From Glaciimonas sp. PAMC28666 (GTDB taxonomy: Bacteria; Pseudomonadota; Gammaproteobacteria; Burkholderiales; Burkholderiaceae_D), in contig NZ_CP070304.1 in NCBI RefSeq assembly GCF_016917355.1, positions 682,001-746,000 of the forward strand: a stretch of DNA of 64,000 nt. The letters run 5' to 3'. Position 1 is the stretch's first letter. Each line of letters starts with the position of its first letter. Positions 1 through 64,000 of the stretch are shown here, one piece after another. The notes beneath the pieces are model-generated. The model saw only the letters and a program-made list of their open reading frames with translations, ran no database searches and was not told where the DNA came from. The translations under genes were made by a program, and so were the position numbers.

Positions 1-538
1 CGCCGGAACTTGCCGCGCCTCTCGATAGCATTTCAAGCTCCGGCAGTGGAACGCCGATAATACCGCTGTCATTAAGGGCGTCACTCACACCCTGAGTGAT
101 CTTCTTTCCGGCATCAGTTCTTGGCTCATAAGTCCATTTCTGCCCGATGTCGGCAGCAGTATTTTCCGCTGCCCTCGCCCCTTCAGGCGATCCGTAACTC
201 CCATCCAGAACGCTTTTCCCTATCCCAAAAGCGGTGCCGGCTATCGCGCCAGCAGTGCCGGAGGCAATTGAGCCAACCGCCTCCAGTATGCCTGCCGCGT
301 TGCTTAATGCCGCGTTGCCGGATGAGGGCGCAGAAGGTGCGGAAGATGTGGAGGTATTGCTGGCGGGGTGATTCGCTAAGCCCTCATAACCCGGAATCTG
401 GTCGCTGGAATTAATCGCTGCGTGCGACTGCGCTATCTGTGATTGAATTGCAGATATGACTTCGGATTGTGTCGCTCCAGCGGGGCCATCAATGGAATAA
501 TCCTTTCCATCTGGCCCGGTCATTGTGTAAGTAGGCAT
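1..538 (-). CDS. Phage virion-associated protein, 3' end cut by window
   Basis: Partial: only the first 179 codons are visible and the frame is open to the window edge. The start ATG at 538-536 overlaps the stop of the upstream transglycosylase gene (TAATG), which indicates translational coupling. The N-terminus (MPTYTMTGPDGKDYSIDGP) is the short beta-hairpin module found at the front of many phage structural or ejection proteins of this kind. It is followed by a Ser/Ala/Gly-rich linker (about residues 55-85) and a Gly/Ala-rich, possibly membrane-active stretch (about 85-110). A role as an internal or ejection protein is inferred from position next to the transglycosylase. Confidence 0.7.
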   Translation of the reverse strand, partial: MPTYTMTGPDGKDYSIDGPAGATQSEVISAIQSQIAQSHAAINSSDQIPGYEGLANHPASNTSTSSAPSAPSSGNAALSNAAGILEAVGSIASGTAGAIAGTAFGIGKSVLDGSYGSPEGARAAENTAADIGQKWTYEPRTDAGKKITQGVSDALNDSGIIGVPLPELEMLSRGAASSG

Positions 539-2382
539 TAGTTAGCAATCCGTAGGTTAGACCATGCAGAGGCAGTATTACTCGTTGATTGACTTGGTGA
601 TTGCGTACCCAATGTTTGTTTGGCGAAATCGGTGAATGTCATTGATGGATTAGCATCCTGAGCATTCTTAAAGTTCGTCAGATCAGCATGGGTATAGGGA
701 ACCGCTGCTTTTACCTTGTCTAGCACGCCCTGAATAAACTGCTTCTGTTGCGGCGGAACTGATGGATCTTCCAGCTTCGGGTCAAGTGCCGCCTCAGTGA
801 TTTGGCGAACCTCCGCCAATTTTCGAAGCGCGTTGTAACCATTGTCACCCGGCACAAAGGATAGCTTATCGATAGACGATACGAGCCCGGTGGTGGTCGC
901 CAATCCGCTTGTTTCCAGCGTGCCCAGATTCCGCGCCACACCAGTCCACATCGTGTTGTACGTTTTTACCTGGTCAGAGTTAAGTTCATTTTTCAGCCCG
1001 GCAAGACCGGAGCTAAGAAGCCCGTTACTCGTCGGCTTACCCGATCCAAGAAAGCCCGTATTTGTCTCTACAGGGAGTGCCGTGATGTTACTTAGTGCTG
1101 AGGCAATTTCATTCCCTGACGCAATGATCCTGCCGTTGTAGACGGTAGATCGACCGCCTGCCGGTCCAGCAATTCCAGTCTCCTTGTTGATCCGCTGGCG
1201 CAATGCTTCGTTGTAATCGGCTGATCCTTCCGGATAAAGTTGTTTAAGCTCCTTGGTGAACTGAGTATCAGTCGTATTTTGCGCCGATAGAACTGCCAAC
1301 TGGCGAGCGTTGCGCCCATCCTCCATCATCTGCGCCCGAGCCTCTGTTTGCGTCGCAAGAAGAGCAGCAGCGTCCTGCTTGCCGGTATTGGAAATAACTA
1401 CCTTCCCGGTATTAGGGTCAACCAACATCGCACCATCTGCGACGGACATAAATTTATCTCCGAGCGCCGCCTTTGCCGCTACATATGCAGGTAAATCACT
1501 AGTTTTCATCGATGAAAGCGCCGCACTAATCGCCTCGCTCTGCGTCATATTCCGAGTTTGCCCTGTAGCCGCATCGGAAGCCGATGGGCTTGAGCCTCCC
1601 AACTGAATCTGATTTCCTTGCTGCGAGTCGTCATTCGATGCCAGTTGCGTTGGCGCGGAATCTGTTGGCCCCATGCGGCCCATTACATCTCCTACGTAGC
1701 TAGACACGCTCTTACCGTTGCCATCAGATGGGTTATTAATCCATGGCGTTTTCGCATCATCCGCAAGATTCATATTGCCCGGACCAGAAAAATATCCCGC
1801 TGCAATTTTGGCTGGGTCATCGCCCGATTGGACGCCTAAGCCTTTTACGATGCGCGCCATAACGGCGAGATTATCCGCCTGATTGCTGATGCTTTCGCCG
1901 TTCTTTGCATACTGCGCAAATGTGGCGGGCATGATCTGTCCGACTCCAATCGCGCCATCTGTACTCGTAGCCGCATTCTTTCCATTGTTTGATTCCTGCC
2001 CCAATAATGCGCTCATGGCTTTCGCTTGCATCGGCGACAGCCCCTCCTTCGCTGCGACGGAATCAACTAATGGATTTCCTGTCTGGTTTGAAGTGGGCGC
2101 AGTAATTGCCGGGGCTATTGCTGGCGCGGCTGCGGCTGTCGCTGCGGCACCTGGCGTAACCGGCACCTGGGCCCCCAGATTATCTTGCACGGCCTTAGTA
2201 AATCGATTCAGCGGCGCGTCTTTCTGACTTTGCAGATTGTCGGAAATTGTCTTATCTTTCTCCACCTCTAACGCAGCGCGTTCCTTATCCATATCCGACG
2301 CATTCATCTGGGTAATATTTTGATTCTCCGATTGCACGCCAGCATCGCCCGCCGCTGCCATTGCTGAAAGTATGATGCCCAT
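538..2382 (-). CDS. Phage virion lytic transglycosylase (SLT domain)
   Basis: 614 residues. A soluble-lytic-transglycosylase (goose-lysozyme-like) domain spans about residues 105-200, with the catalytic Glu at about 130 in LLGQES and the typical GAIGVGQIMPATF loop after it. The N-terminal 100 residues are low-complexity Ala/Pro/Gln-rich. The long C-terminal part is mostly polar, with no recognised domain. Such large SLT proteins in phages are injected with the DNA and open the peptidoglycan locally. The gene sits directly upstream of another virion-type gene and overlaps it by one base. Confidence 0.85.
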   Translation of the reverse strand: MGIILSAMAAAGDAGVQSENQNITQMNASDMDKERAALEVEKDKTISDNLQSQKDAPLNRFTKAVQDNLGAQVPVTPGAAATAAAAPAIAPAITAPTSNQTGNPLVDSVAAKEGLSPMQAKAMSALLGQESNNGKNAATSTDGAIGVGQIMPATFAQYAKNGESISNQADNLAVMARIVKGLGVQSGDDPAKIAAGYFSGPGNMNLADDAKTPWINNPSDGNGKSVSSYVGDVMGRMGPTDSAPTQLASNDDSQQGNQIQLGGSSPSASDAATGQTRNMTQSEAISAALSSMKTSDLPAYVAAKAALGDKFMSVADGAMLVDPNTGKVVISNTGKQDAAALLATQTEARAQMMEDGRNARQLAVLSAQNTTDTQFTKELKQLYPEGSADYNEALRQRINKETGIAGPAGGRSTVYNGRIIASGNEIASALSNITALPVETNTGFLGSGKPTSNGLLSSGLAGLKNELNSDQVKTYNTMWTGVARNLGTLETSGLATTTGLVSSIDKLSFVPGDNGYNALRKLAEVRQITEAALDPKLEDPSVPPQQKQFIQGVLDKVKAAVPYTHADLTNFKNAQDANPSMTFTDFAKQTLGTQSPSQSTSNTASAWSNLRIAN

Positions 2383-2487
2383 TATTGGCCCATCCGTTTA
2401 ATGATTGCTAAGTAAATAAAAGTCATTTATGTATCTTTCTAAATATTAAATATGCGCAATAAATATGAGTGATTGGCACGTCCGCCA

Positions 2488-2934
2488 TTAGTGCAAATAG
2501 GGGGGCCGATGGTATAAATTGGCCGTCTTGTTTTTCTGTTTTAATGACGAGAGGCCAGGCGACTGGTGCGCAATTTGCTCAAGCAATGTGGTCGTGATAT
2601 TGATCGTCCCGGTTTTTTCGAGAAAATCCAACCATTCACAAACAAGCAACTGCGACACATATAACATTACGACAACCGGCAATGTATCTCCGCTCTCCTC
2701 GCGAAGGCTTTCGACGATTTGTACTACACCCTCGTAGATCATTTTTATTGGATCGCCATAATGCCGATCATGTAATTCGATCATTGAGATACGGGGGCTG
2801 TACATGACAGTAAAGCCTTCAATGAGCAAATTTTGCACCTGGTCACACCACTGATCCGGCACTTGCGCCCCAACCTTGCGGGTAAAATCCGCTAAGATCG
2901 CCGGGCTATTTTGGGATATATTAAAAAATTCCAT
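2488..2934 (-). CDS. Hypothetical phage protein (148 aa)
   Basis: No family recognised. Mixed helical protein with a hydrophobic central segment (VVVMLYVSQLLVCEWL, about residues 86-101) that looks like a buried helix rather than a signal peptide, and a basic, Gln/Lys-rich tail. It lies between the small HTH gene (2938-3156) and the virion genes, so it could belong to the late-gene switch or the lysis region, but there is no direct evidence. Confidence 0.6.
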   Translation of the reverse strand: MEFFNISQNSPAILADFTRKVGAQVPDQWCDQVQNLLIEGFTVMYSPRISMIELHDRHYGDPIKMIYEGVVQIVESLREESGDTLPVVVMLYVSQLLVCEWLDFLEKTGTINITTTLLEQIAHQSPGLSSLKQKNKTANLYHRPPYLH

Positions 2935-2937
2935 ATG

Positions 2938-3156
2938 TTAAGAAACTACCGGTTCTTTGCTGTGTGCAATAAGCTGAGATACGTCCTTGGGGTCGAATCG
3001 CAATAAGCGACCTAGCCGAATACTTGGCAATGGAAGCTTATGAATTGTTGACGCATTAACGTCCAGCAGCGCCGCTACCTCACCGATTCTCATCAATCCA
3101 CCCGATTCCATTTTTTGCTGGGCTGCTTGTCTTGAAGTGCCTGATTGCTCTTGCAT
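2938..3156 (-). CDS. Small helix-turn-helix (MerR/AlpA-like) phage protein
   Basis: 72 residues. Residues 22-60 form a winged-HTH of the excisionase/AlpA kind: IGEVAALLDVNASTIHKL followed by the wing RLGRLLRFDPKDV. A strong ribosome site (GAGAGGAGC) lies 5 bases before the ATG at 3156. Likely a DNA-binding protein controlling phage genes or acting as a directionality factor. Its place between replication-type and virion genes would suit a late-gene regulator; that is inference. Confidence 0.65.
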   Translation of the reverse strand: MQEQSGTSRQAAQQKMESGGLMRIGEVAALLDVNASTIHKLPLPSIRLGRLLRFDPKDVSQLIAHSKEPVVS

Positions 3157-3256
3157 TTTTGCTCCTCTCGAATCAAATTTCTGTTACTTAAGTTTACGCA
3201 CTAATCCCTATGTTTACCAGGGTGAAGCGCCATGTTTTGTGCCAACCTGACGCGTT

Positions 3257-3532
3257 TTACGGCACAGTTTGCAACGCCATATCGATCGCCCGATATGCCG
3301 ACCTCCTAGATAGGCCGTACTCAGCCATCAAGCGCGCCCGGATGGTCGATCGTGAGATCCGCGCATCTAACATTCGCCGTGCATATGCGACCCGGTCTAT
3401 GCGCGCCATCCCGGCCACGCCGTGTTCCATCGCGACATCCAAAACAATCTGCGTCACCTGAAGGCGCATAGTTTCATCGGCATCGATCGCGTTGATGCGC
3501 GTGAGAATTTCATTCAGTACAGAGGCGCGCAT
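3257..3532 (-). CDS. Hypothetical phage protein with C-terminal HTH
   Basis: 91 residues, helical throughout. The last 40 residues (ISRSTIRARLMAEYGLSRRSAYRA) read as a helix-turn-helix of the kind used for DNA binding. The start overlaps the last base of the upstream gene ending at 3532. No family name can be given. Together with the neighbour at 2938-3156 it makes a second small potential DNA-binding protein before the virion genes. Confidence 0.6.
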   Translation of the reverse strand: MRASVLNEILTRINAIDADETMRLQVTQIVLDVAMEHGVAGMARIDRVAYARRMLDARISRSTIRARLMAEYGLSRRSAYRAIDMALQTVP

Positions 3533-3867
3533 CAGTAATGAACAGCCGGGTTTGCAATGTCGGTGGGCGACTCGTTCATTTCGATTTCAATGAGCCGTCC
3601 CTCGATCACCATATCCGCGTCTTCGACCATATCAAGATGTCCCCTGTGTTCTTTGCAACCTTTAGCGAGGACACGCAGGGCAGTCTGTTCAACGCGCCGG
3701 GCTTGCGTCAACTCCAGCGCTTTCTCAATTTGAAGACCTGCATTCCAAAATCCCTCTAACTCGTCGGCGCGGCGTTTCTGAGCGCCAATCAGGAGCCGGT
3801 GGGTTCGGGCGGTATGCCAGCGAAGGGTTGCGGCAACTATTTCACGATCATTCATCCTGGCTTCCAA
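3532..3867 (-). CDS. Hypothetical phage protein (111 aa)
   Basis: Predicted all-helical and charged; no recognised domain. It may start at the first ATG (MEARMNDRE) or at the internal ATG four codons later. The 3' end overlaps the next gene by one base, as is usual in this operon. Confidence 0.55.
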   Translation of the reverse strand: MEARMNDREIVAATLRWHTARTHRLLIGAQKRRADELEGFWNAGLQIEKALELTQARRVEQTALRVLAKGCKEHRGHLDMVEDADMVIEGRLIEIEMNESPTDIANPAVHY

Positions 3868-3961
3868 TCGTTAGCGGAAAATTGAACCTGATGGCGCACA
3901 CGACGGCTATTTCTACGGCAAAGATTATCGGTTTTGACCTGTGTTCTTGAATTTGCTCCAT
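3848..3961 (-). CDS. Very small hypothetical phage ORF (37 aa)
   Basis: Reads MEQIQEHRSKPIIFAVEIAV and then ends in TIGSQDE. It is chosen over a longer upstream Met start because an AAAGGCG stretch sits about 7 bases before this ATG and the extra N-terminus is His-rich and implausible. The 3' end overlaps the start of the next gene by 20 bases. Possibly a small single-pass membrane or accessory protein. Weak support. Confidence 0.3.
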   Translation of the reverse strand: MEQIQEHRSKPIIFAVEIAVVCAIRFNFPLTIGSQDE

Positions 3962-4059
3962 TGGGACGCCTTTTGATGTTGAACTTATAACTACCGTTAG
4001 GTAAGTTAGGTGAAGGTGAAGGTGCATCACTTCGTTAAAGCTTCGCTATGCGTTAGCCA

Positions 4060-4437
4060 TCAGTTCGCCATACCTTCGTCATGCGTTTGCCATCTGGCAG
4101 CCGCCCCTTTTATGCCGGAAACGGTCTTTGCTTCAGTGTTCTTTATTGCCTTTTCCAACTCCTCCCGCAGTCGGTTATTGATCCAGTATTCGGGAGTAAC
4201 GTGGAAAAATCTCTTCAAAACAGATTCGTTCGCCCTCCACTTCACCGGATTTAATCTACAAATGGCCTGCAACTGCTCTGGTTCGTTGGGTAAGCGGGCC
4301 TCAGACTTCCACGCGGCCATCAGCAGCAGCAAATACGCGCCATGCTGCTCGGTGTTCAGGTGCATGGTGTCGGACAGATAATCCGACACATAAAGCGGCA
4401 TCCAGATGTCGGCTTTTTTCTTCTTTGCGGCAGCCAT
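4060..4437 (-). CDS. DUF1376 family phage protein
   Basis: 125 residues. Residues 10-70 carry the DUF1376 pattern (IWMPLYVSDYLSDTMHLNTE, then GAYLLLLMAAW), found in phage and prophage replication-region proteins. The family is often longer, so this is a short version that ends right after the conserved part. It overlaps the upstream primase-like gene by one base at 4437, which fits a role in DNA replication initiation. Biochemical function is unknown. Confidence 0.75.
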   Translation of the reverse strand: MAAAKKKKADIWMPLYVSDYLSDTMHLNTEQHGAYLLLLMAAWKSEARLPNEPEQLQAICRLNPVKWRANESVLKRFFHVTPEYWINNRLREELEKAIKNTEAKTVSGIKGAAARWQTHDEGMAN

Positions 4438-5384
4438 TATTTATTCCTCATACGTACATCAATGATTAACTTGCACAACTTCATCAATCCGGCGCGCTGG
4501 TGGAGATCGTTTGCATCTTCGCCAATGACATCGCTCATGCAGTACGGCAGACCGGCTTTCTTTGCTGCCTTCTCGCCGGCGCCTGACACATCGTTATCAG
4601 CGACGACGAAGGCAGGGCTCTGAATCATTGGTCCGACGTGCGCCATATTGGAATCACTGAAACAAACCAGCACAGAGGCGTTTAAACGCAGCCTGTGCAG
4701 CGCCATTTCAATCGATAGACCCGTGGCATAGCCTTCGCACAGAAACGTCTCTGCGGCGCTCCTGTTACCAAGGCGCAGCACTGAACCTTTGGCACGCATA
4801 CCAAAAGCCATCTTCTTTTCCCACTGGCGCTCTTCCGGCAGCCATTCGATTGACTGCATACCCTGCAATTGATTGGTTTCCAGATTGCGCATCGGGACGA
4901 TCAGGACGTGATCGGCAACCAGACCGACAGCCGCAGGCAAACCCTTAGCGTTCAGGTAGTAGTGTGTTTCCAGCTGGCACAGATCAATCAGATTTTGTGA
5001 CGCTTCGGCGGCGGCACGGTAACCCCGTTGCTTGCGGGCGTCTTCCTCGACTGTCGCTGCATCGCGCATAGCACGGGCACGCTGCTTTTCTGCTTCCTCC
5101 TGAGCGGTAAGTGGTCCGCGTGGCTGATCGTTGTCGCGCCAGCCATTCGCCGCTGCCTCGTGAAACAGGGTGCCGATACCGATTTTTCCGGAGGTACCGA
5201 TACTGCGCCACACAGCACGTGCTGATTTCTCGCTGTAAGACTCGGCGCCCTGGCTCCATGCGTCCCAGGCGTCAAACCCATCTTCGGCAAACTCGGCCTT
5301 GACCGCCATCCCCATTTTTACCCAGAGGTCCCGATCGTGCGGCGGGACGAACGACAGCGCGCCAGCTGCTTTATGTAGGCTCAT
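4437..5384 (-). CDS. Toprim-domain primase-like protein
   Basis: 315 residues. The N-terminus (about 10-85) matches the PriCT-2-like helical domain seen in phage primases (DRDLWVKMGMAVKAEF, AWDAWSQG). A Toprim domain covers about 210-300, with its three acidic motifs: CEGYATGLS, ADNDVSGAG and EDANDLH. Expected to act in priming or nucleic-acid remodelling for phage DNA replication, working with the helicase gene it overlaps by 4 bases upstream. No N-terminal zinc finger is seen, so it may need a partner for template recognition. Confidence 0.85.
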   Translation of the reverse strand: MSLHKAAGALSFVPPHDRDLWVKMGMAVKAEFAEDGFDAWDAWSQGAESYSEKSARAVWRSIGTSGKIGIGTLFHEAAANGWRDNDQPRGPLTAQEEAEKQRARAMRDAATVEEDARKQRGYRAAAEASQNLIDLCQLETHYYLNAKGLPAAVGLVADHVLIVPMRNLETNQLQGMQSIEWLPEERQWEKKMAFGMRAKGSVLRLGNRSAAETFLCEGYATGLSIEMALHRLRLNASVLVCFSDSNMAHVGPMIQSPAFVVADNDVSGAGEKAAKKAGLPYCMSDVIGEDANDLHQRAGLMKLCKLIIDVRMRNK

Positions 5385-6886
5385 CGTGCCGCCCGGTATG
5401 CGATGCTGTTCGCTTTGGCTTTGTTCATCACGGCGCGGCTGATCGGCACATTGGGCACCGCGTCGAAGTCGGGCATATTGCGCGGAAATACACCAGTGAT
5501 GGATTTGTACAGGTGGGCTGCACGTCCCTTTGCGCTTGCCTGGTTACCTTGTCCCCGGCACAGGGTTACGGATTGCTCCCAAACGGTCAGCTTGTCGCCC
5601 ACCGTCGCCTTACCAACTTTGAACTCGACCATCTCGCCCGCCTCGTGTTCAATCAGATTGGGTTTGATCTTTTCAAAGCCGCAGGACACACAGCGTTTGC
5701 GAAATGGCACGTACTGACATTGCGGGCAGTTGGCCGGGTGATCAATTTCTTCCTCATCATCCTTGCGGATCGTCTTGTCGAGTTTTTCGCCCATGTCGAG
5801 CGAATCAAGGCCATCGTGATAAATGGCTTCGTAGTCTTCAGAAAACCGGACGATATTGCCGCTGAAATCCAGAAGCAGCAAATCGGTTTTACCGGTTTCG
5901 GGTGATGCGCGTAGGCCACGACCCCACATCTGGATCGCCGTCGACAGGGATTTACGCAGCGGGCGGACGTCACAGACGCATGAGACGTCTTTCTGATCGA
6001 AACCTTTTGCAAGAGCCTCGACGGAAACCAGCACGCGTAATGTGGAATCGGGAGATTTGAAGTCCTCAAGAATTTCCTTGCGTTCGGACTCGGTAGTATC
6101 AGCGGTGAATGCTGCCGCCATGATCCCGTTGTCGTTGAATTCGCGCACCAGTCCCTCAACGTGCGCAATGGTCGAGCCGAACACGATAGTTTTGCGGCCC
6201 TCAGCGTGCCTGGTCCATTCCTTGACGACATCGCCCACTATGTCCATACCGCGCTCCTCGGCAGCCTTGTCAGTCCATTCGCCTCCGGCGGTGGCCGCAC
6301 CCTTCATGTTGACCTTGGTACAGGAAAGAACGCGCATGGGTACCAGCACGCCCGACTCGGTAAGCTCGCGCATGGTGGTGGCATTGACCAGATTGGAAAA
6401 CAGTTTTCCCAGGCCGTTACTGAATGGCGTGGCTGACAAGCCGATGACGGCGGCGCGGCACGTCGGGATATGCTCAGTCCATGCCTTCAACTGGGTATGT
6501 GCTTCGTCAATGATGATCAAGTCAGCGTCCGGCCAGTCCCGGCGCGCCAAGGTCTGGGCGCTGGCAATCTGGAATGGCAGGCTGGCGTTAAAGCGCCAAT
6601 GATCGGACATCATTACACCGTGGGAGATCAACCCCAAGGAGTCGGCCACTTCTGACGTCTGGTTAATGAGCGTGCGGCGGTCAGCCACGAAGATGACTCG
6701 CTTGCTGCGGAGAAGAGCCTCCTGAATCAGGAACATAGCCAGGATAGTTTTGCCACTCCCGGTCGGGCTCATGACCATCTGGCTGCGATGACCACCAGAA
6801 AACCCGGCGCGCAACTTTTCGCGGGCAGCGGTTTGGAATAGGCGCGGTTCCGGAAACTTGGCGCTGGCATAATTGGGCGCATTCAT
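5381..6886 (-). CDS. DEAD/DEAH-box SF2 helicase of phage replication module
   Basis: 501 residues. Walker A GSGKT at 43-47, DEAH at 127-130 (IIIDEAH), a C-terminal helicase domain with a motif VI-like MWGRGLRA, and a four-cysteine zinc ribbon near residue 400 (CPQC...CVSC). It belongs to the RecG/UvrB-like 'type III restriction helicase' group common in phages. Likely unwinds DNA during phage replication or recombination. It overlaps both neighbours by 4 bases, so it is part of one translationally coupled ParB-helicase-primase unit. Confidence 0.9.
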   Translation of the reverse strand: MNAPNYASAKFPEPRLFQTAAREKLRAGFSGGHRSQMVMSPTGSGKTILAMFLIQEALLRSKRVIFVADRRTLINQTSEVADSLGLISHGVMMSDHWRFNASLPFQIASAQTLARRDWPDADLIIIDEAHTQLKAWTEHIPTCRAAVIGLSATPFSNGLGKLFSNLVNATTMRELTESGVLVPMRVLSCTKVNMKGAATAGGEWTDKAAEERGMDIVGDVVKEWTRHAEGRKTIVFGSTIAHVEGLVREFNDNGIMAAAFTADTTESERKEILEDFKSPDSTLRVLVSVEALAKGFDQKDVSCVCDVRPLRKSLSTAIQMWGRGLRASPETGKTDLLLLDFSGNIVRFSEDYEAIYHDGLDSLDMGEKLDKTIRKDDEEEIDHPANCPQCQYVPFRKRCVSCGFEKIKPNLIEHEAGEMVEFKVGKATVGDKLTVWEQSVTLCRGQGNQASAKGRAAHLYKSITGVFPRNMPDFDAVPNVPISRAVMNKAKANSIAYRAAR

Positions 6887-7797
6887 TTTGCACCCCGCAG
6901 TTTTTCCAGTTCTTTTTCGGCCTTGATGGCCCGGTTCATCCAGTGCGTTACCTGCTTTGTCAGAGCAACCACCTTACCCTGCTGGCCGTTATATTGCGTT
7001 TCAGCACAATCAGCGATGGCCTTTTGACGCTTCACTTCGCCCATCGATGCCTTGACGCGATCATCAGAGTCGAACGCGCGGCCCATCATTTCGTTATCGG
7101 CCATGGTGCTTTTGAGATGATCCGCAACCTCCGCCAGTTGCTCGCGCAGGGCTTCGAGTTCGCTGATAGGTATGATGCATTCAGCATCTTGCTCGGCGTC
7201 AGGGATAACTGGATCTGGTGCTGCTTCGGGGTCGGACTCCGGTACCGGCGAATCATCGGTCGGCTGTACCTTGCCGATATTGGCGGTGTTTTGCTCGTAA
7301 ACTGTGCCGTTGCGTTCCACGGTGCGAATGGCCGGCGCTGGCCCATCTTCGGAAATCCGAAGATGGGCGCGATGGCGGGTCACTGTTTTGTCGCTGACGT
7401 TACAAGCTTTGGCGATGCCGTTATCGCTCCAAGACGACCATTCCGGGTCGTTCAGCAAGGTCATTACCGCACGGCGCTTATCATCGTTGGTGCGACGCAG
7501 GCCGTGAGAGGCGTTGGCACCGACCGAATACAGCACGGCATCGCGGCATGTGCCTTCACGCACTTCGGCCATGATTTCCATGGCGCCAGCTGCTTTATGC
7601 GCAAAGTAACGGTGAAAGCCATCGGCCAGCCAGTAATTTGCACCGTCGTAAAATGTGATTACCGGTGGCAGGTCGATTCCACTGCGGATCGCTTCCGTGT
7701 ATTCGGCAATGATTGACTCATTAAGAGCGGCGCGGGATTGAGTGCCGCCGTTAATGCAAACTGCGTTCAGTGGGATAGTGTAGATGTCGTGGATCAT
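6883..7797 (-). CDS. ParB N-terminal-domain protein (phage)
   Basis: 304 residues. Residues 5-95 form a ParB/Srx fold with the nucleotide-binding box in DGFHRYFAHKAAG, followed by an HTH at about 130-155 (GIAKACNVSDKTVTRHRAHL). The C-terminal third is acidic and then coiled-coil-like (about 205-300). No ParA partner is near. Stand-alone ParB-like proteins in phages act as DNA-binding/CTPase or nuclease-like accessory factors. The downstream helicase overlap suggests a replication role rather than partition. A perfect 13-bp inverted repeat lies inside the gene at 7341-7368. Confidence 0.8.
   Translation of the reverse strand: MIHDIYTIPLNAVCINGGTQSRAALNESIIAEYTEAIRSGIDLPPVITFYDGANYWLADGFHRYFAHKAAGAMEIMAEVREGTCRDAVLYSVGANASHGLRRTNDDKRRAVMTLLNDPEWSSWSDNGIAKACNVSDKTVTRHRAHLRISEDGPAPAIRTVERNGTVYEQNTANIGKVQPTDDSPVPESDPEAAPDPVIPDAEQDAECIIPISELEALREQLAEVADHLKSTMADNEMMGRAFDSDDRVKASMGEVKRQKAIADCAETQYNGQQGKVVALTKQVTHWMNRAIKAEKELEKLRGAK
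7341..7368. repeat. Perfect inverted repeat inside the ParB-like gene
   Basis: Two 13-base arms (GCCCATCTTCGGA and its complement) separated by AA. Perfect symmetry in coding DNA is unusual. It falls just after the HTH-coding part, so it could be a binding site for the encoded protein itself or an mRNA hairpin affecting translation. Confidence 0.7.
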
Positions 7798-8126
7798 GCC
7801 GACACCTCATTCAGCGAATACAACGCGACGCCGCTATGCGTGTAACCGTCGCTATCAACGGCGTTAACGGTCGTTTTGGTGATGGGCCAACCTTGCTTTT
7901 TTAGCTCCCATATGCGCGCGGCACACTGGGCTATCCCATGAGCGCGGAGATTGTAGGTGGTCTGGTCTGCGGCCTTCAGTAATGCTACGGCACGGGTGCG
8001 CTGATCTGCAGCGGCGGTAGATTTACTGGAAATCACCTTATAATTAGGCAGTTGTTTTTTTGGGGTCGCTTTTCCTTTGCCGGGGGCGACCTTTTTTGTT
8101 TTGGGCTTCCGTGGTACCCGGCTCAT
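7794..8126 (-). CDS. Hypothetical basic phage protein (110 aa)
   Basis: The first 30 residues are Lys/Arg/Pro-rich and likely disordered (RKPKTKKVAPGKG). The rest resembles a small winged helix: GIAQCAARIWELKKQGWPI followed by a VNAVDSDG turn, as in phage HTH proteins that judge 'hypothetical'. It overlaps the upstream AlpA-like gene by one base and the ParB-like gene by four. Nucleic-acid binding is inferred from charge and fold pattern only. Confidence 0.6.
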   Translation of the reverse strand: MSRVPRKPKTKKVAPGKGKATPKKQLPNYKVISSKSTAAADQRTRAVALLKAADQTTYNLRAHGIAQCAARIWELKKQGWPITKTTVNAVDSDGYTHSGVALYSLNEVSA

Positions 8127-8317
8127 TACGCGCCGCCCTGATTGATAAGGGCGCGAATGTCTTCAACTTTCCAGGCGGTGACACGCTCGGACAATTTAAT
8201 TCCCATAGGGAACTTACCCGATTTAATGCCGGCCCACCAAGTAGATTTAGAAACGGGATAAACGTGAAGAACAGCTGGCAAGCGGACGTAACCAGTATTA
8301 GGAAGGGGCTCAAACAT
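8126..8317 (-). CDS. AlpA-family phage transcriptional regulator
   Basis: 63 residues with the AlpA pattern: VRLPAVLHVYPVSKSTWWAG helix-turn-helix, the GKFPMGIKLSERVTAW wing and a terminal VEDIRALI helix. AlpA-type proteins activate or repress promoters of prophage operons. It is the first gene of the coupled AlpA-ParB-helicase-primase series. It lies downstream of a heptamer repeat array at 8384-8511, which could be its operator. Confidence 0.85.
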   Translation of the reverse strand: MFEPLPNTGYVRLPAVLHVYPVSKSTWWAGIKSGKFPMGIKLSERVTAWKVEDIRALINQGGA

Positions 8318-8383
8318 TTAATTACCTCATCAATTAAACCGCAGTGGACTTCATTGAGTCCGGTGCGTACGGTTTAACTATGA

Positions 8384-8511
8384 TTCGGCAATTTTTTCAT
8401 TTCCAATCTTTGGAAATATTATAAGTCTTTGAATCAATTGAATATTTTTATATTCTGATGTTCGGCAGCTGAGTTTTCCATTTCCTTGCCGAAGTTGCCG
8501 AACCTGCCGAA
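8384..8511. repeat. Heptamer array TTCGGCA/TGCCGAA (five copies)
   Basis: Two copies of TTCGGCA (8384-8390, 8461-8467) and three copies of its complement at 8487-8493, 8496-8502 and 8505-8511, the last three with an exact 9-base period. A 7-bp palindrome TTTCCAA/TTGGAAA lies in between (8400-8416). The array fills the gap between the 376-codon gene and the AlpA operon, so it is a probable operator or initiator-binding site. Confidence 0.7.
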
Positions 8512-8517
8512 TCGTAA

Positions 8518-9648
8518 TTAATCATCCGGCGGCGTCCAATAGCGCAAAACATGCCGGGCGATATACTCGCGATCCGGATAATTTCCACCATTGGTTTTTA
8601 CTTCATTTTCCGGTAATTTGCACCAATCCGCCACGTCACCTCTAATACTGTTTTTGGTAGGGTTGCACCCATTTTTTTTATGAAATCGCCAAATTTTCGT
8701 AGCGCCTTCCTGTGCTCTCATTATCCAATTTGATGTCGTAATCGTACTAGAGGTGTTTTCGATAGCTGGAATGCTGTTTGCAGTTATAACCAGCCCCGCC
8801 TGATTTGCAGCGATAGGATCGGGAAATCGAAATATCATTCGCGACTCATTATGCGCAAGCCATTCGTTCAAATCGTCCCAATATGCTTCCTCGTAATCTT
8901 TCCGAATATGCTTATTTAGAACATACGAATAATGATCCGTTTTCCCAGGCGCGTACGTCCGTAATACTCCAGTCTTGGCAGCATCAACTAGTTTGCTTAG
9001 CATCTGCATTGGATCTGCCTGTCCTCCGTTGCCTAATGCATTAGTGGCTTCTTGGAGTGTGTAGCGACCTGCGGCTATTTTTTCTTCTTCTTGCTTCTCA
9101 ATTAGCTTCGTCTCTGGGAATTCAGGGCCATGTAAGAAAAAACTAGGTGCCAACCATCGGCGCGCGTCTTCTACTGAAATAATTGTGTCAGATTCGAGCT
9201 TGGTAGCAGGCGCAAGATATTGAGTATGAGCCACCAATACACCATTTTTAATGGCATCGTCGATTAGATTAAAATGACTTGTCCTGACATTAATCCTTTC
9301 GTAGTGCGCATCTCCGACAGGGTCGGTAAATCGTACCTGTAAGTTCCATGTTGGCTTGTTCGGTGCATTATCGAAAGCGTCTGCATAACTGCCCCACTCA
9401 GCTTTTCCGATAACATTTTTTGATATTTTTGGCAGGTCGGACAATATTGTATTAAGCAAACTCCATTCTTCATCTGTAAGGTCACATTCGCTCCATTGGT
9501 TATCAGCCAGAGGAATATGCTTTTTGATCCCGCACAAGGTTGATGGCGTATCTGGTATCGGCACCAGCCCATTAGCTATCCAATCCGCCATATCCACGGC
9601 TAATACGGTTGTGGACTCAATTGGAATATTGATTATATGTTGCTGCAT
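8518..9648 (-). CDS. Unrecognised prophage protein (376 aa)
   Basis: No family recognised. Start set at 9648 (MQQHIINIP) because AAGGGA lies 6 bases before it; a Met 16 codons upstream lacks a ribosome site. The N-terminal half looks like a mixed alpha/beta fold with 'DxADWIANGLVP' and 'WSECDLTDEEW' segments. Around residues 195-270 is a helical part resembling a short HTH-like region (YTLQEATNALG) and 'LLSKLVDAAKTGVL'. The C-terminus (about 315-376) is rich in Trp and basic residues (IWRFHKKNGCNPTKNSIRGD) and reads like a winged-helix. It lies between two arrays of repeats or hairpins, so DNA binding is plausible. Confidence 0.65.
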   Translation of the reverse strand: MQQHIINIPIESTTVLAVDMADWIANGLVPIPDTPSTLCGIKKHIPLADNQWSECDLTDEEWSLLNTILSDLPKISKNVIGKAEWGSYADAFDNAPNKPTWNLQVRFTDPVGDAHYERINVRTSHFNLIDDAIKNGVLVAHTQYLAPATKLESDTIISVEDARRWLAPSFFLHGPEFPETKLIEKQEEEKIAAGRYTLQEATNALGNGGQADPMQMLSKLVDAAKTGVLRTYAPGKTDHYSYVLNKHIRKDYEEAYWDDLNEWLAHNESRMIFRFPDPIAANQAGLVITANSIPAIENTSSTITTSNWIMRAQEGATKIWRFHKKNGCNPTKNSIRGDVADWCKLPENEVKTNGGNYPDREYIARHVLRYWTPPDD

Positions 9649-9788
9649 ATACGTCCCTTCGACGCCCCTAAAGTGGAAGTCATGCCAACGCGGCAAGGGT
9701 ATCCGCGCTTTCGGCTGGCCGGCCTAGGCATGACTAAACTGGTATTGCGATTGGTGCAAAATTCTATACTTTGATTATAGGCTGCAAA

Positions 9789-10257
9789 GGGCACAAAGCC
9801 CGGACTTAGAAGTTACGAGTAGATTTGTAAATGTGGGCAGCGTCTACATTTGAAAGTCTTAATACCCGCGTTCCGGGCATTTACTCCCGGCCTTGACGAA
9901 CAAATATTCGTCGGACTACCGGCGGTTAAATCGCGTTTCTACCGCGACTTCACCTGCATGCCCGCAACTCGGGTATGTAGAAAGCCAGATACGGCAAAAT
10001 GCCGCATCAACAATTAATTACAAGTACACCGCCGGTGTACTTCGGTTCACGGAAAGGGCTGCGTTTGTAACGTTGCTGCTAGCGGCTTCTACATGTCCGG
10101 TGAGCGGACATTAAGTCCGCCTAAATGTGGACGCAGCCAGTATTTGTAAATGTGTATTCTCCGCACATTTATCATCTACCTACGGATGCAGCCCACATCT
10201 ATAAATCTTAATGCGGGGAAATCACGTATTTATACATGCGGACATTCCACGCATATA
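9789..10257. repeat. Array of about ten short hairpins in a gene-free region
   Basis: Small inverted repeats follow each other with few bases between. Clear ones: 9829-9851 (AAATGT arms), 9895-9912 (GACGAA), 9954-9980 (11-bp arms, two mismatches), 9988-10008 (8-bp, one mismatch), 10022-10042 (perfect AAGTACACC arms), 10092-10110 (ATGTCCG), 10114-10132, 10147-10171 (TAAATGTG), 10231-10257. Arms differ in sequence but keep 5-9 bp and short loops. No ORF in the 680 bases between the neighbouring genes is convincing. Candidate phage origin, or an RNA of repeated stem-loops. Confidence 0.6.
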
Positions 10258-10308
10258 GTTTCTAATTACGGAAAATCTGCTACTTCAGAAACAGGAAATT
10301 TTGGTATC

Positions 10309-11284
10309 GAAACCCCCTGTTTCATCCTGCTAGCCAATCAGGTTTGAAAGTATGTCATTGGTTTCGGTATCATCCATATGACCCGAGTCCGATAAGTAGC
10401 GGAACACGGCAATCGCCTCATCCTTTGTTTTGGCCCGAATGTGGGCTAGGCGACGGAATGTAAACCTTTCTCGCTCAGTTGATTCAACGGCCGGATCGCC
10501 AACACCATCAACAGCTGCTCGCATCTTGTACAAGCGATCCCAGTACGCCAGCTCATATAAGCAATCGCTCAATGTATGCGGCATCAGATCGGTGCGTGCT
10601 GTAAATCTCTTATCTACCTCGGCCTGGTCAAACTTCCAGCCCCTCTCACGCTCTAGGCCCTCAAGCGCCTCAATGCAAAGCTGCTCGACCGGCGTGCTTG
10701 CAAATAGGTCCTCGCCAAAGCGAGCGCTGGCCTCCTGCTGATTGCTCAGTTTTACGATAGACCGTTTTGCCAGCCCCTCAAGATCGGAAAAACCGAATGA
10801 TGCGAACGTTGCCGCAAATGACCCAGGGTGCATAGCAGTCAAATGCGCTGTGTAGCGCTTCTCCAGTTCGGCAAGCGGTGTTTTGATGCGACTAGCACCA
10901 AGCATAGCCTTTTCGATCAATGCAGCCTGGCCGGTGCTGATGACTGAGCGCAACCAAAGAAGTGCATCCACCTCCTTATCACCGGTAACGTCTTTCTGAG
11001 GCGGCAATTCCGGTACGGTCAGATCGGTACTGGTGCTTTCTCTGATAGCCGGCAGAGTGAACAACTCTCGGTGCTTCGGGTTATCGCGAAACTCTCCGGA
11101 TCGGGAGCATATCGTTTTCACGGTCCCCAGCGGTAGCGCGGTCATTTCAGCTACCTTGCTTAACGAATGGGTGCGGCGCAGGTCGAGAACTTGACGGCGT
11201 AATTGGTCGGGTAATTGGATTGCCATTAGGTATTGTGGTGAAACAGGGGGTTTCATCATGTCACACGTGAAACCCCCTGTTTCA
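10309..11284. repeat. Three copies of a 17-bp palindrome flanking the 309-aa gene
   Basis: The palindrome TGAAACCCCCTGTTTCA occurs at 11268-11284, in reverse orientation at 11239-11255, and (16 bases) at 10309-10324. The two upstream copies straddle the translation start of the gene at 10330-11259 and the third lies just past its stop. This is the pattern of an autoregulator's operator or an initiator site. Confidence 0.8.
10330..11259 (-). CDS. Prophage HTH protein, probable autoregulator or replication protein
   Basis: 309 residues (298 if the Met at 11226 is used). The first 11 codons are made of palindrome DNA, so the internal start MAIQLPDQL is a real alternative. Residues 16-50 are an HTH: LRRQVLDLRRTHSLSKVAEM, then LPLGTVKTICSRSG, like transposase or sigma-type HTHs. 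The rest is helical and has no recognised domain. Three 17-bp palindromes frame the gene, and two cover its start, so the protein probably binds them and controls its own expression. It sits upstream (in transcription order, downstream of the initiator gene) of the hairpin array. Confidence 0.6.
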   Translation of the reverse strand: MMKPPVSPQYLMAIQLPDQLRRQVLDLRRTHSLSKVAEMTALPLGTVKTICSRSGEFRDNPKHRELFTLPAIRESTSTDLTVPELPPQKDVTGDKEVDALLWLRSVISTGQAALIEKAMLGASRIKTPLAELEKRYTAHLTAMHPGSFAATFASFGFSDLEGLAKRSIVKLSNQQEASARFGEDLFASTPVEQLCIEALEGLERERGWKFDQAEVDKRFTARTDLMPHTLSDCLYELAYWDRLYKMRAAVDGVGDPAVESTERERFTFRRLAHIRAKTKDEAIAVFRYLSDSGHMDDTETNDILSNLIG

Positions 11285-11420
11285 ATCTTTCTTTATTGGT
11301 TGATCGGGTTTGAGCCTTAAGTCCTCGTCACTCAGCAACGTGCGCTTTCCTTTATTTGTGGTTTTGATGATCGAGCGCTTAGTCGCGTTTGTAACTCGGA
11401 TAAGAGCGCCGGGTAAAACG

Positions 11421-11593
11421 AAGTCCGATTTGAAATCCGACTTATCTCAAATCTTAGCGGGACCACTCCGATTCCAAATCCGACCAAGATTGCGTTGACC
11501 GCTAAGTGCCACCGAATACTAAAAGCCTGTGATCGATGACCGGGGTATATCCAAAACTGGATACACCTCGGCGATCATTCGGATTTGAAATCC
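11421..11593. repeat. Cluster of imperfect hairpins
   Basis: Gene-free DNA between the 309-aa and 165-aa genes. It holds GATTTGAAATCC twice inside symmetric surroundings (11421-11443 and 11581-11593), a long imperfect hairpin at 11535-11576 around TATCCA/TGGATA, and distant arms CTTAGCGG/CCGCTAAG at 11453-11506. It resembles the array at 9789-10257 in style. I see no gene in 11260-11747. Confidence 0.5.
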
Positions 11594-11747
11594 AGAAGGT
11601 GGATCAAGCCAACGAGGTACCGGAAACAGCTCCGAATTTTTGGTCGTCGTTTGGGCCGCGCGCACTTCTTTACCCCTTTTTCCCCCATAGATTCAAGGAC
11701 AAACCATACAGAGGAAAAACACTACAGATGGCAACCTCTAGAACATG

Positions 11748-11895
11748 TTCAGTTTCTGAAGTGATTAAAGAATAGGCACTCTCCTATGTGTAGTTGTTCA
11801 GAAACTGAAGTGATGAACCTGAAACTTTCAGCTCATCGCTTCAGAAACTGAACAAGCAGAGGCCTGTTTTGGAGCTAATCGCTTCAGATTCTGAA
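11748..11895. repeat. Iteron-like set: four copies of TTCAGNNNCTGAA
   Basis: Copies at 11748-11760, 11797-11809, 11840-11852 and 11883-11895. Starts are 49, 43 and 43 bases apart, close to four DNA turns, so they lie on one helix face. Each is extended on one side to GTTCAGNNNCTGAAGYGAT; two point one way and two the other. Copies 3 and 4 are inside the 3' end of the 165-aa gene. Typical of an initiator-binding origin. Confidence 0.75.
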
Positions 11896-12325
11896 CTACA
11901 GAAGTTAATTTTATCGGAGCCGATTTATTGGTCGCCTGAATCAGATTGATAAAGTTCAAGTACGGAAATTTAGCCGGATCTATATCCATTTCTCTATCGT
12001 AATCAAGTCTCCACCAAGTGAAGCCGACCCACTCCGCAGTGCTTGGTGGATGACCCTTGCGAGTCATCACCACAAACAGGCACTCCAATAACGCGCTCTT
12101 GGCGTCCAATAGCGTTTTACTGGATTTCCATCCACATTGCTTCATGACCGTTATCGATGGACACAACCGACCATTATTCTTGCCGGTGTACTGGCTCATC
12201 AGATCAATAGCAAGTTTTATCGCACTCGGTGGCAGGGTTTGCCATTCAGATGACTGGATAATGTCCTTGGGCAGCGATACAAACCCATACGGGATAGATC
12301 CCTTGGCGTAATCACGCTTTGCCAT
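11828..12325 (-). CDS. Probable phage replication initiator (winged-helix)
   Basis: 165 residues. Residues 10-90 read as a winged helix of the plasmid/phage Rep type: LPPSAIKLAIDLMSQYTGKN, then PSITVMKQCGWKSSKTLLDA as recognition part. The C-terminal 30 residues are encoded by iteron DNA (repeat copies 3 and 4 at 11840 and 11883), so origin and initiator gene overlap, as in lambda O or P22 gene 18 arrangements. The initiator role is inferred from this overlap and fold. It is coupled to the upstream 96-aa gene by a TAATG overlap. Confidence 0.6.
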   Translation of the reverse strand: MAKRDYAKGSIPYGFVSLPKDIIQSSEWQTLPPSAIKLAIDLMSQYTGKNNGRLCPSITVMKQCGWKSSKTLLDAKSALLECLFVVMTRKGHPPSTAEWVGFTWWRLDYDREMDIDPAKFPYLNFINLIQATNKSAPIKLTSVVQNLKRLAPKQASACSVSEAMS

Positions 12326-12615
12326 TAGAGGACCAAACAGAGAGGCGCAGCATATTTAAGTATGTAATCCATTTCGTCCTGATACCTCTTCTCTGATCGC
12401 TGGGTTAACTCCAGAATCATCACTCTGACTTTGTATGGATTTTTGCGGAACGACTTGAGCATTTCTTTTTCCTGACCCGTCAAAGCCAACTCGGAATTTC
12501 TTTTTCTTTTCACTAGGTCAATGCTAGATAGAAAGGGGCTGGCTATTGATGCTACTGCGACCGGCTTAGTCATCGGACGTTCACTTGTAGCCGTTTTCTT
12601 TGTGATAGTGGGCAT
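12325..12615 (-). CDS. Hypothetical phage protein (96 aa)
   Basis: Basic N-terminus (TKKTATSERPMTKP), then helical: SELALTGQEKEMLKSFRKNP and ILELTQRSEKRYQDEMDYIL. No family recognised. Overlaps its neighbours by one base on both sides. Being immediately before the probable initiator it may be an early regulator or replication accessory protein. Confidence 0.5.
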   Translation of the reverse strand: MPTITKKTATSERPMTKPVAVASIASPFLSSIDLVKRKRNSELALTGQEKEMLKSFRKNPYKVRVMILELTQRSEKRYQDEMDYILKYAAPLCLVL

Positions 12616-12791
12616 TATTTAACCCCTTTGTTGTGGTTAGCAATCAAGGCTAAACAAGCTTCCATCTCGCGTTTACTCTCAGTGGCCATGCGCGTACATA
12701 GCCTGATAATAAATTCTTTTTGGTCGTATTCCATTCCTCTAAACTGGCGCACGAGATCCGCTTCCACCCTCACGACTTTGATAGAAAGCAT
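12615..12791 (-). CDS. Small hypothetical phage protein (58 aa)
   Basis: Starts MLSIKVVRVEADLVRQFRGM and is followed by a charged helix. The gene fills the space between two genes exactly, with one-base overlaps on both sides (TAATG at 12617-12613 and at 12793-12789), which supports it being real in spite of its length. No function can be proposed. Confidence 0.6.
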   Translation of the reverse strand: MLSIKVVRVEADLVRQFRGMEYDQKEFIIRLCTRMATESKREMEACLALIANHNKGVK

Positions 12792-13117
12792 TATTTGCCC
12801 TCCTTGCCAGCGACATCATTGAACGCTTCAATGCGCTCGGCGGCAATTTCTCCCAGCATCTGCGACGATACAAGTGCAAGTCTCAGTAAGCGCTCCGTAT
12901 CCATGAGGTTGAGCGCTGGTGCCGTGCCGTTATCTCTGTTCATATGGCTCATATGTGCAACATCAATGCAGGTTTGAATACCTTGGCAAACATCCATCGT
13001 TAAGGCGCAAAAGTCCGCATGTTCATCATATTTAACCTGAGGATGTATCCATGAAAATGACTTGTGAGTAGCCGCTGGCCTTGGTGCCGGTGCTTTCTGG
13101 TAGATAGTCGTGGTCAT
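12791..13117 (-). CDS. Early phage protein, paralogue of the next gene upstream
   Basis: 108 residues, helical. The segment DVCQGIQTCIDVAHM and the C-terminal LMDTERLLRLALVSSQMLGE align with the upstream 106-aa protein (13117-13437: DIGKGIATILEIIEA and NDRASLLRMAITSASLLAEK). The last 40 residues of both end in a run of Glu/Ile/Phe/Asn. Similar small proteins occur in prophages under DUF3077-like labels. Function unknown. Confidence 0.6.
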   Translation of the reverse strand: MTTTIYQKAPAPRPAATHKSFSWIHPQVKYDEHADFCALTMDVCQGIQTCIDVAHMSHMNRDNGTAPALNLMDTERLLRLALVSSQMLGEIAAERIEAFNDVAGKEGK

Positions 13118-13437
13118 TATTTCCGCTCCTTCAGAAAACGATCGTTCTCGAACTCGATTTCGTCAGATGCTTTTTCTGCGAGTAACGACGCGGACGTAAT
13201 CGCCATTCTTAGCAGACTCGCCCGGTCGTTATCGTTGAACATTGGCTTTTCGTAGTGTTCATGCGCCGCTAACCCGGCCTCTATTATTTCGAGAATGGTT
13301 GCTATCCCTTTTCCTATATCCAGTGCAGCGGCCTGCAATGAATGATGGTGCTTCCATTCGCCGTATTGCCATTGGAAAGCCTTAAACGGTTCGGGTATGG
13401 CTTTGACTGGTGCGGGGGTGATGGTATTTTTAGCCAT
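13117..13437 (-). CDS. Early phage protein, paralogue of 12791-13117
   Basis: 106 residues. Same plan as its downstream neighbour: Pro/Ala-rich N-terminus, Trp/Gln/His-containing middle, and the helical pair DIGKGIATILEII and LLRMAITSASLLAEKASDEI. Tandem duplication followed by divergence is the simplest reading. Coupled to both neighbours by one-base overlaps. Confidence 0.6.
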   Translation of the reverse strand: MAKNTITPAPVKAIPEPFKAFQWQYGEWKHHHSLQAAALDIGKGIATILEIIEAGLAAHEHYEKPMFNDNDRASLLRMAITSASLLAEKASDEIEFENDRFLKERK

Positions 13438-13634
13438 TACATTGACTCCCCAGCAATGCCATACGCCACATTAGCCAGCTCAGAGAGCAGATAAGCTGCG
13501 TCGCTGATTACCGCGTGCTGGCTCTCAGAGGAACCGGCGATTAGTTCACTGACGGCAGATATTCCAGCCAACAAGGTCAGAAGTTTGGCGCCATCAGCGA
13601 AGTGGTCTTTGAGTGAATTAGTGGTGGCGCTCAT
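13437..13634 (-). CDS. Early phage protein (65 aa), related to the two below it
   Basis: Start set at 13634 (MSATTNSLK), where ATGA overlaps the stop of the upstream gene. The pattern LLTLLAGISAVSELI, then ISDAAYLLSELANVAYGIAG, repeats the 'helix, gap, LLxELA helix' plan of the genes at 12791 and 13117, so it may be a third, shorter paralogue. Confidence 0.5.
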   Translation of the reverse strand: MSATTNSLKDHFADGAKLLTLLAGISAVSELIAGSSESQHAVISDAAYLLSELANVAYGIAGESM

Positions 13635-14014
13635 GCCGCACCACCGACCAGCGCATTCAGCTTGTCCTGCATGGCTTCGCGCTCGCAATCGATCGTATTT
13701 TCCATGTCGAACGCCACACGAACACCGACTCGCGCTAACTTTTGTATCGCGTTAAGTCTCTTGAGCAGTTCCCCACCGGCCATGCCATCGGTATGAGCCA
13801 GTGCTTCAAGAGCAACCATAATGGGAGTGATGTTGTTACTGATGCTGCAGTAGCCGACCTCCGCTACCCAGACTGCGTCTCTGGCTCCCTCCAGGGCGGT
13901 TGACCGCTGTAGCTTTGCAGATGTCGCTATTTGCTCTGATTCAGCTGTGTGTTGCTTTGCGCTAGCCGATGGTTTTTGATGTACTTCATTTGCAGTGCTA
14001 TTATTAGTAACCAT
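13631..14014 (-). CDS. Early phage protein (127 aa)
   Basis: N-terminal 40 residues are polar and likely disordered. Then come two helices (ITPIMVALEALAHTDGMAGG and LLKRLNAIQKLARVGVRVAF) that again resemble the plan of the following three genes. AGAGGT lies about 8 bases before the ATG. It is the first of the run of four small helical proteins. Confidence 0.55.
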   Translation of the reverse strand: MVTNNSTANEVHQKPSASAKQHTAESEQIATSAKLQRSTALEGARDAVWVAEVGYCSISNNITPIMVALEALAHTDGMAGGELLKRLNAIQKLARVGVRVAFDMENTIDCEREAMQDKLNALVGGAA

Positions 14015-14092
14015 TTGAACAAACCTCTATTTTGTGAATTTGGTAGGCCTGCGAGGGTGCTAGTAACACTCTCGCTTGCCGCTTTTACATCC

Positions 14093-14269
14093 TCAATTAA
14101 TACTCGTACCCGGGCCAACTCGCGCCAATTCATTCGTTCTACTTTGCTCTAGGCGAACAACAATCTCTGCATTTAAGCTGCGATGATTTTCGACAGCCCG
14201 ATTTCTAAGATAAGCCTTTAATTCATCCTTCATACGTATTCCAAGTGGCGCAAGTTTTATGTTGTCCAT
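14093..14269 (-). CDS. Arc/Mnt-family repressor, 58 aa, divergent from 14375
   Basis: Reads MDNIKLAPLGIRMKDELKAY and continues to a ribbon-helix-helix core ending in SLNAEIVVRLEQS, the signature of Arc-type repressors ('R-S-x-N-xEI' motif). The beta strand is about residues 4-12 and the helices about 14-26 and 30-44. Only 58 codons, yet the match is clear. It faces the second Arc-type gene across a 105-base operator region and probably forms with it the lysogeny or early-gene switch, like Arc and Mnt of phage P22. Confidence 0.8.
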   Translation of the reverse strand: MDNIKLAPLGIRMKDELKAYLRNRAVENHRSLNAEIVVRLEQSRTNELARVGPGTSIN

Positions 14270-14288
14270 GAAATCACCCTTTCTTTAA

Positions 14289-14375
14289 TAGCTACATTAT
14301 GTAATGACTACAGATTGAAATCATTACATATTGAAGTCACATGGTCAAGGTTTTTTTAATTACACTATGTAGCTA
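14289..14375. promoter_or_regulatory. Operator region between the two Arc-type genes
   Basis: Two nested inverted repeats. The outer arms TAGCTACATTATGTAAT (14289-14305) and ATTACACTATGTAGCTA (14359-14375) match in 15 of 17 positions, and the right arm reaches the ATG of the plus-strand gene. The inner pair TATGTAATGA/TCATTACATA (14298-14329) is perfect. Shared half site is ACATNRTGTAAT-like. Expected binding sites for one or both repressors. Confidence 0.75.
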
Positions 14376-14620
14376 TGGAAAATTCAAATAAATCAGCCAA
14401 ATTACCTATCTCTAATGTCGCCCCGTTTGGCCTGCGCATGCAGCCTGAGCTAAAAGCCCAATTACAAGCGGCGGCAGATCGAAACGAGCGCAGCATGAAC
14501 TCTGAAATAACCGCCCGGTTAAATCAAAGCTTCGAATTAATTGCAGGGTTGAAAGATGCGGAAATAAATGCCCTCGCAGAAAAGATAGCGACTCGACTCG
14601 GTGAAAAAATAAAGAAATAA
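14375..14620 (+). CDS. Arc-family DNA-binding protein (81 aa)
   Basis: Ribbon-helix-helix in residues 14-50: PFGLRMQPELKAQLQAAADR and NERSMNSEITARLNQSF, the classic Arc pattern. The C-terminal tail (EINALAEKIATRLGEKIKK) may be a tetramerisation helix, as in Mnt. It is the only plus-strand gene of the prophage in this window. Its start codon lies inside an operator arm, so the mRNA leader is very short or absent. Confidence 0.85.
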   Translation: MENSNKSAKLPISNVAPFGLRMQPELKAQLQAAADRNERSMNSEITARLNQSFELIAGLKDAEINALAEKIATRLGEKIKK

Positions 14621-14644
14621 TTGATTAGGATGACCGAGCTTATC

Positions 14645-14669
14645 GAGCCCCCCCCCCGTTTCGGGGCTC
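14645..14669 (+). terminator. Hairpin after the Arc-type gene
   Basis: GAGCCCC and GGGGCTC arms around a 11-base C-rich loop, 25 bases after the stop codon. It lacks a long T run, so termination may be partial. Confidence 0.5.
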
Positions 14670-14897
14670 TCAGGGAATGCTGACACAATGGTGCGCAACT
14701 AAACCAGACTAGAGGCTAGCCGAATGGATCGAGATCGCGGGAAGACTTAGAATGATAGCCCCACATCGCTATCGTATAGATGACGCAATCGAGCACTAAA
14801 AAGGCTTAAGGAATTATTTTTGCATCCATGTTTGCATCCACAATGTCTGTTTTAAAACCATGAACCCTTTATACATAAGGGTTACAGACGATTATTA

Positions 14898-14916
14898 GAT
14901 TCCCCCTTTCCCGCCA
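14898..14916 (+). other. tRNA 3'-end-like piece, probable prophage attachment core
   Basis: GATTCCCCCTTTCCCGCCA resembles the 3' half of a T arm plus acceptor strand with G at position 73 and an encoded CCA, as in serine-type tRNAs. No 5' part of a tRNA is present upstream. It is followed by a strong terminator of the kind placed after tRNA genes. It marks the likely chromosome-phage junction. Confidence 0.4.
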
Positions 14917-14922
14917 GAACAT

Positions 14923-14965
14923 AGCGCATAAGTCTTTGATTTCAAAGACTTATGCGCTTTTTTTA
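14923..14965 (+). terminator. Strong rho-independent terminator
   Basis: Perfect 17-bp stem (AGCGCATAAGTCTTTGA and its complement) with a 2-base gap, followed by eight T. It is probably the native terminator of the tRNA gene used as attachment site. Confidence 0.85.
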
Positions 14966-15169
14966 TGGGCGCTCGATGGGACTAAATAGGGTATATTGGC
15001 GCTGAAATGACAGCTTTTATGCAAGCATTTTTATTTAGTTAATTGACAAACAATAGCGCCAATAAATTTTAATCTATAAAAGCAGGTTAAGGCACGACGG
15101 AATGAAGCGTGACCAGGTTAATACGATTGTCATCCACTTGGTAGATCACATTTGCTAATTTGTACAAAA

Positions 15170-15215
15170 GTCAGCGTCTGTCAGTTTTGGCACAATATCA
15201 CCCGTTATGATCAAG
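15170..15215 (+). repeat. Dispersed repeat A, copy 1
   Basis: A 46-base block beginning GTCAGCGTCTGTCAGTTTT and ending CCCGTTATGATCAAG. A diverged second copy lies at 23965-24011. The internal doubling of GTCAG and the sharp ends suggest an insertion-sequence terminus or a small non-autonomous element. I see no transposase next to it. Confidence 0.6.
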
Positions 15216-15290
15216 CCAAGTTTTGACTTCACCTTGACAGGTGACCATTGCGGCAGCGCATACCAATTAACGGGAAATTTATATTGTTTA

Positions 15291-15346
15291 CGCCCGTTTG
15301 GTAAGCGCTTGACCTTTCGGTCAGCCAATCACCGTGACCGACAGCA
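15291..15346 (+). repeat. Direct repeat B, copy 1 (left flank of island)
   Basis: 56 bases; shares with 17845-17896 the blocks CGCCCG, GGTAA/GTAA-CGC, CGGTCAGCCAAT, AC-GTGAC and GCA in the same order, with one 3-4 base gap. The two copies bracket the 483-codon unknown gene and two phage-type pseudogenes. Confidence 0.65.
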
Positions 15347-15384
15347 GACGGCCACGAAGAGACGGTCACGGGTGTCGCTTCGGA

Positions 15385-15425
15385 TGACCGCTCTTCGGCC
15401 TTAGCGGTCACCCAGGCTTTTTTTT
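15385..15425 (+). terminator. Terminator-like hairpin
   Basis: TGACCGCT/AGCGGTCA 8-bp stem with a 10-base loop (15385-15410), then CCCAGGC and eight T. The surrounding DNA carries more complementary CGTGACCG/CGGTCACG segments. It does not follow a visible gene, so it probably belongs to a lost one. The rest of 14966-15597 shows no gene. Confidence 0.55.
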
Positions 15426-15597
15426 CGGAAGACTCTTGCAGACTGATAGCGGACGTCCAGGATCGACGTCAGATCGACAGCACTTGGCCAAGATCAAACC
15501 TCAACCAGCTCACACCGACTTCGTTTTCAATTCAACTTGCAGCCGGGATGGGCAACGGATTACTCTATTATCTTGAGAGCACTCGATAGGAATCTCA

Positions 15598-17049
15598 TTG
15601 AATACGATCGGTGACATGGTAACAGGCAACGCCTTCGTTGATCAGGCCCGAGCGCGGCTTAGAGAGCTAAGCGTTGAGTCAGTCCTTGATGCTTGCTTTT
15701 ATTGCATCAGAAGAATGCCAAACGATGGCTACGAATGGTATGCGAGAACACCTTTCATTACGCTTCTAATGATTAAATGGGCTGTGGAATTGTGGGATTC
15801 GAATACGCGACGAAGGACATGTACTGGCTCCGACTTCGACTTTGTGGCCCAGAGCATTTGGGACGCAGTAAGCAAATTACATCGGCCAACGCGACCGTCT
15901 ATCTTCATGCGCCGGACGGCTTTCCAACAGATCTGGTATCAACGGCCATTTGACGTCGGTGCGATACCACGACAGGCAATGTTATTTGGTGAACTCATGG
16001 CGGACGAACAGGTCGTCCGCGAGTTCGCAGCTAGTACGGGCATCGGGCCTCGCAATTTCGTTCGACAGCTTGCTCGAATGGCTTGCCAAATAGGCGACCT
16101 CCGTGGACTTCCGGCGCTTACCAAGATGCGGCCGGAACCTCGGTCAGAGGACGCCCGCGACTGGCCGCTAGTGACGCAGTTTCTTGTCTTCAATTTGCAG
16201 GAAGTCCATCGACGCATTGCGATTCTGGCGCAGTACGGGACACCTCGTGAAGTAGAGCTTTGTGAACAATCTCCGCTGATCCGAATGCCATTCATTCGCA
16301 CATTTCGCGGTGATGAGTGCATCCACCACAAGGTCCTCGAACATAGTCTTGAAACCGCGCTCTACGATGTCCTTCGGGACCGCGGTGCTGAAGCGTTCAT
16401 GCGCTCATTTGGACCCGCCTTCGAGTCCTATGTCGGCCGAGTTCTTAATGAACTTCATTACAGGGTCATCCGCGAGCACGAATTGCAGAAGCTTTTGAAT
16501 GGAAAAGGGAAATGTGTTGATTTCGCGGTGATAAGTGATGAAGTGTTGCTACTGGTCGATTCGAAAGGAATTGAAGGACACTACGACGAGCTTTATCATA
16601 ACCTCTCCGAAGTGCTCACACAAAAACTTCGTACGACGGCTTTGCATGCGGCAGATCAGGCGGTCGAGACCGTTAGACGGCTACCCGATTCGCTTAGACG
16701 GCCGCTGATTATTTTCATATGCGTCACCTACAAGCAGCTTAACATCGGTGACGGCGATGCCCTGCGCGATCTGACAATTGACACGAAGGAATGGGATGCC
16801 ACTCGTTGGCACGAGAGAAGTCTGCCTCCCTCACAAATGTTCACTATCTCCATCAGCGAACTTGAGACGCTGTGCGGAGTTATACGCGCTGGCGTACCTG
16901 TTGAAAATATCTTCCGAAAGATTCTTGCCGATAATGGGTCGCCCGAAAGCAGCAAGCTGCTGTTCGAACAGCACATGGCCGAGTACGGCTCGGTGGATAT
17001 TCCAGAGTATACCTATACTGCTGCCGACCAGTTGTGTGGTAAAGGCTAG
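15598..17049 (+). CDS. Unknown protein with PD-(D/E)xK nuclease-like core (483 aa)
   Basis: Start is TTG at 15598, supported by AGGA seven bases upstream; an ATG at 15616 is the alternative. No named family recognised. Residues 260-345 fit a PD-(D/E)xK nuclease core: a helix with Glu276 (AFESYVGRVLNEL), then Asp308 in KCVDFAVISDE, strand VLLLVD and Asp321-Ser-Lys323 (VDSKG). The N-terminal 250 residues are mostly helical, with DGYEWYARTPFI near the front; the C-terminus (about 415-480) is also helical. The gene stands alone next to the prophage border with remnants of other mobile genes, and codon use looks different from the housekeeping genes. A single-gene anti-phage or mobile-element nuclease is the favoured guess; it is not proven. 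Confidence 0.7.
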   Translation: MNTIGDMVTGNAFVDQARARLRELSVESVLDACFYCIRRMPNDGYEWYARTPFITLLMIKWAVELWDSNTRRRTCTGSDFDFVAQSIWDAVSKLHRPTRPSIFMRRTAFQQIWYQRPFDVGAIPRQAMLFGELMADEQVVREFAASTGIGPRNFVRQLARMACQIGDLRGLPALTKMRPEPRSEDARDWPLVTQFLVFNLQEVHRRIAILAQYGTPREVELCEQSPLIRMPFIRTFRGDECIHHKVLEHSLETALYDVLRDRGAEAFMRSFGPAFESYVGRVLNELHYRVIREHELQKLLNGKGKCVDFAVISDEVLLLVDSKGIEGHYDELYHNLSEVLTQKLRTTALHAADQAVETVRRLPDSLRRPLIIFICVTYKQLNIGDGDALRDLTIDTKEWDATRWHERSLPPSQMFTISISELETLCGVIRAGVPVENIFRKILADNGSPESSKLLFEQHMAEYGSVDIPEYTYTAADQLCGKG

Positions 17050-17104
17050 ATGCCCGCGATCTGAATTCAAAATTTGGCGTGACTTTCTCACAGGCGCTCT
17101 CACG

Positions 17105-17244
17105 ATGAGTCAGGTCGCACGGGATCCAGGCTGGGCACGGGAGAGTTTATATAAAGCACTTCCTGTGAAGGTAACCCGGAATTTAGCACCATTCTTAAAG
17201 TGATGAAGGCGCTCGGGCTCGAGTTACATGCCAGCCCGGCGTAA
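17105..17244 (+). pseudogene. Addiction-module antidote protein, HTH remnant
   Basis: The 3' part of an antidote gene of the HigA-like 'putative addiction module' family. MSQVARDPGWARESLYKAL in one frame continues in the next frame as GNPEFSTILKVMKALGLEL and ends at TAA 17242-17244. A one-base deletion near 17160 joins the two frames. No toxin gene is found beside it and the 5' half is missing, so it is dead. Confidence 0.7.
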
Positions 17245-17257
17245 GCAGTTTTACCTC

Positions 17258-17826
17258 ACACCCGCTTAAATGCCGAAATAGCGACTCCCGAATCAACGCG
17301 TGATCTTCAGCACGAGAACCGGGTAAAGGTCGGGCGGCATAACGCATTTCCGCCCCCTTTTCCCCTGACCCGGTCCTTGAGTCCTTCCTGATGACCCGGG
17401 CAATACACGCCACGCTTCGGTGGAATCCCGCTGCCATTGATTGGCATCTTGCAAGATTTTAAGGCTCTTTTGTTTGCGCAGCTTGGTGAACATGGCGGCC
17501 TCTTGTCGCTTGATGCGTCCGATTTTACCCCACAGATTTTTACGTTTCTTGCGCGCCGTGTAGGTTTGGCCGTCCGGTGCTTGCTGGCTGGTAATGCGTT
17601 TTACCTGGCTGCGGCGCAAATCCTGCGCGATTTGTTTGTTCACGGCGCTGCGCTGTGCCAGCAGCAGTTTTGCCAGCGGTGCATCCGCCCAGTCTTCGAT
17701 AGCCTGTGGGTCGGAGCCAGGTCTTATAAAGAACGTATCGCCAAGTAAAATCACGCGCTTGATATCAAGCTCCGCGCTGATCTTCTTGGGAAGTGGCTGT
17801 TTTTTATTGGCTTCAGTTTGCAGCAC
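17258..17826 (-). pseudogene. P2-type tail completion protein S, frameshifted remnant
   Basis: From about 17712 downward the reading is that of P2-like gpS: AIEDWADAPLAKLL, then IAQDLRRSQVKRITSQQAPD, then GRIKRQEAAMFTKLRKQKSL. Near 17430 the frame breaks; the expected C-terminus continues in other frames as VACIARV and then EMRYAARPLPGS with ALIRESLFRHL. At least two frameshifts are needed. The first 37 codons of the open frame do not belong to the family. It witnesses a second, P2-like prophage that has been lost here. Confidence 0.75.
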
Positions 17827-17844
17827 GAGAATGTCGCAAATGAC

Positions 17845-17896
17845 CGCCCGGTAAACGCGGAACCTCCCGGTCAGCCAATTACAGTGACAGATTGCA
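17845..17896 (+). repeat. Direct repeat B, copy 2 (right flank of island)
   Basis: 52 bases, diverged copy of 15291-15346 in the same orientation. The pair defines a unit of about 2.6 kb. Confidence 0.65.
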
Positions 17897-17997
17897 CAAG
17901 GCGAAAAGCGGATGTGTTATCGCTATATAAACAACCCTAACGCACCCGCCTTGCTGAGAATCAAAGAAGTTAAGAAATGCTAACCCAAGAAAAACAC

Positions 17998-18246
17998 CTA
18001 CCGATAGAAAGATTCGACCCTGCCTTTTACTTTAGTCATCAAGGGATTGCCCTTCCGATCGAGCGCCTTTCCGGCCGGGACTTTAATCCATCCCTCGCTA
18101 ATGCAGTATTCCTCAACATCGAAACGCTCTTTATCGTTAAGCTTGATACCAACATCATGCTCAAATATGGCAGCATTGTGGTGGGGACTACGAGGATCGA
18201 CTGAGAGCCGATCAGGAAGTGGGGGGCGGTTTTGGGTATCGTTCAT
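17998..18246 (-). CDS. DUF3297 family protein
   Basis: 82 residues from MNDTQNRPPLPDRLSVDPRS. The family blocks are all present: DRLSVDPRSPHH near the front, KLNDKERFDVEEYCISEGWI in the middle and GNPLMTKVKGRVESFY at the end. DUF3297 is a short, widely conserved protein of unknown function in Proteobacteria, at its normal length here. Start set at 18246, as an upstream Met five codons earlier adds non-family residues. It is the first chromosomal-type gene right of the mobile strip. Confidence 0.85.
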   Translation of the reverse strand: MNDTQNRPPLPDRLSVDPRSPHHNAAIFEHDVGIKLNDKERFDVEEYCISEGWIKVPAGKALDRKGNPLMTKVKGRVESFYR

Positions 18247-18529
18247 GGCTGCAATTATCAACTATAAGACTAATCAAAACAATTTTTTTGCGTGGTTTCG
18301 CTAAATGACCTGGTCGACCGCAACTCATTCACTCCCTTGCGACGTTGAGCGCGAACAAATCGTCATTTGGAAAGCTACCTCCGGCAACAGGAACGAAAGT
18401 ATCTATATTTGGAACCTGCATAGCTCGCCACCTGGTGGGGGAAAGTCCGGCAATGTGACTGGAAAGCAATTTACTTTACCCGTGCCAAGATCGAATGGTC
18501 GCTCCGTAAATGAGTAAAGTGCCCATGCG

Positions 18530-18924
18530 TTATACCTGCCAACCTTTGTATACGAATTCCAGGCTCTACCCGTCAGTGTCCAGTACATTTGCTGCGTAAT
18601 AGCGCGGGTCATAATGAAGCCTCAACCCAGGTTCGCCATTGTCACTACCACCAGAGGCCAGGGCCGCTGCGTAGGCTTTATCGACGGCGGCTTGGCTGCG
18701 TGCGATAAATCCAATGTGCGCGGCACGACTGTCCACTACACCCTGGCGCAACCAAAAGGACATGCGGCCAAGAGTCCCAAATCCCTTGAGGTCTGGATGC
18801 CCGGCGGCCCATCTTTACCATCGTAATCGAGTCGATTCGCTATGCCAAGCGGCGCAAGGGCGACAGTGTAAAACGCTATAGAGCGATCAATCTCGCTGAC
18901 TGATAGGAATACATGGTCCAACAT
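18530..18924 (-). pseudogene. VOC (glyoxalase/bleomycin-resistance) family protein, broken
   Basis: The N-terminus MLDHVFLSVSEIDRSIAFYT is intact. Around 18808 the frame shifts (original would read HPDLKGFGTLGRMSFWLRQG), and the second frame meets a stop in LDTDG*SLEFVYKGWQ, where family members have Tyr; TAC to TAG explains it. So one frameshift and one nonsense mutation. Such proteins are metal-binding lactoylglutathione-lyase-like enzymes of about 130 residues; this copy cannot make a full one. Confidence 0.85.
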
Positions 18925-18942
18925 GACGTTCTTCCTTTCATA

Positions 18943-19110
18943 TCAAATGGCGAAGCCGCCAGCGACTTCGATAGTTTGTGCATTTATCCAGCCACTGTCT
19001 TCCGTTAAAAGGCTCACGATTACTTTCGCAACTTCCTCTGGTTCTCCAACTCGCCCCAGAGCGGTTTGAGAAGCCAATAGCGACTCGAATTCGTCACTAA
19101 CGGCACTCAG
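18943..19110 (-). pseudogene. Short-chain dehydrogenase, 3' fragment
   Basis: Only the last 55 codons remain: [20 protein letters not shown], then SLLTEDSGWINAQTIEVAGG, the typical end of an SDR oxidoreductase. The catalytic Tyr-x-x-x-Lys and the cofactor site are missing. The cut at about 19110 is fused to the AraC remnant on the other strand. It lies 18 bases upstream of the VOC gene, so both were probably one operon. Confidence 0.8.
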
Positions 19111-19111
19111 T

Positions 19112-19306
19112 CCGGTTCAATATCAAAAGCAAATTCGCCTGCTAAAAACGCGTACTTTGCTTATTTCTGCCGGTTACAGTGTTACCGCAGCAGCCTATAA
19201 AGTCGGCTATCAGAGTTCAACCCAGTTCAGCAGAGAATACGCACGAGAGTTTGGACAACCTCCGGCGAAAGATGCCGCGAGGCTTGCTCTGGCAATAAGG
19301 CCCTAA
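19112..19306 (+). pseudogene. AraC-family regulator, 3' fragment
   Basis: The last 64 codons of an AraC-type DNA-binding domain: [52 protein letters not shown], then stop at 19304-19306. The first HTH and sensor part are gone. Probably the former divergent regulator of the SDR-VOC pair; one deletion removed the 5' ends of both genes. Confidence 0.8.
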
Positions 19307-19579
19307 ACTCAAACGCAAGAAAAGCTTCGGCATCCGTCCGCTTCGGGAAGAAAGCAGGGCTTGCCATTGTGACCTCGGCGGCTCCCTCTTAGAACCTATA
19401 TTGCTGATCTGGTCGGAGAGCGTGATTTTCCGCATTGGATTCGAAGCAAGAGATGGCGAGCGCGCATGATATCCAGGCCACGGAACCGGCCGCCCTATTA
19501 TCCGTCGTGTTTTGTGTCGTGATTGTCTAGTGAACGTACTTTGCGCGGCACGGTGCATTATCTGGCCGCAACCGGTAAG

Positions 19580-20584
19580 CTAGCGCCGCAATCCGGCTGG
19601 CAACGGCAATCCTTCCGCCAGCGCAAGTCGCTCCATCGCCGACTCCAGCAGCCCACGCGCCTGTGCAACGGCGAGAGTGAGTGGCGCGTGTACATGCGCA
19701 TCGTCCGGATTGCGCGAACCGCATTGCTCACTGTAGCGCTCAAAACTATTCAACATCAATAAAATTTCGGCCAAATGGCGCGGGCAGTCGCAACCGATAT
19801 TATTGGCGACGGAGACCAGCGTCGTCAAGGCCTCGTCATCCAGTCGACGCGGTAACGCTGGCATCGTTGACGAACCAGCAGCGGCACGTTTAGAAGGCAG
19901 AGGTGGCTGCGCCGCCAGTGCGGCATCGCACAGGACAACAAATTCTATCGGGTCAGCCGGCATGCGAACCACCAGATAACCTTGCTTACGCAATGTGCGC
20001 AGTGTCGAAGCCCCGCAAAAACGGTAAACCACGATCACGGCGGCGATGCCGGTGATCTGACGCAAAACGGTAATCAAGGGTACAGCGCCGTCTTCCAACT
20101 CCGGCACTTCGATCACCAATACGTCGGCATCCACCTTGCCGAGTGCGTCCGAGCTTGCGTCAAGGTTTCGTGCTGCGTGCACCACTTCCAATGCCCAATT
20201 AGCAGGTCCACCGCTTGTCATCCGTTGCTCGAGATTTTCTCCGACTACCATAACCCGTATAGGACGTTCGCGCGCCTCACCAATTGATATTAGCGGGTCG
20301 CCGAGCGCCAACAACTCTTCACTCGTCAAATTGGCCAGCGCGCCGATCTGATGGCCCTGATCCACCAAATTTCGTATTAGCTGTAGCCGGTGTACTTGTT
20401 CGCGCGAATAAAGGCGTTGACCATTTGGAGAGCGGTCCGGCGTCGATATACCATAGCGGCGCTCCCACACCCGTAGCGTTTCTACTGAGAGACCCGCCAT
20501 GCTGGCGGCACGCCCACTGCGATAAATGCCAATATCAAGCGCCGCATCTTCAAGATCGGCATTGACGTATTCAAGCTTTGTCAT
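19580..20584 (-). CDS. MerR-family transcriptional regulator, long form
   Basis: 334 residues. An N-terminal MerR winged helix at 18-88: GIYRSGRAASMAGLSVETLR, VWERRYGI, then NGQRLYSREQVHRLQLI. The remaining 240 residues look like a Rossmann-like domain (IRVMVVGENLE, DADVLVIEVPELED, AAVIVVYRF), as in MerR proteins with a B12-binding-like sensor, but I see no cobalamin motif DxHxxG. Effector unknown. Upstream (20585-20871) there is only a TTCGGC/GCCGAA hairpin at about 20689 and no clear promoter. Confidence 0.85.
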   Translation of the reverse strand: MTKLEYVNADLEDAALDIGIYRSGRAASMAGLSVETLRVWERRYGISTPDRSPNGQRLYSREQVHRLQLIRNLVDQGHQIGALANLTSEELLALGDPLISIGEARERPIRVMVVGENLEQRMTSGGPANWALEVVHAARNLDASSDALGKVDADVLVIEVPELEDGAVPLITVLRQITGIAAVIVVYRFCGASTLRTLRKQGYLVVRMPADPIEFVVLCDAALAAQPPLPSKRAAAGSSTMPALPRRLDDEALTTLVSVANNIGCDCPRHLAEILLMLNSFERYSEQCGSRNPDDAHVHAPLTLAVAQARGLLESAMERLALAEGLPLPAGLRR

Positions 20585-20871
20585 GTCAGGAGAGGGAAAC
20601 TAAAAAAGAGGGAGCAAAAAATCATTATAGCAAGTTGACAATGGGTAAATTGTTTAAAGTTTAATGAAAATAATAAAGAGATGTCACTTCGGCTCGCCGA
20701 AGAAGATATGATCAATGAGAGCGCCTATAAAGGATGGATTTTTTGATACTACAAGTGATGTACGTCTAAATAGTCAAATTCGAGCACACAAACGCCTACC
20801 CTAGAGTAGAGCCTAACGAAGTGAACAACCGTCTGCGATGTTGCGAGAAGGTGTGGCGGATGTCAATATCG

Positions 20872-21510
20872 CTAATCTGCAGCAGCAAAATGCGCCATCT
20901 GGTCTGCGTGCGCTATTACGAAAGCAGGGCGAGTTGTTGCTCGGGAGACATAATCACGACAGGCCGGGAATGTCGCAAGTCCTTCGAAACGATCGACAAG
21001 ACGCAGAACGTCCGCCATAACTATGTCGGCTACAGAAAAAGTTCCGGCTAACCATTCCCGTTTTGCTAGCACCGCCTCCATGTGCCCCAGGCGGGCCTTA
21101 AGGAACCCGTCCAGTAGCTTCCATCCAGGCGTTTCAGTGTTCTCGCCGGAGAATACAAAAATAGACCATGGCAGACTAGCCGCTTCGACGGAATTGAGCG
21201 CCGCGAAGAGCCATTGTATGACCTCGCTACGGTCTAGTGGATCGGCAGGCATCAGCGCTTCGCTGCGCTCGCCCAGATGTAGCAGAATCGCGCCGCTTTC
21301 GAAGATCGAGAGGTCTCCATCGGTCAACCACGGCACCTGGCCAAATGGCTGATGCGAGAAGTGCTCAGCATTCCGAGCGTGAAATGGCACGCTCTCTACG
21401 CGATAGGGCAACCCAGCCTCTTCCAATGCCCAACGCACCCGCAGGTCACGCACATAGCCGCGCGGCATTTCAGGAACCCAATCGAAGGTGGTGAGAATTA
21501 GCTCAGCCAT
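20872..21510 (-). CDS. Glutathione S-transferase family protein
   Basis: 212 residues. Thioredoxin-like N-terminal domain with the glutathione-binding turn FGQVPWLTDGDLSIFESGAI (cis-Pro in QVPWL, Ser in ESGAI), then an all-helical C-terminal domain with FSVADIVMADVL, the N-capping box. Normal GST length. The ribosome site GGGAGG is six bases before the ATG. Likely detoxification or stress protection in the cytoplasm; substrate unknown. Confidence 0.9.
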   Translation of the reverse strand: MAELILTTFDWVPEMPRGYVRDLRVRWALEEAGLPYRVESVPFHARNAEHFSHQPFGQVPWLTDGDLSIFESGAILLHLGERSEALMPADPLDRSEVIQWLFAALNSVEAASLPWSIFVFSGENTETPGWKLLDGFLKARLGHMEAVLAKREWLAGTFSVADIVMADVLRLVDRFEGLATFPACRDYVSRATTRPAFVIAHADQMAHFAAAD

Positions 21511-21621
21511 GCAGGACCTCCCAGGAAAACCGGTAACTGAAGCTGGTAATTATAGAGGAAACCTGTTTAGCCCTCCGTGCGACCTGCGCGCCTTGGGGAG
21601 TGAGCGAAGCGCGTCATCCAG

Positions 21622-21942
21622 TTAATCAGGCGAATCTGTTTGTTGCCTCATCATCGTAGACTGCTCCACGCCGCTCACTTCCTGGATTTTCTTCAATAGT
21701 CGTCGGCATCTGCGCATCTCCCTTGAACCGGCCAGTTCAGTTGCGGTATTCAGAGACCGCTCAAGCTCTATCATGCGAAGCAAATTGCTATTGACCTGGT
21801 TCAGTAAATCGTATGTATCCAGCGCCAAATCTTCCAGCTCCAGACGCTGATCTGATCTGCTTTCAAAGATGTGTCTGGCATGACTGTGACGTACTTTTCG
21901 TTGGATTGTTTTCAGCATCTCTGGGAGTAATAAGGTGCGCAT
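21622..21942 (-). CDS. Hypothetical protein next to small heat-shock genes
   Basis: 106 residues; start at 21942 (MRTLLLPEML) chosen because AAGGGGAGC precedes it. Entirely helical and charged (KVRHSHARHIFESRSDQRLE, LLKKIQEVSGVEQS), with heptad-like leucines in the middle. No family recognised. It follows the two Hsp20 genes in the same direction with a short gap, so it may be co-transcribed with them in stress. Confidence 0.6.
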   Translation of the reverse strand: MRTLLLPEMLKTIQRKVRHSHARHIFESRSDQRLELEDLALDTYDLLNQVNSNLLRMIELERSLNTATELAGSREMRRCRRLLKKIQEVSGVEQSTMMRQQTDSPD

Positions 21943-22015
21943 TTCGCTCCCCTTGAATGGCACCCGACCTTGGCGGTCGGGGCAGACTCATTAAACACTT
22001 GCAACTATTCCATTG

Positions 22016-22396
22016 CTACGAAAGGGTGACTTCAATCTTTCGCGGTTTGGCCTGTTCGCGCTTTGGTATATGGAGCGTAAGCACGCCGTCGTTAATGGAT
22101 GCGGCAATTTGCGCTGCATCCAGTTCGCGGCTTAAAGTAAACGTGCGTTTGTACTGCGCCGCGCGAATTTCAGCATACACCGGTGCCACACTTTCAGCTT
22201 CGCCCAAAGTTAAAGCGCCCTCAATGGTCAGCGTATCAGCGTCTACGCGAATTGCGAGGTTTTCCTTGGTGACGCCGGGTAAGTCAGCCGTGAGAGTAAT
22301 TCCGTTTTCGTCCTCGATCACGTCAACGAGGGGAAGTAGGAATTTCCCTTCATTGTTGCTGGTCTTGTGTTGCGCCAATTCTGGTCGATTATCCAT
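22016..22396 (-). CDS. Small heat-shock protein, Hsp20 family
   Basis: 126 residues. Alpha-crystallin domain about 20-115: PLVDVIEDENGITLTADLPG, LAIRVDADTLTIEG, YKRTFTLSRELDA, then INDGVLTLHIPK. The C-terminal IxI-type anchor is weak. Holdase chaperone that binds unfolding proteins and hands them to DnaK/ClpB. The ribosome site AGGAGG is perfect. The second of two Hsp20 genes, 27 bases after the first; such pairs often form mixed oligomers. Confidence 0.93.
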   Translation of the reverse strand: MDNRPELAQHKTSNNEGKFLLPLVDVIEDENGITLTADLPGVTKENLAIRVDADTLTIEGALTLGEAESVAPVYAEIRAAQYKRTFTLSRELDAAQIAASINDGVLTLHIPKREQAKPRKIEVTLS

Positions 22397-22423
22397 GTCA
22401 ATCCTCCTCTCTATAAAAATCGG

Positions 22424-22888
22424 TTAGATCACATTGTGAACTTCGATGCGCCGTGGCTTTGTAGATTCCCGCTTTGGAATCACGACACGCAGTACCCCGT
22501 TTTTATAGGTAGCATTAACGTTCTCGGAGTCCACATCTTCCGGCAGACTTATCACGCGCTTGAAAGCGCCATCGAAACGCTCGCGAGCATAGATGCTCAA
22601 TTTATTCTGCTCGTCTGCCGATACCGGGTTCTTGCGCTCACCTGCGATGATCAGTAGCCCTTTGTCGACCGTCAGCTCTAACTTGGAAGCATCCACCCCG
22701 GGTGCCAAAGCGTAGATTTCAATGGCGTCATCCGTAGTGCCCATATTAACGGAGGGAAATGTGCCACGACGCACGGCACGAATACTTGAAGGCGATTCAA
22801 CCACTCCAAAAAATTGTTCAAACTGCCGTTGAATATCGCCAAACTCAGACAATAAGTTATTGGGAAATTGCATCGAAGACGAGAACAT
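22424..22888 (-). CDS. Small heat-shock protein, Hsp20 family
   Basis: 154 residues; alpha-crystallin domain about 45-150: FPSVNMGTTDDAIEIYALAP, LLIIAGERK, RERFDGAFKRVISLPEDVDS, YKNGVLRVVIPKRE. The N-terminal arm is Phe- and Gln-rich, as in class A small Hsps. It is the first gene of the Hsp20 pair and is served by the sigma-32-like promoter at 23014-23043. Confidence 0.93.
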   Translation of the reverse strand: MFSSSMQFPNNLLSEFGDIQRQFEQFFGVVESPSSIRAVRRGTFPSVNMGTTDDAIEIYALAPGVDASKLELTVDKGLLIIAGERKNPVSADEQNKLSIYARERFDGAFKRVISLPEDVDSENVNATYKNGVLRVVIPKRESTKPRRIEVHNVI

Positions 22889-23013
22889 GGTGCTTTCACT
22901 CCTTTCAAATTGTCAGGATCAAAATACGAAAGTATCGCTGATTCAATTGGCGACGCTTTCGACCTGATGGCAACCTCTCCGCCAAAAAAAAGAAGAGGTA
23001 CCCCACCGTCTCC

Positions 23014-23043
23014 AATATAGGATCGGCCCGAACGCGTTTCAAG
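23014..23043 (-). promoter_or_regulatory. Sigma-32 (heat-shock) type promoter
   Basis: On the minus strand: -35 CTTGAAA (23043-23037), 15 bases, then CCTATATT (23021-23014). This matches the heat-shock consensus CTTGAAA and CCCCATNT with good spacing. It lies about 125 bases before the first Hsp20 gene. Confidence 0.65.
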
Positions 23044-23119
23044 CCCCTTTTTTTCAACGGAATAGTGGATTTCATAGCTGGCGTTTTTTATAGACGATAT
23101 AGCCTTTGAAAGCTTCTAA

Positions 23120-23557
23120 TCATTCATCTCGAAAGACCGCCATATCTTCCCCAAGGGCGATAAGATCTATATTGCTCGCGCGTATGTGCGAAAACAATTG
23201 GCCTTCTTCCTCTTCCACGCGCGCGAAAAATTGGGTCGCAAATATGCGCATTTTTTGGTCGTAGAAGGGGTCATCTGAATCCATGTCTTCTATGTCTTTT
23301 ATCAGGGATTTGGTCGCCGTAAACTTCAACAGTCCTTCCTCTGAGAAGCGCGGGTCGCCCGCCGCGCTTCCTATGGCAGGATACAGAATTTCTTCTTCCA
23401 ACTGAACGTGCACGGCCAAAGTTCGAAAAATGGCAGTCAGCAGTTTTGTTTTTTGCGCTTGTTGCCTATCCGGGAGCGCCAAATATTGCAAAAACATTGC
23501 GCGAATTTTCTTATGGTCTTCCGTTAATAAGGACAGAGCGTGATTAATTTTGATCAT
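23120..23557 (-). CDS. Hemerythrin HHE-domain protein
   Basis: 145 residues, four-helix. Iron-ligand His and Glu appear at regular places: INHALSLLTEDHKKIRAMF, VHVQLEEEILYPAI and SHIRASN. HHE proteins bind oxygen or nitric oxide through a di-iron site, or help repair iron-sulfur clusters. It lies upstream of the heat-shock genes in the same direction but with its own gap of over 200 bases. Function in stress response is inferred from neighbours. Confidence 0.8.
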   Translation of the reverse strand: MIKINHALSLLTEDHKKIRAMFLQYLALPDRQQAQKTKLLTAIFRTLAVHVQLEEEILYPAIGSAAGDPRFSEEGLLKFTATKSLIKDIEDMDSDDPFYDQKMRIFATQFFARVEEEEGQLFSHIRASNIDLIALGEDMAVFRDE

Positions 23558-24293
23558 AGTGACTCGTAAAGAAATCGGACAAGCGACGGCGTGCGCAGCA
23601 AATACATTAAACAGTCACGATAACAAAACTGCATCTGATTACTATCGGTTAAACCCTTATTTTTCTGTAGGATTTATATTTGCTAGCGAATCTGGCACCA
23701 TAGGACTTTGCAAGAAAACGCCGGCATGCGCGATACCATTTTCCCATCCCTGCCAATCTTTAATGCAACACCTTTTGCGATATTGAATTTAACGTTTACA
23801 AAGCTGCAATGAAAACCGCGGCCGCCGGTCCCGCTGTAGAATAACTTTTTGAAAACGTTTTTTGACGCTCTATTCCGGATAAAACTAAGTAGAAGCCGCG
23901 CCGGGTAATTTGCGGGTTTGATCTTCATTATTAGAATTCATCGTCCCTACAAGTTCACATATAAGTCAGCATTTGTCAGTTTTGAGCGTTTAAGCGCCCG
24001 TTATGATCAAGGTATCTTCAAGAATAATTTGCCTGAATGCAGGCTCGCCGCAAATAGAGACTCTTCAAGAAAAACGTCGCTGATAACTGATTCACCCGCG
24101 GCGCCACCTCCGGAATTCACGTAATCGAATTGCGCCGGCAACTCTGTTTTCGCAATTTATCTCATGCTGCGTTCGCAACTAGGCTCGAGCAACAGAGATA
24201 TAGCGCGAGACGCCCGTATTGGACGTTGCCAAAACGCATTAACCTTACTAACGCGACCAAACTACTTTTTCTGAATTAATGACAGGATTAGCC
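23558..24293. other. Gene-free stretch with dispersed repeat
   Basis: No convincing gene in 736 bases. It carries repeat A copy 2 at 23965-24011. AT-rich part about 23560-23880; nothing else clear. Confidence 0.5.
23965..24011 (+). repeat. Dispersed repeat A, copy 2
   Basis: 47 bases starting GTCAGCATTTGTCAGTTTTG and ending CCCGTTATGATCAAG. It matches 15170-15215 in about three quarters of positions, with both ends conserved and the middle variable. Confidence 0.6.
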
Positions 24294-26138
24294 ATGGAAA
24301 ACGACACACCTGCTTCTGCTCACCAGCTTAATTTGATGGTCCTCGCTGGCATGCAAAGCGACGTGCAGCCACCTGAAAATAACCCTGGATTTTTTGGCGA
24401 TACTCTTACCCCAGATCAGACGAATTTCGCATTGGCGCTACGTCACCGCGCAATCGAAGCAAGCGCGAATGCGATGATCGTTACCAGCGCAATCGCCCCC
24501 GGTTTTAAAATCGAATACGTGAATCCCGCTTTCGAAAATATCACTGGTTATTCGGCGGCCGAGGTGATCGGCCGAAATTGCAAATTCATGCAAGGGACCG
24601 ATTTGGACCAGCCAGAGCTAGAAGAAATCCGGGCTGCGATACGAGAACGGCGGGAGGGCAATACCGTCCTGCGCAACTATCGCAAGGACGGAAGCATGTT
24701 CTGGAATCATTTGTATGTCGCACCGGTACGCAACAACCAAGGTATTGTGACGCACTTCGTCGCCTCACAGTACGACATCACCGTCGCCAAAAATAACGAA
24801 GCCAAACTGATGCGCATGGCGTATCACGACGAGCTCACTGGCTTACCGAATCGTGCGCTATTGCGCGACCGACTGCTACAGGTCCTCGCGTTGGCCGGGC
24901 GTTACAACCGACAGGTATGGGTTTTATTCATTAGCCTGAATCGCTTTAAAATCATCAACGACAGCTTTGGCCATAAGGCTAGCGACCGCTTCCTGACGAT
25001 CATCGCACATCGACTGCGAGATGCTATCCGGGAATCGGATACCGCAGCGCGCTGGGGTGACGACGAATTTATTATCGTCATGCAAGAGCAACCGGCTGGC
25101 AAGTTAGCAATGTCCGCATTACAGAGACTAATAGCGGTAGTCAATCGCGCCATCGTTTTTGGTGAGCAGGAATTCTTCGTGACCTGCAGCATGGGCGTGT
25201 CGCGGTATCCGCAAGATGGCGACCACGTTGACATGCTGCTAGATCGCGCTGACATCGCAGCGCATCACGCCAAACGCAAAGGCGACAATGACTTTCAATT
25301 TCATACCGCAGACATGAACCAGATGGCGCTTAAGCGCCTGCGGGTTGAGGCCGCCTTGCGGCTGGCTATCGAACGCGAAGAATTTGTTTTGCATTACCAG
25401 CCCCAGGTCGACTTAAGCTCGGGCGCCATTACCGGAATGGAAGCACTTATCCGCTGGCAGCAGCCGGAGGAAGGATTACTCTATCCAGCCGACTTCATCG
25501 ATATCGCAGAGGAAACGGGGCTCATTATTCCGATTGGCACCTGGGTGCTGCGCGCGGCTTGCTCACAAAACAAGCAATGGCAAGAAGCGGGCCTTCCGTC
25601 CATTAAAGTGGCTGTCAACCTGTCCGCCCGCCAATTCGCGCAACAAAATCTGTCCGAGACCATCGCGAAAATATTGGCCGACAGCGGGCTTTCACCGAAG
25701 CAATTGGAGCTGGAACTGACCGAAAGTCTGATCATGAACGATGTCGACCAGGCAATCGGTGTGCTGCGCAACATCAAGGCCCTTGGCGTGGGAATATCAG
25801 TCGACGATTTTGGCACCGGCTATTCGAGCCTGTCGTATCTCAAACGCCTGCCGATCGATGTACTTAAAATCGACCGTACGTTCGTTTCCGATATCGGTGC
25901 AGGAGATGGCGATGACGCCGCGATTGTCACCTCGATCATTACGCTGGCGCACGCCCTTAAACTCAGAGTCATTGCCGAAGGCGTCGAAACCGAACAACAA
26001 CTGAATTATCTGCGCGGCAGTGGTTGCGACGAGATGCAGGGGTATTTCTTCAGCAGGCCGGTCACCGCTGAAGCGTTTGCACAGCTTTTGCAATCAGGAA
26101 AACAGTTGATATCTGAGACGGTGACTGAACAGTTGTAA
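24294..26138 (+). CDS. LOV-GGDEF-EAL signalling protein (c-di-GMP)
   Basis: 614 residues from MENDTP (AGGA precedes this ATG; another ATG lies 5 codons upstream). PAS/LOV domain about 45-165 with the photoactive box GRNCKFMQG, Cys96 as flavin-adduct residue, and matching later parts (NYRKDGSMFWN, FVASQYDI with its Gln). GGDEF domain about 175-335 is degenerate: GDDEF instead of GGDEF near residue 254, and QDGDHVDMLL keeps the fold. EAL domain about 350-605 is complete: EALIRW, ELTESLIMND, DDFGTGYSSLSYLKRL, AEGVET. So blue light may control c-di-GMP breakdown. Single gene with its own promoter. Confidence 0.92.
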   Translation: MENDTPASAHQLNLMVLAGMQSDVQPPENNPGFFGDTLTPDQTNFALALRHRAIEASANAMIVTSAIAPGFKIEYVNPAFENITGYSAAEVIGRNCKFMQGTDLDQPELEEIRAAIRERREGNTVLRNYRKDGSMFWNHLYVAPVRNNQGIVTHFVASQYDITVAKNNEAKLMRMAYHDELTGLPNRALLRDRLLQVLALAGRYNRQVWVLFISLNRFKIINDSFGHKASDRFLTIIAHRLRDAIRESDTAARWGDDEFIIVMQEQPAGKLAMSALQRLIAVVNRAIVFGEQEFFVTCSMGVSRYPQDGDHVDMLLDRADIAAHHAKRKGDNDFQFHTADMNQMALKRLRVEAALRLAIEREEFVLHYQPQVDLSSGAITGMEALIRWQQPEEGLLYPADFIDIAEETGLIIPIGTWVLRAACSQNKQWQEAGLPSIKVAVNLSARQFAQQNLSETIAKILADSGLSPKQLELELTESLIMNDVDQAIGVLRNIKALGVGISVDDFGTGYSSLSYLKRLPIDVLKIDRTFVSDIGAGDGDDAAIVTSIITLAHALKLRVIAEGVETEQQLNYLRGSGCDEMQGYFFSRPVTAEAFAQLLQSGKQLISETVTEQL

Positions 26139-26402
26139 AGGGTTGCAAACGAAAACGGTCCCGCTCAAATTTTAGATTCAGTCACAAATTTAAATCCGAT
26201 TAATTACGACTGAACACACTAGCTCTCGCCAAAGAGCCCGGGTTTCAGATAGTCCAAATGGCGCACCGCGCTGATCCAAGCGATTGTGCCAGTCCCTGAT
26301 CACCACGCATTTCCTCCACGCCATATCACCAAAAACGTCGCGAAGTAGCACATCACTCGCGTAATATACTGTTTCTTTTATGCTAAGCAGGGACGAGCGC
26401 CG

Positions 26403-27821
26403 ATGCAAAACCTTCATACTACTTTGGATTCATTCCCTCCCATAGCCGGGATCAAACTGTCCGAATTAATCGGGGCGCTAAGTTATGCGCTCGATATTAC
26501 CGAGGGGCAGCCTGCCGGGCACTGCATTCGCTGCTGCTGGATTGGCATGCACATCGGGCGCGAAATCGGGCTTTCTGAAGACCAGCTTTGGGATCTGTAT
26601 TACACCTTACTGCTCAAAGATTTGGGTTGCAGCAGCAATGCAGCGCGCATTTGCGAACTCTATCTGACCGACGATATCAGCTTCAAGCGCGACTTCAAAA
26701 CGGTTGGAGAAAATTTGCCGCAAGTGCTTAAATTTGTCCTTACTCACACTGGGTTGAAGGCTGGACTGGCAGAGCGATTTCTGAACGTCTTGACCATCTT
26801 GCGTGACGGCAGTGAGCGTGCCCACGAATTGATCACCACCCGTTGCCAGCGGGGTGCGGAAATCGCACGGCTATTGCGCTTCTCCGAAGACGTCGCAGGC
26901 GGTATCTATAGCCTGGACGAACACCATAACGGGCAAGGCAAACCCGATGGATTGGCAGGCAATGCGATCCCCATTTTTTCTCAAATTGCACTGATGGCAC
27001 AAGTCATTGATGTATTTCTAACCGCCGACGGCATCAAGGCGGCAATGAAAGAATTACGCCAACGTTCAGGTCGATGGTTCGATCCGCAGCTGGTGCAAGC
27101 CTTTGAACGCGTTGCCAAAGCAGGCGTGTTCTGGTCCAGACTGACCGCGCCGGATATCGCGCAGGCGGTTCTTGCACTTGAACCAACCACTCATGCGGTC
27201 CCGGTGGACGATGATTATCTGGACGACATCGCCGCCGCTTTCGGTCAGGTTGTCGATTCCAAAAGTCCTTACACCAGCGGACACAGTGCTCGCGTGGCGT
27301 TCTATGCCGACTTGATTGCCGAGGCGCTCGGGATCTCACTCGCACGCCGTCGATGGCTCAAGCGTGGCGCTTTATTACACGATGTCGGAAAGCTTGGCGT
27401 CAGTAACAGTGTGCTGGACAAGCCGGGCAAACTGGACGCAGAAGAGTGGGAGGCCATAAAACTGCACCCGGTGTACACCGAAACCATTTTATCGCGCATT
27501 AATGCGTTTGCTGAACTGGCCCGCGTCACCGGAGCGCATCACGAGCGATTGGACGGACGGGGCTATCCGCGCGGTCTGAGTGCTGAAGCGATCAGCATCG
27601 AAACACGCATCATTACCACCGCAGACATCTTTGATGCCATTACGGCCGATCGCCCCTATCGCGGGCCGATTCCGGTGTCACAAGCACTTGAAATGATGGC
27701 CGAGACGGTCGGCAGCGCGATTGATAAGGCATGCTTTGATGGACTGAAGGCGGCATTAGCACGCTTGTCCGGATTACCAGTTACCCCGGTTGTACCGGAT
27801 GAAGCTGAGCTAGCGGTTTAA
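26403..27821 (+). CDS. HD-GYP domain c-di-GMP phosphodiesterase
   Basis: 472 residues. The C-terminal half (about 285-455) is a complete HD-GYP domain: SGHSARVAFYADLI, LLHDVGKLG (HD at about 325), HPVYTETIL, HHERLDGRGYPRGL and ADIFDAITADRPYR. The N-terminal half resembles a second, degenerate HD domain (CIRCCWIGMHIGREI, EHHNGQGKPDGLAG). Two-HD proteins of this type act in c-di-GMP breakdown. Gap to the LOV protein is 264 bases, so not clearly one operon, but function is related. Confidence 0.9.
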   Translation: MQNLHTTLDSFPPIAGIKLSELIGALSYALDITEGQPAGHCIRCCWIGMHIGREIGLSEDQLWDLYYTLLLKDLGCSSNAARICELYLTDDISFKRDFKTVGENLPQVLKFVLTHTGLKAGLAERFLNVLTILRDGSERAHELITTRCQRGAEIARLLRFSEDVAGGIYSLDEHHNGQGKPDGLAGNAIPIFSQIALMAQVIDVFLTADGIKAAMKELRQRSGRWFDPQLVQAFERVAKAGVFWSRLTAPDIAQAVLALEPTTHAVPVDDDYLDDIAAAFGQVVDSKSPYTSGHSARVAFYADLIAEALGISLARRRWLKRGALLHDVGKLGVSNSVLDKPGKLDAEEWEAIKLHPVYTETILSRINAFAELARVTGAHHERLDGRGYPRGLSAEAISIETRIITTADIFDAITADRPYRGPIPVSQALEMMAETVGSAIDKACFDGLKAALARLSGLPVTPVVPDEAELAV

Positions 27822-27835
27822 GGCCAGGTCTTAAT

Positions 27836-27863
27836 CACTGGCTTCGCTTTTGCGAAGCCAGTG
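27836..27863 (+). terminator. Perfect hairpin after the HD-GYP gene
   Basis: 12-bp stem CACTGGCTTCGC, TTTT loop, complement. 15 bases after the stop codon. No T run on either side, so it may act as an mRNA 3' end stabiliser or in both directions. Confidence 0.6.
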
Positions 27864-27877
27864 GCGGTAGTTCCACA

Positions 27878-27922
27878 TATTAGGAATCACTAATAAGAGC
27901 ATATTATTAGGTATTCCTAATA
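27878..27922. promoter_or_regulatory. Nested palindromes before the 241-aa gene
   Basis: TATTAGGAAT (27878-27887) pairs with ATTCCTAATA (27913-27922), and inside it ATTATTAGG/CCTAATAAT form a tighter palindrome. AT-rich, operator-like, about 170 bases before the gene at 28091. Confidence 0.5.
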
Positions 27923-28090
27923 ATATTCCGCTATCATTACTTGGTCTGGTGGTGGCAACTCAAACCCTTGGCGACATTGCATCTTGTCTAGTCAACCCTA
28001 TCGTGGCAAAGTCGCACACTTAACGCGCGATCCCTAAAATAACACCAGCACCATACGGGCGGTTTGAGAAGAAATAGAAGGAAGAAACAC

Positions 28091-28816
28091 ATGACGATCA
28101 CAGAATTGCCTTTCCGGGCCACCACGGCGCAGGCTTGCCATTGGCTTGCGCAGCACACCGGCGGCACGCCATGGACTTTGGCGCGCCTCATAGAAAACGG
28201 ATTGACACCGTACGTTTGGCTGGACTATGACGCTGACCATCCGGCGTTGTTCGGGGATGCCAATGGCGGTTATGCCGCGCCGATTTTTTTTGAGGGTGAC
28301 ACCCAGCGCCTGGCCGCTGGCAGCAGCGATGTGTTGATTACGATCACCAAAGATGTGTATCGGATCGTGACCAAACTCGCTCCTCCCGGCTTTCGCAGAG
28401 AACTGGATGCGTTACGTTTTTTAAAGAAGGATCTGGAGCGGCTGGCGAACAAACTCAAACGCGAAGCCGAGGCCGAAAAGGAACCTAAAGTTATTAACGT
28501 CGATGAGGCTAGGGAATCACAGAGCGGCATCAGCAAAGATCAGGTCCTGATAGCGTTTGCCAAACTTGTCAAAATTGATTTGGAACAGGCTCTTGATGGC
28601 GGCGGCGGTATCTTTGGCGATGAGGGTGCGAGGGTAAAAGGCAGCACAAAAAAATCAAAAAATAAAATCGTGTGGAATCCGATTACGTTGGCATTGGGAT
28701 TAAACGATGTGTATCGGGTGCCGATGTCCCCTCTCAAGCGCGCATTTAGCACGCATGATTTTTTGGACGCCTGGGCTGCTGAATGGCAGCATACTTTAAC
28801 GCTACTGGGGAAATAA
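28091..28816 (+). CDS. Conserved hypothetical protein (241 aa)
   Basis: Start MTITELPFR at 28091, preceded by GAAGGAAG. I do not recognise a named family. The front (ACHWLAQHTGGTPWTLARLI) looks like an HTH-type specificity head; the middle (GDTQRLAAGSSDVLITITKD) is beta-rich; a charged coiled coil (LKKDLERLANKLKREAEAEK) follows. The tail after residue 150 is Gly/Lys-rich and then basic. Composition and AT-rich operator suggest a transferred gene. It is convergent with the truncated sulfatase-maturase gene, whose 3' end it probably replaced. Confidence 0.6.
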   Translation: MTITELPFRATTAQACHWLAQHTGGTPWTLARLIENGLTPYVWLDYDADHPALFGDANGGYAAPIFFEGDTQRLAAGSSDVLITITKDVYRIVTKLAPPGFRRELDALRFLKKDLERLANKLKREAEAEKEPKVINVDEARESQSGISKDQVLIAFAKLVKIDLEQALDGGGGIFGDEGARVKGSTKKSKNKIVWNPITLALGLNDVYRVPMSPLKRAFSTHDFLDAWAAEWQHTLTLLGK

Positions 28817-28850
28817 GGACTATTTCTGTCCGCGCAACTAGTTGTTCCGC

Positions 28851-29633
28851 TCAGAAAGATGGCTGCGTATTAACTGGGGACCGGAGACCGAAACCAAAGA
28901 CCGATAATGAAGCTTTGATGGCTGGCACCCTGGTTAATGCTTGGGTTATTTTCGGCAAAGCCAACGTCGGCGGCGCAGAAAAATGCAGGCCAATCACCGT
29001 TTCTTTCGGTTGCGCATCGCGCTCGACGACCGGATTAAATTGCATAAAATTTGCGCCGATTTCTTTCAGATGGCGATAAATTTCCAAAGGGTGATCGACG
29101 TTGGCACTCGACACGGTCACCAGCACATTGAAGTCAACCGCGTAACGACTCAGTACCGCCAGACCACGCAATGTATCGTCATAACTTGAACGCCCCTTTT
29201 TGTCAGGACGCGCCACGTCATTCAACGCCCGTGGGCCATCCAGACTGACACCGACCAAAAAACTTTCGCGTTTAAGAAAAGCGCCCCAATCATCGTCCAG
29301 CAATGTGCCGTTGGTCTGCAAGGTGTTACGAATTGTCTTTCCATTTGCATATCGCTGCTGCAGCGCAACCGCGCGCTCAAAGAACGTCACCCCCATCAAA
29401 GTAGGCTCGCCGCCCTGCCACGTAAATTCAACCTCCGGTGCTGGTTGCGCGGCGATGTAATTTTTCACATAAGCGTCCAGCAATTCATCAGACATGCGAA
29501 ACCGTTGGCGCGGTGGAAACATGCTCTCTTTTTCAAGGTAGAAGCAATATCCACAGTCCAGGTTGCACAGCGGACCAATCGGTTTCGCCATCAGATGAAT
29601 ACCGGTCAATGAGGTTGGTGCTGTGGAATCCAT
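28851..29633 (-). pseudogene. Anaerobic sulfatase-maturating enzyme, C-terminally truncated
   Basis: 260 codons of a radical SAM protein that is normally near 400. The radical SAM cluster site CNLDCGYC is intact near residue 23, followed by EFTWQGGEPTLMG and LVGVSLDGPR, all as in AnSME enzymes that turn Cys or Ser of sulfatases into formylglycine. The SPASM domain with its extra Fe-S cysteines is absent. Family likeness ends at about LHFSAPPTLALP and is followed by unrelated residues. No sulfatase gene is seen nearby; both were likely lost in one deletion next to 28816. Confidence 0.8.
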
Positions 29634-30022
29634 AATTTTGCGATGATTGATGAGTTGAGGTTGAAGGACGCGGGTACCGGGGCAAAATTGACGTCCGGAA
29701 ATGTCAATTAGCCATATGTGGAGGTATGGTAGCCATCAAAACCAGTTTCAGCAGGTCATTGCAGTGGAAACAGCGGTCACACCGACAAACATTTTTCAGC
29801 GAAAATTGAGGCGGACCGAATCAATACTTAGCAGAAGCCACGATGACGTTCGATACTTCTGGTCCGTCTTCGCGTGCCTTCAATGGGCGGCGGTGCCGAG
29901 GAAGCTTTCGGGCTTGTTGGTTTTTTTGTGTACCAGTCGATCAACCTCATCATTTGCCGCCCACCCTGCTTGATCGAGGGCGGTGACTCAACCGCACACC
30001 CCAACCTCTTGACCCATCCGAA
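29634..30022. other. Gene-free stretch
   Basis: 389 bases between the truncated maturase and the sulfur-ester cluster. No convincing gene; may include part of a decayed insertion. No terminator seen for the cluster ending at 30023. Confidence 0.4.
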
Positions 30023-31378
30023 TTAAGCCGCCACCTCCTCTTGTCGTTTGCGCTGATGAGGCGGTCGGGCCAGACCGAGATGATCGCGTAGCGTGCGCCC
30101 TTCGTATTCGGTGCGGAACAGTCCCCGCCGTCTTAATTCCGGTAACACTAGCGCAACGAAATCGTCGAGTCCTCCGGGCAAAGTCGGGGGCATGATGTTG
30201 AAGCCGTCCGCAGCGCCGTGCAGGAACCAGTCTTCCAGTCGATCAACGATGCTTTCTGGCGTGCCATAGATGGACCAATGACCGCGTGCGGTGGCGACGC
30301 GCAATGATAACTGGCGCAGCGTTAAATTTTCTTTGAGCGCGATGCCGCTCACTAACTGAAACCGGCTTTTGGTGCCGTTCGGTTCTTGCAGATCGTGCGG
30401 GATCGGTCCATCCAAAGGATAGCCAGTCAGATCGATGCCGCCCAGGTGATGGGACAGCATTGCCAGACCGACGCTGGGGTCAATCAAAGACTGCAGCTGT
30501 TCATGCTTTTCCTGGGCCTCGGCTTCCGTCCGTCCGACCACAGGAAACACGCCCGGCATGATTTTTAACCGGGACGGGTCGCGGCCATATTTTGCTAATT
30601 TTCCTTTTAGACCGGCGTAGAATTTTTGCGCATCTTCCAGTGATTGTTGCGCGGTAAAAATGACTTCGGCGGTACGCGCGGCAAGTTCCTGACCCCGTTC
30701 TGACGATCCAGCCTGAACGATGACCGGATGTCCCTGGATTGGACGGGCCACGTTCAATGGTCCGCGCACGGAAAAATGGCGGCCGTGATGATTCAGCGTA
30801 TGCAGTTTGGTGGGGTCAAAATGGGTGCCGCTGGCCTTGTCGAGTGTAAATGCATCATCTTCCCAACTGTCCCATAAACCCTTGACGACATCGACAAATT
30901 CTTCGGCGCGTTCATAACGCGCGCCGTGCTCAGGATGTTTGTCAAGATTGAAGTTGCGGGCTTCTGCATCTGACCATGAGGTAACCACATTCCAGCCTGC
31001 CCTGCCGTCACTAAGATGATCCAGAGAGGCGAATTTGCGGGCAACGTGAAAAGGTTCGTTGTAGGTGGTAGAGACTGTTGCCACTAATCCGATCCGTTCG
31101 GTGACCGCAGACAACGCAGACAGGAGGGTCAGCGGTTCGAAGGTTGCACCGCGTGCGGTGCGATAGAGCGTATCGGTGTCATGGGCGCGGATAGCGACGC
31201 CATCGGCAAGAAACAAGGCGTCAAATTTGGCGCGTTCGGCCGTTTGTGCAATCTGTCGGTAATGCGCAATACTGCGACCGGCGTTGGCTTCAGCGTCAGG
31301 ATGACGCCAGCCAGCGACGTGGTGTCCGGTCGCCTGCAAAAACGCGCCTAGCTTCATGTGGGGTTGCGGTTTGGTCAT
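30023..31378 (-). CDS. FMN-dependent monooxygenase, NtaA/SnaA/DszA-type LLM class
   Basis: 451 residues from MTKPQPHMK (AGGAAA precedes). The bacterial luciferase-like fold is clear: LGAFLQATGHHVAGWRHPDA at the front, FLADGVAIRAHD, HLSDGRAGWNVVTSWSDAEA, ERAEEFVDVVKGLWDSW, then GSPESIVDRLEDW-like IYGTPESIVDRLEDWF near the end. The family oxidises small sulfur or nitrogen compounds with FMNH2 from a separate reductase, which is not in the window. Last gene of the sulfate-ester/sulfonate cluster, so a C-S bond-cleaving role is likely. Confidence 0.88.
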   Translation of the reverse strand: MTKPQPHMKLGAFLQATGHHVAGWRHPDAEANAGRSIAHYRQIAQTAERAKFDALFLADGVAIRAHDTDTLYRTARGATFEPLTLLSALSAVTERIGLVATVSTTYNEPFHVARKFASLDHLSDGRAGWNVVTSWSDAEARNFNLDKHPEHGARYERAEEFVDVVKGLWDSWEDDAFTLDKASGTHFDPTKLHTLNHHGRHFSVRGPLNVARPIQGHPVIVQAGSSERGQELAARTAEVIFTAQQSLEDAQKFYAGLKGKLAKYGRDPSRLKIMPGVFPVVGRTEAEAQEKHEQLQSLIDPSVGLAMLSHHLGGIDLTGYPLDGPIPHDLQEPNGTKSRFQLVSGIALKENLTLRQLSLRVATARGHWSIYGTPESIVDRLEDWFLHGAADGFNIMPPTLPGGLDDFVALVLPELRRRGLFRTEYEGRTLRDHLGLARPPHQRKRQEEVAA

Positions 31379-31439
31379 GTTGTTTCCTATGCTCTGCATT
31401 GGAGGCGGGGTAGACGCCCAGGGATAATGGAGTGATCGT

Positions 31440-32354
31440 TTAAACCGTTACCGGCTGGCGTGCAGCGGTCGGACGCACTGCGACGCTGCGGGCAACGCTG
31501 GTACGACCATCCACACTTATCGGTACATCACCGGCTATCGTCACGCGTCGGACAACGCGGTGCTGGTCGCCGTAGTCGTTGATCGCATAATGTTGGGTAG
31601 CACGGTTATCCCACATCGCGACATCACCTACCGCCCAGCGCCAGCGTACGGTATTTTCGAGGCGGGTCACATGACTGTGAAGCAAAGATACCAAGCGTTC
31701 CGAATCGACCGAGGTGTAGCCCAGCAGCTTCTTGACGAAGTGCCCTAGTACTAACGTGCGTTCGCCGGTTTCTGGATGCACGCGTACGACCGGATGCTCG
31801 GTTTCAAACAGCGTTGCCGTAAATACTTCCCGATAACGACGCACGCCCTCGTCGCCTGGATTAAGTCGGGTAGCGGCATAGTCGTAATCGTTGGTATGCA
31901 AGGCCCATAAGGTATCGGCCAGTTTCCGTATATTTTCGGGCAAATCGTTATACGCAGAGGCTGTATTGGCCCATACGGTATCGCCACCAACCGGCGGAAT
32001 CACGACTGCGCGCAGGATTGAGGCTTGGGGGTAAGCCACATCAAAGGTGACATCAGTGTGCCAGGAATTGGCGCGTCCGCCATGGTTTGAATCGAGTTCC
32101 AGCAAGAAGTCGGTACCCTCGCGCACAGGGACGGTTGGGTGCGCGACCAAGTCTCCCCAGCGGCGTGCAAAGGACTCCTGCGCGACGTCGTCGACATGGT
32201 GCTGGCCGCGAAAAAATAACACTTTATATTTGAACAGCGCTTGGCGAAGTGCTTCGAAGGTTTCGTTATCGATTGCTCCGGACAAGCGAATACCGCGTAT
32301 TTCGGCACCGATACGAGCCGCGACGGGAAGAAGATCTAAATTAGCTATGCTCAT
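31440..32354 (-). CDS. TauD/TfdA-family Fe(II)/2-oxoglutarate dioxygenase
   Basis: 304 residues. Metal site His99-x-Asp101 (SWHTDVTF) and the distal His in WDNRATQHYAI; the 2-oxoglutarate Arg is in QHRVVRRVTI. Oxygenates an alkyl sulfate ester or sulfonate so that it falls apart into aldehyde and sulfate or sulfite. Closest in plan to AtsK/TauD enzymes. It lies between the ATPase gene and the monooxygenase gene. It has the same domain and length as the enzyme at 37374, but only moderate likeness, so the substrates may differ. Confidence 0.9.
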   Translation of the reverse strand: MSIANLDLLPVAARIGAEIRGIRLSGAIDNETFEALRQALFKYKVLFFRGQHHVDDVAQESFARRWGDLVAHPTVPVREGTDFLLELDSNHGGRANSWHTDVTFDVAYPQASILRAVVIPPVGGDTVWANTASAYNDLPENIRKLADTLWALHTNDYDYAATRLNPGDEGVRRYREVFTATLFETEHPVVRVHPETGERTLVLGHFVKKLLGYTSVDSERLVSLLHSHVTRLENTVRWRWAVGDVAMWDNRATQHYAINDYGDQHRVVRRVTIAGDVPISVDGRTSVARSVAVRPTAARQPVTV

Positions 32355-32502
32355 GTTAAGTGGTCCTCAATGACATTACGGTGTGAAGAAATCCATGACA
32401 CTGCTATTTTCAGAAGCAATCAGGAGCAAAATTCAAGCGAAGTGATCGGCGATTTGTAATACCGGTCACGTCCGATAACAACCTTGCCAGATTTTTTTCC
32501 AT

Positions 32503-33345
32503 TTAAACGGCGAACAAAAAAGTGGCCGGTAACGGTCCACGTACCAGCTCTGCCTCGGGCACCCGCAATGGCGCTTCCGCCGAGGTTGCTGCGTCCCCCG
32601 AAAACTCGCGCAGAACTTGTTCCTTGACCTCAACGAAGGGCAATCCGGCACGTTCGCGTGGATGCGCCAGATTGACCGGAACGATGCGGCGGATGCGTCC
32701 CGGCCGCGGTTCCATGACGACCACTTTATCGCCGAGATAAATGGCTTCTTCCACATCGTGGGTGACCAGGATCATGGTGATGCCTTCGGCCTGCCAGATG
32801 CGGTGCAGTTCTTGTTGCAGGTAGGCACGGGTGAGCGCATCGAGCGCGCCGAAAGGTTCATCGAGTAATAAAATTTCTGGCTTGTTCACCAGTGCCCGCG
32901 CTATCGCCACGCGCTGCGCCATGCCGCCAGATAGTTGATGGGGATAAGATTTTTCGAAACCGCTTAGCCCGACCAATTCAATATGTTGTTGCACCAGTTG
33001 GCGCTTTTGTCCGGGTGTGAGTGCCGCGTTAAGTAAGCCGAGCGAGATGTTGCCCTCGACCGTCATCCAGGGAAATAGCCGATGCTCCTGAAAGACGATG
33101 CCGCGTTCCAGACTGGTACCGACGATGCGTTTTCCATCCAGCAATACTTCGCCGCGATAGTCGTCTTCCAACCCGACGATTAGCCGCAGCAAGGTCGATT
33201 TTCCGCAGCCACTGGCACCGACGATACTGAGGAACTCACCTGGCTGAATGGTCAGGGTGATGTCATCAAGTACCGGAAGCGTTCCGTTCCTGAGGGAATA
33301 TTGTTTGCTGAGATGCTGGATTTCCAGCGTACCTGCATGCGCCAT
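32503..33345 (-). CDS. ABC transporter ATPase, SsuB/TauB type
   Basis: 280 residues from MAHAGTLE (AGGAAAAA precedes; an earlier Met adds non-family residues). Walker A GASGCGKST (about 43), Q-loop FQEHRLFPW, signature LSGGMAQRVAIARAL, Walker B ILLLDEPFGALD, H-loop VTHDVEEA. NitT/TauT-type importer subunit. The C-terminal tail (about 25 residues) is longer than in SsuB. Serves both permease genes immediately upstream. Confidence 0.93.
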   Translation of the reverse strand: MAHAGTLEIQHLSKQYSLRNGTLPVLDDITLTIQPGEFLSIVGASGCGKSTLLRLIVGLEDDYRGEVLLDGKRIVGTSLERGIVFQEHRLFPWMTVEGNISLGLLNAALTPGQKRQLVQQHIELVGLSGFEKSYPHQLSGGMAQRVAIARALVNKPEILLLDEPFGALDALTRAYLQQELHRIWQAEGITMILVTHDVEEAIYLGDKVVVMEPRPGRIRRIVPVNLAHPRERAGLPFVEVKEQVLREFSGDAATSAEAPLRVPEAELVRGPLPATFLFAV

Positions 33346-33374
33346 GTTATTTTTTTCCTGAAAATGTGTGCAGA

Positions 33375-34181
33375 TCAAAACTGTGCAATTGAACTTCCGC
33401 GCCATGCCAGCAATCGACGCTCAATCTGGCTTGCGATCCAGTTCAGGCTGAAGCCGACCAGACCAACCACGATCACGCCAAACAGCACCATATCCATACG
33501 AAATAATTCGCGCCCATCGATCATGGTATTGCCAATACCCTTGCCGGAGACTAATAGATACTCTGCACCTAAAGTGGCAAGCCAGGCGTAGATCAGCGCA
33601 AGGTGAATCCCGGCGCAGATGGAGGGCAAGGCAGACGGCAGGACGACTTTGGTCAGCATTTGCCAGCGTGTAAATTTCAGCACATGCGCGACCTCAATCA
33701 CATCATGGGGCACGCTGCGGATACCTTCGAACGTGTTCAGCACTACGGGAAAAAATGCCGCCAGCGATAAGAAAGCGACTTTGGCCGCGTCACCCAAACC
33801 AAACCATACCGACAGCAGCGGAATCCACGCAAATAGGGAAATTTGTTTGAGCGTGTGGAAGGTCGGACCGATCATGCTTTCAAACAGGCGCGATAAGCCG
33901 AGGGCGGTCCCGAAGGTCAGTCCGGCGAGTGCGCCGATGGCGAAGCCCAGCAGATCGCGCCACAAACTGGCTTTTAATGCGATCCACAATTCACCGCTGA
34001 CTACTTGCTGCACGCCGAAAGCCCAGACATGTCCTATCGGCACCAGCAACGGCGAACTTGACCAGCCAAAGCGCGCCGCCGCCCACCAGGCCAGCAGCAG
34101 CAAGGACGGCAACACCCACCCGCGCAAAAATGGCGGCACAAAGTGGTCTTTTTTGGCGGTGGCTGACTGCAAAGTTGACAT
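33375..34181 (-). CDS. ABC transporter permease, SsuC/TauC type
   Basis: 268 residues with about six membrane helices and the coupling loop LPSALPSICAGIHLALIYAW (EAA-like). The ribosome site GAGGAG is close to the ATG. Second of two permeases; 10 bases separate it from the first, so they probably form a heterodimer in one transporter. Confidence 0.93.
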   Translation of the reverse strand: MSTLQSATAKKDHFVPPFLRGWVLPSLLLLAWWAAARFGWSSSPLLVPIGHVWAFGVQQVVSGELWIALKASLWRDLLGFAIGALAGLTFGTALGLSRLFESMIGPTFHTLKQISLFAWIPLLSVWFGLGDAAKVAFLSLAAFFPVVLNTFEGIRSVPHDVIEVAHVLKFTRWQMLTKVVLPSALPSICAGIHLALIYAWLATLGAEYLLVSGKGIGNTMIDGRELFRMDMVLFGVIVVGLVGFSLNWIASQIERRLLAWRGSSIAQF

Positions 34182-34191
34182 ACGTATCTCC

Positions 34192-35085
34192 TCAAAATCC
34201 TTCTCGGCGCCAGCTTAAAAGTCCGACCTCGATGAGCGCCAGCAGTTTGTCTAAAGTAAAGCCGACGATCCCAACCACGACCACGGATGCCATGACTACA
34301 TCAAGCTGAAACAGTTGTCGACCGAACACAATCATGTAACCGAGACCCTCCGAGGAGGCAAGCAGTTCAACCACCACCAATGCCAGCCAAGCGTGCGTAA
34401 AACCGTAACGGATACCGTTCCAGATCGGCGGCAACGCTGCTGGAAAGATCACCCGCGACAGAAGCTGCCAACGTGTGAAAGTGAAGACCCGCGCCACTTC
34501 AACGTAGCGCGATGGCACGTTTTGTATGCCTTTGTAAGTATTGAGCGTAATCGGCACCAAAGCTGCGTGAGAGATGAGAATGATCTTGAGTGCTTCGTCG
34601 ATTCCGACCAACAACATCAGCAACGGCAACCAACCCAACACCGGTACCTGGCTGAACGCCTTGAACAATGGATAGACATAATCTTTGAAAGTCGGTGATA
34701 GTCCCATCGCCACGCCGAGTGTCAGGCCACCAAATAAGCCAAGCCCGAATCCAGCCAGTACGCGCAGCAGACTGATCTTCAGATTATCGAATAACTCACC
34801 GGATCGCAGCAAGTCTGTAAAGGTCGCAGCGACTGTCTGTGGGCTGGGCAGCACTTGCGGAGCGACCCATTCGTAGCGCGCCGCCAGATACCATAGCAAG
34901 AGCAGGAATAGGGGAAAAGGCCATGCCAGCACGCGTGGCAATAGCCGCAATCTGATGGCTTGCCAAAGCGCTACCGGTACACCTGCGGTCGTTGCGTTAC
35001 CGACTCTGAGTGATGGCGGCTCGGCCGCTGCGCCAATCTGGAGACCAAGATCGCTGAGTGGAATGGTAGCGGACTGGTGCATCAT
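34192..35085 (-). CDS. ABC transporter permease, SsuC/TauC type
   Basis: 297 residues. Longer N-terminus than its partner (about 40 polar residues before the first helix), six membrane segments, and the coupling loop PAALPPIWNGIRYGFTHAWL. The start follows the binding-protein stop directly (TGA ATG). Likely partner of the permease at 33375. Confidence 0.93.
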   Translation of the reverse strand: MMHQSATIPLSDLGLQIGAAAEPPSLRVGNATTAGVPVALWQAIRLRLLPRVLAWPFPLFLLLLWYLAARYEWVAPQVLPSPQTVAATFTDLLRSGELFDNLKISLLRVLAGFGLGLFGGLTLGVAMGLSPTFKDYVYPLFKAFSQVPVLGWLPLLMLLVGIDEALKIILISHAALVPITLNTYKGIQNVPSRYVEVARVFTFTRWQLLSRVIFPAALPPIWNGIRYGFTHAWLALVVVELLASSEGLGYMIVFGRQLFQLDVVMASVVVVGIVGFTLDKLLALIEVGLLSWRREGF

Positions 35086-36174
35086 TCAGGTTCCCACAAT
35101 GTTGCCGTTGGCCTGATACACGGGCCAATAGTTTTCCAGCTTCAATTGTGTCAATGCCGCTTTAAGGTACCGTTGATCGATCCATTGGTCGACGTCAAAT
35201 TTGGCACGACTCAATTTGAATTTGTAGGCCTGCTCCACCGCATCTTTGTAGCGTGCGATCAGGAATGGATCAAAGTTGGGATTCAAACGCACCCGCAACG
35301 GCTCACCTGCATAGTCTTCCTTCCAGTTTTCATAAGGGGTACCGGCGCGTGCCCAGAGCCGTAATACTTCTTCACGATTAACCTCGTCGGAAGACCACTT
35401 TGCCGCCTTCACCATAGCCTTGACCACACGGGCCGTGGCTTCGGGATATTGTTTCTCAAAACCTTCGGTCGCAAGAATATGTCCCTGGCAGGTGAAAACA
35501 GGCGATCCGCCTTTGCTACCGTAGACGATCCGTGCTGCTTTACTATCACGCAAACGGAGCAGATTGATGTTGCCAAACGCGGCATCAATATCTTTAGTGG
35601 TTAGCGCGGCGAAGGCGGTAGCGGTGTCCAGATTGATCGACTTGAAATCTTTTTCGGTCAGGCCGTTGGCTTCGAGTACCCGGTTGATCGGTAGTTGCGC
35701 ATTGGTGCCTTTAAAAATGGCGACCCGCTTGCCGCGCAAATCTTTTACCGACTGGATTGGCGAATCAATGGGGACACCCAGATAGATATTCGAGCGGATG
35801 CCGGTGGCGAGCACCAACTTGGTTTTCAATCCGGCAGAACGGCCCACGATGGCAGGAAGATCGCCTTGAAATGCGAAGTCGAGCTGGTTGTTGACCAATG
35901 CTTCGTTCACTGCTGGCCCGGCACCCTTGAAGAAATACCATTCCACCTTGACGCCGTCAGCTTTGAACTCTTCTTCCACCAGGCCCTTGGCATGTGCGAT
36001 CGCCGCGGAACTGCCGGAGAACGCAGGGGGATTGCCGATCGCGGGTTGCGCCACGCCGAACCGAATCACAGCGGGCAGATTGGCTGCGCGCGCGTTGATT
36101 CCCAGCAGCGAGGCGCTGGCGCCCAAAGTGGTCCAGGCCGCTTGTTTCAAAATCTCTCTGCGGGTATAAGCCAT
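35086..36174 (-). CDS. Sulfonate/sulfate-ester ABC transporter binding protein
   Basis: 362 residues from MAYTRREILKQ. Signal peptide about 1-31 (RREILKQAAWTTLGASASLL then INARA), possibly Tat-type because of the RR. SsuA/TauA-like body: FGVAQPAIGNPPAFSGS, FKGTNAQLPINRVLEANGL. Longer than typical SsuA. Sits in the periplasm and delivers the sulfur compound to the permeases that follow. No gap to the downstream permease gene. Confidence 0.9.
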   Translation of the reverse strand: MAYTRREILKQAAWTTLGASASLLGINARAANLPAVIRFGVAQPAIGNPPAFSGSSAAIAHAKGLVEEEFKADGVKVEWYFFKGAGPAVNEALVNNQLDFAFQGDLPAIVGRSAGLKTKLVLATGIRSNIYLGVPIDSPIQSVKDLRGKRVAIFKGTNAQLPINRVLEANGLTEKDFKSINLDTATAFAALTTKDIDAAFGNINLLRLRDSKAARIVYGSKGGSPVFTCQGHILATEGFEKQYPEATARVVKAMVKAAKWSSDEVNREEVLRLWARAGTPYENWKEDYAGEPLRVRLNPNFDPFLIARYKDAVEQAYKFKLSRAKFDVDQWIDQRYLKAALTQLKLENYWPVYQANGNIVGT

Positions 36175-36298
36175 ATTTTTTCCATTCGGTGGCGTCACCT
36201 GATCGATCCGGCGACGCAAAAATCAGGGATTTAATCCATGAAACGAACAATTCGCACCATGATGTTCGTTAGGTTATTAAGTATTTTTAGGCGCTATT

Positions 36299-37279
36299 TC
36301 AGTTAAGCGGAATGACAATCCTTTTTACTTGTATCGCTTTGGGAATCAGGTGATATTTGTAAAACGTGTCCGCAACGTCCTGCTGTGAATCAATCACGTT
36401 TTTCGACAACGGAAAGTGAATTCCCCACGCTTGACGGGAGAGGGACTTAAGCCATATTTTTTTCGGCACATGGGTATCCTTTTCCAAAAATAGCGCAGTT
36501 TCTTCCAGATGATTTTTTGCGGTTTGTTCGGTGACATTCAGACGCTCTAGTGTGATCCGCAAGACTGACGGGTACGCGGCGGCAAACTTGTGCGGTGCGA
36601 TAAAAAATCCATACTGGGGCGGCAGCTGCGTCGCGGTGACAATCGGACGTGCGCCTATGGATTCTTCTATGTCTGCCAGACGGGGGTCAGGAACTACCCA
36701 TGCTGCAACATCTCCACGCTCAAAAGCGGACCGCGATTCGCTGTATTGCAGATAGGAAAAAATGATGTCATCAGGCGTCATCCCTTCTCGCTCCAATGCT
36801 TTTAAAAGCAGATACTGACCTGCTGCGCCTTTCGCGACGGCGATCTTTTTCCCCTCAAGGTCTTTCAAACTATGTACGCCAGATTCCTTGGGCACGACGA
36901 CGGCATAGTTATCTTTATAGGCCGCGGTATAGCCGACGTAGCGAACCTCCGGTGCACCACCGGCCTGCGCGAGAACTGGTGGGGTCGAGCCGACGTAGCC
37001 AAGGTCGATGTTGCCAGTATTGATGGCTTCAATCATTGGCGGACCAAACGGAAATTCATACCATTTAACGATGACACCAAAAGGCGCTAGCGTTTTTTCC
37101 AATTCGCCGCTAGCTTTCAGTATCACGAGGCTGTTACCTTTTTGGTAGCCGATCCGAAATTCTTTGGGATACGATGGCTGTGCGGTGGTCGGATTTGCAG
37201 CATGAACGGGCTGCACCACGAGTGCCATTAAAAGATAAAGTAGGCAATACCATAATCTTTGAAAATATTTTTGAGACAT
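36299..37279 (-). CDS. Second sulfonate/sulfate-ester binding protein (SsuA-like)
   Basis: 326 residues. Sec signal peptide (WYCLLYLLMALVVQPVHA, cleavage after about residue 27). Body typical of SsuA/AtsR: FRIGYQKGNSLVILKASGEL, then WYEFPFGPPMIEAINTGNID and GYVGSTPPVLAQAGG. Two different binding proteins for one transporter widen the substrate range. 124 bases to the next gene, so separate expression is possible. Confidence 0.92.
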   Translation of the reverse strand: MSQKYFQRLWYCLLYLLMALVVQPVHAANPTTAQPSYPKEFRIGYQKGNSLVILKASGELEKTLAPFGVIVKWYEFPFGPPMIEAINTGNIDLGYVGSTPPVLAQAGGAPEVRYVGYTAAYKDNYAVVVPKESGVHSLKDLEGKKIAVAKGAAGQYLLLKALEREGMTPDDIIFSYLQYSESRSAFERGDVAAWVVPDPRLADIEESIGARPIVTATQLPPQYGFFIAPHKFAAAYPSVLRITLERLNVTEQTAKNHLEETALFLEKDTHVPKKIWLKSLSRQAWGIHFPLSKNVIDSQQDVADTFYKYHLIPKAIQVKRIVIPLN

Positions 37280-37373
37280 CTACTTTTCTTTCCGATTTCA
37301 ACCTGAATGCGATCTCGCGGATAGCACCAATTCGGTTCCATCTGCGGTTCAATCTGCGCGAGATCGCTCTGAC

Positions 37374-38321
37374 TTAATTTTGCGCGATCGCTTGCGCCGC
37401 AATTACAGGGCTGCCTTCCAGCGCCAGCGATGGTCGACCGTCCGGACCGACCGGCACATCGCCGACCAGAGTGGTGCGATACAACTGACGATCAAATTCC
37501 AGATCGAGAATATCCGTGGGCGCGAGATGCGCAGTGGCTCGGTTATCCCAAAACGCGACGCTGCCCGGTTCCCATTTGAAACGTACGGTGAACTCAGGTC
37601 GAATCACGTGTTCCCATAACAGCTCTAAAATAGCCTGACTTTCGCGCGGTGACACCCCGATAATGGACTTCAAAAATCCTGGGCTGACGTATAGTGCACG
37701 TTCGCCAGTTTCCGGATGCACGCGCACTAAAGGGTGCTCGGTCAGGAGCGCGGTTTGTTTGACATTCGCGTCATATTCGGTGGTGGCCTTGACGCCGGGT
37801 GGCGGCGCAAAGCGATGCAGTCCGCGCAGACCGTCGACAAAATGACGCAGCGGCTCGGATAATTTTTCATACGCAACCACCAGGTTGGTCCATTGCGTAT
37901 CGCCGCCATACGGTGGAATGGTGACACCGCGCAAGATCGATGCAAACGGCGGATTGACCGCAGCGGTGACGTCCGTATGCCAACCCGTCCACGGGCGCAG
38001 CAAAGCTTCACCCTGGAAGCGCGTGGCCTTGCGATATTTTGAAATCGAATAAATCTCTTGATGTCCGTCGACGTGTCCGAACACGGGATGTCCTACTGTC
38101 AACTCACCAAACTGCTGGCTAAATGCAACGTGTTGTTCATGTGTTAAAAATTGCTTCCTGAAGAATACTACTTTCCAACGAAGCAACGCTGCACGTATCT
38201 CGGCTACCCGCTGAGCATCTAAAGGCTGTGTCAAATCCACGCCGTGAATCTCTGCGCCGATATGCGCTGATAAAGGATTGACTTGAAGGGTATTGACCTG
38301 CTGTAAAACGGCTGCGTTCAT
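37374..38321 (-). CDS. Alkyl sulfatase-type 2-oxoglutarate dioxygenase (AtsK/TauD family)
   Basis: 315 residues. Metal ligands His115-x-Asp117 (GWHTDVTA) and His in WDNRATAHLAPTDI; Arg for 2-oxoglutarate in RQLYRTTLVGD. The segments GEALLRPWTG and PPYGGDTQWTNL are typical of AtsK-like sulfate-ester dioxygenases. First gene of the cluster, with AGGAG before the ATG. It releases sulfate from alkyl sulfate esters as a sulfur source under sulfate limitation, if the assignment is right. Confidence 0.9.
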   Translation of the reverse strand: MNAAVLQQVNTLQVNPLSAHIGAEIHGVDLTQPLDAQRVAEIRAALLRWKVVFFRKQFLTHEQHVAFSQQFGELTVGHPVFGHVDGHQEIYSISKYRKATRFQGEALLRPWTGWHTDVTAAVNPPFASILRGVTIPPYGGDTQWTNLVVAYEKLSEPLRHFVDGLRGLHRFAPPPGVKATTEYDANVKQTALLTEHPLVRVHPETGERALYVSPGFLKSIIGVSPRESQAILELLWEHVIRPEFTVRFKWEPGSVAFWDNRATAHLAPTDILDLEFDRQLYRTTLVGDVPVGPDGRPSLALEGSPVIAAQAIAQN

Positions 38322-38799
38322 AGAGCACTCCTAAATGTTGTAACGCCGCTTCACGACTGAAAGCAGGCGGTCGTTGGGCGTGACATATTCAAAAAATTAT
38401 CCGGTGGCGAATAGGCTGGTTTTTAAAAGTTGCGAGGGGGTTTTCCCGCACGATCATGTTGTCGACGGTTTTATTATGTGCAACAACGCGATGAAGAACC
38501 ACGAAATATTTCAGCTATGAATAGGTGAAATTCTTCCTTTGTTTTTTTGTGGGAGCGCATAGAATGCACAGCTTTCATGCAAGGCGTGTTGTCGACAAGC
38601 GGTTGTTATCAGAACACGGAAGCAGGATTGCAGGGGATGGGAAAGCCACGAGTGCGCACAGAAGGCGCATCCGATCTATAAAAATTCTGTAATAGCGTTA
38701 GGAGCGATCGGGAAATATATCGGGCACTGGTGTCCGTCAAATATCGACCGGGCAAGGCGAAGACTTACCCCATGCAAACGAGATTGACACGAAAAGACT
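38322..38799. other. Gene-free upstream region of the sulfur cluster
   Basis: 478 bases. It should contain the promoter of the eight-gene minus-strand cluster, but I cannot point to a clear one. It contains TTGTCGACAAGCGGTTGTTA (38589-38608 and two more bases), a near copy of a block at 44250-44271. Confidence 0.4.
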
Positions 38800-39243
38800 T
38801 TACACTTCTCCGATATCTTCGTCCCATAGCGTCGGCTGGGCCTGGATAAAATCACGCATCAGAGCAACGCATTCTTCGTTGTCCAAAATTTCCAGGGTCA
38901 CACCACGTGAACGCATATACGCCTCTGGTCCCTGGAAGGTCTGATTCTCTCCGATCACAATTTTTGGAATCTTGTAGAGAAGTGCCGCGCCGCTACACAT
39001 GTCGCAACACGACAAGGTCGAATACATGACCGCACGCTGATAATCGGCGGCCTTCAGTCGACCTGCGTTTTCCAGGCAATCCATTTCAGCATGTAAAATA
39101 GCGCTACCGTTCTGAACGCGCCGATTATGCCCTCGCCCGACGATCTGATCGTCGATCACCAGCACGGAACCGATAGGAATGCCACCTTCAGCGAGTCCCT
39201 TTTGGGCCTCTTCAATGGCTGCTTGCATGAATTTATCTATCAA
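38800..39243 (-). CDS. Cytosine deaminase-type nucleoside deaminase
   Basis: 147 residues from a TTG start at 39243 (AGGAGG five bases before supports it; the next ATG is 15 bases on). Zinc site His51-Ala-Glu53 (HAEMDCLENAGR) and Cys80/Cys83 in LSCCDMC; the usual Pro before CDMC is Cys here. The tail QPTLWDEDIGEV resembles the end of yeast cytosine deaminase Fcy1, which sets it apart from bacterial CodA. Turns cytosine into uracil, by analogy. Single gene. Confidence 0.87.
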   Translation of the reverse strand: MIDKFMQAAIEEAQKGLAEGGIPIGSVLVIDDQIVGRGHNRRVQNGSAILHAEMDCLENAGRLKAADYQRAVMYSTLSCCDMCSGAALLYKIPKIVIGENQTFQGPEAYMRSRGVTLEILDNEECVALMRDFIQAQPTLWDEDIGEV

Positions 39244-39397
39244 TTGAACCTCCTGATTGATGTGCCTGCGGGTTAAGCAAAACGTACTGCGGCTAAATGC
39301 GTATATTGGTGCGTGACCAAATCAATGAGTTACGTCGTTGCTGTCCGGTTCACTAGCAAACGATGTCAGGGAACCGGGGGCAGGTCAAGCGCTGAAT

Positions 39398-40027
39398 TTA
39401 CTCTGGAAAGCGACTCAACCGCTTGCCATTCGCTGGCATTTGATATTGAGCCACGTTAAGCTGCATCGCCAATAAAGTGTAGTAAGCGTTGATGCCGGTT
39501 AAGTCTACAATTCCTTTACTGCCAAACCGTATTTCCGCACGATTGTAAGCTGCATCGGAGACCCGTTTATTTTTGTAAAGCTCGGTGGAAAAATTGTAGA
39601 CGATTTCTTCATCATCGGTCATGCCGGTCGGACGACGTCCATCCGCAATCGCTTCGGCGACTTCTGGTTTGATACCTGCCTTGATGGCAATCGGATAATG
39701 CACATACCATTCGTAATCCTGAGCCCACTCCCGCGCAGTAATCAAGATCACAAACTCGCTTAAGGTATTGCCGAGCGCAGAGTTATAACGCAGATAATCC
39801 CCCATTGCACGCGCCTGACTCATGACTTGCGGGCTGTACATCAAGGGTTCGAATGGTCCGAAAACCGGCACCTTCCGCGAGGCCAGAAATTCGTCGGCGG
39901 CTTGCTTTTGCTCGTCAGTGTATTTCTCTGGTGAAATAGTCGGCAACCGACTCGCTGCGTTGGCGGCGATATTGCATGAAAAAGCAAGCGTCAAAGCGAT
40001 CATGATTGACTTGGTATTTGGCTTCAT
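39398..40027 (-). CDS. Secreted carboxymuconolactone decarboxylase-like protein
   Basis: 209 residues with a signal peptide (MIALTLAFSCNIAANA, cleavage about residue 24). The AhpD/CMD-like helical core follows: LRYNSALGNTLSEFVILITA, EWAQDYEWYVHYPIAIKAGI, then EIVYNFSTELYKNKRVSDAA. The AhpD CxxC redox pair is not seen, so a peroxidase role is doubtful. Downstream of rpfF in the same direction, 297 bases away. Confidence 0.8.
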   Translation of the reverse strand: MKPNTKSIMIALTLAFSCNIAANAASRLPTISPEKYTDEQKQAADEFLASRKVPVFGPFEPLMYSPQVMSQARAMGDYLRYNSALGNTLSEFVILITAREWAQDYEWYVHYPIAIKAGIKPEVAEAIADGRRPTGMTDDEEIVYNFSTELYKNKRVSDAAYNRAEIRFGSKGIVDLTGINAYYTLLAMQLNVAQYQMPANGKRLSRFPE

Positions 40028-40324
40028 TTTGTCCCTTGTTGGTTGTTTGGATTTTTATGGGGTGATAGTACTTTCTTTTTGGATTTGTCTGGAATATTTG
40101 GAACGCTTTGAAGCGGCAATTTTTGCCAATACGAGAACTACCTAAGAAAGCGCTATAGAAATCTTGCTTGCGACAGAACATCAATGGCAGCTGACAGCTG
40201 ATAGGTGTCGGGGAAAACTGACTTTGCAAAAAGTTAAATATGCCCCATCAACAGCCGGTGCAGCAGTGCAGCAGTGTTTTACGGTGGCACGCGCCACCAC
40301 CGACGACCGACGATGAGGGCATGT

Positions 40325-41242
40325 TTATTCTGCTGTCGCAGTGGCCCGCTCTGGCGATACCTCTTTAATCGCGACAGTCGCAACAGGCGGCGACTTGACA
40401 CCCCGTTTATTCTGCAACAGCACTAATCGTTCCATGTATGCGAGATCTTTTTCTTCCAGCTGAAAAGCCGATTCGGCCCAGTCTTCCGTGATGTCCAACA
40501 GTTCGGTTTTGGTAATGGGTAGCACGCGTCGTCGCGTACGCAGCATTGCACGGATGCCGTTGAGTTTTGGTCGCAAGCCGTCAATAAAAGTACGCGTCGC
40601 CTTATACGCGTCGCCCTCCTCAAATAGGCGGTCGACCAGACCTTTCTCGTGATGCCATACCGCGTTGTGTGTTTCGCCCGTGCTGATTAAATGCTCTGCA
40701 AGGCGCATATGTGCCTTGCGCGCCACCAATGAATAGGCGCCCATGCCTGGATACAAGTTGAAGGCAATTTCTGGAAAGCCCATTTTTGCGTCCTTTTGCG
40801 CTAACACGTACTCGTGAGCCAGCGCGGCTTCAAAACCACCGCCAAGCGCCGTTCCTTCGACCATTGCGATCGTAACCGCACCGACGCCGAAACCGGTCAT
40901 AGCCTCATATACAGCATCGACGCAGGCACGGGCATAGGCCATCAACGGCGCACGTTCACCGGAGCGGATATGATTCGCAAAATACGATAGGTCCCCTCCG
41001 ACGTTATACATGCCTGGAACCGTGGAACCGGTGACCCAGAAGTCTATAGGCAAATGAAATGCGCGTGCTGCTCGCGTCAGGTTCGAAATATCTTTCAGCA
41101 GTTCGGGGTTGAAACAAGGTCGCGGATGCGCATGCAACATCGTCCACATCACATTGCGCTCGGCTTCGTACCAGGCAGACATTTGAGTAAGCGGACCGGC
41201 TTCGATAAAGCGCCGGGTTTTGGGGTGATTTTGTAATGGCAT
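40325..41242 (-). CDS. rpfF: DSF (diffusible signal factor) synthase, RpfF
   Basis: 305 residues, crotonase superfamily. The RpfF pattern is clear: MYNVGGDLSYFANHIRSGER, GTALGGGFEAALAHEYVLAQ and MGFPEIAFNLYPGMGAYSLV. Glu138 and Glu158 have the same 20-residue spacing as the two catalytic Glu of RpfF. It makes a cis-2-unsaturated fatty acid from acyl-ACP by dehydration and thioester release. It lies 517 bases downstream of the rpfR-like gene on the same strand, the usual partnership in Burkholderiales. Confidence 0.9.
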   Translation of the reverse strand: MPLQNHPKTRRFIEAGPLTQMSAWYEAERNVMWTMLHAHPRPCFNPELLKDISNLTRAARAFHLPIDFWVTGSTVPGMYNVGGDLSYFANHIRSGERAPLMAYARACVDAVYEAMTGFGVGAVTIAMVEGTALGGGFEAALAHEYVLAQKDAKMGFPEIAFNLYPGMGAYSLVARKAHMRLAEHLISTGETHNAVWHHEKGLVDRLFEEGDAYKATRTFIDGLRPKLNGIRAMLRTRRRVLPITKTELLDITEDWAESAFQLEEKDLAYMERLVLLQNKRGVKSPPVATVAIKEVSPERATATAE

Positions 41243-41759
41243 TCAGAAACTAGTCCGATAAAGGAAATACGAGTCGCAAGGTAGTAGCCAATACAGCGGT
41301 ACTTGAATAGCCCAAAAAATTTAATTTCTCTCCCGTCCCTAGTCCAGAATCAAGAAGAATTCGGAAAATCTTCTGCTCACTCTTATGCTCCAGCGCAGGT
41401 ATCGATTTTGCTGAAGACAAAGTAAGTCCGTAAAAAATAAATGTTTTTAATTGTGCCACGGTAGAACAAGGATAGTCCAAGCCATGGCTTAACACCAAAG
41501 GATTACGGGTTCGTTTTGGAGGGGAACTCCACGTTTAATTTCTTTCAATAAGGCTGTAAAAACTTGATCGTCGCTACCGGCCCGCGCTTTTATTCTACAA
41601 CATTTACGTATGGAAATTACATCGAAACAAGCAACATTTACACCGTACTATCTGGTTTTCTCATAGCAATGCCGCGGCCTTATTGACATTGAGTGTAACG
41701 ACCTCAGGCGCTTACGGATCCACCTTAAACGGATAACAAGAAATTGTTGACTGTCTGTT
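41243..41759. other. Gene-free stretch between rpfF and rpfR
   Basis: 517 bases without a convincing gene. Unusually long for a synthase-receptor pair; may carry the rpfF promoter or a regulatory RNA. No clear hairpin with T run found. Confidence 0.4.
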
Positions 41760-43781
41760 TTAGCTTGCCCGCTTTGTCATCAGGCGCACCACGTTGTTTG
41801 ACGACGCTGGCATCCAGGCGGTAAAGTCGGCAAGTCGCATGGGTTTTGCAAATAGATAACCCTGTGCATAATCGATTCCGATATTACGTAAAAAGTCCGC
41901 TTGTTCGGGGGTCTCTACACACTCAGCAACTATTTTCAGATTCAGCTCGTGACCGACTGCGACCATCGAACGAACCAGCGCTTGCGCCTTGGCGTCGGTG
42001 TGTATCGAGTGGATGAAGCTGCCGTCGAGTTTCAATACATCCAAAGGTAACCGGGCGAGTTGGGACAACGAAGAATAGCCCGTACCGAAGTCGTCCAAAT
42101 GGACTTCGGCTCCCAGCTCGCGGAACATGCGGATAAGTCGATGGGCCAATTTTTCATCTTCCACCAGGCAGCTTTCGGTCAATTCGATATCGACCATTGA
42201 CGGCGACAGATCGTTCGACAAAATGGCGTGCGTAAACTCTTCGATGATGGTCGGAGTCCGCAGTTGCCGCGCTGAGATATTGATGGCAATACGTAAATTA
42301 AGCCCTTGTTTTTTCCAGGCCCCAGCCTGCTTGGCCGCCGTTTCCATTACCCATCGTCCGAGCGGCACAATCAGACCGGATTCCTCAGCGTAGGGAATAA
42401 ATGTTCCCGGCATAATCAAACCGCGTTTCGGATGATTCCAGCGGATCAATGCTTCGACGCTGTCAATTTTTCCCGTCAGGAGAGACACTTTTGGCTGGTA
42501 ATAAAGCTCGAACTGGTTTTCGGCCAGCGCGTTGCGCATGTTAGTGTCGAGCCAGACGTATTCGCTGACTTTATTGTTCATGTCTGGCGAGAATACGCAG
42601 TACGTGCGTTTGCCATCATCTTTTGCGACATACATCGCCGTGTCGGCGCTGCGTATCAGTTCTTCGAGGTTCGCACCATGCTCAGGGAACATGGCGATAC
42701 CGATCGAACATCCTGAGTAGACTTCGGCGCGCTTAAGCTGGAACGGTTGTTTCATACGTTCCAGAATGCGCTGCGCCGTGGCCTCGACCGTATCCTGAGA
42801 CGTGCTTGCCACCATAATGAGAAACTCATCGCCACCTAGTCGGGCAATGATATCCTTCTCCGTCAAACAGCTGCGGAGCGCAATCGATACTTCCTTGATC
42901 AGCGTGTCGCCGGTGATGTGGCCGTAGTGGTCGTTAACCTTTTTAAAGTTGTCGAGATCTAGAAATATTAATCCGAAGGCATCGGCATTGGGCGCGTCTA
43001 CCGCAGCGGTGATTTTATCCTGAATAGCATTACGGTTTGGCAGGCCGGTTAGCGCATCGGTCGTGGCCATCTCGACCAATCGTTCCTGCGCCCGTAGCTC
43101 TTCCGTCACATCCGTGCCGGAGCAAACAAGGTATTTTTCCGGTATGCCGCTGCCGGATTCGATGATGGTATTGCGCCACTTAATTATGCGGACACCCTTC
43201 TTGGTGTTAATGGGGCGCAACGTTTCGTAAGGTTTTTCTTTTCGGAAGAAATCCCCAACGCTCAAGCGTGTATCTTCTCGCTCCTGCTCATTGATAAAAA
43301 GGTCCAACCCGTTTTTGCCGACGACATCCGCTTCCATTACGCCGCTTAGCTCTTCGCATAACCGGTTGAATCGTTTAATTTTTCCTGCGCTATCGATGAT
43401 AACAACGAGCGAATTTACCTCCGAGACGACTTGCTCCGCAAAAGTCAGGCCACTTTCCAAATCCTTTGCAACCGCAACTGTATCTCCATAGTGCGCGGCC
43501 GTTCCGCCCCACAACCACGTATCGATTTTTCGGCCAACCAGGTGAAGGCGAATGGGATTACCAAAAATCGCAACGGAAAGCGCCAGACTCGAGGTAATGC
43601 CGGTCATGGAGCGCACCTCTCTCGCCTGCGCAGGAGTCAGTTCGATAGCCGCTGTGGCCGAGTTTATTTCACCGGAGACGTTCAAAGAATCGCTATCGGT
43701 GGTGAGCTTCCAGCATGGACTCGTTGTACCGAAATGTGTAAAAAGCTTCGGGTTGTCAATGTCTTCTTCAATGTTAAGCAT
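41760..43781 (-). CDS. rpfR: RpfR-type DSF receptor, PAS-GGDEF-EAL
   Basis: 673 residues from MLNIEED (a Met 13 codons earlier lacks a ribosome site). The N-terminal 90 residues (FTHFGTTSPCWKLTTDSDSL, then AREVRSMTG) match the RpfF-interaction region of RpfR. PAS about 105-220 binds DSF; GGDEF with intact GGDEF near residue 315; EAL with EALIRWN near 441, ELTESC, DDFGTGYSSL and AECVET. DSF binding raises c-di-GMP breakdown. Both enzymatic cores look functional by motif. Confidence 0.9.
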   Translation of the reverse strand: MLNIEEDIDNPKLFTHFGTTSPCWKLTTDSDSLNVSGEINSATAAIELTPAQAREVRSMTGITSSLALSVAIFGNPIRLHLVGRKIDTWLWGGTAAHYGDTVAVAKDLESGLTFAEQVVSEVNSLVVIIDSAGKIKRFNRLCEELSGVMEADVVGKNGLDLFINEQEREDTRLSVGDFFRKEKPYETLRPINTKKGVRIIKWRNTIIESGSGIPEKYLVCSGTDVTEELRAQERLVEMATTDALTGLPNRNAIQDKITAAVDAPNADAFGLIFLDLDNFKKVNDHYGHITGDTLIKEVSIALRSCLTEKDIIARLGGDEFLIMVASTSQDTVEATAQRILERMKQPFQLKRAEVYSGCSIGIAMFPEHGANLEELIRSADTAMYVAKDDGKRTYCVFSPDMNNKVSEYVWLDTNMRNALAENQFELYYQPKVSLLTGKIDSVEALIRWNHPKRGLIMPGTFIPYAEESGLIVPLGRWVMETAAKQAGAWKKQGLNLRIAINISARQLRTPTIIEEFTHAILSNDLSPSMVDIELTESCLVEDEKLAHRLIRMFRELGAEVHLDDFGTGYSSLSQLARLPLDVLKLDGSFIHSIHTDAKAQALVRSMVAVGHELNLKIVAECVETPEQADFLRNIGIDYAQGYLFAKPMRLADFTAWMPASSNNVVRLMTKRAS

Positions 43782-44568
43782 CGCTATTCTCTCGTCGTGT
43801 CCAAGCGGGTTCGGCGTCAACCATTAAATTGATTATTCTGCACAACACTAAGCCACTAGCATTGTAAATGCGATAAATAACACCTCTAAGACCTATAGCA
43901 ACAATTTATCCGCACGGGGTAAATATCCGGGCGGCAGGTATACCGATAGTTTGTTTCAAGCACTAAAGAAGTCTCGCGATAGGGAGTAAAACTGACGCGC
44001 GCTGTTGGAGTGCTGGCTGGACTCCGCCAATGTCCCGGTTGGGTTGAAGCAGAAACCACGCCGAGGAATTGCACGCACAAAGGCTGCTTTGGAAAACAGG
44101 GCAGGGAATTTTTGACAGATATAGAGTCTGGCATAACGTTTTACGTTGTTCGTTGAGAGTAAAACTTTCTGTACAGCACGTCACAATTTAGCATATCACA
44201 AAATAAACACAATAGCGTTAAAACGCCCTCTTGTTGCAAACAGCGGAATTTGTCGACGAGCGGTTGTCATCGCACTGTAAAACTGTACCCTGAGAGCACT
44301 ACACGGCTTCCAAAATCCGAAATGGCCTGATTCTTTGAGCAAATTGGCGCAGTGCGAATCAAAAGATCAACCGATGCCTTAAACGCAGCTCAATATCACA
44401 CCATGGTGACGTCACCAAACCGCCCTTGATGTAAAATCTAAAATATATTAAAAAATAAAAACGTAGAGAGACGACCGCTAAGCACTGCTTTTACCTGCAC
44501 ACCACCGCTTTGATTTCAATCAAATCTTCCCAAACCCCACTAACACCTCATTCAGGAGACTAAACATT
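43782..44568. other. Gene-free stretch before the thiolase gene
   Basis: 787 bases. The upstream regions of rpfR (minus) and the thiolase gene (plus) share it. It includes TTGTCGACGAGCGGTTGTCA (44250-44269 and two more bases), similar to 38589-38610, and an AT-rich stretch at 44440-44465. No gene seen. Confidence 0.4.
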
Positions 44569-45759
44569 ATGGCTAACACAAGAGAAGTAGTAATCGTCGG
44601 CGCAGCGCGTACCGCAATCGGCACCTTCGGCGGTTCGCTAAAGGATCTCGCACCGTGTGAGCTTGGCGCTATTGCCGTGAAGGAAGCGTTTGTCCGCGCT
44701 AAAGTTGATCCAGCGCAAGCCGGTCAGATCGTTTTCGGTCACGTAATCCATACCGAAACCCGGGACATGTACGTATCGCGCGTGGTGGGTATGAATGCGG
44801 GAATGAGCAAGGAATCGACGGCACTGACGCTGAACCGTTTATGCGGTTCCGGACTACAGGCGATTGTTTCAGCTGCAAACGCGATTCAATTGAATGAGAC
44901 CGATATCGCTGTTGGCGGTGGTGTCGAAAACATGAGCCGGGCGATGTACTCGACCCAAGCCGCGCGTTTTGGTGCACGCATGGGCGATATCAAAATGGTC
45001 GACATGATGGTCGGCGCTTTGTCTGATCCGTTCGGTGCAGGTCATATGGGCATCACCGCTGAGAACGTAGCGCAAAAATACAATATCTCGCGCGAAGAAC
45101 AAGATGCGTTCGCTGTTGAAAGTCAAAAACGTGCAACCGCGGCAATTGCAGCCGGTCATTTTACTTCGCAGATTGTGCCTGTCGAACTCAAAACGCGTAA
45201 GGGCGTGGTGCTGTTTGACACCGATGAATATCCGAAAGCCGATACCACCATGGAGTCACTGGCGAAGCTGAAGCCAGCCTTCAAAAAAGACGGCGGTACC
45301 GTCACCGCAGGTAATTCTTCCGGGATCAACGACGGCGCTGGCGCTTGTGTGCTGATGGAAGCGGGCGCTGCTGCCCGCGCTGGCTTGACTCCTCTGGCCC
45401 GCTTGGTATCGTACGCGGTGGCTGGCGTTGATCCATCGATCATGGGAACCGGACCGATACCGGCGGTGCAACTGGCGTTGAAACGTGCAGGTCTGAACCT
45501 GAGTGACATGCAAGTGATTGAGTCGAACGAGGCGTTCGCTGCGCAGTCCTTGGGTGTTTGCAAAGGACTGGAACTGGATCCGGCAATTACCAACGTCAAC
45601 GGTGGCGCGATTGCCCTTGGTCATCCTCTGGGTGCCAGCGGTGCCATCATCACGATTAAATGTCTGTATGAATTGATCCGCACTAATAAGCGCTACGGTT
45701 TGATTACTATGTGTATCGGTGGTGGGCAAGGTATCGCGGCGATCATCGAACGTCTGTAA
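44569..45759 (+). CDS. Acetyl-CoA acetyltransferase (thiolase)
   Basis: 396 residues. Nucleophile Cys92 in NRLCGSGLQAIVSA, His about 352 in GHPLGASGA and Cys about 382 in CIGGGQG: the complete catalytic triad of biosynthetic thiolases. It condenses two acetyl-CoA into acetoacetyl-CoA or works in beta-oxidation. AGGAG precedes the start. No PHA or ketone-body genes are next to it, so the pathway is open (PhaA-, AtoB- or BktB-like). Confidence 0.93.
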   Translation: MANTREVVIVGAARTAIGTFGGSLKDLAPCELGAIAVKEAFVRAKVDPAQAGQIVFGHVIHTETRDMYVSRVVGMNAGMSKESTALTLNRLCGSGLQAIVSAANAIQLNETDIAVGGGVENMSRAMYSTQAARFGARMGDIKMVDMMVGALSDPFGAGHMGITAENVAQKYNISREEQDAFAVESQKRATAAIAAGHFTSQIVPVELKTRKGVVLFDTDEYPKADTTMESLAKLKPAFKKDGGTVTAGNSSGINDGAGACVLMEAGAAARAGLTPLARLVSYAVAGVDPSIMGTGPIPAVQLALKRAGLNLSDMQVIESNEAFAAQSLGVCKGLELDPAITNVNGGAIALGHPLGASGAIITIKCLYELIRTNKRYGLITMCIGGGQGIAAIIERL

Positions 45760-45896
45760 TAGTTCGAACGTACGTAGCAAATTTGGAAAACGTTTCACTG
45801 TTGGGCGCATGGATTCTCTGAGCCACCCAACTTACTGCAAGTATCGTCAATCTTCCGCTGGTCATATTGACGATACGAGCGGTTGCAACAACGCGA

Positions 45897-47111
45897 TTAC
45901 TTCTTCACCAGCGGGCAGCTCGATTGTGACAACGGGCGAAATGCTTCGTTACCGGGAACTGTCGCTATCACATTGTAATAATCCCAAGGTGTCTTTGACT
46001 CGGCAGGTTTTTTGACCTGCAGGAGCAGCATGTCATGCACCACGCGACCATCTTCCCGTAATGTTCCTTTTGGTATCACCGCATCAGAGATCGGCAACTC
46101 GCGCATTTTCTTCAGTACGGCGGTGGTTTCGTCCGTGCCTGCGGCCTTTACTGATTTCAAATAATGCATGACCGCTGAATACATTCCGGCTTGCGCCATG
46201 GTTGGCATGCGTTTTTGAATGGCAAAAAAACGTTTGGACCAGTTGCGGCTGTCGTTGTTATAGTCCCAGTAAAAACCTTCCGTGAGATACATCCCCTGCG
46301 CGATATTAAGTCCCATTGCGTGCACATCGCTGATGAACATCAACAGCGGTGCCACGATCTGACCTTTCGCGGCGATGCCAAATTCGGTCGCTTGTTTAAC
46401 CGAATTGACGGTGTCACCGCCGGCGTTCGCTAAACCAATCACTTTTGCTTTCGAGCTTTGTGCCTGCACCAGGAAGGATGAAAAATCGCGGGAGTTGAGC
46501 GGATGTTTTACCGAGCCCAGCACCTTGCCGCCACCGGAAATAACGACGTCTGACACGTCCTTCTCAAGCGACTTGCCGAAGGCGTAATCGGCGGTTAAGA
46601 AAAACCAACTATCAGCGCCGCGCTTGACCAATGCCTTGCCGGTGCCAACCGAACTGGAATAGGTATCGTACATCCAGTGAATCCCGGTGGTCGTACACTT
46701 TTCATTGGTGATGACGCTCGATGCAGAACCCACCACGATCGCAATCTTGTTCTTTTTTTGCGCAACATCCATGACCGCCAGTGCGACATTGGTCGGTACC
46801 AGATCCATCAATACGTCGACGTTTTGCTCATCGATCCATTCGCGGGCCTTGAGCGCAGCAACATCGGCTTTGTTCTGACTATCCGCGCTGACCAGTTCAA
46901 TTGGCTTGCCGAGTACGGTTCCCCCAAAGTCTGCGATAGCCATTTTGGCGGCGACGATTGAACCCTGCCCGGACAGGTCAGAATAAAGACCGGACAGATC
47001 GGTCAATATGCCGATCTTGACGACGTTATTACTGATTTGGGCAAACGCCGGGGTGGCGCATGCGGCTAGCAACATCGCTGATAATGAAAGTTTTTTTATT
47101 GTCGTCTTCAT
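45897..47111 (-). CDS. Branched-chain amino-acid-type ABC binding protein
   Basis: 404 residues from MKTTIKKLSLSAMLLAACAT (signal peptide, cleavage after ATPAFA). Periplasmic type-1 binding fold: VVKIGILTDLSGLYSDLSGQ, then AALKAREWIDEQNVDVLMDL, GVQSDT-like region GLANAGGDTVNSVKQA. LivK/UrtA-like family. No permease or ATPase genes adjoin, so it is an orphan binding protein. The start at 47111 is set by AGGGAG upstream. Confidence 0.88.
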   Translation of the reverse strand: MKTTIKKLSLSAMLLAACATPAFAQISNNVVKIGILTDLSGLYSDLSGQGSIVAAKMAIADFGGTVLGKPIELVSADSQNKADVAALKAREWIDEQNVDVLMDLVPTNVALAVMDVAQKKNKIAIVVGSASSVITNEKCTTTGIHWMYDTYSSSVGTGKALVKRGADSWFFLTADYAFGKSLEKDVSDVVISGGGKVLGSVKHPLNSRDFSSFLVQAQSSKAKVIGLANAGGDTVNSVKQATEFGIAAKGQIVAPLLMFISDVHAMGLNIAQGMYLTEGFYWDYNNDSRNWSKRFFAIQKRMPTMAQAGMYSAVMHYLKSVKAAGTDETTAVLKKMRELPISDAVIPKGTLREDGRVVHDMLLLQVKKPAESKTPWDYYNVIATVPGNEAFRPLSQSSCPLVKK

Positions 47112-47457
47112 GCTTTTTGTCTCCCTAAAAAGCATTTCGAGTTCAACGTGATGAAATAAATTTGTTAACAAAGGTTCGGAAGTAAAGCAAAAATGGCTAC
47201 TTCAATCCAGCTGCGTCAGAGCCATTTTTTTCTATCCCCTCACAACTATTGCTAACACCCGGCCAATATCAGCCGACACCACGCAAAATCGAAGTGCCTG
47301 GCCGCCACCTGTTCTTTTGTCAGATGTTCGGCCCGGTTAAATTAATGCCCTTCCGGCAGTTAAAAACCGGAAAAACAGACGTCACCAACGTGCAACGGTC
47401 TCACCTTATTTTCAACCTACTGTTCAACTTGCTTTACCGCTTACTCGGCCGAAATTT

Positions 47458-49170
47458 TCAAACAGGTCCAAGTCGCGCGCGGCGGACTATGCGATGTGCT
47501 TGCGCACTGTTGGAGCCCATTCCCATTGTGCCAAACATGCTTCCTGAACCGCCTCCCACGCCCGCAAGCCGACTCACTATAAAAGCATCTGCAGTATCCT
47601 GCGTTGAGTAGTGGATCAGCTCGGCCCCTTGTAACGCTCGGGCCATTGCTTCGGTCGCGGGGCGTGCCAGATACTCGTCCTCGCATGCGGCGTCCATTAA
47701 TTGCGAAGTTTGATCAATGTACACGTCAAACCGTCTGTCTGCGCCTTTTGCCTTTGATATTTCTGCAACAAAGGCATCCCGCGTAGTGCGATCCTTCATC
47801 ATCGCTCGCCGCACATCCATGCACATCATATTGGCGGTGCCCTCCCAGACGCTGTTGAGCGGTGCCTCGCGATACAGCCGCGCCATGGGACTTTCCTCGA
47901 TAAAACCATTTCCACCATGACATTGCAAAGCTTCATACGCAATCGCAGGTGCGCGTGAACAATTAAAATATTTTGCCATCGGCGTGGCGATCCGGGCAAA
48001 TGCGCGCTCGTGCTGGTCGTCATCAAGATGGTCTGTGGCCCGCGCGACGCGCAATGCCATTAAGGTTGCGGACTCCACCTCAATCGCCATGTCTGCCAGC
48101 ACGTTGGCCATCATTGGTTGCTCGGCCAGCGGTAACTTAAAACCGCGTCGGGTGTTGGTATGGTTGAGTGCAAGGTTCAGCGATTGCCGCATCAGTCCGG
48201 CCGAACCAACCGCAAAGTCAAGCCGCGTTAAATGTGCATGGGATAAAATTTCCCGAATCCCGTGTCCCTCTTGCCCGACCCGAATCGCCAACGATCCGGC
48301 AAACTCAATCTCACTTGATGCGTTGGAGCGATTGCCGCATTTGTCTTTTAAACGTTGAATAAAGAAGCGATTGAAGCTGCCGTCTGGCAAGGTACGTGGA
48401 AGGAAAAAGCAGGTAACGCCGCCACTAACTTTGGCAAGTGTGAAAAAGCCATCTGCCACCGGGACTGAGCAAAACCATTTGTGTCCCGTCAAGGAATACC
48501 AGTCGGCTGGCGCGCCGTGACAGGTCTCCGTGTGCGAAAACACGGCGGTGGTTTGCGTCTCCCGCAAATCGGAGCCACCCTGCTTTTCGGTCATTGCATA
48601 GCCCAGCACGACGCTGGTTTTTTGGCGCACTTCATTGCGACTGAAGTCGTATTTATTTCCCGTCGCTTTTTCGGCCCATAGCTTTAAGGCCGGCTCTGCT
48701 GCAAGTCCGGCGTAGCCCGCGTATGCCATACCGGTTGGGCAGCCAGTTCCTTGCTCGACTTGATTCCACAGAAAGGACAATACAGCACGGGCGAGATGCC
48801 CATGGGATTCTTTCGTGGTCCAGGCCAATGAATGGACCTCATGCTGCCAGGCGAGGGTCATCAGTTGATGCCAGGCTGGATGAAACTCAACCCAGTCGAT
48901 GCGATTGCCGTAGCGATCATGCGTGCGAAGTTCTGGCGAATATTTATTTGCGAGCCGCGCCGCTTCCTGCACCGCGGCATCACCGGCAATGGCCCCAACC
49001 GCACTGCAACGCGCTGCCGCCCAAGGTGCATCACGGGCAATCGCGGCAGAGACGACAGCGTCTCCAAGAAAAGCATTAAACCCTTCAAGCGGCGCTGCCT
49101 GATTAATGACGTGGTGGGTTGCGTATCGGTCGGTAAGGATCGCCAGTTGATCTTGGAGTGGAGCATTCAT
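47458..49170 (-). CDS. Acyl-CoA dehydrogenase, AidB-like
   Basis: 570 residues. Has the long N-terminus and DNA-response AidB plan: FNAFLGDAVVSAAIARDAPW at the front, YAMTEKQGGSDLRETQTTA, RLKDKCGNRSNASSEIEFAG, then ECHGGNGFIEESPMARLYRE-type CHGGNGFIEESPMARLYREA. AidB binds FAD and DNA and is linked to alkylation protection in E. coli; many homologues are simple acyl-CoA dehydrogenases. It follows the tetR gene by 91 bases in the same direction. Confidence 0.85.
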   Translation of the reverse strand: MNAPLQDQLAILTDRYATHHVINQAAPLEGFNAFLGDAVVSAAIARDAPWAAARCSAVGAIAGDAAVQEAARLANKYSPELRTHDRYGNRIDWVEFHPAWHQLMTLAWQHEVHSLAWTTKESHGHLARAVLSFLWNQVEQGTGCPTGMAYAGYAGLAAEPALKLWAEKATGNKYDFSRNEVRQKTSVVLGYAMTEKQGGSDLRETQTTAVFSHTETCHGAPADWYSLTGHKWFCSVPVADGFFTLAKVSGGVTCFFLPRTLPDGSFNRFFIQRLKDKCGNRSNASSEIEFAGSLAIRVGQEGHGIREILSHAHLTRLDFAVGSAGLMRQSLNLALNHTNTRRGFKLPLAEQPMMANVLADMAIEVESATLMALRVARATDHLDDDQHERAFARIATPMAKYFNCSRAPAIAYEALQCHGGNGFIEESPMARLYREAPLNSVWEGTANMMCMDVRRAMMKDRTTRDAFVAEISKAKGADRRFDVYIDQTSQLMDAACEDEYLARPATEAMARALQGAELIHYSTQDTADAFIVSRLAGVGGGSGSMFGTMGMGSNSAQAHRIVRRARLGPV

Positions 49171-49261
49171 CGTATTTTTTCCTTGGATTGAAGGTTATTT
49201 TGCTTAAAAATGGTAGACAGAAATGATGCGTTATAAATTGCCGGACACGCGTCTCAGGCAA

Positions 49262-49909
49262 TCATTTGTCAGCGTGGCCTACGGACAACGACTGGATGAC
49301 CGAGGCACAACATATGTCACCGATTTCATCCGCCAACGCTAATGCTGTCGGCGATGCTTTATCCAGGTTGGGTGATAACGGCGAAAGCGGACCAACCAAT
49401 GCTTCCATAAAACCGCCAACGATGAGAGCGGCAGCTACATTAGCGTGCAAATCACTTCGGAATTCTCCGCTGCGCTGCCCTTCTTCGACAATCCTGACAA
49501 TCTCTTGCCCAATCGCAAAGCGCCATACCAACCGGGCCTCGTCAATTTCTCGATCACAAGGTTCGGCGATAAGAGCGAATGCCAGACGGCGATTGCGCAT
49601 GGCGCGTTCTACAAAGGTGCGCACGGCACCGTGCAGCCTCTCGGTCGGGCTGCCATTGCCGTTAATAATTTCCGTAATAACGTTCACCTCACGCTGGCTA
49701 ACGATGGCCAGGACTTCCGCGAACAATGCAGCTTTTGACGGAAAATAACGGTAAACGGTGCCGGTGGCGAGTTCGGCGGCAGCGGCCACGCTAGCAATCT
49801 GCCCTTCTTGCCAGCCACCTTCGCGGACTAATCGTCGTGCGGCGGCCAGAATGCGCGCACGATTTTGCGCCAAATGGGTCTCAACTAGTTCGCTACGTCG
49901 ATAGGCCAT
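49262..49909 (-). CDS. TetR-family transcriptional regulator
   Basis: 215 residues. N-terminal HTH about 17-63: RARILAAARRLVREGGWQEG and TGTVYRYFPSKAALFAEVL. The C-terminal ligand domain has the hydrophobic pattern of fatty-acid or CoA-linked TetR proteins. It is transcribed with the acyl-CoA dehydrogenase and faces the Pr6Pr gene. The long palindrome at 49920-49967 just before its start is the likely operator. Confidence 0.88.
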   Translation of the reverse strand: MAYRRSELVETHLAQNRARILAAARRLVREGGWQEGQIASVAAAAELATGTVYRYFPSKAALFAEVLAIVSQREVNVITEIINGNGSPTERLHGAVRTFVERAMRNRRLAFALIAEPCDREIDEARLVWRFAIGQEIVRIVEEGQRSGEFRSDLHANVAAALIVGGFMEALVGPLSPLSPNLDKASPTALALADEIGDICCASVIQSLSVGHADK

Positions 49910-49919
49910 GAGAACAAGA

Positions 49920-49967
49920 GGTGATTGTCAATGAAATGAATCATAGTTCATTTCATTGACAATCACC
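49920..49967. promoter_or_regulatory. TetR operator, 21-bp perfect inverted repeat
   Basis: Arms of 21 bases without mismatch (left arm starts GGTGATTGTCAATGAAATGA) with a six-base centre TCATAG. It starts 11 bases before the tetR start codon. Symmetry of this length strongly suggests control of tetR and perhaps of the divergent gene. Confidence 0.85.
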
Positions 49968-50075
49968 ATCGATTCGTTTTATTCCTTGAAACGGAGCGGT
50001 CGTCGGAAGTTCTCGCTTCATATCGCAGTTATCCCGTGGGACAATCTGTCGTTAAAATTTCTGATAGGAAACACT

Positions 50076-50768
50076 ATGGCGCAACATCAAACCCTTAGAC
50101 AGCGCGTCTACTATGCCGTCGTTGGTGCCATCCTCAGTTGGCTGGGATTAGGTATCGAACTTTTTGTGACTGTAGAACGAAGCCTGTCGCGCGGCCGCTC
50201 CTTTGAGCATGCTCTAATGGTGTTTTTTAGTTTCTTCACCATACTCACAAACCTTCTGGTTGCGTTCGCCTTTACCGCCGTAGCACTCCAGAGCAAAGGC
50301 AGCAAAGGAAGCAAAGGAAGCAATAAAAGTATCGCCGGCAAAGATCGAACGGCTCCATGGAGTCTTTTCTCGCGCCCGTTCATACTCGGCGGCATCGCTC
50401 CCAGCATTGCGCTGGTAGGCATTGTTTATAATCTCATGTTGCGGCAGCTTTGGCATCCCACCGGCTGGGGCAGGGTTGCCGACGAGCTAATGCACGTGAT
50501 CGTGCCGCTCGGTTTCGTCATTTATTGGTTTTTGTGCGTGCCGAAAGCGGAACTGCGTTGGCGTGATTGCTTGACTTGGGCGCTCTATCCGATTCTCTAT
50601 CTTGTGTACGCGCTGATTCATGGTGCCCAATCCGGCGTCTATGCCTATCCATTTATCGACGTCGCGGCAATCGGTTACGGTGCTGTCATGGTCAATAGCG
50701 TTGGCATACTTTTGGGTTTTTTAATCATGGCACTCTTTTTTATTGCCTTCGACCGGCGAAAAGAATGA
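50076..50768 (+). CDS. Pr6Pr-family integral membrane protein
   Basis: 230 residues from MAQHQTLRQR (AGGAAA precedes). Six likely membrane helices, e.g. YYAVVGAILSWLGLGIELFV, FFSFFTILTNLLVAFAFTAV and the end VNSVGILLGFLIMALFFIAF. The fragment FFSFFTILTN and HVIVPLGFVIYW are Pr6Pr family marks. Function unknown. A Ser-Lys-Gly run between helices 2 and 3 is coded by three nine-base tandem repeats (AGCAAAGGN, 50292-50318). Confidence 0.85.
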   Translation: MAQHQTLRQRVYYAVVGAILSWLGLGIELFVTVERSLSRGRSFEHALMVFFSFFTILTNLLVAFAFTAVALQSKGSKGSKGSNKSIAGKDRTAPWSLFSRPFILGGIAPSIALVGIVYNLMLRQLWHPTGWGRVADELMHVIVPLGFVIYWFLCVPKAELRWRDCLTWALYPILYLVYALIHGAQSGVYAYPFIDVAAIGYGAVMVNSVGILLGFLIMALFFIAFDRRKE

Positions 50769-50980
50769 GCCTGTTCCACTACATGCGCAGTCTGTAGAGA
50801 ACAAAAGGTCAACTGATCCGGCATGGACAAACCTTTTTCCGATGCAAAATTAGCCGTTCCCTGACTAACGATGAGCGGCAAATTAAGCTCGGAAATCGTG
50901 ACGAGAAAAAACGATTTTTGAAATTGTGCTACAAGTGAAGACCGATATTCGTTATTTAATATTTAAGAAGAAAAAATCAA

Positions 50981-51766
50981 ATGTCACCTATCCGTATAGA
51001 GCAGGGAGAAGCGACGGCAGTTACTAAAAAATGTGTGGAATGCAAGGATTCGGCGGAGCTTGACTTCGGCTTTGTTTTTGCTTATCAGCCGATCATCAAT
51101 ATCGATACGCGGTCAATTTATGCCCATGAGGCACTGGTACGAGGCGAGAATGGAGAATCTGCGCATTCGATCCTCTCGCAGGTAACGCCAGCCAATCGCT
51201 ATCGATTTGATCAGGCTTGCAGGGTGAAGGCGATACGCGGGGCCTCTGAGCTTGGCATGAACGAATTGCTGTCCATAAATTTTTTGCCCAACGCCGTGTA
51301 TCGTCCAGAAGCTTGCATTCGTAGCACTCTGGAGGCGGCGAAAACCTACCATTTTCCGATTGAACAAATCATTTTTGAGGTGACGGAAGGCGAGCAAATT
51401 CATGATCGCGCCCATCTGGTCAATATTTTCCGCGAATATCGCCGTTTTGGCTTCCGCACCGCTATCGATGATTTCGGCGCTGGCTACGCAGGATTGGGAT
51501 TGTTAGCCGAATTTCAGCCCGATATTATAAAAATTGATATGGCGCTGGTGCGTGACATCGATACCAGCAAGCCGAAACAGGCGATTGTGGACGGAATTGT
51601 GTCGATTTGTGCTGCGTTAAACGTGCGGGTGTTGGCGGAAGGCATTGAAACCATCGCTGAACGGGATTATTTACGCAATGCTGGCATCAATCTGATGCAA
51701 GGCTTTCTCTTTTGCAAGCCCGCGTTTCAGGCGCTTGGTGTGGTCGATCCAATCTCTTGGGGCTGA
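50981..51766 (+). CDS. EAL-domain c-di-GMP phosphodiesterase, stand-alone
   Basis: 261 residues, almost all an EAL domain: HEALVRG at about 47, LSINFLPNAV, FEVTEGEQ, IDDFGAGYAGLGLLAEF, KIDMALVRDI, LAEGIETIAE and MQGFLFCKP. Metal and catalytic positions are there. No sensor domain, except a short Cys-containing head (VTKKCVECKDSAELD). Resembles the blue-light or redox-linked stand-alone EAL proteins in size; partner unknown. Confidence 0.9.
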   Translation: MSPIRIEQGEATAVTKKCVECKDSAELDFGFVFAYQPIINIDTRSIYAHEALVRGENGESAHSILSQVTPANRYRFDQACRVKAIRGASELGMNELLSINFLPNAVYRPEACIRSTLEAAKTYHFPIEQIIFEVTEGEQIHDRAHLVNIFREYRRFGFRTAIDDFGAGYAGLGLLAEFQPDIIKIDMALVRDIDTSKPKQAIVDGIVSICAALNVRVLAEGIETIAERDYLRNAGINLMQGFLFCKPAFQALGVVDPISWG

Positions 51767-52117
51767 TGCAAAAAGGTGAAGGCGCTAGCGATTGCCTCCG
51801 GTTTAGCAACGAATGTTGGCGCTAACAGCGCTGATTGCGAAATAGCAGACGTGATTGCCCAGCGCGTGCGGAGGCAAGATTTGACTGCTATGTGCGCGGG
51901 AAATGTGCCTTTGGAACGGTCGCACGCCGTTTTCCCCTGATTTATCGAAAAATGCATCTGCGAATCAATTGCTCGTGCCAGAATCGTCTTACTGCTATTG
52001 CTATAAGTTCACCGGCCTTTTGATCTGCGACGTGCGCATTCAGCGCGACCTCCAGGCCAACACCTTATCCAACCAGAGCATCCGGCAACTCTCGTCGAAA
52101 TCAGGCGTTAATCGCTG
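51767..52117. other. Stretch without a clear gene
   Basis: 351 bases. A short open frame from GTG at 51776 (VKALAIASGLATNVGANSAD onward, 55 codons to 51940) looks protein-like but has no ribosome site and no recognised relative. It may be a gene remnant. Nothing else seen. Confidence 0.35.
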
Positions 52118-52348
52118 CTATTCAGTGGTGGGACCACTTTTCGTTACGGTGATTCTGTCGATAAAAAATTCACCATCGATACATTTTCTGTGAGGAACGC
52201 CGGTGACCACAAACCCGTGGTTACAATCCTCTGTCCACAGCTTGGCGACGGTATCGAACTCCTCCGGCTCAAGACCGAGCATGGCACCCGAAATAACAAA
52301 TTTCGCGCCCTCTTTTTGTTTTTTTACAATATCATCAATTTTGGCCAT
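52118..52348 (-). CDS. Small hypothetical protein (76 aa)
   Basis: From MAKIDDIVKKQKEGAKFVIS, with GGAAACAGGT before the ATG. Compact alpha/beta pattern with DCNHGFVVTGVPHRKCIDGE; two Cys could bind metal or form a bond. No family recognised. Single gene. Confidence 0.55.
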   Translation of the reverse strand: MAKIDDIVKKQKEGAKFVISGAMLGLEPEEFDTVAKLWTEDCNHGFVVTGVPHRKCIDGEFFIDRITVTKSGPTTE

Positions 52349-52954
52349 ACCTGTTTCCATCACTTTGATCTAAGCCACATCATAACGCGACTTCAAGGGG
52401 CGCTAGCGTTCAAATCCGGAGATGAAAGATAATCCGCTAAGGACGAGGTTGTTTAGGGCGCAGCCAGACTAAATACTCCACTCAACACGCAGACTTTTTA
52501 TTCGAACCGATGTCCATGGGTTTGACTGAGGCTCAATGGGTTTGACTGAGGATTAATAACCAACGCCGGAACAGAAGTATTTGAAGATGTCCAGGTTGTA
52601 CACCCGCAGTGCATTCAATTATCGGATTGCTTCGATAGAGCCGCTTGTAATGATCCCGACAAAGAAATAACTCGCGTTTTCCCATTCGTAACAAGATCGA
52701 ATAAGGAGTCGATTCAACGCCGAATCGTGAATCTGAAGTGATAGATGGATTGTTCATTTTTATTAGCACCAGTATCTTAGAAAGAGCTAACACTTTAGCA
52801 CGACTACTGTATATCCATACAGTAAACCTATATCTACACGCGTTTATCGCGGGCAGCCGTTGTATTTTGACAAAAAAAAATGTAGCCGAAATTAATGTAA
52901 TTTCGACTACACGGTTTTGATACTTATTTTTTATAGCTGCCGTCAAATGCTCAC
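52349..52954. other. Gene-free stretch with a short direct repeat
   Basis: 606 bases. ATGGGTTTGACTGAGG occurs twice at 52516-52531 and 52536-52551. The second half is AT-rich and lies upstream of nothing on this strand. The long open frame on the minus strand lacks protein-like composition. Confidence 0.4.
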
Positions 52955-53275
52955 TTAACGGTCATAACCTCTACGCCACTCCCGCTCACGCCAACCGTAC
53001 CCGTGGCGATAATACCCTGGATGACGATAGTAAGGACTCGGGTATGTTTCTACGTACACCGGCGGTGGCTGGACATAAACCGGACGCGGCGCATAGTAAA
53101 CCGGCGGCGGCGGCGGATAATACACGCGTGGCGGTGGCGGGTAATATGCCGGTCCCGGCACATCGACGTTGACCGACCAGTCGACGAACGTCCGTGCCAT
53201 CGCGGGGGTCGCGGACCAAAGCAAACTAGCTGCAGCGACCAAGCTGAGTGCTGCGATGCGTAAGGCTTTTTTCAT
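52955..53275 (-). CDS. Secreted Pro/Tyr-rich repeat protein (PXPV type)
   Basis: 106 residues from MKKALRIAALSLVAAASLLW, a clear signal peptide cleaved after AMA. The mature part is mainly PAYYPPPPRVYYPPPPPVYY and similar P-x-P-V/Y units, then His/Tyr/Arg-rich (YYRHGYGWREREWRR). Such small periplasmic proteins are common in Burkholderiales; function unknown. Confidence 0.8.
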   Translation of the reverse strand: MKKALRIAALSLVAAASLLWSATPAMARTFVDWSVNVDVPGPAYYPPPPRVYYPPPPPVYYAPRPVYVQPPPVYVETYPSPYYRHPGYYRHGYGWREREWRRGYDR

Positions 53276-53637
53276 GATTGTTCCATATGAATTAAATGGG
53301 ATAAGGCATGACACCATTTAACCTAAAAAAAAACGATCCTTCCATGCGCAAGTCGTAAGGCATGTAACAAAGTGTGTCGTACTGTTGTTTTCTTATTGAC
53401 GATTCAAGAAACAGTGATTTAAGAATATGGCTTTTTCAATAGCGGTTTGGGGGGCACGCACCATCCGATGACCGCCAAAGGTTGCGCATTTGACGTGTGG
53501 CCCGGCCCTACTCCGCAGCATAAACTTGCCTGCACACGACAGCAATCACCTCCGGTGATTTTATGTAAATTTATCGTGCCCCCGGGTTGATTTGCCCCGT
53601 CCGGAGTGTCAAGATGGACGCTTTTCAAGGAGATTCG
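53276..53637. other. Intergenic region, divergent starts
   Basis: 362 bases. It contains a small palindrome AATCACC/GGTGATT around 53548-53564, 75 bases before the threonine aldolase gene. No gene seen. Confidence 0.4.
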
Positions 53638-54669
53638 ATGAGCACCGCCATCCGACACGATTTCAGAAGCGATACAGTTACCCGGCCTGGCCCCTCCATG
53701 CGCGCCGCGATGGCAGCTGCAGAAGTTGGCGATGACGTATTCGGCGATGATCCGACGGTCAATCGACTTGAAAGCACGGCTGCGAGAATAGTCGGCAAAG
53801 AAGCCGCTCTGTTTGTCCCTTCGGGTACGCAAGCTAATCTGATCGCGCTCATGTCACACTGCGAGCGCGGGGACGAATACATCGTCAGCCAGAGAGCCCA
53901 TTGCTATCGCTGGGAGGCCGGCGGCGCCGCAGTGCTGGGCAGCATTCAGCCGCAGCCCTTGAACGGTCAGGCTGATGGCACCTTGCTCCTGAGCGAAATC
54001 GAAGAAGCGATCAAACCGGACGATTCCCATTTTGCCCGAACCCGTTTGCTTGCTTTAGAAAATACCACCGGCGGGAAAGTGTTACCTGTGGCGTACGTCG
54101 ATGCCGCGACCGCACTGGCACGACGCTATGGCCTGGCCTGTCACCTCGACGGCGCCCGTTTGTTCAATGCCGCGGCGATGCTCGGCGTTTCTGCGGCTTC
54201 GCTGGCGTCTCCTTTTGATTCCGTCTCAGTCTGCCTGTCCAAAGGACTGGGAGCACCGGTCGGGTCGGTCCTGATAGGGTCCGCGCCGTTTATAGCCAAA
54301 GCGCGGCGCCTGCGGAAGATGCTGGGCGGTGGTATGCGCCAGGCGGGTATCATCGCGGCCGCAGGATTATATGCGCTGGAACACAACGTCGAACGCTTGG
54401 TCGACGATCACGCAAATGCGAAACTTCTTGCCATTGGCTTATCGCAATATTCGGGACTAACCGTTTCGATGCCGGACACCAATATGGTCTTCGTTAATGT
54501 CGCTGCTGATGTTGCCGCGCCGTTCTCTGCCTATTTAGCTGCGCATGGAATCGGCGTCACGTCGGCCTATACCGCGACCCAACAACGCTGGGTAACTCAC
54601 CTGGACATTTCGGAAAAAGCAGTCGAGGATGCTCTGAAAGTGACACGGGATTTTTTTTCGACACGCTGA
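53638..54669 (+). CDS. ltaE: Low-specificity L-threonine aldolase
   Basis: 343 residues from MSTAIRHDFR (AAGGAG precedes). Fold type I PLP enzyme: DDVFGDDPTVNRLE, FVPSGTQANLIALM, HLDGARLFNAA, and PLP Lys202 in LSKGLGAPVGS. It splits threonine and related beta-hydroxy amino acids into glycine and an aldehyde. Full length. The stop is followed by no clear terminator. Confidence 0.93.
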   Translation: MSTAIRHDFRSDTVTRPGPSMRAAMAAAEVGDDVFGDDPTVNRLESTAARIVGKEAALFVPSGTQANLIALMSHCERGDEYIVSQRAHCYRWEAGGAAVLGSIQPQPLNGQADGTLLLSEIEEAIKPDDSHFARTRLLALENTTGGKVLPVAYVDAATALARRYGLACHLDGARLFNAAAMLGVSAASLASPFDSVSVCLSKGLGAPVGSVLIGSAPFIAKARRLRKMLGGGMRQAGIIAAAGLYALEHNVERLVDDHANAKLLAIGLSQYSGLTVSMPDTNMVFVNVAADVAAPFSAYLAAHGIGVTSAYTATQQRWVTHLDISEKAVEDALKVTRDFFSTR

Positions 54670-55186
54670 GCGCCGGGCCCAGGACCTAAGAAAAAAATTT
54701 TGTACGAGCATGACTATGAAGCCAAAGCGAATAATTAAGTCCAACACGCGCGGCACAAAAACTTTTACACCGCGGACTGGATACACTTAAGATAATTCAA
54801 AAAAATATCAGATATTTCTTGGCAAAAAAATGCTAGCGTAGCAGCATAACGTCAGCGAGTCAGCGAATCAGCGAGTCAACAAAGCGCACAGATGAAACAA
54901 TCGGTGCGCACCGCGGAACTTATCACACCAACTGGCTACAAATAAGAAGACTGGATGCTGCGACTTTAGTCTTTGGAAAATTGCGTAAACTAATTTGAAA
55001 CCACCTTTTAAAACGACGTTACAACCTGACCTGAAGCGGTCCCGTATACCGGACCGGCCAGCATCACTGATGCGATTGTCTGGTGCGCAACAGGTTTCGT
55101 AAGAGCTGCCAGGCAACTACCGGGCGTAATGAATATTTGAATATTTGGATATTTCGATCAACCCCTCACCAAAGCGATAACTTGCC
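54670..55186. other. Gene-free stretch with an 8-base tandem repeat
   Basis: 517 bases before the transaldolase gene. GTCAGCGA is repeated three times with one change at 54851-54874. No gene seen; a promoter for tal is expected here. Confidence 0.4.
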
Positions 55187-56122
55187 ATGAACCAACTAGA
55201 ACAACTTAAACAGTTCACTACCATCGTTGCCGATACGGGCGATTTTCAGACGATGAAAGCGTTCGCGCCCCACGATGCGACGACGAATCCATCCTTGATT
55301 TTGAAGGCCGTGCAAAAAACGGATTATCAACCGCTGATGGAAAAAGCGGTGCGCGATCACGCCGCTTTATCAACGGGCGATATTATCGACCAGCTATTAA
55401 TCGTGTTCGGGCTGGAAATATTAAAAATAATTCCGGGTCGGGTCTCAACCGAGACTGATGCGCGCCTGTCGTTTGACACGCAAGGCACCATCGATAAAGG
55501 TCGCAAATTAATCGGGTTGTATGAAGCTGCCGGTATTGACCGTAAGCGCATATTGATTAAAATTGCATCAACCTGGGAAGGCATTCGGGCAGCTGAGGTT
55601 CTGGAAAAAGAAGGCATTCATTGCAATCTGACACTGCTATTCTCATTGCCGCAAGCGGTTGCTTGTGCTGAGGCAAAAGTGCAGTTGGTTTCACCGTTCG
55701 TCGGCCGTATCTACGATTGGTATAAAAAATCCACTGGCAAAGAATATACCGGTGCTGCCGATCCCGGCGTGCAGTCAGTGAAGCAAGTCTATAGTTACTT
55801 CCGTAAGTTTGGTTACGCAACCGAAGTGATGGGAGCGAGTTTCCGCAACACATCACAGATATTGGAACTGGCGGGTTGCGATCTGCTGACCATTAGCCCT
55901 GATTTGCTGGAAAAATTAGAGGGAAGCAGCGAACCGGTCACGCGAAAACTTAGCGCTGAAGCGTCAAAAGAAGATGATATTCAAAAAATTAGCTTCGATG
56001 AACCGGCATTTCGAAACATGGTCAATGACGATGCCATGGCCACCGAGAAACTGGCCGAAGGGATTCGTCAATTTAGTGCCGATACCGTCAAACTTGAAAA
56101 ATTAATCGAAGCTCTGCGGTGA
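55187..56122 (+). CDS. tal: Transaldolase
   Basis: 311 residues, class I transaldolase: [14 protein letters not shown] at the front, Schiff-base Lys125 in [46 protein letters not shown]. Moves a dihydroxyacetone unit between sugar phosphates in the pentose phosphate pathway. Length as in TalB. A good terminator follows at 56248. Confidence 0.95.
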
Positions 56123-56247
56123 TAGATTGTTAGTTCATGAACGTTGTTTATAACGTCAGGTAGCCGGCCAGATTAAGCGACGCAAAGCTCAATCTGTTGT
56201 TTTTCAGGGCTAACCGGCGTGGCCACGGCTGCCCTTCTCTCCTTCAG

Positions 56248-56281
56248 AAATGCCCCGTTTGCTATTAGACGGGGCATTTTT
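56248..56281 (+). terminator. Rho-independent terminator of tal
   Basis: AAATGCCCCGT and ACGGGGCATTT arms with a 10-base loop, then TTTT. It lies 126 bases after tal and ends before the rrf2-type promoter. Confidence 0.85.
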
Positions 56282-56308
56282 ACGTCATCAAAAATAATCT
56301 GCTATTTG

Positions 56309-56345
56309 TTGACATTGTTTATTGTGCTGATTATGATCACAATCA
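56309..56345 (+). promoter_or_regulatory. Sigma-70 promoter with operator 1 of the Rrf2-type regulator
   Basis: -35 TTGACA (56309-56314), exactly 17 bases, then -10 TATGAT (56332-56337): nearly perfect. Transcription should start at about 56344-56345, the A of the ATG, so the mRNA would be leaderless. The operator ATTGTG-N11-CACAAT (56321-56343) covers spacer and -10 box, a position that fits repression. Confidence 0.8.
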
Positions 56346-56770
56346 TGTCACAAACTAATGTCCAGTTTTCAGTCGCATCGCACATGCTTGCAGCATTGGC
56401 TTTATATCATGGCGGGCACGCGACATCGGCCATGCTGGCGCAAAGTGTGAATGCAGATCCCAGCTTTGTTCGCCGCGTGCTTTCAAAATTATCGAAAGCA
56501 GGTCTGGTGAATGCCACACGTGGCAAAAATGGCGCCTGCGAACTGGCTCGCGCTCCAGACCAGATTACGTTGCTGGAAATATATAAAGCCAGCGAGGCCC
56601 CCGCTACCTTTGCCATACACATGTACCCGGTGGAAGAAATGTGTTCAATCAGTTGTCACATTAAAGATGTGATGGCAGAAGTATTGCAAAGATCGCAAAC
56701 AGATTTTGAGCGCAGTCTGTCACAGCAGACGCTCGCAGACGTGACTGCCAGCATTCGAGGCAAATTGTAA
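56345..56770 (+). CDS. Rrf2-family transcriptional regulator
   Basis: 141 residues from MSQTNVQFSV. Winged helix about 10-60 (ATSAMLAQSVNADPSFVRRV, LSKLSKAGLVNATRGKNGAC), then a helical dimer part with Cys100 and Cys104 (EMCSISC) and Cys65. Three Cys as in iron-sulfur or redox-sensing Rrf2 proteins, but the spacing differs from IscR. Upstream Met codons are not used: they lie in the terminator and promoter. The shared operators at 56321 and 56854 suggest that it controls itself and the efflux operon downstream. Confidence 0.88.
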   Translation: MSQTNVQFSVASHMLAALALYHGGHATSAMLAQSVNADPSFVRRVLSKLSKAGLVNATRGKNGACELARAPDQITLLEIYKASEAPATFAIHMYPVEEMCSISCHIKDVMAEVLQRSQTDFERSLSQQTLADVTASIRGKL

Positions 56771-56853
56771 AATTTTTTGCTCTTAATTGTTTTGATTACT
56801 ATCTCATTCACCATAAGGTGGCTGAGTTTATCCAGGAAAATTTTTTACATTAA

Positions 56854-56876
56854 ATTGTGTTGATTACAAACACAAT
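56854..56876 (+). promoter_or_regulatory. Operator 2 in front of the efflux operon
   Basis: ATTGTGTTGATTACAAACAC followed by AAT: the same ATTGTG-N11-CACAAT plan as at 56321-56343, with 19 of 23 bases equal. It lies 140 bases before the adaptor gene. A weaker third match is at 56786-56808. Confidence 0.75.
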
Positions 56877-57016
56877 ATATATGTAGCGCCAACATTCCCG
56901 CTCCAGACATCTTACGAGTACAAAAAATATCGAAGCAAAAAAAAACTGCTATCAGCGAATCAACGAAAAAACAGACGCAAACGTTTAGACATTTATATGA
57001 TCAAGAGGAATGAAAC

Positions 57017-58258
57017 ATGACACACAGTCGATATTTACCCATCGCAGGCCGCCCGCTCTTGGCCGGACTAGCGCTCGCAGGATTGATCTCACTCAGTCTT
57101 AGCGGATGCGACTCAGCCAACGGACAAGCCAAGGCAGCGGTGGATGCCGGCGCACCGGTGTCCGCAGCGGTGGTGGTGGAGAAGCAAATCGTTGAGACGC
57201 AAGAATTCTCGGGACGTATGGATGCGATAGAGCATGTAGAAATACGATCACGGGTCAGTGGCTTTATCACTTCCGTCAATTTTAAACCGGGTAGCAAAGT
57301 CAAAAAAGGCCAGGTGTTATTTGTCATCGACCCACGCCCATTCCAAGCAGAAGCGCGCCGTGCCGACGCAACAGCAGTATCGGCACGCGCCAAAGCGGAT
57401 TTGGCAAAGCTGGAATTGACCCGTGCTGAAAAACTACTAGGAGAAAAAGCGATTGCACAGCGTGAATTTGATGAAAATTCTTCTGGCCTGAAGGAGCTCG
57501 ATGCCAATGCCCGGGCGGCACAAGCGCAGTATGAGACAGCCAAACTCAATCTAGCCTACACCGAAGTGATATCACCGATTGACGGCCGCGTGAGCAAAGC
57601 CGAAATCACCGTCGGCAACCTGATTGACTCTTCCGCGATATTGACATCAGTGGTGTCCGACCAAAGCATTTACGCAAGTTTCGACGGCGATGAAGATACC
57701 TTCCTGAATGTTGGCGCCCAGGCCCGTAACAACCGCCCGGTCGTGGTTCGGGTCGGTCTCGCCAACGAAACCGGTTTTCCCCACGAAGGAACGTTGGAAT
57801 TTATCGATAATCAACTTGATCCACGCACCGGTGCGGTACGGCTGCGCGCAACCTTCGCGAATGCGGACAGCACATTAGCGCCTGGTCTTTTTGTTCGTGT
57901 TCAGTTAGAGACTGGCAACGGAACCAACGCGCTGACGAAGGCTGTGCTGATCAACGATCGCGCAGTGGGGACTGATCAAAGTCGTAAATTTGTGTTCGTG
58001 GTCGGACCGAATAACAAGGCCGAATATCGCCTTGTCACTTTGGGCAAAACTTTCGATGGACTTCGTATCGTTCGCAGTGGCTTGCAGCCACATGAAAAAA
58101 TTGTTGTCAACGGATTGCAACGGGTTCGGCCTGACGCCCTGCTTGCACCAAAAATGGTGGCAATGACTTTTGACACGCAGACAGCAAAGCTGGCAACCGC
58201 ACCGGAAAAAGAGTTGAAATTAGCTTCTGTCGCCAAAGATGTGAAAGCTAAGGACTAA
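57017..58258 (+). CDS. RND efflux adaptor (MexE-like membrane fusion protein)
   Basis: 413 residues. Lipoprotein-type signal (LAGLISLSLSGC, lipobox Cys about 31). HlyD-like plan: lipoyl half motifs VEIRSRVSGFITSVNFKPGS and IDGRVSKAEITVGNLI around a coiled-coil hairpin (about 100-170), then beta-barrel and membrane-proximal parts. Connects pump and outer membrane channel. GAGGAA precedes the start. First gene of an adaptor-pump-channel operon with 2-base gaps. Confidence 0.93.
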   Translation: MTHSRYLPIAGRPLLAGLALAGLISLSLSGCDSANGQAKAAVDAGAPVSAAVVVEKQIVETQEFSGRMDAIEHVEIRSRVSGFITSVNFKPGSKVKKGQVLFVIDPRPFQAEARRADATAVSARAKADLAKLELTRAEKLLGEKAIAQREFDENSSGLKELDANARAAQAQYETAKLNLAYTEVISPIDGRVSKAEITVGNLIDSSAILTSVVSDQSIYASFDGDEDTFLNVGAQARNNRPVVVRVGLANETGFPHEGTLEFIDNQLDPRTGAVRLRATFANADSTLAPGLFVRVQLETGNGTNALTKAVLINDRAVGTDQSRKFVFVVGPNNKAEYRLVTLGKTFDGLRIVRSGLQPHEKIVVNGLQRVRPDALLAPKMVAMTFDTQTAKLATAPEKELKLASVAKDVKAKD

Positions 58259-58260
58259 CC

Positions 58261-61200
58261 ATGAACATCTCCCGCTTTTTTGTGGACAAGCCGATCTTCG
58301 CGGCGGTTCTGTCCATTATCATTTTTGTAGCTGGCCTGCTGGCTATGCTGAAACTACCCATCTCGGAATATCCCGATGTGGTACCACCTTCTGTGGTCGT
58401 GCGCGCGCAATATCCCGGCGCTAATCCAAAGGTGATTGCGGAGACGGTCGCTGCGCCGTTGGAAGAACAGATCAACGGTGTCGAAGGCATGATCTATATG
58501 TCTTCCCAAAATACCTCGGATGGTGCCCTGATGTTAACGGTCACCTTCAAAATTGGTACCAATATCGAGCAGGCTGAAACCCAGGTACAAAACCGCGTTC
58601 AACGTGCTTTGCCGCGCCTGCCTGAAGAAGTGCGTCAGATTGGCGTGACCACGGTAAAGAGTTCGCCGAATCTGACGATGGTGGTACATCTGGTATCCCC
58701 TGACCGTACTTACGATGAATTATATTTACGTAACTATGCGGTATTGAACGTCAAGGATCAGTTGGCGCGGATTCCTGGCATGGGCGATACGCAGGTATTT
58801 GGCTCCGGCGACTACGCCATGCGGGTGTGGCTTGACCCGCAAAAGATTGCTGCGCGGAATATGACGGCAAGCGACGTGGCCGATGCAATCCGGGAACAAA
58901 ATGTCCAGGTGGCGGGTGGTGCAATCGGTTCATCTCCATCAAAAGACAGCGAGTTTCAGCTCACTCTGAACACCAAAGGTCGCTTGAAGACCACCGAAGA
59001 TTTCGAAAACATTATTGTGCGCACCGGATCCGATGGCGCAGTTACGTTACTGAAAGACGTGGCACGCGTTGAACTGGGTGCGGGATCGTATGCATTGCGC
59101 GCTCTTCTGGACAATAAGCCTGCGGTGGCCTTGGCAATTTTCTCGTCGCCGGGAGCGAACGATCTGCAGTTGTCTACCGACGTACGTGCCAAGATGGACC
59201 AACTACAGAAAGACTTTCCGAAAGGGATGGAATATCGGGTTGCCTATGATCCGACAATGTTCGTCCGCGATTCAATCGCTGCGGTAGTGCATACGCTGCT
59301 GGAAGCACTGGCCTTAGTGGTGATTGTGGTGATTATCTTTTTGCAGACATGGCGCGCTTCCATCATTCCGTTGCTGGCCGTGCCGGTCTCGATCATCGGT
59401 ACGTTTGCAGTGATGATGGCCTTTGGCTTTTCGATCAACACACTCACACTGTTTGGTCTGGTTTTGTCGATCGGTATCGTGGTCGACGATGCGATTGTGG
59501 TGGTGGAAAACGTCGAGCGCAATATCGCCAATGGACTGGCACCGCGTGAAGCGACGATTCAGGCCATGAAGGAGGTCAGTGGCCCGATCGTGGCGATTGC
59601 TTTGGTGTTGTGTGCGGTGTTCGTACCGATTGCCTTCGTGTCCGGATTGTCGGGCCAGTTTTATCGGCAGTTTGCGTTGACGATTGCGTTTTCAACTGTC
59701 ATCTCTGCGTTTAGCTCGTTGACTCTGGCACCGGCTTTAGCCGCTGCATTATTGAAGCCGCATGATGCGCCGAAAGACGCGCCGACCCGTGCGATGGATA
59801 AACTTTTCGGGGGCTTCTTTAACTGGTTCAATCGTTTCTTTGGTCGCGCTTCGCAAAAATACGAAGGTGGTGTCAAAGGTGTTTTATCCCACAAGAGCGT
59901 GTCGTTGGGCGTCTATGCGTTATTGATTGTGGCAGCGGTGGTGATGTTCAAGGTAGTGCCAGCCGGTTTCGTACCGACGCAGGATAAAGGTTATCTGGTG
60001 GGATTTTCGTTATTGCCCGATGCAGCCTCACTCAACCGCACCGAGTCGGTGATCCGTCGTATGACCGACATTTCGTCGGAAGTGCCTGGGGTCCGCAATT
60101 CGGTTGCCTTCCCCGGTCTGTCGGTGAACGATCTAACCAATGCACCCAACGCGGGCATTGTGTTTAACGGTCTGAAGGCATTCGACGAACGCACTACCGC
60201 AGCGCTGAGCGGGTCATCCATCGCCGCCGAAATTAACAAGCGTGTCGGGGCTATCGAAGACGCATTCATCATGGTATTTCCCCCGCCGCCGGTGAACGGA
60301 TTAGGTACGATCGGTGGCTTCAAAATGATGATTGAGGATCGCGGCAATCTGGGATACGACGCGCTGTATAAAGCGACCCAGACGTTGATAGACAAAGCCC
60401 GTGCTGCGCCAGAGCTATCCGGGGTGTTCTCGGGCTATCAGATCAACGTTCCCCAACTGTACGCCGACATTGATCGCACCAAAGCCAAGCAACTGGGGGT
60501 TCCGCTAACGTCTATTTATCAGACGCTGCAAATCAATCTCGGCTCGCTATATGTGAATGACTTCAATCAGTTCGGGCGGACTTTTCAGGTCAGAGTGCAG
60601 GCGGATGCCAAGTTCCGTTCACGGGCTGAAGATATTGGTCAAATGAAGGTGCGCAGTAACACCGGTGAAATGATTCCACTGTCGTCACTGGTGCACATCA
60701 GCGATAGCTATGGCCCGGATCGGGTACAACGTTATAACGCTTATGTGGCCGCCGATGTGAACGCCGGTCCAGCACCGGGATACTCCTCCGGTCAGGCCCA
60801 GGCCGCACTCGAAAAACTGGCGCAGGAAGTCCTGCCAAAAGGCATTTCTTATGAGTGGACCGAACTGACCTACCAAAACATTATCGCGGGCAATACGATG
60901 GTCTATGTTTTCCCATTGTGCGTGATTCTGGTATTTCTGGTTCTGGCTGCGCAATATGAAAGCTGGACCTTGCCATTGGCTGTGATTCTGATCGTCCCGA
61001 TGTCGATTTTGTGTGCATTGATCGGCGTCAAACTGACCCATGGCGATAATAATATCTTTACGCAGATCGCTTTGTTTGTTCTGGTCGGACTGGCGTCGAA
61101 AAACGCCATCCTGATTGTCGAGTTTGCTCGTGAACTGGAGAATCATGGCCGCACCACGGTGCAAGCTGCGCTCGAATCCTGCCGCTTGCGTTTGCGTCCT

Positions 61201-61479
61201 ATTTTGATGACATCGATCGCCTTCATCATGGGAGTTGTCCCACTGGTCTTTTCCCACGGTGCAGGTTCAGAGATGCGCCATGCCATGGGCGTTGCCGTCT
61301 TTTCCGGAATGCTCGGCGTTACCTTCTTTGGCTTATTTTTGACGCCGGTGTTTTATGTCCTGCTGCGCACGTTGGCTAAACGTCTTGAGCGTAAAAAATC
61401 AAGTCCCGTTTTGCCGACTACACCGGCTCACCCGGTTACACGCGTTGCTCCTGCAGCGGTTTTGGAAAGCTCCCATTAA
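58261..61479 (+). CDS. RND multidrug efflux pump (MexF-like, HAE1 family)
   Basis: 1072 residues with 12 membrane segments. Signature parts: FFVDKPIFAAVLSIIIFVAG at the front, proton-relay Asp pair in IGIVVDDAIVVVENVERN, and ALVLCAVFVPIAFVSGLSGQ; in the second half LVGLASKNAILIVEFAREL. Inner-membrane proton antiporter that exports drugs or metabolites. Length is within the MexF range. The next gene starts one base after its stop. Confidence 0.95.
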   Translation: MNISRFFVDKPIFAAVLSIIIFVAGLLAMLKLPISEYPDVVPPSVVVRAQYPGANPKVIAETVAAPLEEQINGVEGMIYMSSQNTSDGALMLTVTFKIGTNIEQAETQVQNRVQRALPRLPEEVRQIGVTTVKSSPNLTMVVHLVSPDRTYDELYLRNYAVLNVKDQLARIPGMGDTQVFGSGDYAMRVWLDPQKIAARNMTASDVADAIREQNVQVAGGAIGSSPSKDSEFQLTLNTKGRLKTTEDFENIIVRTGSDGAVTLLKDVARVELGAGSYALRALLDNKPAVALAIFSSPGANDLQLSTDVRAKMDQLQKDFPKGMEYRVAYDPTMFVRDSIAAVVHTLLEALALVVIVVIIFLQTWRASIIPLLAVPVSIIGTFAVMMAFGFSINTLTLFGLVLSIGIVVDDAIVVVENVERNIANGLAPREATIQAMKEVSGPIVAIALVLCAVFVPIAFVSGLSGQFYRQFALTIAFSTVISAFSSLTLAPALAAALLKPHDAPKDAPTRAMDKLFGGFFNWFNRFFGRASQKYEGGVKGVLSHKSVSLGVYALLIVAAVVMFKVVPAGFVPTQDKGYLVGFSLLPDAASLNRTESVIRRMTDISSEVPGVRNSVAFPGLSVNDLTNAPNAGIVFNGLKAFDERTTAALSGSSIAAEINKRVGAIEDAFIMVFPPPPVNGLGTIGGFKMMIEDRGNLGYDALYKATQTLIDKARAAPELSGVFSGYQINVPQLYADIDRTKAKQLGVPLTSIYQTLQINLGSLYVNDFNQFGRTFQVRVQADAKFRSRAEDIGQMKVRSNTGEMIPLSSLVHISDSYGPDRVQRYNAYVAADVNAGPAPGYSSGQAQAALEKLAQEVLPKGISYEWTELTYQNIIAGNTMVYVFPLCVILVFLVLAAQYESWTLPLAVILIVPMSILCALIGVKLTHGDNNIFTQIALFVLVGLASKNAILIVEFARELENHGRTTVQAALESCRLRLRPILMTSIAFIMGVVPLVFSHGAGSEMRHAMGVAVFSGMLGVTFFGLFLTPVFYVLLRTLAKRLERKKSSPVLPTTPAHPVTRVAPAAVLESSH

Positions 61480-61480
61480 T

Positions 61481-62992
61481 ATGCCATCGCTCACTTATAT
61501 GAAATACGCCTCATCGCTGTTGACAGCCTTGTTGTTGACCGCTTGCGGTACGCCGGAATTCAAGCAACCAACGATGAAAATGCCGACTGCATACAAAGAG
61601 GCATCCGGTCCGCTGATCGCCGCTGACGGCACCAGCTGGAAAGCCGCGCACGCCGCAGAAGCGCAACCGCGCGGCGAGTGGTGGCTTGCTTTCAATGATC
61701 CCTTGTTGACGCAATTAATCGAAGAAGCGACTAAAGAGAACGCCAATCTGGCTGTCGCCGCAGCACGCGTTAAACAAGCCCGGGCTATAGCCGGGATCTC
61801 CAATGCCGACCGGATTCCACAAGTCGGATTAAACGCTGGCATAGCGCGTGAACGTCCTTCGCCACTGTCATTAAACCTTCCGCAAAATGCGCCGATCGCA
61901 CCCATCAATGTGTATCAGGCAAACCTGACAGCGAGCTACGAGGTCGATCTTTTTGGCCGCGTATCCTCGAATATCAGTGCGGCGCATGCGGACGCGGATG
62001 TGGTTGAGGCCAACTATCGCTCAGTATTGCTGGCGTTGCAGGCGGACGTGGCGCAAACCTATTTTCGTTTGCGCGAAACGGATGCTGAGTTGGCGACGCT
62101 CAATGAGACGGTTAGTTTGCGCGAGAAAAGTTTTCACGTTAATGAACGCCGTTTTGAACTGGGCGATTTAGGCGAATTTGACTTATCCCGCTCCAAGACA
62201 GAACTGTCACTTTCACGCGCTGACGCGATTGGCTTGCAACAGCAGCGCATCGCCAACGAGCATGCGCTAGCAGTCTTATTGGGCAAACCCGCTTCGGCAT
62301 TCTCTGCCAGCGACTACCCACTGGTTAGCCTTTCAGGGTTACCGGTTATTCCTACCGGATTACCTTCCTCGTTGCTGGAACGTCGCCCGGATATCGCAGC
62401 AGCCCAACGCACCATGGAAGCCTCCAACGCGCGCATCGGCGTGGCGCGTGCTGCGATGTTTCCTGCTTTGATGATCAATGCTTCGGGCGGTGGCGAAAGC
62501 GCAAGTTTTGCGGATATCTTGAATTGGAGCAGTCGGTCCTGGGTGCTCGGTGCACTGATGTCGCTGCCCATCATCGACGGTGGCCGCAACAAAAATAATG
62601 TCATCCGCAGCGAAGCGGTCCTGGAAGAATCGGTCGCCAGTTACCGGCAGCGCGTGTTGGTAGCGTTTAGCGAAGTTGAGGATAATCTGGCAGGGTTGCG
62701 CATCCTGGCTGGGCAGGCTGCGCAAATCGACGACGCGCTGGTGTCGGCCAGACGCTCGGCCGATGTCGCTCAAAAGCTCTACGATGCTGGTCGTTTTCGC
62801 TATCTGGATTTACTCGACACCCAACGCAACTTAACTGCGGTGGAGCGCAATGAGGCGCAATTACGGGGCAGTCGTGCCGTCACCACGGTTGCACTCATTC
62901 GGGCATTAGGCGGAGGTTGGGATAGCGATCTGGCGCCGGTAGTCTCCGACAAGAATGGGGCACTAGAGGTACGCCAAGTCGAATTACGTTGA
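61481..62992 (+). CDS. Outer-membrane efflux channel (NodT/OprN-like lipoprotein)
   Basis: 503 residues from ATG 61481; another start at 61499 (MKYASSLLTA) is possible. Lipobox LLLTAC, Cys about 21-22. Two OEP repeats: ANLAVAAARVKQARAIAGIS and YEVDLFGRVSSNISAAHADA in the first, and LERRPDIAAAQRTMEASNAR with GRFRYLDLLDTQRNL in the second. TolC-like trimer forms the exit duct for the MexEF-type pump. Confidence 0.93.
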   Translation: MPSLTYMKYASSLLTALLLTACGTPEFKQPTMKMPTAYKEASGPLIAADGTSWKAAHAAEAQPRGEWWLAFNDPLLTQLIEEATKENANLAVAAARVKQARAIAGISNADRIPQVGLNAGIARERPSPLSLNLPQNAPIAPINVYQANLTASYEVDLFGRVSSNISAAHADADVVEANYRSVLLALQADVAQTYFRLRETDAELATLNETVSLREKSFHVNERRFELGDLGEFDLSRSKTELSLSRADAIGLQQQRIANEHALAVLLGKPASAFSASDYPLVSLSGLPVIPTGLPSSLLERRPDIAAAQRTMEASNARIGVARAAMFPALMINASGGGESASFADILNWSSRSWVLGALMSLPIIDGGRNKNNVIRSEAVLEESVASYRQRVLVAFSEVEDNLAGLRILAGQAAQIDDALVSARRSADVAQKLYDAGRFRYLDLLDTQRNLTAVERNEAQLRGSRAVTTVALIRALGGGWDSDLAPVVSDKNGALEVRQVELR

Positions 62993-63057
62993 CGTGCTAC
63001 CAAAATCCCTCCTGCTCCGATAGATAAAAGATCCGGAGCAAACAAACGAGGGTAGTA

Positions 63058-63109
63058 AAAAGTCGATCTGACTGGCTGGGAACAACCCATGGCAGTGAGA
63101 TCGACTTTT
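63058..63109. terminator. Bidirectional terminator-like hairpin
   Basis: AAAAGTCGATCT pairs with AGATCGACTTTT around an inner GGG/CCC helix, A run on one side and T run on the other. It separates two convergent genes. Another hairpin GCTCCG/CGGAGC sits just before it (63014-63040). Confidence 0.7.
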
Positions 63110-63174
63110 ATACTGACAGAACGTATTGTCTTAAACTGGTACCACTCTGGCAACTGGAAGCGAGCGTATTTCTC

Positions 63175-63999
63175 TTACAGCCGCTCGGTATCGCCCGTTT
63201 TAGGCTGCCATTTCATCAGCCGCTTTTCTATCATACCGACGACAGAGTCAAGGATCAGCGCAAATGCGGTCAGGACCAGAATGCCGGCAAACACGGTATT
63301 GATGTCAAACGCCCCTTCCGCCTGCAAAATCAAATAACCGACGCCCCGCGCAGAACCTAAATATTCACCCACGATCACACCGACAAAGGCGAGCCCAACC
63401 GAGGTATGCAAGCTAGAAAAAACCCATGATGTCGCCGACGGCAAATAGACTGTACGCATCAATTGGCGCTGATTGGCACCCAACATGCGGGCATTTGACA
63501 ACACCACAGGACTGACTTCTTTGACGCCCTGATAGACATTAAAGAACACGATAAAAAAGACCAATGTCACTGCTAATGCGACTTTGGACCAAATACCCAG
63601 GCCAAACCACATCGCAAAAATCGGGGCCAGAATCACGCGAGGCATCGCGTTCGATGCCTTGATATACGGATCGAGAATCGCTGATGTCAGGGGAGACAAC
63701 GCAAGCCATAAACCGATGCCCAGGCCCAATACCGTTCCGATGCCGAACGCCAGCATGGTTTCTGTCAATGTCACTAACAGATGAGAATAAATCTCTCCCG
63801 GAAATGTCAATGTAAACCAGGTGGTATCGCCGAACCCGACATCCAGACTGCCGCTACCGACCGTAAACCATTGCCACACCCGTTCCAGCACTTTGATTGG
63901 CTCACCGAAGAAAAATGCGGTCTGTTGGTTGCGTGTCGCCACATGCCACACTGCAAAAAAGATGACCAACACCAGCGCCTGATAGACGCGCATATTCTT
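63175..63999 (-). CDS. ABC transporter permease, NitT/TauT type (5' end cut)
   Basis: Frame open to the window edge (N-terminus ...KNMRVYQALVLVIFF); a Met codon at 63993 is available, but the real start is probably outside. At least 272 residues, about six membrane helices, EAA-like loop YLPSATSWVFSSLHTSVGLA. Belongs to the SsuC/TauC/ThiX-like family. Probably part of another importer whose ATPase and binding protein lie beyond the window. Confidence 0.88.
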   Translation of the reverse strand, partial: KNMRVYQALVLVIFFAVWHVATRNQQTAFFFGEPIKVLERVWQWFTVGSGSLDVGFGDTTWFTLTFPGEIYSHLLVTLTETMLAFGIGTVLGLGIGLWLALSPLTSAILDPYIKASNAMPRVILAPIFAMWFGLGIWSKVALAVTLVFFIVFFNVYQGVKEVSPVVLSNARMLGANQRQLMRTVYLPSATSWVFSSLHTSVGLAFVGVIVGEYLGSARGVGYLILQAEGAFDINTVFAGILVLTAFALILDSVVGMIEKRLMKWQPKTGDTERL

Positions 64000-64000
64000 A

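Follow-up and report, generated by a model that had tools for sequence, protein, structure and literature searches.

The gene at positions 15598-17049 (forward strand) of the window, the 64,000-nucleotide stretch of the Glaciimonas sp. PAMC28666 genome analysed here, can with good probability be read as encoding a GAPS1-type defence against phages that consists of a single protein. It is located among remnants of mobile elements and was probably introduced by such an element. GAPS1 stands for GMT-encoded anti-phage system 1, and its founding paper, said to be that of Mahata and co-workers from 2024, reportedly presents it as cargo of the Gamma-Mobile-Trio element. Judged from its sequence, the window gene is a divergent gene of GAPS1 type that falls outside the GapS1 subfamily by the threshold set by NCBI, and it is found in decayed phage DNA. 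The first-pass annotation had proposed a defence gene, and our sequence comparisons support this proposal through the homology with GAPS1 and through the mobile elements and defence genes that accompany the relatives. The profile search, fold prediction and inspection of homologue neighbourhoods that it had suggested yielded a nuclease core, conserved residues and a match to a defence family; none of the contrary outcomes that it had named (a fold lacking this core, loss of the residues in homologues, a confident hit to an unrelated family) was found.

The long ORF had been described as intact, as is indeed the case: it encodes 483 aa from a TTG start, contains no internal stops, and is preceded by the AGGA ribosome-binding site that had also been noticed, at 15588-15591 (+), six bases 5' of the TTG. 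The closest homologue (L002) comes from a metagenome assembly that bears the label Opitutaceae; it shares 73% identity with the window protein along the full length, and its TTG start is at the same place. Comparing the two genes gave a dN/dS of 0.19 (Nei-Gojobori; dN 0.18, dS 0.93), which indicates purifying selection on the frame of the window gene, this value being an average over both lineages that a very recent loss would escape. Based on the identity over the whole length, the common start and this dN/dS, we conclude that a chance frame is ruled out. We did not recognise any promoter for the gene, since the region holds 2 promoter-like sites as compared with 2.9 by chance, and neither is directly upstream of the gene on its strand.

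The single NCBIfam match of the window protein was to NF047931 (antiphage_GapS1; 297.7 bits, E 1.5e-88), and it extends end to end, from residue 18 to 459 of 483 against positions 2-455 of 455 in the profile. Hence, a gene that had been called impossible to place in a named family can be placed next to GAPS1. Since the score is 22 bits short of the curated cut-off of 320 bits, we file the protein as a sister clade of GapS1 and not as a member of the subfamily. When seven homologues were scored against the same model, six obtained 393-510 bits and are over the cut-off; four of these six come from plasmid records, and the other two from a faecal phage contig and a P2-like phage of Klebsiella. 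The Tahibacter homologue (L003), with 318.9 bits, is just under this cut-off. Furthermore, NF047931 is matched at E <= 0.001 by all 20 members of our homologue alignment A2. In a tree of 25 proteins, the window protein forms one clade with L002, L054, the Tahibacter and Lysobacter homologues and the viral contig L015 (support 100/100), and this clade aligns with the other 19 GAPS1-like proteins over 449 columns (E 4.9e-57). The window protein is therefore like GAPS1 (NF047931) in its full-length homology, in the PD-(D/E)xK catalytic residues, which it has in common with the homologues over the cut-off, and in having homologues on mobile elements. It is unlike GAPS1 in belonging to a clade of its own, with 42-73% identity to the five relatives inside the clade and 15-25% to the GAPS1-like proteins compared outside it, and in scoring below the NCBI cut-off.

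Alignment A2 excludes the exact copies among the 27 viral loci (L018, L023-L026, L028 and L031), as well as L027, L038 and the short L035 and L039, and the tree additionally excludes L020, L022, L033, L036 and L041; the rows excluded from the tree are 93-100% identical to some retained row. Two partial matches from the family-profile search, L013 and L014, are in neither. As for other family models, PADLOC returned no family at E <= 1 for the window protein and none for eight homologues, and Pfam returned for the window protein a sub-threshold match to the NERD domain alone (PF08378; residues 275-366, E 0.24, 12.3 bits against a gathering cut-off of 22.1). The Pfam matches of nine homologues were scattered, weak and below the cut-offs, and the one to an orthopox family (E 0.009) was taken as chance; similarly, a proteasome chain (E 0.042), the one result of a PDB sequence search with the A2 profile, was rejected. 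NF038001 (HYExAFE family) matches three of the 20 members of A2, with a best E of 1.5e-5, and the window protein is not among them. PHROG 14259 and 34771, both listed with unknown function, match GAPS1-like proteins, the former over the whole length. No Gamma-Mobile-Trio name appeared among the NCBIfam matches of nine neighbours in the window, a collection that may not hold such models.

The gene is rare among related bacteria. The protein search found it in one of the 195 relative genomes, which is the window's own, and so there is no sign of long retention. The family profile gave three of these 195 genomes, the two besides the window's own being partial matches, and the A1 profile gave four of the 369 genomes of the class, again including the window's own. 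Outside these genomes, a Klebsiella prophage protein (L005) is described in PMC12774648 as structurally GAPS1-like, with a TM-score of 0.87, and the same protein was recovered here among the homologues of the window protein. Moreover, according to a meeting report (PMC12908700), GAPS1 of K. pneumoniae gives protection against many phages.

The AlphaFold2 model computed on A2 (pLDDT 83.8, pTM 0.86, with a weak loop at 327-342) predicts a helical N-terminal half (residues 1-243; 15598-16326, +), a putative sensor or regulator, and a PD-(D/E)xK nuclease core (residues 264-377; 16387-16728, +), for which the restriction-type nucleases matched in VIA-align are further evidence. The core is laid out as a helix carrying Glu276, three strands, a helix carrying Gln354 and a further strand, with Asp308 just before the second strand and Asp321 and Lys323 at the end of the third. 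The first-pass annotation had proposed this fold from Glu276, Asp308 and Asp321-Ser-Lys323; all these residues are found where it had put them, and in the model the four named ones are in place within a nuclease core. Counting the window protein itself among 25 proteins, Glu276 (codon 16423-16425, +) is Glu in 24, Asp308 (16519-16521, +) and Lys323 are invariant, and position 321 is Asp in 23 and Glu in two (Asp321-Ser-Lys323, 16558-16566, +). The exception at position 276 is a Gln in L054, a 54.5% relative, which we count against the reading as a GAPS1-type defence. Gln354 (16657-16659, +), on the following helix and absent from the earlier residue list, is conserved in all 25.

Among solved structures, VIA-align ranked the defence protein Upx first (PADLOC PDLC02221; structure 9wuf; Z 10.3, 346 residues aligned, rmsd 5.3), followed by the BspD6I nickase (9.9), R.BspD6I2 (8.9), FokI (7.8), McrC (7.5), Bse634I (7.4), SgrAI (7.4) and HindIII (7.3). 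Since a Z below 8 can reflect a common arrangement, we use the lower rows as a consistent set and not singly. Foldseek on the full model likewise put Upx first (E 1.4e-4), but with a low TM-score of 0.26, and BFVD gave no match under E 0.001. BspD6I, FokI and McrC have the nuclease core fold and the order of residues seen in the window protein; these restriction-type nucleases differ from it in showing no above-threshold sequence similarity and in aligning mainly with its C-terminal half.

The neighbourhoods of the homologues point to mobile DNA. Homologues occur in 17 phage records out of 50,697, and Klebsiella accounts for 16 of the 17. The neighbourhood survey covered 22 of the 27 viral loci (L015, L029, L035, L039 and L040 were left out) together with L005 and L006, and in 20 of these 24 loci an integrase of the P2-like L005 type is found upstream in the same direction, within about 60 bp in 17 and at about 1.1 kb in three (L034, L036, L037). 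As the Klebsiella-type P2-like loci are closely related, these 20 do not represent 20 independent events. An ORF of 210-226 aa precedes the integrase at the place of the L005 repressor, and we recognised it as the repressor by size and place from the L005 annotation, not by comparison. The annotated phage L005 shows a four-base overlap between the integrase and the gene, with the gene beyond the integrase in the direction of the record's end. P2-like phages are reported in PMC9122126 to have hotspots of anti-phage genes, including one in Vibrionaceae that is located between the repressor and the integrase.

In plasmid and ICE homologues, the gene is found among other accessory genes. Within the window clade, a tyrosine recombinase is directly downstream of the Tahibacter gene, and an integrase is about 5 kb away from the Lysobacter one (L004). 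Genes resembling known defences are found in several of these loci, which were noted without a control for their frequency beside random genes: a CBASS-type set 3.7-6.2 kb away in Tahibacter (SAVED peptidase effector, E 9.4e-70; E2, 6.7e-43; cyclase, 1e-149), a convergent TIR effector-like gene 75 bp downstream in L002 (E 1.1e-22) and a ThsB-like TIR gene about 5 kb away in L054 (E 2.1e-42). L055, outside the clade, has as its neighbour an HNH-type protein with a match to a candidate family of PADLOC (E 2.1e-36). The viral contig L015 (IMGVR_UViG_3300048927_000638) carries, at a distance of 3 kb, a Zot gene of filamentous phages. Two further observations concern these loci. The Lysobacter locus also holds ORFs of 1429 and 1607 aa (743-5032 and 9296-14119), in which NTPase and nuclease motifs were seen by eye and for which Pfam and PADLOC gave no match. 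In L015 (844-8918), an adjoining 721-aa protein with no family match and a FIESK motif aligns weakly with GAPS1 (P 0.009).

In the window itself, the gene had been placed among phage genes, between a prophage attachment site and a P2-type remnant. The phage surroundings and the P2 remnant were confirmed, while the attachment site was not. On the left (538-14620), we found phage-type genes by Pfam-type matches and by eye, namely PriCT_2/Toprim and helicase genes over the cut-offs, a ParB_N match below its cut-off, an Arc-like repressor and, by eye, a lytic transglycosylase-like gene. On the right, a remnant of a P2-type tail completion gene (gpS; 17293-17826, minus strand) matches PF05069 (Phage_tail_S) over 17293-17823, with 51.8 bits where the cut-off is 24.3, and, just below the cut-off, TIGR01635 (37.4 against 37.65 bits), and parts of it have DNA copies of 78-80% elsewhere in the genome. 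Neither 14860-14985 nor 14621-15597 has a second copy in the 5.23 Mb genome, aside from an inverted-repeat self-match that corresponds to a terminator-like hairpin (14923-14958, +) in the region tested as attachment site, and the window contains no tRNA. A blastn search with positions 14000-20000 gave no match to phages.

The gene is bracketed by a diverged 53-nt direct repeat with 75% identity (15300-15352 and 17850-17902, +), whose left copy ends 245 bp before the start codon and whose right copy begins 800 bp after the stop. Its local alignment score of 41 exceeds the highest value obtained from 300 shuffles (35), and a search of the 5.23 Mb for the 20-nt core that tolerated two mismatches found those two places only (control 0). 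This repeat may be a trace of the arrival of the gene or of duplicated phage DNA.

If the window protein is a GAPS1-type defence, its helical half would be the part that recognises a sign of infection, and before that point it would restrain the nuclease. Once released, the core would cut nucleic acid with the help of a divalent metal, for which Asp308 and Asp321, and probably Glu276 as well, would serve as ligands. Phage production would thereby cease, either because the phage DNA is destroyed or because nucleic acid of the cell itself is damaged, as in abortive infection.

Given the phage-type genes to the left and the P2 tail gene to the right, the protein could instead be a nuclease of the prophage itself, serving recombination, packaging or degradation of host DNA and left after decay, with no role in defence. 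The many homologues in prophages would agree with this explanation. However, homologues are also found on plasmids, in an ICE and near defence genes, the gene in P2-like phages comes after the integrase and away from the replication genes, and the named family to which it is related, GAPS1, is anti-phage; we thus regard a leftover prophage nuclease as unlikely. A solitary restriction-like enzyme that cuts particular or modified DNA sites would account for the core, which matches those of FokI, BspD6I, McrC, SgrAI and HindIII. This explanation, which is compatible with defence and does not exclude it, appears quite improbable because the homology with GAPS1 includes the helical half too and because the adjoining ORFs are too small for a methyltransferase partner (no ORF exceeds 180 aa on the flanks at 14.6-15.6 and 17.05-19.5 kb).

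Directly downstream of the gene, three-frame translation revealed by eye the remnant of a broken small gene (17087-17245, +) that resembles a HigA-like antitoxin gene, as would be expected if the protein were the toxin of a toxin-antitoxin pair with a decayed antitoxin. We consider such a pair very improbable, since this downstream frame is broken while the gene is under purifying selection, and since within 1 kb no neighbouring ORF, and hence no small partner, is common to more than two of the six clade loci. Indeed, among 147 ORFs (at least 30 aa) in that range, a single pair was similar between loci at E <= 0.01, consisting of an ORF in the DUF3297 region of the window and one in the Tahibacter locus (L003 7458-7721; 27 aa at 59%), and this likeness may be due to chance or may denote a partner. 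The DUF3297 gene of the window (17998-18261) is intact and recurs at another place in the genome as a DNA copy of 83%. Finally, the decayed surroundings and the lack of a clear promoter might suggest a recently dead or inactive copy, to which we assign a very slight chance, as the frame is intact, all catalytic residues are present and dN/dS is low against the nearest relative.

Sequence comparison indicates that the GAPS1 family is likely homologous with the C-terminal half of Upx. With two Upx proteins, hhalign against GAPS1 gave a probability of 15 (P 0.0017), and with seven Upx-like proteins the GAPS1 profile matched the Upx C-terminal half with a probability of 85 and an E of 6e-6, a value that belongs to one comparison and not to a database search. 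The motifs fall in register, with the Upx 'FE ... ID ... IECK' on the GAPS1 'FE ... VD ... VDSK'. The match scores 58.9, against 20.9 at most in 40 column-shuffled controls. It stays when the window clade is left out (6.8e-6), and the window clade alone gives P 0.07 against Upx; therefore, the link comes from the wider GAPS1 family. Upx without its nuclease gives P 0.0027 against GAPS1, as compared with 0.64 for reversed Upx, and the match of the Upx N-terminal half to the GAPS1 profile is weaker (P 0.0065 in one comparison and 0.0034 in another).

On the structural side, the full model was aligned by VIA-align to residues 33-526 of the Upx chain. The N-terminal half of the window protein (1-243), folded alone, is helical at low confidence (pLDDT 68.9) and was placed by VIA-align on residues 764-1084 of the 9wuf chain (Z 9.0, 196 residues; next best 3.9), in a range, under about 13, where for helical models Z may reflect a common arrangement. 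The two matches consequently fall on different parts of Upx. Foldseek with this half gave a best E of 1.1, and 9wuf was not among the matches listed, so that the Upx match of the half rests on VIA-align. As a suggestion, Upx could be a tandem of two GAPS1-like units, a duplication that the comparison of its N and C halves by sequence did not show (P 0.16). With slightly less than even confidence, we propose that GAPS1 and Upx form one superfamily built of a helical module and a PD-(D/E)xK nuclease, in which Upx would carry this unit twice in a row, its first copy lacking a functional active site, and in which the window protein would head a third, unnamed branch.

Upx is the best solved-structure match of the window protein, and its C-terminal half is probably homologous, nuclease motif included, with the GAPS1 family as a whole. 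The two are unlike in size, with six of the seven Upx-like proteins measuring 1,206-1,269 aa and the Sinorhizobium one 787 aa, against 483 aa, and the window protein has no match to the PADLOC Upx model (E <= 1). The Upx-like proteins (L060-L066) come from two genomes, a viral contig and four plasmids (Bosea, Sinorhizobium, Deinococcus). Upx was found in none of the 369 genomes of the class and in two of 398 genomes of the phylum. We also observed that the Tahibacter locus (L003 3484-5250) encodes a 588-aa neighbour related to the Upx C-terminal half (hhalign E 2e-5; PADLOC Upx E 0.0013), in which nothing was detectable against the GAPS1 profile (P 0.12). Our literature search, which misses most subscription journals, found no paper naming both Upx and GAPS1 and no description of a mechanism for either.

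Altogether, an ORF that had no placement becomes a candidate defence gene that can be put to the test, and the GAPS1 kind of protein is shown to extend beyond the reach of the NCBI threshold and of the PADLOC library of 2023. To a specialist, the link with Upx may be the unexpected part. If the two do share a unit, this would mean a common way to keep a nuclease silent and then to release it. Should the link hold, the 9wuf structure may guide work on the mechanism of GAPS1, and both systems could be studied as one.
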